Shown here: positions 1-64,000 of the stretch, piece by piece
Position numbering within the stretch: position 1 is the first letter of the stretch
Layout: every line of letters starts with the position of its first letter
Source: Ceratodon purpureus
Lineage: Eukaryota > Streptophyta > Bryopsida > Pseudoditrichales > Ditrichaceae
Assembly (NCBI GenBank): GCA_014871385.1
Contig: CM026427.1
Span: 11,842,430 to 11,906,429 of the forward strand
Length of the DNA stretch: 64,000 nucleotides
Direction of reading: 5' to 3'
Translations under genes and position numbers: made by a program
The notes under the pieces: model-generated
Seen by the model: only the letters and a program-made list of their open reading frames with translations
Database searches by the model: none
What the model was told of the DNA's origin: nothing

Positions 1-293
1 ATGAATATTTGAAGTGCAACATTGTAGACCACTATTTCCGTGAGTAGGTATATGCAATACAAAGATTCTTGCATGGAGAACATGATAGGTTGTTACACAA
101 TCTGCTGAGTGTAGTAGTCAGGTGCTGTCTGCTCAGATATTGGTGCACTGATAGGCCACGGAATTAGAACCCTCACGGGAATACCCATCTCTACCTTAAC
201 CATAGTCATCCACCATTTGCCTCATATAACCATGTCTAGGCCACGCCTTCTTGACCGACCGGAAGCCTTCTCCACCGTAGTGAATACCGGCCC
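1..293. other. Left flank outside the inverted repeat
   Basis: This stretch is unique to copy 1: the sequence shared with the other two eEF1A copies begins at 294. On the minus strand about 30 codons (roughly 288-196), containing HYGGEGFRSVKKAWPRHGY and ending in a stop, look more protein-like than the surroundings. I do not recognise them. They could be the tail of an exon interrupted by the duplication breakpoint, or chance. Confidence 0.3.
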
Positions 294-888
294 TGACTTT
301 GTAAACGCGAACAGGACGAGAAAACAAAATTTGCTGAGCATTTCTATATGGTAGCAGATTTCTCTTCCACGAAAAGGAAAACATGAGATCCTCTTACTCG
401 ATTTCGCGACGGTGTGTATGATCTTTCCTAGCAATGAAATTCTCACCCCTTGACAGACACACACACAAACAAAAAAAAAAAAAAAAAACATCTCTCGGAG
501 ACTTCTGATGTAACTGGAGTTTCAACAAACCAACTGAATGCAAGTCAAATCAGTAAATCAGACTGCCCCAACGAACAGTCACGGCAAAGAAGCAAGCAAC
601 AAAACTAGGGAGTCAGAACCACCAATTCCCCCACAACCAAGACTGGACACAACACCAGTTTTATGAATCGCGAATTCACGCAAAAGCTTCAGATATTATA
701 ATAGAGAAGAAGAATGATAACAATCACGGAGACGATAAGCCCTGCCATCTCCGGTCAAGTACCCAGGTCTGTCTCTGCCGCGCCTGCAGCAAGTATATCG
801 AACACGCACATAGTGCGAACAAATCTAGAGCCGCCAAAACAACTACAGAACACAAACAAAACTGCTGCTGCGGCTCATCCTGACCTAT

Positions 889-2232
889 TCACTTCTTCTT
901 GGCAGCGGCCTTGGTCACCTTGGCACCAGTCGCGTCCTTCTTCTCCACAGCCTTGATCACTCCCACAGCCACCGTCTGCCTCATGTCGCGCACGGCGAAA
1001 CGACCCAAAGGTGGGTACTCAGCGAAAGTCTCCACCGTCATCGGCTTGGTCGGAATCATCTTCACGAAACCAGCGTCACCGTTCTTCAAGAACTTGGGCT
1101 CCTTCTCCAGCTCCTTACCCGATCGCCTGTCAACCTTGGTCAAGATCTCGGCAAACTTCACGGCGATGTGAGAAGTGTGGCAATCCAGCACCGGAGCGTA
1201 CCCGTTACCGATCTGTCCGGGGTGGTTCATGATGATAACCTGAGCGGTGAAGTTGGCGGCCTCCTTCGCGGGGTCGTTCTTAGAGTCAGAAGCAACGAAC
1301 CCTCTCTTCAGGTCCTTCACCGCCACGTTCTTAACGTTGAATCCCACGTTGTCACCGGGGTGCGCCTCCGGCATAGACTCGTGGTGCATCTCCACAGACT
1401 TCACCTCCGTGGTCAGTCCAGTGGGGGCGAAGCACACCAACATACCGGGCTTGATCACACCAGTCTCCACACGTCCCACCGGCACAGTTCCAATGCCTCC
1501 AATCTTGTATACGTCCTGAAGGGGCAACCGGAGGGGCTTGTCGGACGGCCTCTTGGGCTCCGTCACGGCGTCCAACGCCTCCAACAGAGTAGGGCCCTTG
1601 TACCAGTCCAGGTTCGACGACCTCTCAATCATGTTGTCACCCTCGAACCCAGAGATGGGCACGAACGGGATCTTGTCGGGGTTGTATCCCACCTTCTTCA
1701 GGTAGGAGGACACCTCCTTCGTGATCTCCTCGAAACGGGCCTTGCTGTACTTCGGGGTGGTCGCGTCCATCTTGTTGCAGCAGCAAATCATCTGCTTCAC
1801 TCCCAAAGTGAAAGCCAACAAAGCGTGCTCACGGGTCTGCCCATCCTTCGAGATACCGGCCTCGAAACCTCCGGTCGTCGAGTCGATGATCAGCACAGCG
1901 CAGTCGGCCTGAGAAGTTCCCGTAATCATGTTCTTGATGAAATCGCGATGTCCGGGGGCATCGATAACGGTGCAGTAGTACTTCACCGTCTCGAACTTCC
2001 ACAACGCGATATCGATGGTAATACCACGCTCACGCTCCGCCTTCAGCTTGTCCAACACCCACGCGTACTTGAAGGAACGCTTGTTCATCTCAGCCGCCTC
2101 CTTCTCGAAACGCTCGATCACACGCTTGTCGATACCACCCAACTTATAGATCAAGTGTCCGGTGGTCGTCGACTTTCCGGAGTCGACATGGCCGATGACC
2201 ACAATGTTGATATGTACCTTCTCCTTACCCAT
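889..2232 (-). CDS. EF1A: Elongation factor 1-alpha (eEF1A), copy 1
   Basis: Cytosolic translation elongation GTPase that delivers aminoacyl-tRNA to the ribosomal A site. The 447-aa product has the usual plant length. Visible motifs are the P-loop GHVDSGKS (residues 14-21), ERGITID, DAPGH (about 91-95) and NKMD (about 153-156), followed by the two beta-barrel domains and the lysine-rich end [11 protein letters not shown] start at MGKEKVH (ATG 2232-2230). An in-frame ATG 20 codons upstream lies inside the 5'UTR intron and is not conserved eEF1A sequence. The protein is identical to copies 2 and 3. The gene lies inside the left palindrome arm with its whole promoter, so it is probably expressed. 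The 3'UTR runs leftwards towards the break at 294. Confidence 0.97.
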
Positions 2233-2242
2233 CTTGAATAGT

Positions 2243-2717
2243 CTGCCAACATAAATCGCATCACCACACCATGTCAAAACCCTAAAATCCACCTATACAC
2301 ACTGCCACCACATCCCTACACCCCCAACACTACTGGACATTTAACCAAATGCAATTCAACTCACATTCAACGAAATCACTCTGGAGGATCAAGCGAACTC
2401 CAACTCAGCTGCAAAACTAAAACCCTAGCTGACGCAGCCCTCGTACAAAACAAGAACACGGTGCATCATCTCGCCCAACAAGAAAAATAAACGTGCACGG
2501 CAAGAGGAAGACGACAGAAGACAACAGCCATTTCCCCCTACGACTCGAACAAGCACTGAAACGGCTGCAAATCGACTCTAACACTCCAACCCTATCAAAT
2601 CGACTCTAACACTCAAACCCTAAGCGGTTTAGAGAAAATCCAAAACCATGAAAGACAGCGATTGCAGCACAACGAGGGAGCAGCAATGGCAGTGAAGAGC
2701 AAGAGGGGGCATCGTAC
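2243..2717 (-). other. 5'UTR intron of eEF1A copy 1
   Basis: On the minus strand the donor is CCCCAG|GTACGA and the acceptor GTTGGCAG|ACTATTC, ten bases before the start ATG. A long 5'UTR intron is typical of plant eEF1A genes and usually boosts expression. It contains AAACCCTAA and AAACCCT telo-box-like strings. Confidence 0.85.
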
Positions 2718-2998
2718 CTGGGGTCCTGGCAGAGCAGGAAGGAGGCGGAGTCGAAGGAGGTGAGCAGCGGCGATGGAGGATTGATGAGGACTGAGGGAGG
2801 AAACAACAAGAGACTCCAGCCTATATGTTGCGTCGCGCTCTGCGAGCTGCGCCGCGCCCCGGGGTCAGGGTTTATGTCTTCTGCTGTCGCGGGAGCCGTC
2901 GATGTCGGATCCAACGGACCAGGGCTCTAACGGTGCGCGCACATGGTTCCCTTGGGCGTTCCCCACTTGCGAGTTTGGCTTTTCAGTTGCTGCCATGC
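2718..2998 (-). promoter_or_regulatory. eEF1A copy 1 promoter and first (untranslated) exon
   Basis: Upstream of the intron donor lies a CT-rich leader (CTCTTGTTGTTTCCTCCCTCAG). Before it comes a TATA-like ACATATAGG and a telo-box-like ATAAACCCTGA, the arrangement expected for plant translation-apparatus genes. Homology between copy 1/2 and copy 3 stops at 2998, so all three copies share only about 280 bp upstream of the intron. If all are active, that is the minimal promoter. Confidence 0.6.
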
Positions 2999-4548
2999 CG
3001 TGTGGAGTCATGGGCTTCTGGATTAATAAAGGGCTGGCTCTATTTCGATCGCCTTCTTAATGCTTTTCTGGAGGGTTTTTCGGGGTTGGAGATGGGGAGT
3101 GTGATGAGTGTCTAGTTTAGTGATGGATAGCAAGCAGGGCTGATTCATCAACAAAGTTTTTCATATCCTCGTCCAAAAACATTGAATTGCATGGTCAAAA
3201 CAATCGCATGCCGTCCAAAATCGTAATGCAATAGTTTTGGATATTATGGCTGTGAAGGAGGGAAATTGCTCCATGTAGTAGGTCAGAAGTGGTTTGATAC
3301 GCATGTGAAAAAGAGAGAGAAGAGGAAAATGAGTAGAAAGTGGTGAAATGCGAAGCAATTACCACCATTGTTCATAAGCGAACATTTATAAGATTAGGGT
3401 TTCAAATGAGAGCAAGCTATCTCCACTTTATCTGCATGGAAACCTATTTTAATACTAATCCATTGCTATAAAGGTTGGAAGAAATGAACATGTCTAAGAA
3501 TTGTTATGAAAATGAAATATTTATCCTTTACAAAGTATTGTGATTATTTTTCAATGATTTTTCTTTTTAAAAAATAATTAGTGAAAGATGTATAGATATG
3601 GACATGTTCAACTCGTGCAAGTTATTTAGCTCCAAAATCTACTATTTAGATGATGAAAAGATAGTCTATTTTAGCGGTGAGTGGTTGAAGAAAATATTTA
3701 CAAAGTTTCAAACATATATCATAGATTGACATTTGTATCAATCTAAGTGTTTAGAGATAGTAAAAACTATACAAGCGATGATATCTATTAATTCTTTATT
3801 AGAGGTTCAAAAAATTGCACTTTTTATTACATAATAGTGATTGGTTGATCTTCTCTAAAGCTATAATTGAAGTTACTAAATTAAAATTACTAAAATTTGG
3901 TGTTTGGATGTTCATTTTGTTTGCAAATATTCTAATTGAGAACATCAACTAGAATGCAAGGTTGAATGTTTAGAGAAATATGAAGGACATGAGAATTTGC
4001 CCTCTTCTTTATATGGTACGTAATTATTATTTTTATTTATAAACAATATTTGATTACTGCATCTGATAAAGTTTGTCTTTAATTGTCATCTTTGAATTGT
4101 GTAAAAAATACTAACCTTTGTGATTGTTGAATAAAGCTCTAAACACTGGATCTTTTTTGCTAAATATAATGATTTTGTTAATATCTAAAGTACTCCATGT
4201 TGTAGGGTAAACTTTCTTAGGATACTTTTGTCCGTATAGACATTTGTAAACAAGTAAATCAAACACTATAAGATTGTGATTGAGATTGAGTTTGAATGGT
4301 TTGAAATAAATTCCATCTATATATTTTATCTACAAAATACTTAACTATATTTTATCAAATCAAAGTATATTGGATTTTGAATCATTCATTTCAAAATATA
4401 ATATCAATCAATATTAGATCCTAAAATGACTAGAACGTGAAACTTGTTTCTCCTCATTATGAGTTTATGTAGAGTCATAGTAGATCAAGTGAAAATAGTA
4501 ACCCTTGTATGCGTTTAGAGACACTTCATGTTGTCCACCATGAAGATT
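2999..4548. other. AT-rich non-coding DNA
   Basis: Present in both palindrome arms (mirror 12479-14028) but absent from eEF1A copy 3, where unrelated MULE-like DNA replaces it. I see no coding signal, RNA gene or terminal repeats. Confidence 0.6.
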
Positions 4549-4835
4549 TGTTAAGCAGCGAGACAAGGAGGGTGAGACCAGAAGTGCATCAAAGAGAGAG
4601 TGGGCATAAGGGCCCATCCTTTATATATAGTTTGGAGTGTACAACCAGCCGTCATGGGTGGACATCATCATAAAGACCACTAACTAATCAGTTGCCTTAA
4701 TAAGATACGGTTGGTTAGTCGAGAATCCGTTATTGATTTAGTTGTTAAGGGAACAAAGGGAATTGGGAACATAAGGGAGACGAGAAGTCACATAGGTTGG
4801 ATGAAACCTCGGAGTAGGGAATTGTCTATCTGTCA
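4549..4835 (-). repeat. Copia 3' LTR (left)
   Basis: On the minus strand it starts TGACAGATAGACAATT and ends GCTGCTTAACA, preceded by the polypurine tract. It aligns along its whole length with 9771-10060 with about ten percent differences, so this copy is old. The same LTR recurs as a mirror copy at 12192-12478. Confidence 0.88.
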
Positions 4836-5599
4836 ATTCTTCTCCTCGAGGGACACCATGCTCAATAAAGTACTTCAAGTTTGAAAGAAAAGAGTTATGG
4901 TGTCACTCGGTGGAGAATACCGCCAAAGTCTTAATTCGAGCGGCGGTGATGAGCTTGCGATCCTGAGGATTGGGGAGTGCCTTTGTAAGAACATCTTCAA
5001 TGTTTTCAGCGGAAGCTACTTTTCGAATTTCGATTTGGTCGGAAGCTGCAAGTTCCTGGGTGTATCCATAAATATAGGGTTAATGTGCTTGACCCGGTCG
5101 GATTTTAGAAATCTAGAGGATACCAAATCAATGTAGGTTGTGCTGTCCTCGCATATGACCGTGGGCTTTGGGGGCGTTGCGAAACCGGCCATGGTTGAAA
5201 TGGCCTCTTGCATCGTGCGTTGCCAGACTGATCCGCTTACTGCTTCGTAAAATGCGAAAAGTTCCGCGTGGTTGGTGGAAGTGGCAGTCGTGGTATGCTT
5301 AGTGGAACGCCTCGAAATGGGGGCTCCATTTTTTATGAAGATCGATCTGGTTTGAGATTTGCCGAAGCTGGGGTCGGTCTTGAATCCTGAGCTTGCGTAT
5401 CCTATGATCTTTCGGGACCACGAGTGAAATGGAGTCCAAGGTCTTCCGTAACGAAGAGGTAGCGCAGCAGGCGTTTCACGTCTTGCCTATGGCGGGCGGT
5501 TGGGCGTCGGCTGTGTATATGGGCCAAAACGCTCACGGCAAAACTGATGTCTGGGCGTGTATTTGTTGCTAGATAGAGTAAGGCACCTATGGCGGCTAA

Positions 5600-6145
5600 C
5601 TACTGCCTTTTCTCTATCTCCTCCTCCTCGGGTTCTCTTGGGCAACACGGATCCTCTTCAGTCTTAGACTTGCCAATCATTGGGGTTGAGAGCGCGTTGG
5701 CTGTGTCCATGTTGAAGGTTCGGAGTAGCTTGCGTGTGTAGGTTTGCTGGTGAAGCATCAAGCTCCCATTTGCAAAATGCTTGATTTGCAGTTCAAGGCA
5801 AAACAAAGTTCGGCCTAAGAGTTTCATCTCAAACCATTTGGTTAGGATAAGTTCAAATTGTTTGGTTAGGCTCGGGGTTCCCGTGGAATTCAAGTCATCC
5901 ACATAAACTGCCAGAATCACAAATTCTTTGTCGGATTTCAAGACAAAAATGCATGGTAGGGCGGGGTGGTTTGAGAACCTGCGTGAAATCAAGTATAACT
6001 TGAGATGGTGATACCAAGCGCACCCGGCTTGTTTCAAGCCATAATATGCATTGCATATTTTGAGTCCCGAGAATTTTCCAGCTTTGGTGAGAAGGAGCTG
6101 GGGCAAGAATCGGGGGGGAGGTTTGATGTGGATTTTAATGTCCAA
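5600..6145 (-). pseudogene. Copia reverse transcriptase fragment
   Basis: An open stretch of 181 codons with the copia RT signatures NAYYGLKQAGCAWYHHL and LAVYVDDLNSTG, where YVDD is the catalytic box, then the connection to RNase H. It ends in an acidic run EEDPCCPREPEEEEIEKRQ and a stop. The RNase H sequence continues in the same direction as a broken frame. It is part of the degenerate element and is not expected to be functional. Confidence 0.85.
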
Positions 6146-6695
6146 GTTCTCATAAAGGTAGGCGGTGCTATATCTTGTAACCTGGTTTCTATTGATAGCT
6201 AAACAGCTAGGCTGAGGAGGTAACGAAATGAAGCGTTGTCCATCATCGGGGAGTAAGTTTGTTCGAAGTCAATCCCAAGTTTCTGGGTGTAGCTTTGTGC
6301 TACTAGTCTAATTTTGTAGCTAAGGATGTTACCGTGCTCATCACTTTTGCAAGTGAAGATGAATTTGTGGCCTATGGGCTGGTTTTGCAGGTTGATGACA
6401 AGAGGGCCAAAAACGGCTCTCTTCCGGAGGGAATCGTATTCTGCTTTGATGGTTGCCTCCTATTGGGGCCAGTCGGATTTACTTTTGGCTTGGTCTAGGG
6501 TTGATGGTTCAGGTTCTAAGTTTGTGAGCCTTGTAACAAAGGTCTCGTGATCATCCCAAGGGATATCACTTGATGGTTCAGACTGAATGTGGTTGACATA
6601 AAGTGAGGCTCGGGTGTAGGGATTGGCTGTTTTGCGTTGCTTTTGAGACGACGCTTCGGGGACGGGGTTGCCTGCACCCGGGACTGGGCTGTGTA

Positions 6696-7718
6696 CTATG
6701 CTTGGGCCGGATTGGAATCCGCCCGGGCTTGCAAGTCAAGAAGTTTGCGTACCTCGACATCTGTGAGGGCGGTACGAGGATCAGGGATCAAGCTGACGGT
6801 CTCTTGGTCTTTGAAATTTAGAGGCTTGCTCCTCTTGGATTGGAATCTTGACATGGCGCCCGGGACACTAGTTTCTATGAATTTGCAATTCCGGAATTGG
6901 GCTTTGAGGATATCGTCCTTGTGGAGAAGCTTGTACCTAATCACGTTGGGGGAGTTGAATCGAAGGTAAATGCCCTTGATCCTATGGAGTTGCATGGTTT
7001 TTATTTTGGGATCGGCTATTGGGACCCAAACCTCGCAGCCAAAGGTTCTGAGATGAGCTACTATGAGTGTGCGCCCGGAGGCAATTTCTAGGGGTGTTTG
7101 CGTTTGAAGCAAAGTTGGGCAAAGTCTAAGGAGGACAACAGCGTGGAGTACTGCATGTCCCCAGTATGTTGTAAGGAGCTACGTATGGAATAGGAGGGGG
7201 GGGACTATGAGCTGGATTTTCTTTATGAACGCTTCTACGAGGCCGTTTTGAGAGTGCTCATATGCGACTGAGTTGGAGAGTTCTATGCCCGTGGCTATGC
7301 AGAAATCCTCGAAGGCATGGGATTTGAATTCACCTGCATTGTCTAGCCTAAGGTGACAAACCGGGTGTTGAGGGTAATGGTTTCCGAACTTGAGTAGCAT
7401 GGCCAAGGTTTTGAGGAATACCATGTTCCGAGTTGTCAAAAGTGATACTTCAGCATGGCATCACGATGCATCAACAAGCACAAAGAAGTGCTTGAACTGA
7501 CCTGAGGCAGGTGTGATGGGGCGGCACCAATCTCCGTGAAGTCGAAAGAGAGGTGCTGGCATTTCACCCGGGAGTTTCGAGCATGATGGTTGGCGGATCA
7601 GCTTTTCCTCCATGCACACCGCGCACTCTTTGACGTGCTCTGCGTCGCTGGAACACATGTCGTGGCCTCCTAGTAGCGGGATCATCGTTCGCATCATGGT
7701 GATGCTGAGGTGACCCAA
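6696..7718 (-). pseudogene. Copia integrase region
   Basis: Three adjoining open fragments give, in order: GHLSITMMRTMIPLL with HVKECAVCMEEK (the HHCC-like pre-integrase region), HFFVLVDAS and LRLDNAGEFKSHAFEDFC (the DDE core), EHSQNGLVEAFIKKI, and the distal TPLEIASGR...HLRTFGCEVWVP, which is typical of copia integrases. Frameshifts separate the fragments near 7.45 and 7.15 kb. Confidence 0.82.
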
Positions 7719-7904
7719 CCTTCTGTGCCAGAGGTCCGCGCGATGATATGTAGTGAAGAATGACGCTTGGCCTGTCCCAGAGGAAGGTGGTGACCCGCGC
7801 GGTGGCGGTCAAGGACCAAGTTGCTGGGGTTATGCCGCGGATGCTGAGCTCATAAAGCCCATTGGCATCAGCGTGAGCTAGGCAAGGAGTTTAGGCCCTT
7901 GTCG

Positions 7905-8028
7905 TAATCACAATCACTGGAAAGTAGACCTTCCGCTTTTGTGTGGGCCGAGCGTACCTAGTGCTGCCAGGGTAGGTACGCTCGGCCCACACAAAAGCGG
8001 AAGGTCTACTTTCCAGTGATTGTGATTA
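7905..8028. repeat. Perfect 55-bp inverted repeat (hairpin)
   Basis: Arm 7905-7959 (from TAATCACAATCACTGG to GAGCGTACCT) is exactly reverse-complementary to 7974-8028, with a 14-nt spacer AGTGCTGCCAGGGT. It lies between the copia protease and pre-integrase segments and breaks the polyprotein frame. The surrounding element is heavily mutated while the arms match perfectly, so the palindrome is much younger than the element. Confidence 0.97.
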
Positions 8029-8968
8029 GATCACAAGTTTGCCAAGGCTCATTTCGAGTTTTGAACCCGAAAAGAGCTTGGTCTTGTAAAATGGTGTGTT
8101 TGGAGGCACAATCAAGCAAGGCAATGTTGGCCTGATTGGTAGCGACTCTGGGATTTGTCATATAGTTTTCCGTGTGAAGTTCACTTAGGGTGAGGGAGAG
8201 AGCATTGAGGGTGTGACTTTCTCTCTTTCCCCCCCTCACAGCCTGCAGCTCTTTGTACATATCAACTTTGTACTGTGAGGCACAGCATTCCCAGGCACAA
8301 TGTCTCTACCTGCCACACTTGTGGCAGGTGCCCTTGGCCGCTCTACTCGGGGAACTAGATGAATTACGTTTTGGTTTGCCTGCGTACCTGAAGTTCTTCG
8401 TTTTGTTCCACTGGTGGCGGGGTTTCCAATCCCCTTTGGACTTGCGGCGCGGCGCTTCACAGTTGTAGGACTCCCGGCTAGGTCCAGTGGGCTAGGTGGC
8501 TGAAGATGGGGCAGGAACGGCCTTGGTTGGTGACTTGGTCACCTCGGAGTTGTGAATCTCCTTCCCTTGTCTATGCTCCGCAACCTTCAACAGGATTTGT
8601 TACAGCTGCTCTCCGACCTGTAGGTTGCGCATTAGTTCATCACAAGGGGGGTAACGCATGTTTCTGCACTGCTGAGACAAAATTGATGACGCAGGAGAGA
8701 ATGAGGTTAGAGTCTTGTTGATGAGGTCGGCCTCTGATATATTGACTCCGTAGATCTTAAGTTGGGTGATGATGCGGTGCAGCTCCGAATCATAGGCGCT
8801 GAAGTCGGGGAAGTCCAACACTCGCAGTTGCCCCCAATCCTCTTGTGCCAACGGGAGAGAAATGATAGCGTCTTGGACAAAGCGAGCCTTCAAAGCGGCC
8901 CAGAGCCTAGCTGGAGTCTCCTCTATGAGATATTGCATCCTGAGACTTGCGTCCATGTGCCTGCGCAT
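8006..8968 (-). pseudogene. Copia gag / zinc-knuckle / protease remnant
   Basis: Codons 8968-8600 match the copia gag (UBN2-type) pattern: YLIEETPARLWAALKARF, then FPDFSAYDSELHRIITQL and CRNMRYPPCDELMRNL. Downstream come a basic segment, the zinc-knuckle remnant CHKCGR-RHCAWECC, and a protease-like LLDCASKHTIL. Gag N-terminal codons (NYADKSFSIRATLEAEE) lie beyond the foldback insertion, at about 9420-9500. Confidence 0.75.
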
Positions 8969-9017
8969 GATAAGCTTGGCCTACCAGAGGTATGGAGATG
9001 GGATCTCCTCCTCAGAA

Positions 9018-9418
9018 CATTAGGTGCAAAACGGGGTCATGAAAAGGCCGTGTAAGCGACACATGAGAGAAAAAAATGGCCGCTGCCCGCGTACTTTTTG
9101 ACATGGCACCGGCTGTGCCACTGTGGTGCCAGCAACCGCCACGGGGGCTCAAACCAATGACCTCCCCGCGAGGCGTGTGGAGGGCACAGCTACAGTGGCA
9201 GGCTGACAGCATCTGCCCACTTGGGACCAAACCCCGAGCCAACTCATTCATGTCACAAGCATTATTCCGAGGACCTTTGTTCACAGTGCACGCCGCCGAA
9301 GATGTGCCGGCAGCGATTCTGGCATCCGCTGCCAGCGGTAGAGGGGCTTTGGGCAGGGGGTTCACCTAATTTGGGCAGGCTTACACGGCCTTTTGGTGAC
9401 CCCATTTTGCACCTAATG
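9018..9418. mobile_element. Foldback/MITE-like insertion in copia gag
   Basis: A 401-bp unit with 40-bp terminal inverted repeats (CATTAGGTGCAAAA...GGCCGTGTAAGC) that differ at three positions. It is GC-rich inside, unlike the flanks. It interrupts the gag reading frame between ...LDAWIELP and SEEEIPSPYLW, so it postdates the copia insertion. I find no convincing target-site duplication, so the superfamily is not assigned. Confidence 0.75.
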
Positions 9419-9770
9419 GGAGCTCTATCCAGGCATCTAGCTCTTCTGCTTCTAATGTGGCTCGTATACTGAAGCTTTTGTCTGCATAGTTAGAGCTCCT
9501 AGGTTCTAGCTAGTCAAAGATTAATGGTGCGGTCCAAGTATTTCGACGAGCCTGAGTGGCCAATACGATAATCTCTATCTCGCTAATCTTGCTAAGCTGG
9601 TCACCCTAAGAGATTGGCCTGCTCTCTTCCCGAATACTCACTCTTGTTACTGCGACTAAGTTGAGAGGAGGGAGGAAGGCGGGGGAGAGGGGTAGGAAAA
9701 AATAAAAATAGTAAAACCACATTCATCCCTAAGCTGAAAACATGGGAGTGAGAGAAAGGTGTTGATAACG

Positions 9771-10060
9771 TGTTAAGAAGCGAGACAAGGAGGGTGAGAC
9801 TAGAAGTGCATCAAAGAGAGAGTCGGCATAAGGGCCCATCCTTTATATAGAGTTTGGGATCTACAACTAGCCGTCATGGGTGGACATCATCATAAAGACC
9901 ACTAACTAATCCGTTGCCTAGATAAGGTACGGTTAATTAGAGGAGAATCCATTATTGATTTAGTTGTTAAGGGAACAATAGGAACCGGGAACACAAAAGG
10001 AGACGAGAAGTCACATAGGTTGAATAAAACCTCAGAGTAAGGGGGACTGTCCATCTCTCA
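9771..10060 (-). repeat. Copia 5' LTR (right)
   Basis: On the minus strand it starts TGAGAGATGGACAGTCC and ends CGCTTCTTAACA, followed by CGTTATCAACACC in the primer-binding-site position. It is the partner of the LTR at 4549-4835. Confidence 0.85.
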
Positions 10061-11076
10061 ACAAGACTGACCAAGAAAAATCATATATTTTAATTGTCAC
10101 CACTCTTAGTCTACAGATGTGACTATGGAAAATAAAAATCAGTTTCTTGAATGTCTCTATTCCTCTCAATAGTTCAGAATGAAATTTGCCATGGATGGAC
10201 GTGGACTACTTTATTTTGAATAAAAACACTAATTTTCCAATTATTCGAGAAACCTCAATTTCAGAGATCAATTGTGTTGTTTCAAGGTAATGTAAAGTGG
10301 ACACAGACTTGGACTAACGTTTCAACCAATAGGAGAGTTTAAAGCATTGTGATCAATTTGCGTTCTCCATGGTGTGAAGTGGCCTTACATTTCACATACC
10401 TTGTTGAGAAAAAATATTATGATATTTATGGTAATATCTTATATACTCTGTGGTTTTGTTTTGATTTTTTGATTTTTTTGTTTTTTTTGTTTTTTTCTTT
10501 CTTTTTTTTTTTTTTTTTTTTTTGTGGGGGAACACACTAATTACTTACTCTGTAGTTTCAGGATGAATGAAATAGCCTAGTATAGGTGTTGGAAATTGTA
10601 AAGATGGGCTCCTTAGAGCATCCCTCGTCAACCCTTAAGCTCTAAAACCTCCATCCACCTTCATCCGGGTTAGACGCTTAAGGGTCCCCTCTAAACACAG
10701 GTGACCTCTAAACACCTTTCTCATCCAAGTCGCGATCCATCCACCTCTAAATTACAGCCAATTAAAGGCAATCCTTATATCGCCACAAATAGAAGATTTA
10801 AAGCTCTCATCTTTCTATCTTCTTTCGATTACACTTGGATCTGGATTTCCTTTACAACTTGTTAAAGAGTTTCTCAACAGCCAAGTAAGGAAATGGTTTA
10901 CACGTCACCTTTCGGAGGGGACCAAAATTCAACTCAACCTGTGATTGTCATGACACTCTCCATCAAAGGCCCTTAAAGGCTTTACAGGAAGAGGACTACA
11001 GCGGATAATGTTAAAACAACAATCCAATAATTTGATATCCAACCTTAGTTGGATAGATCTTCAAATCTAATACACA
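10061..11076. other. Palindrome spacer, no gene seen
   Basis: AT-rich DNA with a long T run around 10460-10523. I see no coding signal, RNA gene or terminal repeats. Together with 5951-10060 it forms the 5.1-kb spacer between the inverted-repeat arms. Confidence 0.6.
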
Positions 11077-12478
11077 ATTTTTGTCTTGAAATCCGACAAA
11101 GAATTTGTGATTCTGGCAGTTTATGTGGATGACTTGAATTCCACGGGAACCCCGAGCCTAACCAAACAATTTGAACTTATCCTAACCAAATGGTTTGAGA
11201 TGAAACTCTTAGGCCGAACTTTGTTTTGCCTTGAACTGCAAATCAAGCATTTTGCAAATGGGAGCTTGATGCTTCACCAGCAAACCTACACACGCAAGCT
11301 ACTCCGAACCTTCAACATGGACACAGCCAACGCGCTCTCAACCCCAATGATTGGCAAGTCTAAGACTGAAGAGGATCCGTGTTGCCCAAGAGAACCCGAG
11401 GAGGAGGAGATAGAGAAAAGGCAGTAGTTAGCCGCCATAGGTGCCTTACTCTATCTAGCAACAAATACACGCCCAGACATCAGTTTTGCCGTGAGCGTTT
11501 TGGCCCATATACACAGCCGACGCCCAACCGCCCGCCATAGGCAAGACGTGAAACGCCTGCTGCGCTACCTCTTCGTTACGGAAGACCTTGGACTCCATTT
11601 CACTCGTGGTCCCGAAAGATCATAGGATACGCAAGCTCAGGATTCAAGACCGACCCCAGCTTCGGCAAATCTCAAACCAGATCGATCTTCATAAAAAATG
11701 GAGCCCCCATTTCGAGGCGTTCCACTAAGCATACCACGACTGCCACTTCCACCAACCACGCGGAACTTTTCGCATTTTACGAAGCAGTAAGCGGATCAGT
11801 CTGGCAACGCACGATGCAAGAGGCCATTTCAACCATGGCCGGTTTCGCAACGCCCCCAAAGCCCACGGTCATATGCGAGGACAGCACAACCTACATTGAT
11901 TTGGTATCCTCTAGATTTCTAAAATCCGACCGGGTCAAGCACATTAACCCTATATTTATGGATACACCCAGGAACTTGCAGCTTCCGACCAAATCGAAAT
12001 TCGAAAAGTAGCTTCCGCTGAAAACATTGAAGATGTTCTTACAAAGGCACTCCCCAATCCTCAGGATCGCAAGCTCATCACCGCCGCTCGAATTAAGACT
12101 TTGGCGGTATTCTCCACCGAGTGACACCATAACTCTTTTCTTTCAAACTTGAAGTACTTTATTGAGCATGGTGTCCCTCGAGGAGAAGAATTGACAGATA
12201 GACAATTCCCTACTCCGAGGTTTCATCCAACCTATGTGACTTCTCGTCTCCCTTATGTTCCCAATTCCCTTTGTTCCCTTAACAACTAAATCAATAACGG
12301 ATTCTCGACTAACCAACCGTATCTTATTAAGGCAACTGATTAGTTAGTGGTCTTTATGATGATGTCCACCCATGACGGCTGGTTGTACACTCCAAACTAT
12401 ATATAAAGGATGGGCCCTTATGCCCACTCTCTCTTTGATGCACTTCTGGTCTCACCCTCCTTGTCTCGCTGCTTAACA
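11077..12478 (+). mobile_element. Truncated copia 3' part (mirror copy)
   Basis: Contains the RT end with YVDD (11086-11427), RNase H remnants, the polypurine tract and the 3' LTR (12192-12478). The 5' LTR, gag and integrase are absent because the palindrome's inner breakpoint cuts through RT at 11077. Confidence 0.9.
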
Positions 12479-14028
12479 AATCTTCATGGTGGACAACATG
12501 AAGTGTCTCTAAACGCATACAAGGGTTACTATTTTCACTTGATCTACTATGACTCTACATAAACTCATAATGAGGAGAAACAAGTTTCACGTTCTAGTCA
12601 TTTTAGGATCTAATATTGATTGATATTATATTTTGAAATGAATGATTCAAAATCCAATATACTTTGATTTGATAAAATATAGTTAAGTATTTTGTAGATA
12701 AAATATATAGATGGAATTTATTTCAAACCATTCAAACTCAATCTCAATCACAATCTTATAGTGTTTGATTTACTTGTTTACAAATGTCTATACGGACAAA
12801 AGTATCCTAAGAAAGTTTACCCTACAACATGGAGTACTTTAGATATTAACAAAATCATTATATTTAGCAAAAAAGATCCAGTGTTTAGAGCTTTATTCAA
12901 CAATCACAAAGGTTAGTATTTTTTACACAATTCAAAGATGACAATTAAAGACAAACTTTATCAGATGCAGTAATCAAATATTGTTTATAAATAAAAATAA
13001 TAATTACGTACCATATAAAGAAGAGGGCAAATTCTCATGTCCTTCATATTTCTCTAAACATTCAACCTTGCATTCTAGTTGATGTTCTCAATTAGAATAT
13101 TTGCAAACAAAATGAACATCCAAACACCAAATTTTAGTAATTTTAATTTAGTAACTTCAATTATAGCTTTAGAGAAGATCAACCAATCACTATTATGTAA
13201 TAAAAAGTGCAATTTTTTGAACCTCTAATAAAGAATTAATAGATATCATCGCTTGTATAGTTTTTACTATCTCTAAACACTTAGATTGATACAAATGTCA
13301 ATCTATGATATATGTTTGAAACTTTGTAAATATTTTCTTCAACCACTCACCGCTAAAATAGACTATCTTTTCATCATCTAAATAGTAGATTTTGGAGCTA
13401 AATAACTTGCACGAGTTGAACATGTCCATATCTATACATCTTTCACTAATTATTTTTTAAAAAGAAAAATCATTGAAAAATAATCACAATACTTTGTAAA
13501 GGATAAATATTTCATTTTCATAACAATTCTTAGACATGTTCATTTCTTCCAACCTTTATAGCAATGGATTAGTATTAAAATAGGTTTCCATGCAGATAAA
13601 GTGGAGATAGCTTGCTCTCATTTGAAACCCTAATCTTATAAATGTTCGCTTATGAACAATGGTGGTAATTGCTTCGCATTTCACCACTTTCTACTCATTT
13701 TCCTCTTCTCTCTCTTTTTCACATGCGTATCAAACCACTTCTGACCTACTACATGGAGCAATTTCCCTCCTTCACAGCCATAATATCCAAAACTATTGCA
13801 TTACGATTTTGGACGGCATGCGATTGTTTTGACCATGCAATTCAATGTTTTTGGACGAGGATATGAAAAACTTTGTTGATGAATCAGCCCTGCTTGCTAT
13901 CCATCACTAAACTAGACACTCATCACACTCCCCATCTCCAACCCCGAAAAACCCTCCAGAAAAGCATTAAGAAGGCGATCGAAATAGAGCCAGCCCTTTA
14001 TTAATCCAGAAGCCCATGACTCCACACG
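12479..14028. other. AT-rich non-coding DNA (mirror copy)
   Basis: Mirror of 2999-4548. I see no gene, RNA or terminal repeat. Confidence 0.55.
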
Positions 14029-14309
14029 GCATGGCAGCAACTGAAAAGCCAAACTCGCAAGTGGGGAACGCCCAAGGGAACCATGTGCGCGCACCGTTAG
14101 AGCCCTGGTCCGTTGGATCCGACATCGACGGCTCCCGCGACAGCAGAAGACATAAACCCTGACCCCGGGGCGCGGCGCAGCTCGCAGAGCGCGACGCAAC
14201 ATATAGGCTGGAGTCTCTTGTTGTTTCCTCCCTCAGTCCTCATCAATCCTCCATCGCCGCTGCTCACCTCCTTCGACTCCGCCTCCTTCCTGCTCTGCCA
14301 GGACCCCAG
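14029..14309 (+). promoter_or_regulatory. eEF1A copy 2 promoter and first exon
   Basis: Same sequence as the copy 1 promoter: ATAAACCCTGA at about 14153, ACATATAGG at about 14200, then a pyrimidine-rich leader and a non-coding exon ending CCCCAG at 14309. Confidence 0.6.
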
Positions 14310-14784
14310 GTACGATGCCCCCTCTTGCTCTTCACTGCCATTGCTGCTCCCTCGTTGTGCTGCAATCGCTGTCTTTCATGGTTTTGGATTTTCTCTAAAC
14401 CGCTTAGGGTTTGAGTGTTAGAGTCGATTTGATAGGGTTGGAGTGTTAGAGTCGATTTGCAGCCGTTTCAGTGCTTGTTCGAGTCGTAGGGGGAAATGGC
14501 TGTTGTCTTCTGTCGTCTTCCTCTTGCCGTGCACGTTTATTTTTCTTGTTGGGCGAGATGATGCACCGTGTTCTTGTTTTGTACGAGGGCTGCGTCAGCT
14601 AGGGTTTTAGTTTTGCAGCTGAGTTGGAGTTCGCTTGATCCTCCAGAGTGATTTCGTTGAATGTGAGTTGAATTGCATTTGGTTAAATGTCCAGTAGTGT
14701 TGGGGGTGTAGGGATGTGGTGGCAGTGTGTATAGGTGGATTTTAGGGTTTTGACATGGTGTGGTGATGCGATTTATGTTGGCAG
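14310..14784 (+). other. 5'UTR intron of eEF1A copy 2
   Basis: Donor CCCCAG|GTACGA and acceptor GTTGGCAG|ACTATTC. The intron is 475 nt and contains AGGGTTT motifs. The start codon follows ten bases after the acceptor. Confidence 0.85.
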
Positions 14785-14794
14785 ACTATTCAAG

Positions 14795-16138
14795 ATGGGT
14801 AAGGAGAAGGTACATATCAACATTGTGGTCATCGGCCATGTCGACTCCGGAAAGTCGACGACCACCGGACACTTGATCTATAAGTTGGGTGGTATCGACA
14901 AGCGTGTGATCGAGCGTTTCGAGAAGGAGGCGGCTGAGATGAACAAGCGTTCCTTCAAGTACGCGTGGGTGTTGGACAAGCTGAAGGCGGAGCGTGAGCG
15001 TGGTATTACCATCGATATCGCGTTGTGGAAGTTCGAGACGGTGAAGTACTACTGCACCGTTATCGATGCCCCCGGACATCGCGATTTCATCAAGAACATG
15101 ATTACGGGAACTTCTCAGGCCGACTGCGCTGTGCTGATCATCGACTCGACGACCGGAGGTTTCGAGGCCGGTATCTCGAAGGATGGGCAGACCCGTGAGC
15201 ACGCTTTGTTGGCTTTCACTTTGGGAGTGAAGCAGATGATTTGCTGCTGCAACAAGATGGACGCGACCACCCCGAAGTACAGCAAGGCCCGTTTCGAGGA
15301 GATCACGAAGGAGGTGTCCTCCTACCTGAAGAAGGTGGGATACAACCCCGACAAGATCCCGTTCGTGCCCATCTCTGGGTTCGAGGGTGACAACATGATT
15401 GAGAGGTCGTCGAACCTGGACTGGTACAAGGGCCCTACTCTGTTGGAGGCGTTGGACGCCGTGACGGAGCCCAAGAGGCCGTCCGACAAGCCCCTCCGGT
15501 TGCCCCTTCAGGACGTATACAAGATTGGAGGCATTGGAACTGTGCCGGTGGGACGTGTGGAGACTGGTGTGATCAAGCCCGGTATGTTGGTGTGCTTCGC
15601 CCCCACTGGACTGACCACGGAGGTGAAGTCTGTGGAGATGCACCACGAGTCTATGCCGGAGGCGCACCCCGGTGACAACGTGGGATTCAACGTTAAGAAC
15701 GTGGCGGTGAAGGACCTGAAGAGAGGGTTCGTTGCTTCTGACTCTAAGAACGACCCCGCGAAGGAGGCCGCCAACTTCACCGCTCAGGTTATCATCATGA
15801 ACCACCCCGGACAGATCGGTAACGGGTACGCTCCGGTGCTGGATTGCCACACTTCTCACATCGCCGTGAAGTTTGCCGAGATCTTGACCAAGGTTGACAG
15901 GCGATCGGGTAAGGAGCTGGAGAAGGAGCCCAAGTTCTTGAAGAACGGTGACGCTGGTTTCGTGAAGATGATTCCGACCAAGCCGATGACGGTGGAGACT
16001 TTCGCTGAGTACCCACCTTTGGGTCGTTTCGCCGTGCGCGACATGAGGCAGACGGTGGCTGTGGGAGTGATCAAGGCTGTGGAGAAGAAGGACGCGACTG
16101 GTGCCAAGGTGACCAAGGCCGCTGCCAAGAAGAAGTGA
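14795..16138 (+). CDS. EF1A: Elongation factor 1-alpha (eEF1A), copy 2
   Basis: Same 447-aa GTPase as copies 1 and 3, with all G-domain motifs ([17 protein letters not shown]) intact. It starts at MGKEKVH directly after the 5'UTR intron. It lies in the right palindrome arm. Its downstream flank (16734-17079) matches copy 3 until interrupted by the 17.7-kb retrotransposon less than 1 kb past the stop codon. The retrotransposon's sense strand is opposite to this gene, so eEF1A read-through would run antisense to the element's ORFs and in the same direction as its putative spliced gene. Confidence 0.97.
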
Positions 16139-17067
16139 ATAGGTCAGGATGAGCCGCAGCAGCAGTTTTGTTTGTGTTCTGTAGTTGTTTTGGCGGCTCT
16201 AGATTTGTTCGCACTATGTGCGTGTTCGATATACTTGCTGCAGGCGCGGCAGAGACAGACCTGGGTACTTGACCGGAGATGGCAGGGCTTATCGTCTCCG
16301 TGATTGTTATCATTCTTCTTCTCTATTATAATATCTGAAGCTTTTGCGTGAATTCGCGATTCATAAAACTGGTGTTGTGTCCAGTCTTGGTTGTGGGGGA
16401 ATTGGTGGTTCTGACTCCCTAGTTTTGTTGCTTGCTTCTTTGCCGTGACTGTTCGTTGGGGCAGTCTGATTTACTGATTTGACTTGCATTCAGTTGGTTT
16501 GTTGAAACTCCAGTTACATCAGAAGTCTCCGAGAGATGTTTTTTTTTTTTTTTTTTGTTTGTGTGTGTGTCTGTCAAGGGGTGAGAATTTCATTGCTAGG
16601 AAAGATCATACACACCGTCGCGAAATCGAGTAAGAGGATCTCATGTTTTCCTTTTCGTGGAAGAGAAATCTGCTACCATATAGAAATGCTCAGCAAATTT
16701 TGTTTTCTCGTCCTGTTCGCGTTTACAAAGTCACTTGTGTTTTCGCGGTTGCTATTATATTTCATTTGTGCAGTGCAACTACAATGTAATCATTGAAGCA
16801 AGCTCAGTTGCGCTGACTTTAGCAAAACCTATCTGTAAGGAGTCTGCAATCTGTGGGGGCTGAATATAATCACTGGCATTGCTACCGTCTAAATTTCTTG
16901 CCGATCCTTTAAGCTCTCCCAATATATGTCAAGGTTGTTGAATAAAATCCTTGAAGTACGTAGGCATACCATGGACGAACATATAACTCAAAGTACGAGA
17001 ACGTCACTAGCTTTTTTAGACTTACGTGGAGGAAGGTGAGCTGGTTCTAATTGTCGAACATGTAGGA

Positions 17068-17079
17068 AACCCCGGGAGA
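17068..17079. repeat. Target-site duplication, left copy
   Basis: AACCCCGGGAGA, repeated at 34793-34804. The uninterrupted site (...GGAAACCCCGGGAGACTATT...) survives in reverse at about 46.92 kb. The last base is ambiguous with the element's AT-repeat tail. Confidence 0.95.
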
Positions 17080-17091
17080 TATATATATAGA
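17080..17091 (-). repeat. 3' tail of the LINE, AT dinucleotide repeat
   Basis: On the sense strand the element ends ...GTTATCTATATATATA directly before the target-site duplication. Many LINEs end in a short microsatellite instead of poly(A), and this one appears to be of that kind. Confidence 0.8.
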
Positions 17092-17914
17092 TAACTCTGG
17101 TAAAATTTTTACCAGCGTGAATAAAGGGCCCGTTAATCTGTAAGAATGCTGTTTGTAGGCCGTGTGGCCTACTCAGACTCTTCTAAGATTTAATGCCCCC
17201 TTTCGGAGGTGGGCTCTGTTGTGACTTGTTTCGATATTATTTTTATGAACCGACCATGACCGTTTTTGGATAAGTTATGTGTGATGGTGTGTTATAGTCA
17301 CCCAGAGTTGTTGGGTATATTGGTTGGTGTTGCTTGAATGGTACGCTCTGGGAGTGTAGCCGTCTGGGTTCGAGTCATGTTGAAGACTTGGATGAGTGAA
17401 TTCGGTACTTTGCTAGTGGGAGCTGGTAGGAAAATTGAGCCCTCTAATCCTTTGTGACAATTGGTGCTATTCGGAATGAGCTATGTTTCTGTGTTTAATA
17501 AATTCTGTTTCTGTTCTTTTTTAGTAGTATTTTGTTTAGTTTGGGCACGTGGTGTTTGGAAAATTTTTTGGAGATGTCCCATATGGTTTGTGTTTAGTTG
17601 TTTTGGTTGGGTATATGTATGTGTGTTTTCTGTGTGGTGTATGCCAATGCCAGTACATTACTTATGGGGGTCACAATGGTCAGTGATCAGTTTGTGTGAG
17701 ATTATTGCGGTTTCCAGTGCTTCGATCCCGTGGACTTGTCTTCTCACATGGGTGCGGGGGAGTGGGGTATGTGTTGGTATTTGGCACTTTTGTATGGTTG
17801 TTTTGTGTGTTTTGGGGTTGTGTTTTGAGGTGGTATATAGGGTTTGGTTTTTGTGTTTTGTGTTCTAGTTGGGTTTTGTCTTTTCTGTGTTTTCCTGTGT
17901 TAGGTGTTTTTGAG

Positions 17915-20617
17915 ATGGATCTGTCGAAGTTTGGAGGTCAGGGTGTTCAAGTTGGTGGTGGATCTGAGTCTTCCGAAGTTCCTGATGAGCAAACAGAGAG
18001 TGTAAGGGAGGATTTCCCAGTTGTGGAGGGTTTGGATGGACGGGCGCGTACTTTTGTTTTCTTGTTTCATGAGGAACATGTGGCTGGAGCGGTTGGAGTT
18101 CGGATATATGGAGGGTATTTTACCGAAGGAGAAGTGAGTGTGCGTGCGATGGAGCATCATCCTTCTACACCGAGTTTGATGAGGACAACGCTGGATATTG
18201 TTGGTCACTGGGGTTTTGCTGGGATTTCGCCAGTGCCAATGATACAATTTTTTCTAGCATGTATTCGTCAGTGTTTTGGACACTAGGTGATTCTGTTTTG
18301 TTTACGGAATTTTGGTGATACTTTTTATGATATGTAATTTATGCGGTATTTTAGTAAAGTTTATGTTTTATTTGAGGCTTGGATATTTTTGTATTGATGT
18401 GTTTGTGTTTTTCTAGCTTTATATGTGGAGTAGTGTTGGTTTTATCTTTTTATGTTTTTTAGATAATTGTGGTTTTGTGTATTTTTGGAAAGAATTTGAG
18501 TGAGGTAGTAATTAGGTGGTATGTTTTATTTTGGATTTTAGTTAGTTTTGGGGTTAGTTTGTGTAATTTTGTGATTTTGAAGTTTTAAGGTGGAAATGGT
18601 GTGTGATTTGTGATGTTTTAGGTATGTTTTGGATGATGGTGATTAGACTTTTTAGGTGGAATAAATGATGAGAGTGGGGGAGGGTGGTTTATGCATCTTT
18701 TGGAGGCTTTGTATGTTTTATATGGTGTTGGTGTGGGGTTTTGGTATACTTTGTGTTTTATATGTTTTTTTTTGTTTTCAAGATGGTGATGCCGTTTCTG
18801 TCCCCCTGGTCTGGTTGGAAGATGGACAAGTGTCCTGGGCCGGGGGATTTGGTGACTTCAGTCCGTATGTACCGTCGGCGGTTGTGGTGGCGCCCTGAGC
18901 TCCCAGTCTGGAGGTATGCTTATCATTGTCTTCGTGGGTACTATCCGATTGTGCTGGAGACGCCACAGAGCCGAGGGGATTTGGAAGTGTTGTTGCAGTG
19001 GGTTGAGTGCTTCCGACTTCGGCTTGGGTTTCGCCTGCCTCCCTTCCCCCGGGTTTATGCGATGTCCCAGCCAGGCTCCAGTTTTGTTTGGACGAAGCGT
19101 GCGGTGCTAGAGTTGGCTTTCCTGGGGATGGCGACTGGGTTCTTCTGGAGCGTCGAGGATCCTCTGCCGCGTGAGTTATTTTGGAGTTTTGTATTTTGGT
19201 TTTTGTGTTTGTGTTTGGTTTGTTTTGCGGTTTTTAGGATTTGTGGGAGGATGTGTGTGTGTGGGGTATCAGTCAATGTGTTTGATTTTATGCTGGTTGT
19301 GATTGGGGTTTTTTGTTTTGTTTATTGCGTTATTTGATTTTTGGGTCTCTGTTTATTGTGGATGGGGGTTGTTTCTGTGTTTCAGGGGTGATGTTCTTTT
19401 AATGGTGGTGTTTGGTGAGGTGGATGTGAATTGCCTATGATTATGCGGAGATTTTGAGGTGGTTCGGGCCTGTGCGGCGGTGTTTGCTGGTGTTGGTGTG
19501 CTGCTGCTTCGGATGGTTTTGAGATGTTGTTGGATGATCCTGTGCGCCGCTGATTTGGTGTTTGAAGGCAAGGGCAATCTGCGGTATTGTGATTTTGGCT
19601 TTTTTGGGTTTTTAATGTAGGTGGGGTTTATGGTTTGATTATCTTGTTGGTTTTTGGGATAAAGGTGATGTTTGTGTAGGATTTTCCGCAGGTTGTTTGC
19701 TGTTTTTTTGATTAGTTTTATGAAGTTTCTAATGTGGGTATTGTGTGTGTAGCTGTTCCCGATGAGTTACGCATCCGGTATAATTTACCCCCGCTGGCCT
19801 TGGCTTCTCCCTCAGATTCTACATTTGTGTTCCCTTCTCCGTCTGAGGTCGAGGAAGGAGGGGCTGAGATCGGTGTGTTATGGGATTAAGTACGTGTTTC
19901 AGGAGTTTTGAAGTCTGTGCGGTGGAGTGCTGTGTTTGGAGATTTTGGCCAAATTGGGTGGTGGAGGCTGGTTTGCAGAGGGTTGCTACGGGCCTAGGGG
20001 AGGTGTGGAGGTGGAATCAATATTTTCAGTGGGTGATTTCAGGCGGAAGGATTATCTTGGAGCTTTTTGGCTTTACGTTGTGGTGTTGCGGTAGTGGAGA
20101 TTAGTTTCTTCAGGAGGAGTTTTTGGGAGTAGTGTGAGATACAGATATTTGGTTTTAAGCAGGAGTTTGTCGGATTCAACGCTTCTAGGGTTTACTGAAT
20201 TGTTGATTTGTACAGGGATTCTATGTGTATATGGTGCTGTTGGCACTTAGCAGTGATAACTGCTTGTTGTTTTGTAATTTTGTATATGACTTGATTTGGA
20301 GGAGCTTTTTTAATGGAGTTTGTGTATGGGTGAGGGATGGGGATGGTGGAATTCCTTTGGAATCTTGATTGTGCGGTGTGTTGATGTTTTGGAGGGGTTG
20401 TGTGTGTGAGTGGTATGCTGGCTGTGTGTGCATTTGTGAGTATAGTTGGTTGTTCTGTTGTCTGCTTTGTTACTATCCCGGGTACACTTGGAGTGAATTT
20501 TCTAATGTCAGGGAATGGGTTAACTACTGATTTCATGTTGTAGGAGTGGCTAATTGGGCTTTGATTTTTGAGATTACTGCGGAGGAACAGAAGCGTGCAA
20601 ATGTGATAGTATTGTAG
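17915..20617 (+). CDS. Putative spliced gene antisense in the LINE 3' region
   Basis: Islands of balanced composition with protein-like plus-strand frames sit in G/T-rich, intron-like DNA. Island 1: ATG 17915 (MDLSKFGGQG...), in frame to a stop at 18286, with a possible donor GTGAGT at 18134. Island 2: after TTTTCAAG at 18782, frame MVMPFLSPWSGWKMDKC..., ending at a strong donor C|GTGAGT at 19170. Island 3: after GTGTGTAG at 19752, in phase, continuing PVPDELRIRYNLPPL to a stop at 19889, or to a donor at 19872 that joins in phase to 20544-20617 (VANWALIFEITAEEQKR). Phases fit at the island 2-3 and 3-4 joins; the 1-2 join is unresolved. I recognise no family. It lies inside the element and shares its composition, so it is probably an element gene and not a host gene. 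Confidence 0.5.
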
Positions 20618-21290
20618 TGGAGTAACATTCTGTCGCTAATTTTACTCAGTTGTTGATCTTTTTAAATGAGGGTTATTCCAGTGGGGTGCCATGTTCTCCT
20701 TGAGCCTGAGAATGAGCATGTGGTCAAGATGACTCGTTTCTACACTCGTGGCTTGATGAATTAGTTGTTCTAATACTGGGAAATGGCTTTGTGGTGTTTT
20801 GTAGTTTAAGGAATATATTGTTGGAGGGTTGTTTCAGTATGTAATTTGTTCCATATTTGAGTTGCTGAATGCAGAGGGCAATAAAGTTATCACAAATTTG
20901 AAGGATAAGGGAACACTCATATAGATTATTGCATACAAGCATAGCAACTGGGGCATTTATCTTTGACTAAAATGATTGTTTGTACGCTCTTTTGGTTACT
21001 GTCTGAATCAGTGTACCGAATGTTTGTCAGTTTTGTGGTCTTTCTGGGTAGCTGGGTGGTTGTAGTGGTATGTTGTCTGGTGTCATTCGTTTTGTTGTTG
21101 TTTCATCTGTTGTTTTTCATCTATTTGTTTGGATGACTGTTTTTGGGTGCTTTGGAAGTGTTTAACAGTGAGTAAATTTTATCAAATGTGTGAGTTGTTT
21201 TTGAATTTGGACTTTAGTTTTGGGTTTGTAGGGGGGGTAATTTGGTAGTGGGGTGGTGAGTATTTGATTAGCTTATTGTCAAATTTTGGT

Positions 21291-24200
21291 TTAATCATCA
21301 ATTGTTGGTTGGTTATTTTCTAATCTTCTTTTGTTTAGTATGATGTGGCACAAATATTTGACCGCAATTTTGTGTATTTTAATCATGCATTGTTTGATTG
21401 CTTTTGATGGGATTTTTAATTTATTTTTAAGTATGTTTATAGAGGGTAAGTGTATTCCACCACGAGGGCCTGCTGTGAGTATGATTATGGGTGCTGTGTT
21501 CCAGCCCTCATCTTGAATTTGTTGTATGAGTTCTTCATATTTTGCTATTTTTTCAGTGACTTTGTCTGGACTGAATCTGTCATGGCAAAATGTAAATTCT
21601 ATGTATTGGATTATTGTAGATGGGTGTGGGAATTGTGGGGGATCAGATAGATGAGGTTGACCTTGTATACATAGTATGTCGGGTTTTAGTCTTGCGTTAC
21701 AATAGCATCGTCCTTGGCAATGACATGTGATAAGCCAAGTTGGTACTGTATTTTCTTGTGGTTGGTTTTCATATGTGCCTGCGTTCATGTATGTTAAGGA
21801 TCTAGAGTTTTTGTTGGATAGTAGGAGTTTGCGTATTTCCCACACGGCTTTGTTATGTCGATTGCATCTGAGTTTATGAAGTTGGATTTGTGGACATGCC
21901 AGTAGTAGGTGTGGCCATGTGTCTATGTTTTGTAGGCCACATAGGGAGCAGTTGGGATTTGGAAATTGAAGGGGGAAGAAGAGGTTTTTCCGTTGGTTCC
22001 CCATGTATTGGCCGTATCTAAATTTAAGTAATTGTGTGATTTGTGCGTCAGACACTTCAGGGTCTTTCCAAAATTGGTTGGAGAGTTTGTTATCTAGTTC
22101 TTTATTGGATGTCCATTTGGCAATATTAAGGTGTTTTGTTTGTATGGTATTGATTTGTGTGGTGTTAATTTGGTTGGTAAGGTATTGATCAAGGTCTCGT
22201 ATTGGGCCTGTTATGGGGTGGTTGTTTAATTTGGATAGCCAATAGGGTGTGGTATGTGCTCTATGTTGTGAGGTAGTAATTTGTGGGATGTTGTTTCCGC
22301 CGATTTTAGTGCCAATGTGTGCTAGTTTGTCTACTACCTCATTTCCTGTTATTCCGGTGTGTGCTCGGACTTTGTGGATAGTGGTATGGTTTTCACGAGT
22401 TTGTAGTTGTTGGATAATTTCATTTAGTAGTATTTTGTCTGAGTGGTTGTTGTGTTGTGTAGGGTGGTTTATATGTATGTTGATTAGGTATAGACTAGTG
22501 AGACTGTCTGTAAAGATATGGGTATGGTGGGTATTCATTTTAGTTAGGATGAGTGTTTCGAGTATGGCTGTGAGTTCAGCTCTTAATATTCCTTGCAGTC
22601 CTATAAGTCTTTGTGAGATTTGAATATTATGGTGGCTATTATAGATACCATATCCTGCGATGTTGCCTTTGGGTGTACCTGTGATGGTGTCTGTGGTTGG
22701 TGGTTCAAAGGATCCGTCTGTGTAATAATTGTGTTGTGCTGGAAATTTTAGTTTGTATTTTTGGTGGGATTTGGGATATGTATTTATGATGTGTGGATGT
22801 TGGGTGATGGGGTATTTGGGTGTTTTGTGCCATGCTGCGTGTTCTTTGACTTTTGAGTGTGGTGGTGTATTTATTGGTTGCGTGATGGTGCTGTCTGTAT
22901 GTAATAGGCTTTGTATTAGTGTTTTGAGAGGAGTGGTAATGTCTGGGATGGGTGGGTAAAAGTTTTTGTTGTGGATAAAAAGTATTTTGGTGGATAGTGG
23001 TTCAGTCTTGTTGTAGTATTTGGGTAGTCCATGGTGTGCTTCATATTTGAGTGTGTCTGGGAGGAATGTTGCTATTGTGTGAGTGTCTGGAAATTCATTG
23101 TTGGTGAGTGTGTGGTTGGTATACCATGTGGGGTTAGGAAATATTATTATTGTTGTGGAGTTTGGATCTTGTTGGGATGCAAGTCTCGCCCAATGTATTG
23201 CTTGGAGTGTGGCTTGGTGGTTGGGGGGGTGTGCATATCCATTACCTTGCCATTGAAATTTGAATGCGGGTCCTAGAGAGCCAAAGATTTCATCTCTTTG
23301 GTGGATAGAGTGATAGTGTGTGAATTTGGTATTACATGTTAGTGGGTTTGAGAAGTATGAGTGAGTTATATTAAATGTTTGTTGTAGATATTGTATTAGT
23401 TTGGATGGTATGGTATAGTGTTCATTGTTATTTTTTATTTGTTTTGGGTTTATTGGAAGGTGGGTTATATATCTATGAAAGAGCCATAGTATTTCGGTGG
23501 CGAAGTCTTGGATGGGAGGGTTTGTTATAATATGGGTATTTTGTTTAGTTTGTGTAAATTTTTCCCATAGCCATTGGAGTCTAATAGAGGTAATACTTCC
23601 AATGTATTTACCAGTGTTGTCATAGATGTGTGCTAGGGGGGGAATGTTTTGAATAGTTGGTTTATTTGTACATATGTCCAAGTCTGGATTACATTCTTGT
23701 ATTGAAATATGAATGTTGGTCATTTTTTGTGGATTTGAAATTTTTTTTTTGTCTTTTGTTTGTTTTTGAAAGAATTGGGTGTGAATTTTATTTTTTATTT
23801 GTGTGTTTCTTTCATGTGTGATGTGTTGGTGTAGTAGATATAAGTTGTGTGTGATTTGATTTTGTTGTGGTATGTTGAATAATTTTTGTTGTTTGAACCA
23901 TTTAGTAGAGTTTGAGTGGTTGTTTTGACAAAGGAATTTGTAATGATTATTTGTGATGTTTAATAATGTTTCTTTTTGTTTGAGGTATTTATATCTTATG
24001 ATTTTTGTTATTGGTTGGTTGTCATTATTTTCATTTGTATGTTCATCGTTGTTGGGGATGTCGGTATGTGTTGGTGTTAAGGGTGTGTGTTCTAAATCTG
24101 GAATGTTAGTGTATTGTGTCATTAGTGTGTGGGTAGTGGTATTGTCTTGGTGTGTACATTGGTGTTGGCAGTCTATTTTGCATATATGGATTCTTGTACA

Positions 24201-26372
24201 AAATAAGTGTTGTGCTGTGGTAAGTGCGTTTTTGATTATTTTTGGTGTGCTTTTATATTTTTTTAAGAAGTCTTTTTGGCACATTATGGTAGTGTGGTTC
24301 TCTTGGGTGATTTGTGTAATGGATGTGATTTGATAGAGTAGTAGTTTATTTAGGTATTGTTGTTTATTATTTTTTTGGGTAGGAGTTTGAGAGTTCCAGT
24401 GTATGCTTTTTGTCCATTGTTCTTCTAGCGGGGATTGATATAGGTTGAATGGAGTGAGAAGTGATTCTAGGTGAATGTCTTGTTCTCGAAGGATGTTAAA
24501 GGTTCTGGATATTGGTGATCTATGGCATGCATGTGCTGTTAATCTGGGTAATTTATGAGATCCTCCATTTTTTGCTATAATGTAGTTTGTTAGACCTCTG
24601 TATATTGTTCCAAGTCTGCCGTCATCATTGAGAGCTTTGATGAGTTGGTTCCCCAAGCAATTAGCATATGCTTTTAGAAAGGAGAATGCTTCTAGGCCAA
24701 AGTTGTTGTATGGAAGCTGTGTGGCTAGGTTAGGTGTGCTTTGGGGGATGCTGCATATTTTTTTTGTGAGTTGGATAATTAGTTTGTCTAGTTTCTTGAT
24801 TCCAGGGGTGGAGAAGGGGGCTGCGTGGAAGCTATATTCTACTCCTGGGCGTAGAACTGTGTTGGTAATTTTGATTTTTTGTCGGATTGTTGCTGGGCTA
24901 GTGAGTAGTTTGGTGCTTTGGAGTTTTAATTTGTTTGTGGTAGTTTCTTGTTGTAGGTTCCATTTAAGAGATGGGATTAATTGGATGCCGAGGTATGTGT
25001 ATGCCTCATTTTGGTGTAGTACTGGGAAGTGTTGGCTATTGTAGTTGATGTTGTGGCTTTGTAAGAAGGCTTTGAAGGTAGTTGGATTTAGATTGGATTT
25101 ATTTGGGCAGCCTGTGAGGACGCATTTTGTGATGCTAAGGTCCATGCCTGCCCATTTGTTGAATTTTTCAAGTTTATGTATTTGGAGTTGTAAGTTTTTT
25201 ATTTCGTTCGCTAAGATTGCAAGATCGTCTGCATAGGCCGCGGTTGGTATTTCGATGTTGGATGTTTTAAATTTGTATCCCAGGTTTCCTTGTTGAAGCC
25301 AACGTAGTAAAGGTTCGAGGAATATTAGAAATAGGTAGGGGCTTAGTGTATCACCTTGGATGGTTCCTCTTTGGATTGTAACTGGTTTGGTGGTTCCAAA
25401 ATGTTGTCCTGAAAATGATGTGGTGGAGTCTGTGTAAATGTTTCCTATGAGGGAGATGGCTTCGATTGGGTATCCAAGGTCTTCCATAAGTGCTAGGAGT
25501 CTAGCATGGTCTATGGATCCGAATGCATTTTTAAAATCAATGTATAATATGTGTATGTCTTGTTTTGTGAATTTGGCGTCTTCGAGTGCAGCTAATATTG
25601 TTTGTATTTGTCTTGTGGTACATCTTTCTTGTCTGAATCCTTCTTGTGCTTCATTTAAGATTTGATAGTTTTCGCCATAGGAAGAAAGAATTGATGTTAG
25701 TGTACTGGTAAATAGTTTGTAGATAGTATTGGCTAGCGCAATTGGTCTATAGTTTGTGAGATATGTGGGGTCTGATTTTTTATAGAGTAATACAGTTGTG
25801 CTGTGTTTCCAGTATTGGGGTATTTCTTTTTGTAGGTAACATTGTCTAAAAAATAAAAATAGCATGGTATGGAATTGATGGGGTAAGTGTTTGATTATTT
25901 CATTGGGGATGTTATCTGGACCAGGGGCTTTTCCATTTGATAAGTGTTTGAGGCAGAGATCATATGTTTCTTGTGAAAATAAGTTTGTCATTTGTGTATG
26001 GGGTTGTCCTCTTTTTTCTAGGATGAAACCATCTATGTCGTGCCATGGGTATTGTTTGACTAGGCATGTGCATTTGAGTTCATGGTCAGTTGGGTCAGAG
26101 CATGTTGGTACTGTTGGTTTGAAGTTTATTGTTTGTTGTTCATATATTGTGTTGGCTATGTCTTCTGGATGGGTAAGGATTTGGTTTTTTGAGTCTCGGA
26201 TACTGTCTAGTGTTATAGATGTGTCATTTTTAAAGATGGTGTTATGTATTCGTTTTGGGTGTGTATTGAGAAGGTTTCGGTATTTGGCCATGGCTTTTGT
26301 ACAATTTGTGTTAATTTGTTTGTATGTTATTTGTTGTGCTAAATTTTTGGCTTCTTTTGCTTTTGCTGCCAA
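21291..26372 (-). CDS. LINE ORF2c: RT, PCIF1-like, RNase H, CCHC, PD-(D/E)xK
   Basis: 1,693 codons. RT spans about residues 140-520, with motif A LYIDFKNAFGSIDH (D279), IQGDTLSPYLF and the catalytic YADD (380-383). A PCIF1-like domain lies at about 958-1140. RNase H is at about 1213-1355 with a complete set: D1219 (YYTDGS), E1266 (RAELTAI), D1289 (FTDS), H1338 and D1348. The zinc knuckle is C1475-x2-C1478-x9-H1488-x4-C1493, followed by a second Cys cluster (CHCQGRCYC). The C-terminal nuclease has KPD (1563-1565), E1592-F-T, KIAKYEEL and GW...GPRGGIH. There is no ATG near the start; the frame opens only at 26438 and overlaps the end of ORF2b. I therefore regard it as the continuation of ORF2b through a +1 shift at a C6 run. 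Confidence 0.92.
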   Translation of the reverse strand: MAAKAKEAKNLAQQITYKQINTNCTKAMAKYRNLLNTHPKRIHNTIFKNDTSITLDSIRDSKNQILTHPEDIANTIYEQQTINFKPTVPTCSDPTDHELKCTCLVKQYPWHDIDGFILEKRGQPHTQMTNLFSQETYDLCLKHLSNGKAPGPDNIPNEIIKHLPHQFHTMLFLFFRQCYLQKEIPQYWKHSTTVLLYKKSDPTYLTNYRPIALANTIYKLFTSTLTSILSSYGENYQILNEAQEGFRQERCTTRQIQTILAALEDAKFTKQDIHILYIDFKNAFGSIDHARLLALMEDLGYPIEAISLIGNIYTDSTTSFSGQHFGTTKPVTIQRGTIQGDTLSPYLFLIFLEPLLRWLQQGNLGYKFKTSNIEIPTAAYADDLAILANEIKNLQLQIHKLEKFNKWAGMDLSITKCVLTGCPNKSNLNPTTFKAFLQSHNINYNSQHFPVLHQNEAYTYLGIQLIPSLKWNLQQETTTNKLKLQSTKLLTSPATIRQKIKITNTVLRPGVEYSFHAAPFSTPGIKKLDKLIIQLTKKICSIPQSTPNLATQLPYNNFGLEAFSFLKAYANCLGNQLIKALNDDGRLGTIYRGLTNYIIAKNGGSHKLPRLTAHACHRSPISRTFNILREQDIHLESLLTPFNLYQSPLEEQWTKSIHWNSQTPTQKNNKQQYLNKLLLYQITSITQITQENHTTIMCQKDFLKKYKSTPKIIKNALTTAQHLFCTRIHICKIDCQHQCTHQDNTTTHTLMTQYTNIPDLEHTPLTPTHTDIPNNDEHTNENNDNQPITKIIRYKYLKQKETLLNITNNHYKFLCQNNHSNSTKWFKQQKLFNIPQQNQITHNLYLLHQHITHERNTQIKNKIHTQFFQKQTKDKKKISNPQKMTNIHISIQECNPDLDICTNKPTIQNIPPLAHIYDNTGKYIGSITSIRLQWLWEKFTQTKQNTHIITNPPIQDFATEILWLFHRYITHLPINPKQIKNNNEHYTIPSKLIQYLQQTFNITHSYFSNPLTCNTKFTHYHSIHQRDEIFGSLGPAFKFQWQGNGYAHPPNHQATLQAIHWARLASQQDPNSTTIIIFPNPTWYTNHTLTNNEFPDTHTIATFLPDTLKYEAHHGLPKYYNKTEPLSTKILFIHNKNFYPPIPDITTPLKTLIQSLLHTDSTITQPINTPPHSKVKEHAAWHKTPKYPITQHPHIINTYPKSHQKYKLKFPAQHNYYTDGSFEPPTTDTITGTPKGNIAGYGIYNSHHNIQISQRLIGLQGILRAELTAILETLILTKMNTHHTHIFTDSLTSLYLINIHINHPTQHNNHSDKILLNEIIQQLQTRENHTTIHKVRAHTGITGNEVVDKLAHIGTKIGGNNIPQITTSQHRAHTTPYWLSKLNNHPITGPIRDLDQYLTNQINTTQINTIQTKHLNIAKWTSNKELDNKLSNQFWKDPEVSDAQITQLLKFRYGQYMGNQRKNLFFPLQFPNPNCSLCGLQNIDTWPHLLLACPQIQLHKLRCNRHNKAVWEIRKLLLSNKNSRSLTYMNAGTYENQPQENTVPTWLITCHCQGRCYCNARLKPDILCIQGQPHLSDPPQFPHPSTIIQYIEFTFCHDRFSPDKVTEKIAKYEELIQQIQDEGWNTAPIIILTAGPRGGIHLPSINILKNKLKIPSKAIKQCMIKIHKIAVKYLCHIILNKRRLENNQPTIDD
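21438..21740 (-). other. C-terminal PD-(D/E)xK restriction-like nuclease domain
   Basis: Residues about 1545-1645 of ORF2c. After a Cys-rich cluster comes KPDIL, 26 residues later IEFT, then EKIAKYEEL, GW and AGPRGGIH. This spacing of PD...E-x-T...K-x2-KY...GW...G-x-RG is the signature of the nuclease that follows the CCHC motif in R2/CRE-type LINEs. The E-x-T instead of E-x-K, with lysines further along, is a known variant pattern. The PD-to-E distance is longer than the 12-14 residues quoted for R2. Confidence 0.7.
22953..23501 (-). other. PCIF1/CAPAM-like methyltransferase domain inside the LINE
   Basis: Residues about 958-1140 of ORF2c, between RT and RNase H. Hallmarks in order are: an aromatic-rich helix (EILWLFHRYI), YFSNPLTC, FGSLGP (1030-1035), GYAHPPN (HPP at 1048-1050), TIIIFPNPTWY, then FLPDTLKYE and STKILFIHN. 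The same string of blocks (FxSPLxC, FGSxGP, NPPF, IVFIPEW, LPxxxxEY, TxxLFL) characterises PCIF1, the enzyme that N6-methylates cap-adjacent adenosine. The catalytic NPPF box reads HPPN here. His is CAC, one change from Asn AAC. The fold may be kept with altered or lost catalysis. The alignment is from memory and by eye. Confidence 0.72.
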
Positions 26373-26397
26373 TATATTTATCCAATTTTGTGTGTTA

Positions 26398-28566
26398 TTA
26401 TGTAAGGGTGGGGGGTGGTGTGTTTTTGGAAGGTTGAGTCATGTTTCTGATGTGTGGATGGGTTCTCCATTGTGTGTTATGTGTGATAATGTATATCATT
26501 TTTCTTAATGAATGGTAGTTTAGGAGATGTTTTTTCCATTGTTTTTGTAGTTTTCTTGGTAGATATCCACCTTGTTTTTTGGTTTTTTCAGTAAGGTTTG
26601 GATATGGTTTTGTTGTGCATGTGTCTGTTATGCATTCTGTAATAGTTTTTATTATTGTTTTTAGGTGTTTGCATGAATTTTCCCATGTTTGTTTATTTTG
26701 TATTTCATTAATTTGGAGTGTGTGTGTCAAGCGTTCTATTTTGTTGTTGGATTTTTCTAAAAATAAGTTTTGAAAGTTTTGAAGTTGTTCTGGAGAGATG
26801 GGGTTTGATAGTTTGGTAGGAGGTTGAATGTAAGTAGGAGTTGGTCTGGCAATTAGTGTGTTTTGTGGAATATGAAGTTGTGTGGGGAAGTGATCTGAAT
26901 TTTGTATGTTTTCGAGGTTGGTTGTGCTGGTGTACTGTGTATTGTTGGTATCATTGGTGTAGAATCCATCGATTAGGCTAGTGGCTGTGTAGTTGAGGCC
27001 ACCTTGTCTAGTATAGTGTGTGTTTGTTGGGATATAAGTTAATTTTAATGTTTGAGTGAAATGTTGCCATTGTTTGTCTTTATTGGTGGGGGGTGTGTGT
27101 TTTTTGTTAAAGTCTCGGCCAATCATTGCAATGTCACGATTATAGTCTCCACTCATAATTGTGATGTATTGTGGTTTGAGTGAAATTTGTTTAGTGATTT
27201 CGTTTTGAATATGGGGGATGAGTTGGAGATCTTCAAGATGTGATGGCATATAAAGGTTGATGAGTAGTATGCTGGTGAGGGGTTTGTTTTCTATGGTGAT
27301 GATTTGAAGGTAAGGTGAAATGATTGCTGGACTTGGAATTTTATTTATATTACCAATGTGTGTATATGTTTTATGTATCATTGTGAGTAGTCCTCCTCTT
27401 GATGGGGTATATGGTAGGTATGGACGTTTTGCACATATTGTTGCAGAGTTTGTGTTGTTGAATATTAATGTATAGTCTGGGAATAGTCTGTTTAGGTATT
27501 TAGTGGATTTTGTTGTTGAGAATTTTGTTTCTTGTAGATGTATGATGGCTGGTGTTTGGTCTTGGTTTTGGATGAGTTTGTGTAGTCCAGGAATTGCTGT
27601 ATTGAGTGATCCTACATTCCATGTAATAATTTGGGTTTTTGTTTGTGTGTATTTATCATTCTGTGTTGTTGGGGGGGGTGTGTTAATGTGTGTGTTTTGT
27701 GTTTTGTGTTGGTAACCTATAATTGGGTCTCGGCATTTTAGTGTTTCTTGGATAAGTTGTAGAGGTAGGTAGGGAAATTTGTTTTGGATGTCGCGGGTGT
27801 TAGGTGGAGGGTTTGTGTAGATATATGTATATATTTCTTTGTTGATAGTATGTTGTGGGTTAATAATGTCTTTATTGTTTTCAAAGAAGATGTGTAAGGG
27901 GTCGATTGGGCCAAATTGAATGGTTTTGGATATTGAGAGTTTATTTAGTTTGTTAAGGATTTTTGTCCATTTAGGGGTTCTATGTGTATGAATATATGCT
28001 TCGCATATGTCAATTGTAGGACCTATGGTAATGATGAATCGAAATAGTATGTGTTGGGGTGCATATTGTGCTAATGTGAGACATTGATTTGCTAGATTTG
28101 GATGGGTAGTAGTACTATGGGTGTGTAGGATGTGATTTGTGTTTAAAAAGGGGGAAAACGGTTTTGCTAAGTGTTTGTAGGGAGAGGTAAGTCTTATTGT
28201 GTTAGGGTAAAAATATTTTTTTTGTCTAGCAATATGGGCTTTTGGTAGATTTTGTGTAATGTGGTTAATGGGGCCAGGGTTACTTTCTATATCGCCACAT
28301 TGTTTTAAGAATAGATGGTTTTGTGGGGGTATGTATGTGTTATAGAAGAGTATTTTTTGGTTTATGATGTGATTATGTGTTTTGTGTTGGAGTAATTGGT
28401 GTTTGTGTTTTTTGGATGGTGTATTTGTTTTTCTTTTGGGATTTTTTTGGAATATTGTGGATTTATTGGTGGTGGTTGTTGATGTTGTTGTTGTTGTTTT
28501 TTTTGAGGGATGAAGATTGTGATTTTGGATGAATATGGGTGTAGGTGTCCATAGATCGTGGGGCAT
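26398..28566 (-). CDS. LINE ORF2b: 2A motif and APE endonuclease
   Basis: 722 codons. The N-terminus is basic and Thr-rich, then LFLKQCGDIESNPGP (2A, ending at residue 99). An unassigned segment (100-310) follows, including a possible winged-helix-like stretch. The APE/exonuclease III-type endonuclease is at about 312-565, with its catalytic set in order: ITWNVGSLN (N317), LQETKF (E346), NLYMPS (Y439), SGDYNRD (D474, N476), SLIDGFY (D533) and NSDHFP (D558, H559). This enzyme nicks target DNA to prime reverse transcription. The frame ends at TAA 26400-26398, just past a C6 run where a +1 shift would enter the RT frame. Upstream, the frame is open only from 28632, overlapping ORF2a across a C11 run. 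Confidence 0.9.
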   Translation of the reverse strand: MPHDLWTPTPIFIQNHNLHPSKKTTTTTSTTTTNKSTIFQKNPKRKTNTPSKKHKHQLLQHKTHNHIINQKILFYNTYIPPQNHLFLKQCGDIESNPGPINHITQNLPKAHIARQKKYFYPNTIRLTSPYKHLAKPFSPFLNTNHILHTHSTTTHPNLANQCLTLAQYAPQHILFRFIITIGPTIDICEAYIHTHRTPKWTKILNKLNKLSISKTIQFGPIDPLHIFFENNKDIINPQHTINKEIYTYIYTNPPPNTRDIQNKFPYLPLQLIQETLKCRDPIIGYQHKTQNTHINTPPPTTQNDKYTQTKTQIITWNVGSLNTAIPGLHKLIQNQDQTPAIIHLQETKFSTTKSTKYLNRLFPDYTLIFNNTNSATICAKRPYLPYTPSRGGLLTMIHKTYTHIGNINKIPSPAIISPYLQIITIENKPLTSILLINLYMPSHLEDLQLIPHIQNEITKQISLKPQYITIMSGDYNRDIAMIGRDFNKKHTPPTNKDKQWQHFTQTLKLTYIPTNTHYTRQGGLNYTATSLIDGFYTNDTNNTQYTSTTNLENIQNSDHFPTQLHIPQNTLIARPTPTYIQPPTKLSNPISPEQLQNFQNLFLEKSNNKIERLTHTLQINEIQNKQTWENSCKHLKTIIKTITECITDTCTTKPYPNLTEKTKKQGGYLPRKLQKQWKKHLLNYHSLRKMIYIITHNTQWRTHPHIRNMTQPSKNTPPPTLT
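28270..28299 (-). other. 2A ribosome-skipping motif (CGDIESNPGP)
   Basis: Residues 90-99 of ORF2b, preceded by HLFLKQ. It matches the D(V/I)ExNPGP consensus with the usual leucine-rich run-in and the C-G pair. 2A makes the ribosome skip the final Gly-Pro bond, so the upstream part would be released as a separate protein and the APE-RT polyprotein would begin with proline at 28272. 2A motifs are established in several animal and trypanosome LINEs. Confidence 0.93.
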
Positions 28567-28597
28567 GGGTTTTCTAAGACCGTGGGTTCGGTGTGTC

Positions 28598-30679
28598 CTA
28601 ATACCGTGGGTTTTGGGGGGGGGGGTTTGGGACTAGGGTTTGGCTGGGGTTTGTGCAGTTTGTTTGTTGTGTTTTGTGTGTATTTTTGTTTTGTTTTTCT
28701 GTCTGTGTGCGTGGGTTTGTTTGGGGTGGAGGTTTGGGGGAGGATGGCAGTGTACGTGTTTGGTTTTGGTTTTTAGCGGACTTTTTTGTGGAGATGGGTT
28801 GGTTGTGGCTCCGGGGTTGGAGGGACAGTAGTGGGGTCGGGTATTTGCTGTATGTGGGTTGCGGTTTTTGTGTTAGGGGGAAATGAGTTGGGTTTTGTTG
28901 TTTTTTAAAAAGGGTGTTTATGTGTATGGTTTTTATATTTTGGTTGGTTTTTGTATCTAGTTGCGGTGTTGATTGAAGTTGGAGGGTTTTATGTTTTGTG
29001 GATCGGGTTGGAAATGTTTTAATTGGTTTTATTATGGTTTTTGATTGGGAATGTGTTTTGCTGTGGGGCCGGGGTAGGGGGTATTGTTTTAGGGGTGTAG
29101 AATGGTGAGTATGGGTTTGAATTGGGGGTTTTGTAATTGTTTTTGTGTCTGGGGATGGTTTGGTGGTGTATGTTTTGTGGTATGGGTTTTTTTGGTGGGG
29201 TGAATTAGGTCTGTGTTTCGGGAGATGGTGGGTTATAATTTGAAGAGTCTGGGAGTGGTGTGAGGTTGAGTGTTTGTTGGTTGGGGATTTGTGTAAAGGG
29301 TGGTTAATGTAAATGCTGATTTGGGGGTAGTAAGGGTGGGTTTGTAGAAAGATCCAGATTTTGCGGAGTTTGTTTGTAGTCGGGTTTGGTTGGGCTGGGT
29401 TAGGGTTTTTGGAGTTGGTGTGTTTGGGGTTTGGATTGTGGGCGGGTTGGTGTAGGTGTTGTGTGTGTGGGATATGTGAGTTTTTATTTGTGGGGGATAT
29501 GAATGTATAGGCGGGAGTTGTGGGATTTCGGGGCATGTGGATTGTGTGTTGTGTGGATTCTATTTTAGTATGGTGCTGTTTTGTTTTATTTTGATTTGGT
29601 TGAGGTGTGTGTGGGTGGTGGTGTTTAATTTTTGGGGGTGGATTGTGTGTTTGAATATGTGGTTTGAGTAATTTCCAGATTGATGGTTGTGGGCCCGATT
29701 TTGTATTTTTTGGTTTCTGCTTTTGAAATTTGTTGAATAATGCATTGTGTTGATGTGTTGGATGATGGTGGTTTGGTTCTGCGTGGAAGGTTAGGAATTT
29801 GCCTGTGTTTGTGTCGTGTAGTAATTTGGAGGGGTTTTGTTTAATATTTTCGTTTAGTTGGTTGGCTTTGCTTAGGTTCGGTGTGTGGGTCCTATTTCGA
29901 CGCGGTATTGTGGGGTTGATTTGGAGCTGGTGGGGTTTTTTTGACAAGGTTTGTTTTTTATATGCGTGGATTGTTGTTGTAATGTTTTGGCGGTGTGTAG
30001 GATCGATTTGGTATGGGTATAGAGAGAGTGTCAGAAGTTTTGTTGTGTAACAGGGTGTAAGGTGTGGGTTGTGTGTGTGTACTCGTTCTAAGTTTAGGTT
30101 AGGATTCTGAGTTTGGAGGGTGGATTGAGGGGATACTATTTTGTGTGATTGGTGCGCAGGTTTGTGGAGCTGGTTTGTTGCGTGGCAGTTTTGGCGGTGA
30201 GTGTTTTGGATCCATTTATGATGTGTTTGTTCGTGGTTGTGTTTATTGGGGGCGGTGTGATGGTGTGTGTTTTGTTGTTTATGAATAGAGGTTGTTTGTG
30301 GATTTTGTATTGTAGTGATTCGGTGGGATGTGTGGGGGTTTTGAGTGGGATGTGATAAATCTGGGCTTGTGAGTGTGTGGGGTGGATGTATGTTAGGGTT
30401 TGGGTGTTTTGTGTTTTGATTATGAATTTGATGTATGTTAGAAAGGACTCGGGTGGGATCTGTGAGATATGGGAAAGGGAGGAGATATATTCCGCATGTG
30501 TTGTTTACAAGAGCAGTTCGTAAAGATACTGCTGGGGTGGAATCAGCTGCCCAGGGATTTGCGATTGTCTGATTTCTAGACATAAGAACGGAAAAAGGTA
30601 CCGTAGGTTGTGGTACTAATGTAATTCTATCTTTTGTGTTCGCGTGTGTGTGGGGGGGCCGTAAGGTTGTACTACACAT
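28598..30679 (-). CDS. LINE ORF2a: His/Thr/Pro/Asn-rich N-terminal extension
   Basis: 693 codons without a stop, beginning at an ATG that overlaps the ORF1 stop (AATGTGTAG). The first 90 residues are fairly ordinary (PFSVLMSRNQTIANPWAADS). The rest is dominated by His, Thr, Pro, Asn, Gln and Lys, as expected from its extreme C/A-rich coding strand. I see no domain. It ends inside a C11 homopolymer region, where a +1 shift continues into the 2A-APE frame, so it is probably the N-terminal part of a roughly 3,100-residue ORF2 product, cut off by 2A. The role is unknown; it may be a disordered nucleic-acid-binding region. Confidence 0.6.
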   Translation of the reverse strand: MCSTTLRPPHTHANTKDRITLVPQPTVPFSVLMSRNQTIANPWAADSTPAVSLRTALVNNTCGIYLLPFPYLTDPTRVLSNIHQIHNQNTKHPNPNIHPPHTLTSPDLSHPTQNPHTSHRITTIQNPQTTSIHKQQNTHHHTAPNKHNHEQTHHKWIQNTHRQNCHATNQLHKPAHQSHKIVSPQSTLQTQNPNLNLERVHTHNPHLTPCYTTKLLTLSLYPYQIDPTHRQNITTTIHAYKKQTLSKKPHQLQINPTIPRRNRTHTPNLSKANQLNENIKQNPSKLLHDTNTGKFLTFHAEPNHHHPTHQHNALFNKFQKQKPKNTKSGPQPSIWKLLKPHIQTHNPPPKIKHHHPHTPQPNQNKTKQHHTKIESTQHTIHMPRNPTTPAYTFISPTNKNSHIPHTQHLHQPAHNPNPKHTNSKNPNPAQPNPTTNKLRKIWIFLQTHPYYPQISIYINHPLHKSPTNKHSTSHHSQTLQIITHHLPKHRPNSPHQKNPYHKTYTTKPSPDTKTITKPPIQTHTHHSTPLKQYPLPRPHSKTHSQSKTIIKPIKTFPTRSTKHKTLQLQSTPQLDTKTNQNIKTIHINTLFKKQQNPTHFPLTQKPQPTYSKYPTPLLSLQPRSHNQPISTKKSAKNQNQTRTLPSSPKPPPQTNPRTQTEKQNKNTHKTQQTNCTNPSQTLVPNPPPQNPRY

Positions 30680-33101
30680 TGCTGATGTTGTCTTTTGTGT
30701 AATATGGGTTGGGTGCAGATGTCCCTCCTGAGTGGGCCGAGGATGAACCGAGGCGGTGCTGGGTGGGGATCTTGGCTATGTTGTGTGCGGATGTGCTTTT
30801 GGTGGAGGCCTCAGTGTTGAGCGCTGCTGGTGCTGGTTTGTAGTGGGCCGGTTGTCCAATGTGGGGGAATGTTGAGGGGTCTGAGTGGGGGTATGTGATC
30901 AGGTTGGGTTGGGTGTAGTGTGATGGTGCGGGGTGGGTGATAGTCATGGCCATGGTGGGGTTTTGTGTTAGGAGCGGGTTGTGGTTGTAGTGGGTGGGTT
31001 GGGGGTATGTGGTGGGGATTGGTTGGTAACCTGGGGGGGCTATCGCGGAAAGGCTGTTCTGGAGTCCAGAAGTAAGTCCGTGAATGCTGTTAGACATTCC
31101 TCCGAAGGCTGCCGATATCTCGGCCAAGGAATGAAGCATACGGGTCTGGGACTCTTGGATGCCAAGCCTAACATCTTGCATCTTGCCTTCTAGCGAGCTC
31201 TCTGTCTGGTGGACTATAGATTTTTCTAATGTCTGCAGCCTATTTTCTAGTCTGATCTCATGTGCCTCAAAGCATTGGGTGATGTCCGATGTTTTGAGTG
31301 CATGTGTTTGGACGTTGCTAAGCATTTCTACGGTTTCAGCCATAGCTTGGGGGGTGGTGGTCTCTGGGATGGCTGCGACTGCTGCAGATTTTTCTGGTCC
31401 ATTGGTACTCTTCCTGTGAGGTTTGAAGTAGATGAGTTGGCCGAGTAGTTGCTTGGGTTTGGCCTTGCTCCAGTTGCTGTATACTGTGGCGTTTGATAGT
31501 TGTATGTATGCTATGCCATCATGCCTCAGCTTCTCGTCGTCCTTTGCAGCACCAAAGGAGATGTCAAGAATGTTAGCGGCCCCTATGAGCGAGTTGATGG
31601 CTGTTTTGACTCTGGGTTGTGCCTGATCTATAGATATGTTCGTGATCTGAATGGTAGTGCTAAGCTTGATGTCAGTTGCAGGGATTCGCTCACCTTCCGA
31701 GTGTGATAGTGGTAGGCAGACCATAAGCTTCTCATCGTTGAGTGAGAATGGTCTTGTAAGCAGAGTCTCTCGGGAGGTTGTTGATCCTGTGGTAATAAAC
31801 GCATACTTCTGGTTGATGCTGTGTTTGATGACTTGACTGATCTCCAGTTCATAGCCGTCCAGGTAGCCTTGGCGGGTGAGGTCGCTAAAGACCTGGTTGG
31901 CAGATTTGCCGGAGAGTGCCGGGGCTGTAATGTAAAGCCTGTTTTCGGAGGCTACGAGGTCAAAGGCTTTCTCAGCCTTGCCGATAACATTGGTTTGTAC
32001 GTTGTGGATCAGGAGGGGAAGAACAAACGGTCGTTTGCCTTTGAGAATGTCAATGGCATCCTTCTCTGGGTTGAGGAGATCAACTTTGAGAAACCCTAGC
32101 CACATGTGTGTCTTGGGGTGGACGAAGGCTATGATAGGCTCTCTATATCTGGTGCCTAGCCGGATTTTCATAGTGTCGAATCTCTGGGTGGCTAAGCTGA
32201 GTACTTCTGGTTTGGAGAGATGTTGGTATCCGGTTTCAAATCTAAGGAGGATCTGATGGCCTTTGGAAAGACCTGTGATGGGGTCTACGGGATAGTTTTT
32301 TGGGATTTGGGTGTGGTGCAGGTACTGGCCGGCGGCGGTGTCAGATCGTTCCATGGGAAAGAGGAGCTGGGGGACATGGGGGTAAGCTTTGTCACAATTG
32401 TAGAGTTCTATGGCTTCGGTACGAGGTACACCTATGCTAGCTAGCTGTGCTAAGGTGCGGGTTTCAATGATGGTAGGACTTGCTGAGCTAGTGGCATTTG
32501 CTTCATGAGTTGCAAAACTGAACCACATATCTTCTGTGAAGATGAGGGGCGGTACTAATACTCTGGGTGCTTGGAAGGGATTGACTGGGGTTGGAATGGG
32601 GGGCTGGCAGGGGTGAGGTTCGAGGTGATCTGGGGCAAGGACTGCTACCGAGGTTTGGGGGGGAGCTAGGTGCTGCGATTGGGCTAGGGGGGAATCGATA
32701 TCAAGTGGTGTGTTATGCGGTTTATCTAAGTCAATGGGCATGCCTAGGAGGACAGAGTCTGCAAAGGTGTTGGCGTCAGTGTCTGAATCGCTCATGAGTT
32801 CATCAGGTGGGAGTTGCTCAAGGTAGCTCTCAAGTTTGGCTTTCAGGTTTGCTTTGGCTGTGCTATGCTGCTCTTGATCTATGTCATCTGGCTGGGATTT
32901 GGCTTTCTTTCTGATGCTGGTTTTGGTGGTTTTGGCTGGGGTTAGTTTTTCGGAGACTGATCGACTGATGCACTTGTGACTGAGTCGCTTGAATGTGCGG
33001 GGTGCTACCTGCGCAGACTGGGTAGAGGCGGCCGCACTGAGTCCTGGTTCTTCTTGCCCGACAGGGGCTCTACAGGTGATTTTAACTGTAGCTTTGGTCA
33101 T
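30672..33101 (-). CDS. LINE ORF1: gag-like protein
   Basis: 809 codons from the ATG at 33101 (MTKATVKITCRAPVG). The frame is open upstream to 34814, through the insertion junction, but the first 570 codons are low-complexity and read like leader. The protein has a basic N-terminus (TFKRLSHKC, KTSIRKKAK), an acidic stretch (DELMSDSDTDANTF), and a long globular part with two segments resembling beta-alpha-beta RNA-binding folds (around EKLMVCLPL and IQITNISIDQAQPRV). A probable coiled coil follows (EIRLENRLQTLEKSI...) and then a Pro/Thr/His-rich tail. I find no CCHC knuckle. Order and features fit a LINE ORF1 RNA-binding protein. The RRM suggestion is weak. Confidence 0.72.
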   Translation of the reverse strand: MTKATVKITCRAPVGQEEPGLSAAASTQSAQVAPRTFKRLSHKCISRSVSEKLTPAKTTKTSIRKKAKSQPDDIDQEQHSTAKANLKAKLESYLEQLPPDELMSDSDTDANTFADSVLLGMPIDLDKPHNTPLDIDSPLAQSQHLAPPQTSVAVLAPDHLEPHPCQPPIPTPVNPFQAPRVLVPPLIFTEDMWFSFATHEANATSSASPTIIETRTLAQLASIGVPRTEAIELYNCDKAYPHVPQLLFPMERSDTAAGQYLHHTQIPKNYPVDPITGLSKGHQILLRFETGYQHLSKPEVLSLATQRFDTMKIRLGTRYREPIIAFVHPKTHMWLGFLKVDLLNPEKDAIDILKGKRPFVLPLLIHNVQTNVIGKAEKAFDLVASENRLYITAPALSGKSANQVFSDLTRQGYLDGYELEISQVIKHSINQKYAFITTGSTTSRETLLTRPFSLNDEKLMVCLPLSHSEGERIPATDIKLSTTIQITNISIDQAQPRVKTAINSLIGAANILDISFGAAKDDEKLRHDGIAYIQLSNATVYSNWSKAKPKQLLGQLIYFKPHRKSTNGPEKSAAVAAIPETTTPQAMAETVEMLSNVQTHALKTSDITQCFEAHEIRLENRLQTLEKSIVHQTESSLEGKMQDVRLGIQESQTRMLHSLAEISAAFGGMSNSIHGLTSGLQNSLSAIAPPGYQPIPTTYPQPTHYNHNPLLTQNPTMAMTITHPAPSHYTQPNLITYPHSDPSTFPHIGQPAHYKPAPAALNTEASTKSTSAHNIAKIPTQHRLGSSSAHSGGTSAPNPYYTKDNISNV

Positions 33102-34792
33102 GGCGGAGGTCGTACTACGGGAGTCTACTGTGTAAAGGTGAGTAATGGAGATGGTTGTAGGAAGGGTAGGAGTGGGAGTGAGGTGGTAATATGATAGAGT
33201 TTTTTTGGATCTTGCTATGATGAGGGAGGTGAGGGGGTAATGAGCTGAGGGGAAGAGATGGTATCTTACTGGATTGTGTGTTGCTGTAGGTGAATCGGTG
33301 CTTGAAGTGCTGCAGCTGTTGATTTTCGACGTGAAGTGGGAGTAGTGCTGCTGGGGGCGGTGATAGCTTAAGTTGTGTCCATGCGCGCTGTGGTTGGGAG
33401 GGCGAAGGTTCGGTGTAGCAGAACTGTGGAGGCAGAGGATAGTTAGTGTAGGTAATGTTAAGTCTGTAACGTATTCTGCAAAATAAATTTGATACAAGGA
33501 TATAATTCTGAGTGTATCTGATCTAGCATGTGTACAAAGCCTTGTGATGATGCAAAATGGAAATGGTGATAGGGAAAGAAGGGGGTCTCTGTGTCGACTT
33601 GGTGTTGGCTTGTGATGTCCTGCAGGGGGTGTGAAATGGCTTGTGCGGGGGATGTGAGGTATTCTAGGTGCTATGGTTGTGTGGGGTTTAGATGATGGGG
33701 ATTGGGAGGATAGAGGGTGGGTTGTATGGTGTCTAAGGTAGGGGTGAAATTCTGAGTCTAAGAGTTGGTTGATGGCTGTATGGGGTTGTGTGTGGGAGAT
33801 AGGGGGTGGGAGGAATGGAATTGAGATGCAGTGGGTACTAGAGGTTGGTGGTATGCTACTGTACTTGTGTGGGAGGGCGAGTGTTTGAGATGAGGTAATG
33901 ATGTGAGGTCTGTGGGAGGGGTGTAGAGAGTGGAGGCTGTCAGTGCTAACTGTGCGATGGGTAGAGGGTAGGGGGGGTGAGGGAGTAGGGAAAACACATG
34001 CCTGTTGAAGTGATGTTTGCGTTCGGTGATTGTGTGTGTGAAGTGTAGGGTTTAAGTAGTTTTGAGTTTTGTGTTGGTGAGTGTGTTGTATGGGATATTT
34101 GGAGTGGATATGTTTGGAGAGTATGGGTGTGTGCAGTGAGAAGTGTGCCGAGAGGGTTTGATGGAAGTTAATGTTTGAGGGCTGTTTTTGGAAATGGTTA
34201 GAGATAGTATGTATGGAGTAAATGCGTATATGCGGAGTTGGGTTTGTGAACTGTTGCTTTGCCGGCGTTGCTTGCTGTTGCGTGGGGCATGTTGCTGCTC
34301 CTGGTGTATAAAACACCCACCTGGCCGATAGATTTTTTTTGAGGCGCATGGTGTTGAAAGTCTTGCAATCTGCACTGTTGAGTGTGTCGATGCGGGTGCA
34401 TCTTGATGGCTTGGGCGGCGTTGATACTTCTCCATGTTGCTGTAGAGTGTGGGGTTTGGCTAGCGAGTCTAATTCTAGTCTGTACTTGTCTTGCTGGATT
34501 TGTCTAAAGATGGGCCTGAGAGTGTCTCTCAAATTGTACTGGGAGTAGGCTAGAAGCAGAGGTTTACTATTTCGTCTGCGAACTTCTTCCTGTCGGATCT
34601 GACTGTCTCGAAGGGGTTTCCTATGTGTATCTCCCTGATAATTGCTGTTTGAACGTGGGGGTTGCGATGGCACAAGCCTGTCGCAGAGAACTAAGCCTAC
34701 GGCTACTCTCGGCACCAGACTCTCCATCGCTCCGCAGTTTGCGGTGCTCGCTGCGCTCCCTCCCGCGCGGGACCTCGAAAGGGTGAAGTACC
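33102..34792 (-). promoter_or_regulatory. 5' leader of the LINE
   Basis: About 1.7 kb between the 5' end and the ORF1 ATG. It starts GGTACTTCACCC and has a GC-rich segment with the inverted pair GTCCCGCGCGGGA near 34765, then becomes C/A-rich on the sense strand. No stop occurs in the ORF1 frame, so a longer ORF1 starting at MESLVPRVAVG (about 34730) cannot be excluded. As LINEs carry internal promoters, this is where one would be expected. Confidence 0.5.
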
Positions 34793-34804
34793 AACCCCGG
34801 GAGA
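34793..34804. repeat. Target-site duplication, right copy
   Basis: AACCCCGGGAGA, followed by CTATTACCACTCACTAAGTC exactly as in the empty site. Confidence 0.95.
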
Positions 34805-34928
34805 CTATTACCACTCACTAAGTCGCCTGGGACAGGAGCTCATCCGAGAGCTCAAGGTTTTCATTTGAAAGCTGGAGAGGAGATGCTCTCAATCAAAAGT
34901 TCAACTGAATTGTTCATTTCGGGGTGAA
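34805..34928. repeat. Continuation of the eEF1A copy 2 flank
   Basis: Matches eEF1A copy 3's downstream flank in reverse (46796-46919) up to TTCATTTCGGGGTGAA, where homology stops. This is the outer edge of the segmental duplication on the copy 2 side. Confidence 0.92.
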
Positions 34929-36810
34929 ATCATGGCCATTATGGAAGCTGAAGCAGCATGTTAAATATGGAGAGCCATTAGGTGCCTCAATCATCAAAGC
35001 TTTGGAGTGGCTTCATTAGTTTGTGAACCACTTGATTTGACGACAGACCTTACCTAAGGGTCAGCTTTGGCAGAAAAGTAATTCCAGAAATAGATGTCGG
35101 AGTTTTTTTTTAAATTATTGGCTTTTTTTTGTCGAATATAATTTAATTTATTTTTCAAAATTTCCGCAATGTAAAGAAATTTCACTTTACACTAAGTATT
35201 TACTTAGATTTGATGAATGTGCAAGTTACAGTGGAGTGAATGTGTTTCTTTTGTAATCAAGCTCACATACATTAGTTTACAAAGAATATGGGTCAAGTAG
35301 TAGCAAGAGTCTTAGTGGGGCTTTTCAAATGGGTTGTACATAGATTTTCGGAGTTCAATTGAGCATAGAAGATGAAGTTTTATTGAATTGTGTTCAACTA
35401 ACCAAAGTTGATAAATCGATTCTTCTTTAAGCTCCAACAAATTTTGTTTCATTATGCAAAAGTCAGCCTTTATGCAAAATCAGTCTTAATGCAAAAGATA
35501 TGAACAAATCATTGCAGCCTCGTAAAGATTTTAACAAAGCAGAATGGGTTTAAAACAGTTTTTCGGAGGTCAACTGTGCATAGAAGATTAACTTTTTTGA
35601 AGTTTTGTTGGTCTAAGAAAAGTTTATAAATCAAGTAATCTTTCACCTCCAAGAAATTTTATGTCATTTGAAGACTATATGCATACGTTATGCGTGTTAT
35701 AAAAAAGAAGACTAACTAAGTGCTTCACTTCAAAGGTCACATTTCCCATATGAATTGTTTGAGACAACTCCAGTCTACTTGCATAAAGTAAAGAACATTC
35801 TCAACTTGTGATCACGTCTATTTTGTCATCCAATGCAAAAAAGATGTGGAGGTTTAATATTTTAGTATAAAATTTAAATTAGGCTTTAAGATGAATCTTA
35901 AAGAAATTAAAAAAGAAAGTTGCCGAAATTGTGAATATACATTTTTTAGTTGCCGTGCATAAATATTTGAAATTAATTAATTATTCAACCAAGGGGTGCC
36001 GAAGCTTACCCTAGGATACGGTAATGTGCAAGCAACTCTAATTTGTTATGAGAAATAATATTTTCAAGGAACTGGGTGGCAAGTCATATTGTTTTGCGGA
36101 AAGACTTCGCGATAGAGCTGAAGAGCAAGTGCGAGGGGGAGGAGCGGCGCTGCGGGAAGAGGACGGGCAAGGCGAGTGCGGGGACGAGGAGGAAGAGGAG
36201 CTTGGGAGGGAGGGGGGTGGCAGAATAGGCGGGAAGGAAGAACCGTGGATGAGAACCGGGACATGAGCTCATCCGAGAGCCTCCATGCTTGGGTGGAAAG
36301 TTGCCCCCTTGCAACGCTCGTAGGGGGGATTTAGAGATACCCTACGATTACCAAATGCATGTGTTGGCTGCACATGGTCGGCTGCAATCACATTATTTGT
36401 TATCAGAGCACTTGGTTTCACATCGTTGCCCCATTAGCAACTGGGTGAGGTTGATGGCGGTGGGGCCCAATTATATTCGACACTCAATTTTCTACAACAC
36501 CATTCATGTCTGAGTAAATGAAAAGAATTATTTTTGTTACTGACTTGGAAACAAAGGGAATCAATCCTGCGTGGGAAGGGATGAAACGGTTAATCCTTTA
36601 CAGCCAATGCGACCACATTTTAGTAGCTGGAGTGTCTCAAATGCAAATAACACAAAACTTGTGAAGGATTGGATTTTGAATTTTGATGACATGAGTTGGA
36701 GAATTAGAGAGAGTTACTCGGGCCGCAGGCTTACATTAATTAAGCTTCCGTTGGAGATAGTGATACTAAGTATGCCACCATGACCTACATAGTGCATGCT
36801 GACATTGATG
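34929..36810. other. Intergenic DNA, no gene recognised
   Basis: AT-rich to about 36050, then a 250-bp GC-rich purine patch (36110-36290) with a short frame of low complexity. GACATGAGCTCATCCGAGAGC near 36260 resembles 34833-34852 (GACAGGAGCTCATCCGAGAG), a short shared motif of unknown meaning. No supported gene. Confidence 0.5.
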
Positions 36811-37065
36811 TTTTTTTTTCGATGGTGGACCTTATAACTACCTAGCCTAGAACTAAGTACTAATAGGAATAACGGACATGTTCTCCACCCTAGGACAATT
36901 TTAGGGTACCCATACAAGAAGGTCAAAAGACCCCCACCAAGATTGGATGGATCAATGGTGGTAGGGCCACAAGCGGCGTTGCGGTTTGAACCCTGGTCAC
37001 CCCAAAGGAATGCCAGTAGCTCGACCATTGGGCTTGGCATCGGATGCCTTCTGGTAGTTTAAGGT
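36811..37065 (-). mobile_element. tRNA-derived SINE candidate
   Basis: On the minus strand: an A-box-like TGGTCGAGCTAC (about 37027-37016), a B-box GGTTCAAACC (36992-36983), about 160 bp of body, and an A9 tail (36819-36811). Pol III boxes plus an A tail are the SINE signature. Target-site duplications are not evident to me. Confidence 0.55.
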
Positions 37066-37388
37066 CATTCCGAACCATTGGAGAATTGTAACGTATATCT
37101 TCTAGAAAAAACATAATTCTTATTTCGAGTTGTGAATATATTAAAATATCTATATAAAAAATGAAAAAATATTGTAAATACTTTAAAATACATAACACAC
37201 TTAGATATATACAACTTTTATTATGAGGTGTTTTTTTCTATTTGGAAGTTTATAATCTTGTTTTATTTTTTGGATTGATTATGTTCTTCGTAATCCATAA
37301 ATTTATGTATTCCAATCTTGATCAATATACAATTGTTTCTACTTTTGAATGTATAAATTTTTGCCGTAAATCGTACTAAGCCACTCAC

Positions 37389-37621
37389 TTAATCCCTGAA
37401 GGGCCCTTGAGATTGGAGCATCCGGCATGTATAGTAGCTCATACTGCAACTGAAATTTTGCGGAAATTGAAATCAGTATATACCGTTGGATGCGTTTTTT
37501 TGTCACCCACAATATTGCAGTTACTCATGGAAAGCTTTGAAAAGTGCTTGTTGCTCAAATACGTGAAAATAGCTTATAGTATATACGGCCGGAAAGGGCT
37601 TTCACGCCCTTCAAGGGTTAA
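37389..37621. mobile_element. TTAA-flanked MITE, 233 bp
   Basis: Ends TTAATCCCTGAAGGGC and (reverse) TTAACCCTTGAAGGGC. Target TTAA and C-rich terminal repeats as in the other TTAA elements of this window. Confidence 0.65.
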
Positions 37622-37824
37622 AGAATTCACAATAATTGTGTATAAGTCTATTATTGATAAAAAAAAGATTGCATTACACAGGTGTTGACATGGGTCATTT
37701 GCAAACCTCATTGCTTTTATTTTTGAAAATTCAACCCTAACTTTTTTTATGTTAGAAATCAAGTACCCTCAAAAAATTACTTTTTGGAAGTGCGTTATAT
37801 GGTTCAAAGACATACTATGATATT

Positions 37825-38761
37825 TTAACCCCTAAGGTTCCTTGACTATGTTTCACCAAAAAATGCTTCAAAACTGCCATTTCCAATGTAAAAAGCATGA
37901 ATGACTACAAAATCATTATTTGCTAATTCTAACTTTTAGATCTTCAACTAGATTATTGTTGTAGATAGCTCAATAAATTTCATCAAAATCAACCGTAGAG
38001 ATTACAAGATTATAAGGAATGAAATTTAAAAACAAACTTTCTTGACACAATTTTTGACTAGGTCGACATACTTTAACTATTTTTTTCTTAAGTTTTTTGC
38101 ATTATGGATTTTGGCGGTTTTGGTGAATGACAAAGACAACTATGTCAGTTGATTGTTTAAAAAAAAATATACACAAAAGACAAGTGTAGCATGTTGAAAA
38201 CAATATTCTTATTAAGATGAATACAAAAGAATGCTATTTCATATTTCTTTCCTAGAAATTCTATTATGTTATAAAGTTCCAATCCAAACTGTCAAAGTAA
38301 TGATTGATGTCCATTCTTGAAGTGAAAAAAAGGAAAAACCTAAAAAAAACCAACTTTCTAATTTTTATGAAGGAAAGAAGAAGTTTTTTTACCACACTGG
38401 CCAAAACGTTGACAATACTTTGATATTTTGTGGAGTGAACAATTTGTATTGAAAGAAGCTTTTTTTTTTTTTGAAAATATCAAAGATGACATCATGAATT
38501 ATTTATAGAAAATATCTCAGAGGCAACAGATATATTTAGTATGACTGCCCAAACTACCCGCCGAGGAGCTATTTCCACTTTAGGTACCATAACTATTTTT
38601 TTAAATGACTAATTGGAAAAAATAATCAGATCCCCTCAAAGTCCTTGTTACGGCCTACATTCCCAAAAAAATTCAAAAAATCCCGACCTAAATTGAAGTC
38701 ACAGCCACTTGCCCAAATTTTAAAAACAACCAAAGGGGGCGCATTGTCCTTTAGGGGTTAA
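37825..38761. mobile_element. TTAA-flanked piggyBac-like MITE, 937 bp
   Basis: Begins TTAACCCCTAAGGTTCCTTG and ends TGTCCTTTAGGGGTTAA. It aligns along its length with 43197-44110 and, inverted, with 61521-62456, sharing internal blocks such as GACATCATGAA..TATTTATAGAA. No coding capacity, so it is non-autonomous. TTAA targets with CCC-starting ends are the piggyBac signature. Confidence 0.82.
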
Positions 38762-39311
38762 TACAATGGTCTAATTTTACCAAGGTTTAATGGGCACTTG
38801 TGTGATTAAGTTATGTTTAGATTTATACAATCAAACAATATAGTTAGTATCACTAAATTTGACACATAGGACTTTAAGTAAAAATTCCTCCAAAACTTTG
38901 AACTCTCCAAAACCACTATGGAGTATAAAGGATTAGTTACAACGTAGAAATGTCCAAACTAGTAAACTACCCTCTACTTGTACAAAAAAACTTCTACAAA
39001 AATAATAAAGTGTTTGAAACTAAAAATTATAAGGTTGATAGTTTGGAAAGCGTGTACGGTCGACCAATTTATATGGGGTGATTGATAACTTTTAGACCAC
39101 AATCTATAAACAAACATTCATGCATAAATTAGTGTTCATTGTTTGACACCTTCAATTTGATATTGACTCATTTTTTACTACCATCAATCACATTTTAATG
39201 TACTGTGAATTAATTGGTTTAGGTCATGCTTTGTGTGGAAATGAGCAATACTCTATAGGAAATACTATGCCTAGTTTAAAGAGAATCTAGTGAACTAGTG
39301 AACAAGTAAGG
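38762..39311. other. AT-rich DNA, nothing recognised
   Basis: Short interval between a TTAA element and the paralogous segment. No coding or repeat signal seen. Confidence 0.5.
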
Positions 39312-39734
39312 AGTTTGAGAAACTTCCAACTTTGAAAAATTGTAGATTTTGTTTTGTAGGGAGTAAAATTATAAAACAACTTGCATTCTTCATGATTCCT
39401 TCTCTTCTCCCTTGAATAACCATCTCATAAATTTAAGAACATATCTTCCGTACTGAACCCTTTATTTTCACTGATTTTAAGACCGTATACTCAGTGCTCA
39501 CCACCCTATTTTCACGATATACGGTATTCCTACCTTAACTCGGCTACTCTGAATTTGGTTTTCAGTTTGTGTAACTATTGGACATACATACAATTGTTGC
39601 AACTGCACAACAGAGGGAGCACTGTGCGAAATTGGAAACCCTTTCCTCTACATGTAGGAGTTGAAGAAAATGCATCCTGAAATCATAGACTTCTAGGCAA
39701 GCATGTGTGTAGAACTTGGAGAAAATAGTGCACC

Positions 39735-39975
39735 TTAACCCTTAAACGTCATATGCTTTCCTAACACCACACCCAAAATCTCTTTTAAACTCCATTTTTA
39801 GCATTATTCTATTTTTAATTTGCTTGAGCTCTATTCTAAGAAAGTATAGATATCTTTAAGGTACTCATTTTGGAATTCTAAAAATTCCATTTGGTATAAT
39901 GGAGTGTAAGTTATGAGCAAGATTCTCTCAAAAAAAACCCAGCCCCTCAGGCTGGGTCTGACGTTTAAGGGTCAA
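39735..39975. mobile_element. TTAA-flanked MITE, 241 bp
   Basis: TTAACCCTTAAACGTCA at the left and TGACGTTTAAGGGTCAA at the right, giving a 17-bp inverted repeat with one change in the right TTAA. It is absent from the paralogous site near 54040, which confirms insertion. Confidence 0.82.
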
Positions 39976-42590
39976 CTACCCAGAACTCTGGATAGACCGG
40001 AGCAGATGTTAAAAGCAGACTGCACCTGATAATAGGTTAACCCCCAAAGGCCCATTGTCCTGGAATGGGCTTTTTCTAAATTTGGGCAGGTTCCTAGAAT
40101 TCCAATTTAATTCCTAAATCGTTGAACAAGACGTGTGGGACCATAAGGTTCACGTACAAATACAAAACTTGGAGAAAGTCAAAACTAAAGTATTTGGTTT
40201 TAGATACGAGTATGAACATATACAAGTAGAAAAAGAAGTGCATCAAGGCAAGAACTTACGGCTTTGCATTTCCAAGGTTTCATGGTCCCGAAATTTTGTG
40301 ACAATTTTTGAAATATGAATACAGGTTTCACCATCAATGTATGTTGTGATACCTTACTAATATGATTTTTTCACTTATGAGTTTATAGCAGCATACATTT
40401 TAACAATTTTGTGGCAGTTAAATTTTTTTGTTAATAAATAGATTAACAAATAAATTAATTTTGGAAGATATATATTATACCAGTGTGTTGATGACTGAAA
40501 CTGATGCATGACCAGGCTAAATGTGAAATGAAGATTTTCTCCGTATATTTGAATAGATTTGGTATATTCAATCACACTATTTTACAACCTCGCACAAGAG
40601 AACTGCATTGAGGTTTTCTAAAATGATGATGATTTTATATGTCTCAGCAAATTTTGCTTCTAAACTGGAAGATCTCTCCACATTCCACTATTATTATTCC
40701 AAAATCACATATTTGCACAAGATAAAACAACCTATGATAGTCAAAATGATTGGTGTGCCTTGTTGCCATTTTTCAATTTTTTTCTAAAATTCCACATAAA
40801 GACAAATGTCAAAAATGGATAGTGGAAATGAAATTATATTTCTTAGACAAAGTATGAATTTGTTATGAATTTTAAAGTGTGTGCTCTCAAATTGGTCGAA
40901 AACATTCTGTATACTATCTCCAAATCAAGAAAAAAATGTATCTATAAAGGCCATCTAATTCACCTATAATGGTTAGTAAATGTGACAAATCCCAATTGTT
41001 TGAACTGTATTTAAAAGTCTGTTTTGATTGAATATGAATAATCACCCCAGTAATTTTCGCTGCAATGGAACAGTCCTTACTTTTCCTGATCACTGCACAT
41101 GGAGACATTGCGTTCACAAAACATGTGACAACAAGAGCACCGCCAGCATCAAAATGTTGAAAACGCACATTTGCTAGACTCTTCAATCACCTAGATTTTT
41201 CATTGTTTTCTAGAGGTTTGAAGAGAAAGTTGACTGATTACACTTCCATTAGAAATTTATTCTAATCCCTATGAATTTTTGAAATAGATGCCAAAAGAAT
41301 CTATTCTATAAAGTTTTTTTCTTGTATCTAGGATAAAGAAGTGATAAAATTGTACGTGAATTGCCATGCATTTATAACCAAATGATCACCAAAAGCCATA
41401 TTTTAATCATGCAAACAACAAAGCAATTGTCTTTACATTTCTATACATTTATCCTTTAGTTAAACTAAAGATTTCTAGACATTCAAAACTTTCACAACTA
41501 TGTTTACTCTTTATTATTAAGTATTTTATGCTTCACTAGATTGAAGTCATCAAGAATAAGTTCTCTAGGTAGCATAACATATTTACTTTCTGTTACTCTA
41601 GATAACAAAACATATGTTAATCCCGGTATAGATACCTGTAACCTAGCAAATCTTGATAATCACTTTTGCAGCAACAGTGGCTCCTTGAGCTTTATGTTTA
41701 GTCGTGGCATATGCCAAAACCAACAAAAATGTAGACTTGAAAAAATTTTCTATATAGTTTTAGTTAAACTTTGTCTTTTTTTCTTTAACTTTGTTTTGTA
41801 GCTGGATTCTAACATACCTATTGTAATTCCTTCAACATTTGTATCTTCCTTAAGATGAATAGCTTCTACTTACTCATTTCAATATTGTTGATTTTTTTTT
41901 GAATGTTGATATTGTCCAAAACCATGGCGAGCCCACTTAGCAACTTTTTTCAATTAATTGAATTTAGGGTCATCTATCAAATCAGTCAGTTCTTCAATAT
42001 AGAATGCATTAGAGTCAATGGACACTAAAAATACTTCACTAGGATCTGTGTTGTCTAGTCACTATCTCTGGTAGAATCAATTTTCATGGAAAACTTAGAA
42101 ATTACGGAGTCTCGACGAGTTTTGCGTGGCTTCATTTTTGTGACTTCACATGGTGCGCTTCGCTTGAATTTCAAGTGATTAGTTTTTATTCAATGCTGCT
42201 AGATTTGCATATGCTAGTTGTTAGGCTATGTATTAAAAAACCGTATCTCTTTGGTCATTGATTCGCAGTTTTTCTGTAGAATCTCCTTGTGTTGTCTCAA
42301 AATGATAATTAAGGTGTGCTAACTTATGATACTCTTACCAATAATTAAAATAACTTCTTTTACTTTTGACAATATGGTTGTAGATTCGAGATAAGGATTT
42401 AAATAGCATGTGCCAGTGGTTTTTCTGAAGATGAATTAGCTCCTACCTTGTACTCTATACTTTAGTTTCAACTTTCTCCAAGTTTTAAATTTGTAGGTGA
42501 ACCTTGGAGGTCCAATAAAAACTTTGCACTTTCTACGGTATTTGTGAACACACTGGTGAAAATCGAAAATATCCGGATGAGTTGCACCTA

Positions 42591-43047
42591 CAGTCCACCG
42601 TCTATAAATGTTAACCCTTGGGAGTAGAGAAAAGTTAACATTTATAGAGGTGTTAACAGTTAACAATTATGAAATCACTTTTTGGAGCAATATATAAATG
42701 TTAACATTTATAAATGTAAACAATTGTACAAAAGCCTTGTGAGAGAATTCCATTCATAAAAATGCAAACCCAATCAAAACTTTATTCAGTATCGAGTTGA
42801 CAAATCATGGGTGAAGTATGAATCAATGGGAGAGAATGAAACTGGATGTGTAATTGTTAGCATCCATATTATGGATGTATCTCATCTGTTAACATTTACA
42901 AAGTCAAATTTTCAAAGAGGGGAGTACCATTTTGTTAACAGTTAACACATTTAACATTTGTAGTGTGCAATATGTGGGGAGTAGAAGAAAGTTAACATTT
43001 AGAGAGGGTTAACACTTATAGGTGTAACATTTATAGACGGTGGACTG
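42591..43047. mobile_element. TA-flanked mariner-like MITE, 457 bp
   Basis: Terminal inverted repeats CAGTCCACCGTCTATAAATG with TA immediately outside both ends. CAGT ends and TA targets indicate Tc1/mariner (Stowaway-like). The interior holds many copies of TTAACATTTATA in both orientations. Confidence 0.85.
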
Positions 43048-43196
43048 TACAATCAAAATATTTAAATTTGTAAATCTTTATTGTAAGTTTGAATACAATA
43101 TCGTTAAGATAGCCGGAAACCTCCATAGCAAGTGGTAGCAATCCTATAGCAGTGGTAGATAGCAATGTATAGAAACTCTTTGCTCCTAGACATTTT

Positions 43197-44110
43197 TTAA
43201 CCCCTAAAGTTCCTTGACTATGTTTAACCAAAAAATGCTCCAAAACTACCATTTCCAATGTTAAAAGCATAAATGACTAAAAATTCATTTTTTTCTAATG
43301 CAAATTGTAAGATCTTCAAGTAGATTATTTTAATTTAATGGACAGTTCAAAAAAATTTCAATATAATCGACTGTAGAGATTAGAAGATTATAGCAATTAA
43401 AATTTAAAAACAAACTTTTGACTAGATTGACACACTCTAATTTTTTTCTCTTAGGTTTTTTGCATTCTAGATTTTGGGGATTTTCATGCATGCCAAAGAA
43501 GACTAAGTTAGATAATTTTATTTAAAAAATTACTCTCAAAAGTCAAGTGCAGCATGTTGAAAACAATATTTTTATTAAGTTGTATACACAAGAATGCTAA
43601 ATCTTATTTCTTATCTAAAAATTCCATTATTTGATTTAACTCCCAATCCAAACGGCCAAAGTAAAGGTTGACGTCCATCCTTTCACTGGAAGAAAAAAAA
43701 AAAAAAAAAAACCTAAAATAATATTTTTTCTAACTTTTAGGAATGAAAGAAGAAGTTTTTTTAGTACACTACCCGAAACGGTGAGAAAACTTTGATATTT
43801 TGTGGAGTGAACATTATGCACTGAAAGTCGTTTTTTTTTTTTTGAAACTTCAAAGATGACATCATGAAGTATTTATAGAAATATGTTTAGAGATAATTGA
43901 TGTATTTAGCATGGCTGGCAGCTTTTCCCACTTTTGGTACCATAACTATTTTTATAAATGTCCAATCGAAAAAAAAAGATTCCCTCAGAGTTCTTGTTAT
44001 GGCGTACATTCACAAAAAGTTTCAAAAAATCTCGACTTTAATTGAAGCCACAAGTACATGCCCAAATTTTTAAAAAGTTCATTCTAAGACAATTGTCCTT
44101 TAAGGGTTAA
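43197..44110. mobile_element. TTAA-flanked piggyBac-like MITE, 914 bp
   Basis: Begins TTAACCCCTAAAGTTCCTTG and ends TGTCCTTTAAGGGTTAA. Full-length relative of 37825-38761, nested inside the 6.2-kb element, so the small family was active after the large one inserted. Confidence 0.82.
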
Positions 44111-45239
44111 CCAACCGTTCCTTTTGTCCTTGAGGCATATTCGCAGCGCTTTGTCAAATGCAGCATGTTCTGTGATGTAGTTGGGTGAAGAAGCTGCTCA
44201 TTTCGTATCAATCTAGTCTTCAAAAGTAATTATTCCAATCCATGATTGGGCACAAACTAACATTCTGAGTACAATTGAATTCAACCTCCTACATCAAGAT
44301 TTATGCTTAAATAAATTAATGTCAAAACCAACATAGACTTATAAAATATAGGGCTAGCGCATTCACACAACGTATCACATCTACACATGTGCATGTATAA
44401 AAATATAAGCGCATACGAGGATAAAAGATGGTCGTAATCATTGAAGCCACTGAAAGACGAAGGCATTGACATACTTCTATGACCAACTACAATAATGACT
44501 TGAAGGACGTTGTATTCACTATGTACCAAAGTACAAACCAAAGAGTAGCACATGTTCCTCTTATTTTTGAGTACATACAATAACATGCTCTGAAATTCTA
44601 CACACCTTTTTCAAAACAAAAACAAAGATTTCTTTGAACCCCCTAGTTTCCGACTAAGGTTGAAGTTAGACAACAACATCCCTAAACATAGACAAGCCTA
44701 TCTAGTGACGCCGCAGCGATACTCTGTTGGAGAATGAAAACAGAAAATAAGTAATAAGTAAAACCAGCCAACATCTATAGTTGCCTACAAGAAAGATAAG
44801 GGTAAATGCTTTTGCCAAAATCTAATTACAATAAAGAAATGTCTATTTTACAAAATTATTTGCATAATAACTTTTCATTGGATTCTTCATAGAGGAAAAC
44901 TTTGTTACTCAGTGGAGTGATTTTTAATGCAAAAGATGTGTGTATGTATGTTCCTTACATTTCTTTGCAATCAAACTTTAAAAAATCATCACCAGAAATT
45001 AGAATTTTACTTTTTTGAAATTGAAACTTGGTACTCTTAAGTGGGATTGGCTAAGAATTGAGTGATAATTTTGCAAGATAACATGGACCAATATTTATTT
45101 ATTTATGTATAATAATAATGTATGTTATTTACAAATATTTGAATGCATCAAAAAGCATCACTCATCAGTTCAGAGCCTCCTTGCAGCCCAAGTCCCAGCC
45201 CAATAACTAAAATGACTTTTTAAATTAAAATTAGCTTTT
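44111..45239. other. AT-rich interior of the 6.2-kb element
   Basis: No coding signal or further terminal repeats seen. Confidence 0.45.
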
Positions 45240-45515
45240 GCTTGAAAACGAAAGTATTGGAGGAAGCTGCCAAGCACGAAGGGAGGTGGTGATAATCCCA
45301 ACAACTTGAACTATGCCACGAATGGGTTCAAACCCGCGACCTCCGGGTCCGCAACCTGGCTCTCTAATTCTGATTCACAAGTTACAGTGCTGGTCAACCA
45401 GCGAAGACTTTTGTGAGAACGTGAGATTGTCGTTGCAATCTTAGGGAACGCCCGGGCTCCCAATGTTGGGAGCGTAGGCGCTTCCTTAAGGTCCCATAAA
45501 AAAATAAATTATGTA
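45240..45515. mobile_element. SINE-like unit with tRNA-type B box
   Basis: GGTTCAAACCC (about 45329) is a B-box match, followed by a GC-rich body and an A-rich end (CCCATAAAAAAATAAA). On the opposite strand TGGTTGACCAG fits an A box upstream of GGTTTGAACCC. The two strands disagree on orientation, so only a tRNA-related SINE or relic is claimed. Confidence 0.4.
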
Positions 45516-46256
45516 GGCATTTTGAAGAGGTTTGTGCATAATTCTTTTTAAAATTTTTTTTTAGCATACTGAAAAAAAGTTACGGGGTTTTGAGTGTCAA
45601 AAGCTGCATTCAGCCAAACTTCGGGCAAGCTCAAAGCCACTGTCAATGCAGCAAATTCTGCCCAAAACTGCCCAAAACTGCCCAAAGCCGAAACTTTGAA
45701 ATTCCACCAAAAATTAAGATTTTGGTATTTTTCATAAATAAAAAATTCTATGTATAGAGAAGGCAGTAGAGCATGTTCTCACCGTTCCGATTTTCAATCC
45801 AAAATTTTTTCATATGCTATTTTTATTGTCAAAAAACGGCCTTTGTTTGTAAATTTCAGTATACCCCCTAGCGGAAAATGATTTTTTAGGCAACCTTCCA
45901 CAACATTTTTGAATATGATTTTTTTTAGCACAATTAGCTAACTCAGCCTTCTTTAATGTGCATAAAAACCCCCAAAATCCATAATGCAAAAAAATGGTTA
46001 TTTGGGCCTTCAAAACTCTGCTGATCCTTTTTTGCGCAGGAAACAAAACTTGTTTTTCAACTTTGAATGTTATGATCTTGCAAATGGTGAGGAATGAGTG
46101 TGTATGATTTGGTGGACATGTAGACATAGAAGTTAGCTACAAGATCTTACGGTTAGATGTACTAATTAGGACCCCAAGTTTGCAAAATCCACCTTGCTTT
46201 GAAGAGGGGCTGTTTTGAGGCAGTTTTGATGAAAAACACCCTTGGGCGTTTAGGGG
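45516..46256. other. AT-rich right interior of the 6.2-kb element
   Basis: Contains three short tandem CCCAAAACTG-like units near 45660-45690. Towards the right end the sequence is related to 63295 onwards (the left end of another TTAA element). No gene. Confidence 0.45.
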
Positions 46257-47860
46257 TTAAAACAGTGCAAATTGAACTACTGTAGTTTAGCATCATGCAG
46301 AGCGAAATGCGATTTCCAGTCCAGCTGCTCTTAAATACTGTAGCGCATATACTCGCAGTCTTTAGAGACATCTGTACCGCAGAAATCATATTGACAGAGC
46401 TACAATCCCATGAACGTTACTACCTACACTGCAAATAATAAAAATCCAAAACCGTCCGCGGTAGAAAGCAATCGAGAACGCTCGCATAACGGACAATGGT
46501 ACAAAATCACCTCTCTGAATAATTTAGCCCTTGAAACGTGCGATTAGGATGATTCATCCAAAAAAACTACCCTTGCCAGTCACATGTACATGACAGCAGA
46601 TTAACGCCAGAAATGAGAATCCTCCAAAAAACCATGATACATTTGAAGGCTATTAAAGATGAGAAGGACCGTGGGAAAAATGAACTTGAAATTCACACCA
46701 ATCACTGATACAAAAAGCCATAAAAATGAAGGCCTAAATTCATAACCAGCATTCTGTGGGCCAAATCATGAACTGCTTTAAGTTATGTAGGAATATTCAC
46801 CCCGAAATGAACAATTCAGTTGAACTTTTGATTGAGAGCATCTCCTCTCCAGCTTTCAAATGAAAACCTTGAGCTCTCGGATGAGCTCCTGTCCCAGGCG
46901 ACTTAGTGAGTGGTAATAGTCTCCCGGGGTTTCCTACATGTTCGACAATTAGAACCAGCTCACCTTCCTCCACGTAAGTCTAAAAAAGCTAGTGACGTTC
47001 TCGTACTTTGAGTTATATGTTCGTCCATGGTATGCCTACGTACTTCAAGGATTTTATTCAACAACCTTGACATATATTGGGAGAGCTTAAAGGATCGGCA
47101 AGAAATTTAGACGGTAGCAATGCCAGTGATTATATTCAGCCCCCACAGATTGCAGACTCCTTACAGATAGGTTTTGCTAAAGTCAGCGCAACTGAGCTTG
47201 CTTCAATGATTACATTGTAGTTGCACTGCACAAATGAAATATAATAGCAACCGCGAAAACACAAGTGACTTTGTAAACGCGAACAGGACGAGAAAACAAA
47301 ATTTGCTGAGCATTTCTATATGGTAGCAGATTTCTCTTCCACGAAAAGGAAAACATGAGATCCTCTTACTCGATTTCGCGACGGTGTGTATGATCTTTCC
47401 TAGCAATGAAATTCTCACCCCTTGACAGACACACACACAAACAAAAAAAAAAAAAAAAAACATCTCTCGGAGACTTCTGATGTAACTGGAGTTTCAACAA
47501 ACCAACTGAATGCAAGTCAAATCAGTAAATCAGACTGCCCCAACGAACAGTCACGGCAAAGAAGCAAGCAACAAAACTAGGGAGTCAGAACCACCAATTC
47601 CCCCACAACCAAGACTGGACACAACACCAGTTTTATGAATCGCGAATTCACGCAAAAGCTTCAGATATTATAATAGAGAAGAAGAATGATAACAATCACG
47701 GAGACGATAAGCCCTGCCATCTCCGGTCAAGTACCCAGGTCTGTCTCTGCCGCGCCTGCAGCAAGTATATCGAACACGCACATAGTGCGAACAAATCTAG
47801 AGCCGCCAAAACAACTACAGAACACAAACAAAACTGCTGCTGCGGCTCATCCTGACCTAT

Positions 47861-49204
47861 TCACTTCTTCTTGGCAGCGGCCTTGGTCACCTTGGCACCA
47901 GTCGCGTCCTTCTTCTCCACAGCCTTGATCACTCCCACAGCCACCGTCTGCCTCATGTCGCGCACGGCGAAACGACCCAAAGGTGGGTACTCAGCGAAAG
48001 TCTCCACCGTCATCGGCTTGGTCGGAATCATCTTCACGAAACCAGCGTCACCGTTCTTCAAGAACTTGGGCTCCTTCTCCAGCTCCTTACCCGATCGCCT
48101 GTCAACCTTGGTCAAGATCTCGGCAAACTTCACGGCGATGTGAGAAGTGTGGCAATCCAGCACCGGAGCGTACCCGTTACCGATCTGTCCGGGGTGGTTC
48201 ATGATGATAACCTGAGCGGTGAAGTTGGCGGCCTCCTTCGCGGGGTCGTTCTTAGAGTCAGAAGCAACGAACCCTCTCTTCAGGTCCTTCACCGCCACGT
48301 TCTTAACGTTGAATCCCACGTTGTCACCGGGGTGCGCCTCCGGCATAGACTCGTGGTGCATCTCCACAGACTTCACCTCCGTGGTCAGTCCAGTGGGGGC
48401 GAAGCACACCAACATACCGGGCTTGATCACACCAGTCTCCACACGTCCCACCGGCACAGTTCCAATGCCTCCAATCTTGTATACGTCCTGAAGGGGCAAC
48501 CGGAGGGGCTTGTCGGACGGCCTCTTGGGCTCCGTCACGGCGTCCAACGCCTCCAACAGAGTAGGGCCCTTGTACCAGTCCAGGTTCGACGACCTCTCAA
48601 TCATGTTGTCACCCTCGAACCCAGAGATGGGCACGAACGGGATCTTGTCGGGGTTGTATCCCACCTTCTTCAGGTAGGAGGACACCTCCTTCGTGATCTC
48701 CTCGAAACGGGCCTTGCTGTACTTCGGGGTGGTCGCGTCCATCTTGTTGCAGCAGCAAATCATCTGCTTCACTCCCAAAGTGAAAGCCAACAAAGCGTGC
48801 TCACGGGTCTGCCCATCCTTCGAGATACCGGCCTCGAAACCTCCGGTCGTCGAGTCGATGATCAGCACAGCGCAGTCGGCCTGAGAAGTTCCCGTAATCA
48901 TGTTCTTGATGAAATCGCGATGTCCGGGGGCATCGATAACGGTGCAGTAGTACTTCACCGTCTCGAACTTCCACAACGCGATATCGATGGTAATACCACG
49001 CTCACGCTCCGCCTTCAGCTTGTCCAACACCCACGCGTACTTGAAGGAACGCTTGTTCATCTCAGCCGCCTCCTTCTCGAAACGCTCGATCACACGCTTG
49101 TCGATACCACCCAACTTATAGATCAAGTGTCCGGTGGTCGTCGACTTTCCGGAGTCGACATGGCCGATGACCACAATGTTGATATGTACCTTCTCCTTAC
49201 CCAT
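47861..49204 (-). CDS. EF1A: Elongation factor 1-alpha (eEF1A), copy 3
   Basis: Same 447-aa protein as copies 1 and 2, starting at MGKEKVH (ATG 49204-49202), with [13 protein letters not shown] and NKMD intact and a [10 protein letters not shown] end. The short reading frames on both strands over the gene coincide with those of the other copies, so nucleotide identity is at or near 100 percent. It shares about 280 bp of promoter with them, beyond which a MULE relict begins. Of the three it is the only one whose downstream flank is uninterrupted. Confidence 0.97.
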
Positions 49205-49214
49205 CTTGAATAGT

Positions 49215-49689
49215 CTGCCAACATAAATCGCATCACCACACCATGTCAAAACCCTAAAATCCACCTATACACACTGCCACCACATCCCTACACCCCCAAC
49301 ACTACTGGACATTTAACCAAATGCAATTCAACTCACATTCAACGAAATCACTCTGGAGGATCAAGCGAACTCCAACTCAGCTGCAAAACTAAAACCCTAG
49401 CTGACGCAGCCCTCGTACAAAACAAGAACACGGTGCATCATCTCGCCCAACAAGAAAAATAAACGTGCACGGCAAGAGGAAGACGACAGAAGACAACAGC
49501 CATTTCCCCCTACGACTCGAACAAGCACTGAAACGGCTGCAAATCGACTCTAACACTCCAACCCTATCAAATCGACTCTAACACTCAAACCCTAAGCGGT
49601 TTAGAGAAAATCCAAAACCATGAAAGACAGCGATTGCAGCACAACGAGGGAGCAGCAATGGCAGTGAAGAGCAAGAGGGGGCATCGTAC
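49215..49689 (-). other. 5'UTR intron of eEF1A copy 3
   Basis: Same donor and acceptor as the other copies (CCCCAG|GTACGA, GTTGGCAG|ACTATTC). Confidence 0.85.
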
Positions 49690-49970
49690 CTGGGGTCCTG
49701 GCAGAGCAGGAAGGAGGCGGAGTCGAAGGAGGTGAGCAGCGGCGATGGAGGATTGATGAGGACTGAGGGAGGAAACAACAAGAGACTCCAGCCTATATGT
49801 TGCGTCGCGCTCTGCGAGCTGCGCCGCGCCCCGGGGTCAGGGTTTATGTCTTCTGCTGTCGCGGGAGCCGTCGATGTCGGATCCAACGGACCAGGGCTCT
49901 AACGGTGCGCGCACATGGTTCCCTTGGGCGTTCCCCACTTGCGAGTTTGGCTTTTCAGTTGCTGCCATGC

Positions 49971-51837
49971 TTTTCAGACACTCTTTTGGGGCCAGGCTGT
50001 CCTGGCGCAACCGAAACTGGATCAGGTCCATGCTGGGGAAGGGTTTCTCGCCAGCACAAGTATTGGCTTTCCACAAGAAGGAAGTGTGCGAGTGCGCCAT
50101 GGAGAATAAATCTTGTAGTAGGGATACTTTTATAATTCCTGATGACGTCTAGAATTTGTGTAAAAAGGAGCAGCGCAACTATGGCAGAAGCATCCGAAGG
50201 ACCCTCGTACGAATGTGGAAAGAAGAGAGTGAAGAAAATGTATTCCATTACGACGAGTTTGGAAACTTCAATTTGAATGATCCTCCTCCATCAACTAAAG
50301 AAGAGGAGGCGCCTTCTAGACTTGTGATCCAAACGCCATGATGGCAGTTGGAAATGATGGTGAAGTAAGGTCACAAGCGCCAAATTGCGATGGATGCGTC
50401 TTTCGGGACGAACGAGCCTAAGGTATTCCCTTCACTTCTTTGACCACCTTGACAGCTTCACGAATTGAGTTTTTGGTTTGTGCATTAATTTCAATCAGAA
50501 TTTATGGTATTCATTGTTTTCTTTGATGTATGACGGTGTGATTGTGTACAGTACCCACTGTATACTGTCATGGTCTTCGACGAGTGGAAGAATGGGATAA
50601 CCGTTGCGTTTCTGATCGTCGAGAAGTCGAAGGAGAAGGACGTTAACCTCTGGTTAGATAAACTAAACGCCCACTGTTAAGCTGTACAACTTGACTGGTG
50701 TCTTGGATCCTTTATAGTAGACAATGCAGAAGCCGAAAGAATTGCAATAGCGTAAGACAACTTTTCCACGTGCTTTGGTCCTCTTCAAAAGATTTATGGT
50801 TTCTTTATGACAAGTATGACGCCCATCCGAATTGTTCTTTTCGTTTTTGCTATTGTAGAACTGTTTGGCCAAGACTGCCCATTATGCTATGTTTGTAGTT
50901 CGTTAGGAAGGCTTGGAAAAAAAACGTTGTCCAGAAGATGAAGGACGACAATTTGTGTGTCTAAGTCCTGAAACCGGTAGAGAAAATAATGTACTCTCTT
51001 GATCCAGCAGAAGGAGACATTGCGATGAGGGAGCTATCTAAAAGATAGGTGGACTCCGTGAGAGATTCCCGGCTGCAGAAGGGTTCATTTCGTACTTTGA
51101 GGAGATCTGCCTAAGGAAACAGGAATGTGGGTTAACGCAAATCAAAACTTTATTACTGCGGACATGACACTAATGCAGCGGTTGAATCTTACCATGCAAA
51201 TTTGAAGTCTATACTAATGCAGACTAGGCAGAAGCTTAGTAGAAGACGGATGGATTGGCTAGTTTATCATTTAAATGGAGATGTATTAACGCACTATTAG
51301 TACGCTGTTCAGTGTAAGCTTTATGGGTTTATAAGGAATTGGAAGGTCGAAGGGATAGTGGCGGGAGCTGTCCTAAGAGCCCGTGAAATTCCAGAAAACT
51401 ACGTTACCATATACCCTGAGGAGAAAGACATCGCCTTAGTGTTATCTGTGAACAATTTCCCGGTTGTTTGGACTGTGACGCGTCCTGATTCAAGTTAGGC
51501 GCAGTGCGACTGTCCTATGGGGAAAATGTGGAAACATATGCAAGCACACTATCAAGGTCTTCAAAGCCCTTCATCTGGAAGTGGAGGACGCCTTCATCAT
51601 AAGGCATTCCAGTACTCTGAAGGGAACTATTGAATCAGGGATGGACAATTCAGCCATTGATGCATTCAAAGGTGGTAGGTTAGTCACCACGGGAGATGAT
51701 CCCGTTACAGATGGAGGTATTTGTACAAGCAATACTGGCTCTAATGGACACTACAGGGATTTTCTAGCGGAACTTCAAGTGATTAAGGAACTGGTAACCC
51801 AAGACAAGACGTTGACGTCCTTTGCTGTAGCTTAGGT
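49971..51837 (+). pseudogene. Intron-containing MULE-type transposase relict
   Basis: Read left to right through several frames and stops: FRHSFGARLSWRNRNWIRSM, KKEQRNYGRSIRRTLVRMW, then GHKRQIAMDASFGTNEPK | YPLYTVMVFDEWKNGITVAF and LIVEKSKEKDVNLWLDKLN. This is the DDE core region of MULE/FAR1-like transposases. The bar marks a conventional intron (GT 50423, AG 50551). Near 51500 CDCPMGKMWKH is a SWIM zinc finger (CxC...CxH) with its third Cys replaced by Trp. A final open stretch (51581-51835) follows. Several stops and frameshifts make it non-functional. Captured or exapted host transposase genes also have introns, so it may derive from a domesticated gene. Confidence 0.78.
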
Positions 51838-52830
51838 TAGATGTGTGAAAGGAAAGATTTTTGATAGACAGGCTAAAGCTCAGGCAGGATTACTTCACCC
51901 ACTGTCTCAGCCGCAACTCCAACCTGGAGAGTGTGATAACAATACACGGCGCCATCCTAGTTTTCTTGAGCGCTCAATGCTCAAGGGAGGAAATTTTGGC
52001 AAGAAGAGGAAGTTGGAGCAGGTCTCCTGAAGTGTGCCTCGTTCGGTACCATTTATTTGTAACAGGATTACCATTCATAAGACAGCGTCTTCCGTTATGT
52101 CTTGTACTTATTTTGTCTTATGTTGTCCTGGCTTTTATTCAACCTGTTATATGATCACTATGTTCTGGAACGTGTGTTGCTTTGAATTTGTCTTTGTCGT
52201 TGTCTTGGGACGCGTCCTATTCCATTTCCCATTCTGTATTTGATTTTATATTTCCATTCCAATTTTTCTCCCATTTTCGTTTTACTGTTTTCCAATTGGA
52301 TTCTTTAATTCCCATTTGTTTCTTTATTTTATTTTTAATTCTATTTTTTTTATTTTTTTATTTTTAAATTTTTTTTGTCACTTTCCTCTAATTTTTTATT
52401 TCTTTATTTTATATATATATATATATTTTATTATTATTATTATTTTTATTTTTCATTTATCGGTTTTTTAAATTCATTATTTAATCTTTATTTCTTTCAT
52501 TTGATTTCCTCGTTTTTGTATTTTATTTTTTTTTAAATTTTTAAATTTTTGCAACTCCATGAGGATTCTATCTTCTCGAACTCACTACAACACTCGCAGA
52601 TTACAATGAAGCACCGTACAAGTCAACAACACCAGATCAGTAGAACAACAAAGACAAGAGTTCAACAAACATGTCCAATATTCCGAAGTCTTCGTATACT
52701 GTCAAAGGAAATTTAAAAACCCCTTCAATATACCCCTAGTTCGTCCTCGACTGCTATCCTGGTACTGCCCTACTACTACATATTCTAATACATAGACTGT
52801 TACTAGTATTCCTATTTGTAAATTTCCTGC
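51838..52830. other. Pyrimidine-rich, low-complexity DNA
   Basis: T-rich tracts from 52150 to 52560, with an (AT)n run around 52412-52428. No gene recognised. Confidence 0.55.
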
Positions 52831-53250
52831 CTAACTGAGGTGCACGACCTCCTCGGCCTCCATCGCAACGTCCTTCATGTCATCCACTTTAGGCCCTTCC
52901 TCGGCAGCTACACTGTCCTCCGCTACGGAGTTGCCCATGTCGTCCTGGTCGCCTTCGTCCCCATTCTTTGGCTGTCCGTCATCTTCCTGTACCTGTGATT
53001 GCTGCGTGAGACTTCTCAGGTCCCCGACCCTGCCCAAAGCTTCCATAGTGCATAGCACCTGGGACGCCCCGAACTCTCCCAAATCCAAGCCAGCCAAATC
53101 ATCGAGATGAACGCCATCACCAGCATCCTCTTCACTAGGACCCGCTGTCCAGGGGCTAAGCTTGCCCACACAGAACCGCATAGACGCGTTCCGGAGTACC
53201 TTCATAGCCTGGACAACATCCTCCGGAACGACAGTGTTATCTCCTATCAT
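52831..53250 (-). CDS. Acidic 139-residue open frame, unrecognised
   Basis: GC-rich, coding-like island in AT-rich DNA: MIGDNTVVPEDVVQAMKVLR..., then a strongly acidic second half (QEDDGQPKNGDEGDQDD, ending EEVVHLS). It may be the terminal exon of a larger gene or transposon protein. I cannot name a family. Position downstream of the MULE relict but on the opposite strand argues against it being part of that. Confidence 0.4.
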   Translation of the reverse strand: MIGDNTVVPEDVVQAMKVLRNASMRFCVGKLSPWTAGPSEEDAGDGVHLDDLAGLDLGEFGASQVLCTMEALGRVGDLRSLTQQSQVQEDDGQPKNGDEGDQDDMGNSVAEDSVAAEEGPKVDDMKDVAMEAEEVVHLS

Positions 53251-54784
53251 ATCAACTTTTCAAACTATCAACCTTATAGTACATGTGACATCATATCAAC
53301 TGAGCTATTATAATTAGGACACACATAAATACAAATCATTCATTATGTCACTCAATATTATTTTAATCACCGATAATTTTTCAACAACAATTGTTTACTA
53401 CACCACTTAAATATAGGGTGCGAGTCACATCGGTGGGGACGCCATTTATTATACAAGTGGATCCATGCAAACGGTAAATGCTCCTTTTTAGACGTCTTGA
53501 AATAGGCCTAAGTGGTGCCCAATTACACCAAACAATAATCTCACTACACCATTTGGAAAAATTTAAATTAGGCCTCTTTTCGATGTACTTCAGTGTAGTT
53601 GAGGAGCGTTTCTACTAGTGGGGGGTTTGATAAACTTCAAACTCTGAAAAATTGTAGATATTGTTTTGTAGGGAGTAAAAATATAAAACAACTTGCATTC
53701 CTCATGATTCCTTCTCTTCTACCTTGAATAGCCATCACACAAAATTTAAGAACATATCTTCAGTGCTGAACCCTTTATTCACTGATTTTAAGACCGTATC
53801 TTCAGTGCTCACCACTTATTTTCACGGTCTAAGGTATTCCTACCTTAAATCGGCTACTCTGAATTTGGACTTCAGTTTGTGTAACTATTGGACATACATA
53901 CATTTGTTGCAACTGCACAACAGAGGGAGCATGCGAAATTGGAAATCCTTTCCTCTACATGTGGGAGTTGAAGAAAATAGTGCACCCTGTCATCATTGAC
54001 TTGTAGGCAGGCGTGTGTGTAGAACTTGGAGAAAACAGTGCACCCTGAATACGCAGAACGATGAATAGACCGGAGCAGACTGCAGACTGATAATAGGTGT
54101 TAAAAGCAGACTGCACCTGATAATACGCTAAAACAATGCAAATTGAACTAGTCACCAACCAAGAAGGTTGGCCTACTGTAGTTTAGCATCATGTAGAGCG
54201 AAATGCTATTTCCAGTGCAGCTGCTCTTAAATACTGTAGCGCTAATACTCGTAGTCTTTAGAAACATCTGTACCGCATAAGCACAAATCTTATTGACAGA
54301 GCTACAATCCCATGACCGTTCCTACCTACACTGCAAATAATAAAAATCCAAAACAGTCCGAGGAAGAAATCAATCGAGGACGCTCGCATAACGGACCATG
54401 GTACAGAATCATTTCTCTAAATAATTTAGCCCCTGAAACGTGCGATTAGGATGTTTCATCTAAAAATACTACCCTTGCCAGTCTCATGTACCTCACAGCA
54501 GATTAACGCCAGAATAAAAATCCTCGAATAAACCATCATACACTTGAAGGCTTTTAGAGATGACTACGTGGAAAAATGAACTTCTTGTAATTCACACCAA
54601 TCACTGATACAAACAGCCATAAAAATGAAGGCCTAAATTCATAACCAGCTTTTTGTGGGCAAAATCATGAACTGCTTTACGTAGGGCGTATTCTACAGAC
54701 ACAACTCAGGTGCCTCATCCTCGTGTGACCTACATTGTAAGATTCAGAACTTTCGCCAGCCTAAGCCTCCGTTGCCCGCTTCAA
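53251..54784. other. Intergenic DNA including the paralogous segment
   Basis: 53625-54680 aligns with 39312-46785 minus its insertions and represents the empty-site copy. Otherwise there is no coding signal. Confidence 0.6.
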
Positions 54785-55135
54785 TTAACGGTACTGTGGC
54801 ACAACACAACATAGACAAAGTGTTAACATTCCTAAACCCCAAAAAAAGTCCATAAACCTAATCCAAAACCCTAATCCTAAACCCACGACACGCCCTGATC
54901 TGTTCACCTTGAAAACGTACAGAAACAGACACACAGATGCACAGCAGCATCAAAACGCTAAAAAGAAGCATACCTTTACGAAGCCGATGTCCTTGGAGTA
55001 GATGCGGAAGCACTGGCGGCAGGTGTTGATGCCGTACTTGCGGATCATTCCGCACGAGTTGCCGCACACCCTGCAGGTGCGAGACCCAGGGCCGTAGCCC
55101 TTGGGGTGAGAGTTCCAGACCGCTTCGTGACCCAT
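54785..55135 (-). CDS. RPS29: 40S ribosomal protein S29 (uS14)
   Basis: Zinc-ribbon protein of the small ribosomal subunit head. Exon 1 (55135-54974) encodes 54 residues, [18 protein letters not shown]...DIGFVK, with C21-x2-C24 and C39-x2-C42. The donor AAAG|GTATGC and acceptor CCACAG|TACCGTTAA (intron 54973-54794, 180 nt) add the last codons Y-R and the stop. This gives 56 residues, the family's length. Upstream on the minus strand there is a probable untranslated leader with CTCTTGCAG|AGAGAG just before the ATG. It is divergently arranged with CRIPT, sharing about 400 bp with a telo-box. Confidence 0.96.
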
Positions 55136-55269
55136 GCTGGGCAGACTCTCTCTGCAAGAGATGATGGCGCGGTGAGAGCAGCGGCAGCGACTCGCAAGAG
55201 CGGCGAGAGGCGAAAGAGAAAGAACTAGGACCTGTGCTTCCCCTTCACAAAGAGTCCCCCCGCGAGCAC

Positions 55270-55277
55270 TAGGGTTT
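55270..55277 (-). promoter_or_regulatory. Telo-box (AAACCCTA)
   Basis: Reads TAGGGTTT on the plus strand, 135 bp upstream of the RPS29 start. Telo-boxes are enriched in plant ribosomal-protein and eEF1A promoters. Confidence 0.65.
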
Positions 55278-55285
55278 GGCGTTTA

Positions 55286-55326
55286 GATACCCTGACCCAC
55301 CTCAAAACCAGGTATCTTCAGGGTAT
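55286..55326. repeat. Short inverted repeat in the divergent promoter
   Basis: GATACCCTGA and TCAGGGTATC about 20 nt apart, with a further GGTATCT inside. Possible regulatory or foldback remnant. Confidence 0.4.
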
Positions 55327-55533
55327 CAGAGCCTGAAAATCGAGAACCATCATTTCGACTAGAATTCTGTTCTCTGGACTCCGCAACTGCAATTGTCTTG
55401 GCAGCTTACCAGAAGGATTCTGCCATCCTTTGAGTTTTATACATTCTGTATTGTTGGATAGATTTTTGGACAGCTGCAGGAGCAGATCGGGAAGGATTGC
55501 GTGGAGAAGGAAAGAAAGCACGAATGTTCGGAG

Positions 55534-56748
55534 ATGGTGTGCGATAAATGTGCGTTCTACTTTGGTTTAAATGTCATCAGAGGGGATTTGTCTCTGGGAG
55601 CGGGTTCTTTGATGTGTGTGCGTTGCGGTTTGTTTCTGGTCTGGGGATTTTGGTATGCAGTTGCTGGGATTAGTGCTCTGTATTGGAAAGTATGTCATCT
55701 GGACGATTAGGTTTTGTGTTCTCTTTGTGTGTTCTGTGAGCTGTCTCACACGTGATTCCGGGGCTGTTTATTTGCATATTGCATTGCTATTCTGTTGCTC
55801 CGTAAGTTAAGAAATTGAGATACAACTGGAGTATTGTAGGGCCTGTTACTTGGAGGGTGTGTTGTCTAGTATAAACGGGACTCTTGCAATCGAAAAGTCG
55901 AGAGCTAATTCCGAAGCTCGTGACAAGGAGTTCGGTTCATTTCTTTTCATATATTGGCTTCTAAATGCATTGGAAATGTTGAGATGGTTTTGAATCGTAG
56001 CCATGAAAGGGTTTTGTTTTTAGTTTCAGTTTTCAGAGTCCAATACTGATAAGTCTTTGCCAGAATTCTTACATGACTTGTAGGTTGTATGTTTAATTAT
56101 CTCTACCTAACTGTTGTGGAACAGGTGTTACCAGAATCTGATACGCAAGCAGTAATTGCTTGGATTTTACTGATTGCAGTATCAATGTCATGTGCAGGTG
56201 AGAAGAAGCTCACGAAAGTGATAGTACCTGACAAGTGGAAGGAGGGTGCGAGCAATACTACCGAAGGTGGTGGTCGAAAGATTAACGAGAGCAAGCTGCT
56301 GTTGCTTGACAATCATAACTACTGTACTGTTTCTTGAAAAGAACACGAAACATTGTGCATCAAGAGTATCCAGCCCTGTCTGTGCGTTGATTCGCTGCCA
56401 GTTTCTTGGAGTAGTATGTGTTCAGTTCTTGAGTTCCTCTATGGTTTGTGAAGGTATTCACCGTATGGAAAGTCAAAATGCATAATCTGCAAGCAGCAGC
56501 TCCACCAGGAAGCAAAATACTGCCAATCTTGCTCCTACAAGAAAGGTATGACATGTGCCAAGTGTCGGAGAAGTCCACCAACTTTCGTCGGAGTACTTGC
56601 TTCTGTGATATCGTTTCGTATTATATTTAAGGTTCTTCCGAGTATTTGTCCGACGTCTAAGAGCATTTGTTTGTGACTTGCAGGTGTATGTGCCATGTGT
56701 GGAAAACAGGTGTTAGACACAAAATCCTACAAACAGAGCAACGTCTAA
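55534..56748 (+). CDS. CRIPT: CRIPT-like cysteine-rich PDZ-binding protein
   Basis: Small eukaryotic protein with four CxxC pairs and a conserved C-terminus. Exon 1 is 55534-55549 (MVCDK, phase 1; donor T|GTGCGT). Exon 2 runs from 56198 (CEKKLTKVIVPDKWKEG, then SNTTEGGGRKINESKLL). Exon 3 is 56454-56545 (YSPYGKSKCIICKQQLHQ, then CQSCSYKKG). Exon 4 is 56684-56748 (VCAMCGKQVLDTKSYKQSNV, stop). Exon 1-2 and 3-4 joins are clean and in phase. The exon 2 end is uncertain: a weak donor at 56301 gives an in-frame join but omits the roughly five basic residues (SKKNR-like) that homologues have there, so a micro-exon or a defect is possible. The plant role is not established. Confidence 0.88.
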
Positions 56749-57720
56749 ACCCTAAACCCTGGCGAAGGCTCGGAGTTCCCATGCCTGCAGAAAATCAGGA
56801 ACCGGCAGATGCTCAACCACCTAAGTTATCGAGAACCTGCATCGTACAACATTGTAATTAATCCACGAATCCGATCCATAACCTGGGTCCAGCTCAGAAA
56901 AAACCCAATTCCTTCCGCTGTCTGCAACAGAGGAGAGACTAACCGCCAGTCTACGAGGCTCATGTTCGGAAACAGTAGTTGTCACAACTTGCTTGTGTTC
57001 AAATCACCAGCTCTGAATGGTGGTATTTTGAAACTCGAGTCATAACAGAACCCGAATCAAATTATCACGACTGTTAGCATTGTGAGCCGTAACTATGTAC
57101 TGACTTTCCAAGTGGGAGTACATGTTCCGCTTGTTTCTCAGAAAAACAATCCGTAATCAATGGGATAAACCATGCAAAAAAGAGTTGAAAAAGACGAAGA
57201 TTATGGAAAGAAGAAATCACTACTGTAGTAGGTACAAAAGATAACCCAGATGACGAAGCTCGAGGCTCCAGAGATCAGTGCCAAGGAAAAGATGACTCGA
57301 GGGACCAAGGACCGAGAACGGAGACCAAGCTGTAGGAAAGTACTAGAAAGTCGACGTGGAGGCCACCTCGGACGGGTGGCGCGTGATGGGCCGGGCATGG
57401 GGGTGGCAGTTCTACTGCCAGTCGTGAGTCGGGAAATGCGCGTCCTCGTCGTCGTCGGAGGGCGTCGCAGCGAATCAGAGCTTCCTTGTAACGTCCTCTT
57501 CAGCTCTGCTCCTGCGGAGTCGACACCGCATTTCTTTCGCCCTCTCTACCTCCACCAGCAAACGCCCTCACGGTACTATCTCTCTCGTGTCTTTCCTCGT
57601 TGCTCTCTCCTGGTGGCCACAAACCGTGTTCAATTTGGTGCTCTCTGGTCCATTTAAGGCTTGGCGTAATTTGACGTCGCATCGTGAACCGGATTTCGTT
57701 TTCGCGTTGCTGCTTTTGAG
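56749..57720. other. CRIPT 3' region and promoter/leader of the next gene
   Basis: 56749-57240 shows no coding signal. 57240-57720 becomes GC- and CT-rich and ends in the donor TTTTGAG|GTAAGT at 57720, so it holds the promoter and untranslated first exon of the small-protein gene. Confidence 0.55.
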
Positions 57721-57903
57721 GTAAGTGGCCTACTGTTGTGTTAAGCAGCCTAGTCTAGTGTGCTCCTTGTTTGATGTAGTTGAGAGGAGTTGCTTTGTTG
57801 CGTGAGTATGTTTTTATGGAGTGAGCAATTGAGGCGTGTCTTTGGTGGAAAGGCTCTTTTCAGTTGCGCGTGTTTTTTTTTGTGTTGTTTTCTTCTTTTG
57901 CAG
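57721..57903 (+). other. Probable 5'UTR intron
   Basis: Strong donor GTAAGT at 57721 and acceptor TTCTTCTTTTGCAG at 57903. A second acceptor at about 58030 (GTATTGGCAG) is an alternative. Confidence 0.6.
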
Positions 57904-58132
57904 TGGTGTATGCTTAAGTGTGGACGCAAGCAGATCGGAGGAGTTATGTTAGAGTTTGGAAGCTTGTTTTGAGGAGGACTTGGAGGCGATCATCTTTGTT
58001 CTGATTTGTAGGGGTTTTTGTGTATTGGCAGATTTTCTCCATATTTTGCGCTCGGACTACGATTTCTTGTTCCCGATTGAACACATTGTTTTCCAATTTT
58101 GAGGTACATTTTCGATCGTGTTCTTTGCAAAG

Positions 58133-58381
58133 ATGGCAACGTACGAGAGGCAAGACTCGAACGGGCTTGGGTTTGCGGATCAGTATGACAAGTATTTTGA
58201 CGAGGACGTTCAGGGCAGCCAGGGAGGGCGAAAGAACAGTAAAATGGCGAAGGTGAAAGAAGCCGCGTCGCACAGCGTGGAGAAGACGAAGAGCGCTGCT
58301 ACAGCCAGTGCGCACAAAGTCAAATCAGGCACGTCGTCCAGTTTGCGTTGGATTAAGGAGAAGGTACAACGAAAGAATTAA
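58133..58381 (+). CDS. Small lysine-rich plant protein of unknown function
   Basis: 82 residues starting at MATYERQDSNGLGFADQYD, with an acidic N-terminal third and a basic helical remainder. The Ala/Ser/Lys-rich segment (EKTKSAATASAHKVKSG) followed by SSLRWIKEKVQRKN resembles a family of short, uncharacterised plant proteins that share a K-x-K-x-G...W-I-K-x-K ending; that recollection is not tested. An upstream in-frame ATG five codons earlier (58118) is possible, but the later one follows GCAAAG and fits a start. The gene has its own leader intron and lies downstream of CRIPT on the same strand, well separated from it. Confidence 0.72.
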   Translation: MATYERQDSNGLGFADQYDKYFDEDVQGSQGGRKNSKMAKVKEAASHSVEKTKSAATASAHKVKSGTSSSLRWIKEKVQRKN

Positions 58382-59618
58382 GCCTGTCCTACTATTCGTA
58401 TCTTGACGTTGTGGTATTAGCCATCGGAGTTTGAAGGCCTCTTCTTTCAGCTTCAGTGTTGGTCAAAGATTGGAGGTGTTCGTACAGATCTGTTCACTGC
58501 CTATTCTTTACATCTCGCCAAACGTCGAAGATGGAGTGTATATCTTTTAGTCACTGTAATTAGAACATTGTAGAAGTTGTCGAGGTCGTTACTTTTGACC
58601 TCGCGGAGAAATAGTTACCAGATTTTTGCGTCATTGCGCAAGAAACCAAGGCAATGGGAGCATCTCTACGTATTCGAAATCCGTCATAGACAATACACAG
58701 AGCAATCCTTTTAGGTGTCAGATTCGTTGACATCGAACATCAATTTGTGGTTTCAGAAGCAAATTGCTCTTGGATTTAACCGATTACTGGTCCCTTTATT
58801 AGAGACTGATGATGATTCATCAGCGAAGAACACTCTGCAAAAATCTGTCTTATGAGGATTTTATTTTATTTTTCTTTTTGTTTAGTGTCAATTCTCATTA
58901 GCTGGAGTATCTATGTTATGAAGCTCAGACAAGATTTTCCACTCTTCCGGTAGTCGAGTGCTTGCAATATATTCGATTTGGGGTTTAGTCCATTGGAACG
59001 AGTAGTTTTTTCCTTGACAATATGGGCCTCCCGGCCTTTTACTTAATACAAATTGAGCATGGAAATTCTGTTTGTGTGTGCTACATTATGAGTCATTTCG
59101 ATGTGAGATTTTCCTTCAGTGATTTTGAATGCATCTAACGAACTGTCTTGTTTTCTTTCTTGGTCTGTCGATGTCTTAGCTCTCGTACTCAATCTTTGGA
59201 TTTAAATATCGATTCTGACCTCTGCCATTCGAATCATCAGATGATGCACAGTTTCTTCTTTCTTTGCAACTCTATTTCTTTCCTATCATTTTGATTCTGG
59301 TTGCATTGATGCATAAAAGACTAGTTTTCCAAACATGATGCATTTTGCAGCTGCACGTTGTGTGATTTGTCTTTAGTGACGGAAGATCCTTCGCCTTCTT
59401 TACATTTGTTATCAGCTCTGGTTAAGTTTGACTCACCAATTCGTTGCACCTCTCACAAATTATTTAAACTTGTATTTTAATTGTAGAACCCTTGCTATTG
59501 TGGTTGATTTTTCCAAGTGTCTACCACAGCTGGTGCAACTCTCCACATCGTGTTCATAGACACACTATCCAAATGCATATCCAATATCAAAGACAACAAA
59601 AACATAACAAGACCTTCA
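58382..59618. other. 3' region and intergenic DNA
   Basis: Presumed 3'UTR of the small-protein gene followed by AT-rich DNA. No gene recognised. Confidence 0.5.
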
Positions 59619-59775
59619 ATTGCCATATTCATTCAATTGGCCAAACGTGTTTGTATTGGCTGCCACACTATTCATATAAAGAGCGAACTGAAGTGAATTG
59701 AAATCACTCTTTTTGAGCGGCCAATACAATCAAGATTGATCAATTGACCAATTGACCAATTTAATGAATATGGCG
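59619..59775. mobile_element. Foldback MITE, about 155 bp
   Basis: Ends GCCATATTCATTCAATTGG and CCAATTTAATGAATATGGC. A second nested inverted pair (TGTATTGGC...GCCAATACA) lies inside, so almost the whole unit can fold. A diverged partial relative lies at about 61405-61518. Confidence 0.7.
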
Positions 59776-61400
59776 TTATGATGTGTAGGGTTGGAAGATG
59801 CTCTCAAGACTGTTGTAACTATAAAGTGCATTGTTTTTTATGTCAATTGTACTAAAGTGTTATCAATTTTTAAAAGAAACAAAACTATTCCTTGGTCACA
59901 ATAAATTCCTCTCATGAAAAAAAAACGTTCTTCCTATTGACAAAAAATCATGTACCATAATCAACAGAAAGTCCTCTTCCAATTAGAGCAATTTTGACTT
60001 CAATTAGAGTAGAGCCATCTTTGATCACTGCAAACTTGTCCTTGATCACAAACAAAACATCTTTAAAAAAACTAGCAAATAACTTGTTGTAATGCAACAG
60101 AAGTAAGCGCAAGAATTGCATTGGCATTGGAAAAGTTAGAATCAATTGAAAACATGAAAGGAACATGGAAGCGTTTGCAAATAGAATGGAACTGCGGATG
60201 AAAGGCATGAATGTAATATTTGGATGATTTTGTGACATGGTATTGTAATGAATATGAGGCAGGGTAATGACATGGTATTGTGACAATATTTTTTTAATAG
60301 AATAGATTTTAAAAAGATCTTTATTCACAAACAATTTGAGAAACCCTCAACACTTGATTGGAATGAAATCCTTGATCCACAAAAATGACAAACCATCTTA
60401 AGACACGTTCCAATAAATTTTTGTAAACATTGGACACTTTTACAATTTTTAATTTTTTTTGGATTGTATTAACTCTTAACTCTCCAAAAAATTAAAAAAA
60501 TGTTGTGTAATAACTTGGGGTTCCAATCTAGCTACTTGGGGTCCTCCAGTGAAGATTAGATTCAATTCAAAGTAAAATAAAAGTATATTTAGATTAAGTT
60601 AAAAGTAAATTTACTTATTTATCAATTTTAAATTATTTTTTCTTAAAATATATACATGTTATATGTGAAATTAAATTATAAACTAAATTCAAAACAAAAG
60701 AATATAGAAGAGAAGGTAAAAGGAAGAAGGAGGAAAGTGGAAGAAGGAGGGAGGAAGCTGCAAGGAAGGAGGTATTGTTAGAGAGGCCTCCCCCACTCGC
60801 TATCTATCTCGTTGGGAGGAGGAGACCTGGACCTACTAGTGGTTTAAGAAGAAGTGCTCTCGGTGATTAGCTTGGAGCACTCTAAAGCCTCTGGCTCCCG
60901 GCCCCTATTGAAGGGAATCAGTGGTTATGCTCTAAGGTGGAAACATCTGCATCATTACCAATAAATAGAAGTCTTGGGCAAAAAAAAGAAAACATATACT
61001 ATCACCACATTTATTGGCTCTGACCTCAAGGACAAGTCATTGCAGGGACACTCTGTTTTTGATTCCAAATACCTCTGTAGCAAAAGTATTACATCCATTA
61101 GAAAATATTCATCCATCTAGATTAAATTTTCATCCATTATGGTGGTGACAATTAACAAGGTAGGAAAGGTTTTGTGACAGATTATGTTTTATTAATTTTT
61201 ATGTTATAATAATTTTGAAGATTAATTTAGTTATAGATAATAAAATCTACAATAATAATTTTATATGTCATACAATAAAAATGATACATACAAAATTATA
61301 GACAAAACACAGAAAAAATAAAAAATATATATTTTTTATTGAAAAAATTTAAACTTTTATTTAAGGTGAGATGCATAAGTGCTTATTAAATTAGCACACC
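59776..61400. other. AT-rich DNA, no supported gene
   Basis: Long AT-rich interval with a purine-rich patch near 60700-60780. Open frames here have only AT-driven composition. Confidence 0.55.
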
Positions 61401-61520
61401 GGTTTCTATTTGTTGCCACACTGATCTCATAAAAGAGAAAATGAACTGAAATCACACTATTTGAGCAGCAAGTATAAAGAGGATTGACCAAATTAATGAA
61501 TATATCAATGAATATGGCTA

Positions 61521-62456
61521 TTAACCCCTAAAGGACCATTGTCCTTGAATGAGCTTTTTAAATTTTGGGCAGGTACATGTGATCTCAATTCTAGTTATTA
61601 GTTTTTGAATTTTTTTATGAATGTAGGCCATATCAAGAACTTTGAGGGAATCAATTTTTTTTTTTTTCAATTGGACATTTATAAAAATAGTTATGGTACT
61701 CAAAGTGGAAAAAGCTGTTCAATGGGCAATTTGGGCAGCCATGCTAAATACATCAATTACCTATGAGAATATTTCTATAAATACATCATGATGTCATCTT
61801 TGAGGTTTCCAAAAAAAAAAAAAAAAACGGTTTTGAGTGCATAATGTCAACTCCACAAAATATCAAAGTTTTCTCACCGTTTTGGGCAATGTACTTAAAA
61901 CACTTCTTCTTTCCTTCATAAAAGTTAGAAAAATATTATTTTAGGTTTTTTTTTTCTCTTAAAATACGGACATTAATCTTTACTTTGACCATTTGTAATT
62001 GGATTTAAATAAACAATGGAATTTCTAGGAAAGAAAGAAGATTTAGCATTCTTTTGTATTCAACTTAATAAAAATATTGTTTTCAACATACTACACTAGA
62101 CTTTTGAGTGTAATTCTTTTAATACAATTAGCTAACTTAGTCTTCTTTGACATGCATCAAAACTTCCAAAATCCATAATGCAAAAATCCTAAAAAAAAAA
62201 AAGTTAGAGTGTGTCAACCTAGTCAAAAATCTTGTCAAAAAAGTTTGTTTTTAAATTTCAATTGCTACAATCTTCTAATTTCTACGAACGATTATATTGA
62301 AAATTTTTTAGCTGTCTATTTCAATAATCTAGTTGAAGATCTTACAGTTAGAATTAGAAAATAATGTTTTTTCCAGTCATTCATGCTTTTTACATTGGAA
62401 ATGGCAGTTTTGGAGAGTTTTTTGGTGAAACATAGTCAAGGAACTTTTGGGGTTAA
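61521..62456. mobile_element. TTAA-flanked piggyBac-like MITE, 936 bp
   Basis: Begins TTAACCCCTAAAGGACCATT and ends GAACTTTTGGGGTTAA. Inverted full-length relative of the elements at 37825 and 43197. Together they define one family of about 0.93 kb. It sits directly beside the 61.4-kb foldback remnant. Confidence 0.82.
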
Positions 62457-63110
62457 GTTTGTGATAGAACCTTGACATGTCAGTCTAATATGTATACTTT
62501 GGTTACAATCTTGTGAATAGAAAAGAAGAATTTTTTAGATCTCGCCAACAAGCAAAAATAATTTGCATGGTGATTCATCCCAGGGCAGATTGCTTGTCGC
62601 CATACACATCAATTCCATAAACCACTGCCCAAGCACTAGTAGAGAACCTGACGTTTTCCATTTCAAAAGTGTCGCTTCTCACTTGCGAGAACGCGGAAAA
62701 GCGCTCTTTTTCTTGTCCTATGTGACCAACTCTACTCAACAGTGTTCATAATCCTGAAAATAGTAAATGGAAAACGTCAAGTTCTCTACTAGTGAAGTGT
62801 TCACCTTACATAGCAGTATATCAACATGTCCACACAAGTTTTTCCTGTGTCAACTCCTACTTTATAAACTTTTCAGTGATTCATGCATTTTGGAAAAGAA
62901 TTTGCAACATTGGCCTATATCTCCTCTCCTTTGTCGAAAGAGGTCTCTTACTTAGAAAAAAAAATTGCTCAAGGTGGCTACCATGTATGCACAAATGCAT
63001 GTCGGATCCGGGAGTCTCTGATTGCCCTTCTGTGTTCCAAAGAACATTGTTCCTTATGCAAAGCTACATTAAACCGGAAGTATGGGAGTGCTTCACCGTG
63101 CACTCCCGAG
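62457..63110. other. AT-rich DNA, no gene recognised
   Basis: Contains the inverted pair AACCTGACGTTTTCCATTT / AAATGGAAAACGTCAAGTTC (about 62645-62790), a possible foldback unit of about 150 bp. No coding signal. Confidence 0.45.
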
Positions 63111-63115
63111 GTTAC

Positions 63116-63281
63116 CTCAACTTCCCGAGCCACCTCAGCAACCCATCACGGCCCCGCTCCGCAGAGAGTTGCACAGTGCGGCGGAGTCTGGGAGAGCGCA
63201 GGAGAGAGCGGGGGGAGAGCGGAGGCGAATGCTCACGCGATTAGGGTTAGTTGAAAGGCAGCATGTCCCCGCCTTATATAG
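63116..63281 (-). promoter_or_regulatory. Promoter-like region and first exon of an unseen gene
   Basis: On the minus strand: a TATA box (CCTATATAAGG, about 63281-63273), then AACTAACCCTAATC (telo-box-like), a C/T-rich leader, and a donor GTTGAG|GTAACC at 63116/63115. The only ATG in it opens a two-codon frame (ATGGGTTGCTGA). No coding exon follows to the left that I can read, so it is either a leader exon of a broken gene or a captured promoter. Confidence 0.4.
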
Positions 63282-63294
63282 GCGGATACCCGGT

Positions 63295-64000
63295 TTAACC
63301 CCTAAATGCCCACCATGAATTCACATTGAAAACTGCCTTTCGACACTCTTTTGTGAAGCAAGTTAGTTTTTCCAATTTTGTGACAATTTTTTGCAATTTC
63401 AACCGTAGGATCTTATATCTAACTCATTGAGACATTCTTTTCCAAAATTTTAGAGAAAAATACAACACCAATTGCAAAATCGTAATGTTCAAAGTTAAAA
63501 AACAAGTTTTTTTCAATCCTTCAAGAAGCTGAAATCTCACTTTCAATGAATTTTCAAAAAATATGCTTATCAAATTTGAAATGGGAAACTCCATATTCTA
63601 ATATAAAAATGACTAGAGAATCTACACAAAAAATATCAAATGAAAAAACCTAGGTTTTCATCTTCAAAAGATATGTAAATCAAAATACAATGTAGAATAC
63701 AAGGAAAAACTAAATTGCTGATTACATCCACATAAAAGTGGATAACATTACTTTCAATAGTAAAAATGATGTGATACAACAAAAAAAAAATTCGATTTGT
63801 ATTTTTGAAAAATTGTCAAAATTGTATTCAAAATGAGCTCTTATAGTTTTTTTTCATGAAGATTTGACCAAACTGCCCGCATAACATGAATTGTCATATC
63901 TTTTACCTCACTTGTTGGAATGGACTGAATCAAAGCATTCTATTCAAATATGAATCTCTAAAAATGATGATATTTTTATTTATTTTTTAAAAATATATTT
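63295..64000. mobile_element. Left end of another TTAA element
   Basis: Begins TTAACCCCTAAATGCCC and continues beyond the window. The next 130 bp (ACTGCCT, CCGTAGGATCTTATATCTAACT) resemble the right end of the 6.2-kb element in reverse, so it is probably another large family member. Confidence 0.6.

Follow-up and report, generated by a model that had tools for sequence, protein, structure and literature searches.

PCIF1 (CAPAM) methylates N6 of the cap-adjacent adenosine by means of an NPPF tetrad, and an aromatic residue is part of the catalytic box of N6-adenine methyltransferases. A protein carrying NAAF in place of the PCIF1 box has been described as methyltransferase-deficient (PMC11506431), and the change of F to H in the Drosophila box has been offered as a possible reason for the absence of m6Am in that animal (PMC9479742). 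Honey bee is also reported to be without m6Am, and the F to Y change in its box is regarded in the same report as unlikely to explain that (PMC9479742); motif and activity therefore do not map simply onto one another. In plants, the m6Am enzyme has been described as unknown in one account (PMC9100520). Among retrotransposons, Dualen is described as possessing both APE and RLE, with RNase H listed for Dualen/RandI (PMC4640811). The capture of a foreign RNA-related domain by a LINE ORF2 is exemplified by insect R1 LINEs with a viral helicase, which is a different domain from the one considered here and has a C-terminal position (PMC4686597). We found no description of a PCIF1 domain inside a retrotransposon among the titles and opening abstract lines listed for our queries of the open-licence literature.

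The locus described here lies in a 64,000-nt stretch of the Ceratodon purpureus genome (the window), whose features are collected in Table 1. It is a LINE (non-LTR retrotransposon), with a reverse transcriptase (RT), a 12-bp target-site duplication, and a (TA)n tail; long terminal repeats were not seen, and none of the repeats listed was a direct repeat of at least 100 nt with both copies inside the element. Positions 14029-17079 and 34793-34928, taken together, form an inverted copy of one continuous segment, 46796-49970, with identities of 304/304 over the joined flanks, 3051/3051 over the left flank, and 124/124 over the right flank. Because these duplicated flanks are undiverged, the insertion is young. 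Inverted repeats in the window (294-5950 with 11077-16733, and 14029-17079 with 46920-49970) are 100% identical and carry three copies of eEF1A (889-2292, minus strand; 14735-16138, plus strand; 47861-49264, minus strand; the first two checked against Pfam); they mark a segmental duplication or a gene conversion of very recent date. The eEF1A of the window looks like a land-plant one. The window also holds a Copia-type RT fragment (5600-6268, minus strand; RVT_2, E 8.7e-23), and a search against Rfam returned no match within the 64,000 nt.

Table 1. Features of the retrotransposon, its insertion site, and its PCIF1-like domain (window positions).
Feature	Position	Strand	Details
Whole non-LTR retrotransposon insertion	17080..34792	-	17,713 bp; 12-bp target-site duplication and precise empty-site paralogue in window
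Target-site duplication, copy 1	17068..17079	.	AACCCCGGGAGA
Target-site duplication, copy 2	34793..34804	.	
Paralogous segment without insertion (empty site)	46796..49970	-	inverted repeats I2 and I6, 100%
3' end: short hairpin and (TA)n tail	17080..17113	-	element's own strand
5' UTR and ORF1-like frame	30672..34792	-	open frame runs to 34814; no Pfam match
Frame upstream of 2A-like site	28598..30775	-	no Pfam match; weakly similar (34%) to C1-copy counterpart
2A-like ribosome-skipping motif, (CG)DIESNPGP	28270..28293	-	before endonuclease; also in C1 copy (L084)
Apurinic-type endonuclease-like domain	26833..27675	-	WNVGS, QETK, SGDYN, SDHFP
Main ORF2 frame	21291..26438	-	1715 aa
Reverse transcriptase	24981..25781	-	PF00078 (RVT_1), residues 220-486, E 7e-30; YADD at 25224-25235
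PCIF1-like methyltransferase module, fold-aligned part	22911..23666	-	ORF2 residues 925-1176
PF12237 (PCIF1_WW) match	23103..23522	-	E 2.9e-12
Block region of PCIF1-like domain	22953..23501	-	residues 980-1162 of 1715-aa frame 21291-26438
FSNPLTC, retained block	23334..23354	-	aligns with PCIF1 FASPLNC
RDEIFGSLG, retained block	23271..23297	-	aligns with PCIF1 TDGYFGSRG
HPPN, in place of catalytic NPPF box	23220..23231	-	from alignment with PCIF1
RNase H domain	22314..22730	-	PF00075, residues 1237-1375, E 1.6e-13
CX2C..HX4C zinc-finger-like motif	21894..21950	-	three C and H invariant in three aligned sequences
RLKPDILC...YIEFTFC, PD-(D/E)xK-like motif	21585..21692	-	from sequence

The endonuclease-like piece, when searched alone, matched PF14529 over nearly the full profile (positions 1-116 of 117, E 1.3e-4) at 22.3 bits against a cut-off of 27.4, and PF14529 was absent from the matches listed for the whole 744-aa frame and for the C1 copy; matches of the piece to exonuclease III were weak (E 0.29-0.36). 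The CGDIESNPGP motif is 2A-like and would act in ribosome skipping, and its placement suggests separation of the upstream protein from the EN-RT polyprotein. The C-terminal CX2C..HX4C and RLKPD...IEF motifs presumably correspond to those of the restriction-like endonuclease that R2- and Dualen-type elements encode; no profile for such an endonuclease matched the C-terminus, and the structure model of this part had a pLDDT of 36 (unusable). In layout the element appears most like Dualen/RandI as described: it has APE-like motifs, RT, RNase H, and C-terminal CCHC and PD-(D/E)xK-like motifs, and the PCIF1-like domain would be what sets it apart. We do not file it under Dualen/RandI, since that would call for a firm RT clade and for an RLE seen in more than motifs. 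Among solved RTs, those of R2 (9nl3, 9dou; E 1.9e-26) come closest to that of the C1 copy, in a match that spans the RT part only.

A preliminary description of this DNA had proposed that a PCIF1/CAPAM-like methyltransferase domain is embedded between the RT and the RNase H of the polyprotein, on the strength of six short blocks (FSNPLTC, FGSLGP, HPPN, IIIFPNPTW, FLP..YE, and ILFIHN). All six were found in that order on the minus strand; the plus-strand reading of 22953-23501, in the frame as given, has stops throughout and was rejected. The PCIF1 profile that the description had named as a check proved to match significantly, with PF12237 covering ORF2 residues 973-1112 at 47.0 bits (curated cut-off, 31.1 bits), and the order of RVT_1, PCIF1_WW, and RNase_H along ORF2 is the one proposed. 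By sequence alone, the closest solved structures were human PCIF1 (E 1.3e-4) and zebrafish PCIF1 (E 3.8e-3); a profile built from three relatives recovered the same two more weakly (zebrafish 1.4e-3, human 6.2e-3). Local alignment with a 97-aa fragment of zebrafish PCIF1 scored 81, which none of 1000 residue shuffles reached (maximum 44). Matches to DUF3124, Spore_GerAC, and FMN_bind_2 were weak, fell below cut-off, and were dismissed. A WW domain was sought with Pfam in the frames 21291-26438, 26398-28632, 28598-30775, and 30672-34814 and in the upstream frame of the C1 copy, and gave no match.

Structure prediction, likewise proposed at the outset, yielded the Rossmann methyltransferase fold of PCIF1. 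The predicted structure of the fold-aligned module aligns with human PCIF1 residues 417-668 (human structures 6irv and 6irw; zebrafish 6irx-6is0), so that the homologous region exceeds the coordinates of the block region, and in this model the module retains the PCIF1-core fold and many of its residues, including the blocks F.SP[LV].C and D..FGS.G common to both proteins. The element differs from PCIF1/CAPAM in having AHPx[NDT] for NPPF, in the lack of a detected WW domain, and in its setting inside a retrotransposon protein. In PCIF1 a helical domain comes ahead of the methyltransferase core; this domain was also unmatched in a model beginning at ORF2 residue 836, and a PCIF1-like cap pocket may for that reason be incomplete. 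The fold was further matched by giant-virus PCIF1-like proteins (Pithovirus LCPAC101, Tetraselmis virus 1, Hokovirus HKV1; E 6.5e-11 to 5.8e-9), which differ in being viral proteins of 316-482 aa.

To compare the catalytic box, we aligned 77 sequences, namely 41 host loci with open frames, the window copy once more, and those of the 37 metagenome proteins that could be aligned (35); 70 of these rows reach the box. Position 1 was H in 65 rows (F 3, N 1, Y 1), position 2 was P in 64 (L 4, T 1, S 1), position 3 was H 46, P 12, Y 5, N 4, and T 3, and position 4 was N in 53 (D 8, T 7, S 1, K 1). NPP[FWY] occurred in none of the 70, and the NPPF box, noted as changed in the window copy, is thus replaced across the family; on this alignment, HPPN is one version of a motif that the family conserves, AHPx[NDT], and not a single damaged copy. 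Among loci L001-L070 (70 of the 150 scored in the genome), of which one had no alignable site and one an unreliable alignment, the catalytic-Asn site was His in 66, Asn in one (NPHN), and Tyr in one. None of the 68 loci with a readable site had NPP[FWY] (two of the 70 being unreadable), and the commonest tetrad was HPHN (43/70). Three metagenome proteins (P0028, P0031, and P0032) have FPTD or FSTD at the box, in the contexts GLAFPTD, GLAFSTD, or GLVFPTD in place of the usual GYAHPxN. The suggestion of changed or lost catalysis is consistent with the replaced box and with the lack of an aromatic residue at position 4 in all 70 rows. Given the change from NPPF to AHPx[NDT], m6Am is very probably no longer made, and the loss of this chemistry in the element's domain is very likely. 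The companion proposal, that the domain modifies caps or RNA as an active enzyme, found no support; the binding of capped ends, which the description also put forward, is taken up below as a hypothesis.

Conservation extends well past the box. Over a 98-aa stretch, 17 columns show 90% conservation or more among members of the element family and agree with human and zebrafish PCIF1 alike (F1022, F1029, P1032, C1035, S1044, D1049, F1052, G1053, S1054, G1056, A1069, P1071, A1080, H1082, L1086, I1097, and W1105). A further 18 columns, the catalytic His included, reach the same level of conservation in the family while differing from one or both PCIF1s, and we therefore consider the pocket to have been remodelled beyond the box. 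The PCIF1-like domain is maintained by purifying selection: by the Nei-Gojobori method, in the 164 of 861 pairs with an overall dS of 0.1-0.9, which are non-independent and count the window copy twice, dN/dS was 0.12 for the domain core (0.115 for its N part and 0.122 for its C part). For the other parts of the protein compared, it was 0.065 in RNase H, 0.093 in the conserved stretch that directly precedes the domain, 0.15 in the linker upstream of that stretch, and 0.28 in the spacer that follows the domain. Distances in the domain and in RNase H were correlated (r 0.98), and the RNase H motif TDG[SA] followed the domain in all 42 open-frame rows; element and domain have thus moved together, the domain being under constraint.

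The assembly searched comprises 362,488,568 bases in 151 contigs. A genome search for PF12237 found 277 candidates; the 150 that were scored all exceeded the cut-off, and 137 of them were stop-free within the match, with open frames of up to 3312 aa. The corresponding search for the RT gave 854 candidates and 125 scored copies (identity 63-100%), and in 93 of the 125 a PF12237 match was listed some 1.1-1.9 kb downstream. Seven of the remaining 32, picked mainly for long open frames, all had the domain, some in interrupted frames, so that among these 93 and seven of the 125 scored RT copies there was no RT relative without it. The coding region of the window copy is split over overlapping frames (28598-30775, 26398-28632, and 21291-26438), whereas the C1 copy is open throughout the 1877 aa compared, within the 3312-aa frame. 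A frame length of 1715 aa recurs at the RT matches C2:9424449 (97% in the RT, a close relative) and C2:18873507 (69%); that so young an insertion has a broken frame, of a length seen elsewhere, could be due to frameshifting, to an error of assembly, to chance, or to a subfamily that is mobilised although defective. Contig C6 (110,524,308 bp, or 110.5 Mb; 30.5% of the assembly) holds many of the domain copies listed; it is far larger than the other contigs and is perhaps a sex chromosome; for C. purpureus R40, a genome of 358 Mb with sex chromosomes making up ~30% has been reported (PMC13120521). Metagenome searches returned 37 different homologues (P0002 and P0004 to P0039), of which 28 have precomputed PF12237 matches and four (P0002, P0004, P0005, and P0034) have PF12237 together with RNase H; no relatives were found among viral contigs and prokaryote genome contigs. 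The zebrafish PCIF1 fragment had 53 matches in the genome at E<=1 (best E 6.8e-4), and since the best four of the 53 (L078-L081) were all element-like, with AHP[PH][TD], a cellular PCIF1 was not recognised in this genome, where a multi-exon gene could escape.

Our preferred reading, to which we assign a probability of about 0.55, is that a large LINE captured a PCIF1/CAPAM-type methyltransferase module that is now a non-methylating binding module of the retrotransposition protein. A chance resemblance, or a decaying passenger as the several frames of the window copy might suggest, is scarcely credible beside the Pfam and fold scores, the 0/1000 shuffles, the 137 of 150 stop-free matches, the dN/dS of 0.12, and the PF12237 matches precomputed for 28 of the 37 metagenome homologues. 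PCIF1 associates with the CTD of Pol II, as the molecule name in the structure match also has it, and the domain could accordingly be imagined to dock the element's protein to chromatin or transcription in the host rather than to RNA; however, the polymerase-binding part of PCIF1 is described as its N-terminal WW domain (PMC7948815), for which ORF2 has no match, and such a targeting role seems very improbable.

Two further alternatives deserve more weight. The fold could be a ligand-free structural spacer that positions RNase H relative to the RT, as its location between the two in the window copy would allow; the RNase H motif lies downstream in 42/42 open-frame rows, the RT precedes in 93/125 by listed matches, and the domain is less constrained than RNase H (dN/dS 0.12 against 0.065). 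What is conserved, however, is not confined to a hydrophobic core but includes the changed box and the blocks of the ancestral pocket, and we hold this explanation to be rather unlikely. The same conservation could be that of an active methyltransferase with a changed site, AHPx[NDT], and another substrate or chemistry, marking the element's RNA or cDNA: the altered box has H in 65/70 rows and N, D, or T at position 4 in 68/70, the PCIF1-like blocks around it are kept as in a working pocket, and the conserved His and Asn could equally reflect a new catalytic site. Yet the third residue of the box (H in 46 rows, P in 12, Y in 5, N in 4, T in 3) varies in a manner unusual for a catalytic tetrad, the aromatic residue of N6-adenine methyltransferases is missing in 70/70, and three metagenome proteins (P0028, P0031, and P0032) have F at position 1, all of which make an active enzyme decidedly unlikely.

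Acquisition of a PCIF1-derived domain by the element is supported by the sequence comparisons, and the capture was probably early. Under the binding-module reading, a LINE would have captured the PCIF1/CAPAM-type module and retained it between RT and RNase H, where it would most likely serve the retrotransposition protein as a binding module. We hypothesize that RNA, perhaps the element's own transcript at its capped 5' end, would be held in the remnant nucleotide or SAM pocket during target-primed reverse transcription, such that the 17.7-kb template would be found and copied to its end; by analogy with PCIF1 ancestry, RNA, possibly its capped 5' end, would be the most natural ligand. The more specific version of this idea, in which a pocket derived from PCIF1, its site now a new and conserved AHPx[NDT], reads (or newly modifies) the capped end of the element's own RNA and thereby couples reverse transcription to complete templates, is a tentative one that we consider rather unlikely.

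A long-standing question is by what means the proteins of LINEs recognise their own RNA and finish the 5' end of a copy. Here, a large family that was recently active has kept a cap-methyltransferase fold in its polymerase protein while the box was swapped for another conserved motif, and this domain is a concrete candidate, open to experiment, for the way in which a retrotransposon might recognise a cap or a 5' end. As the matches examined are copies of the element, PCIF1_WW annotation of such genomes and metagenomes needs care. If our preferred reading is true, the family would offer a natural case of the PCIF1 fold without m6Am chemistry; under the more specific, rather unlikely version it would, to our knowledge, encode the first transposon-borne cap reader or writer of such a kind.
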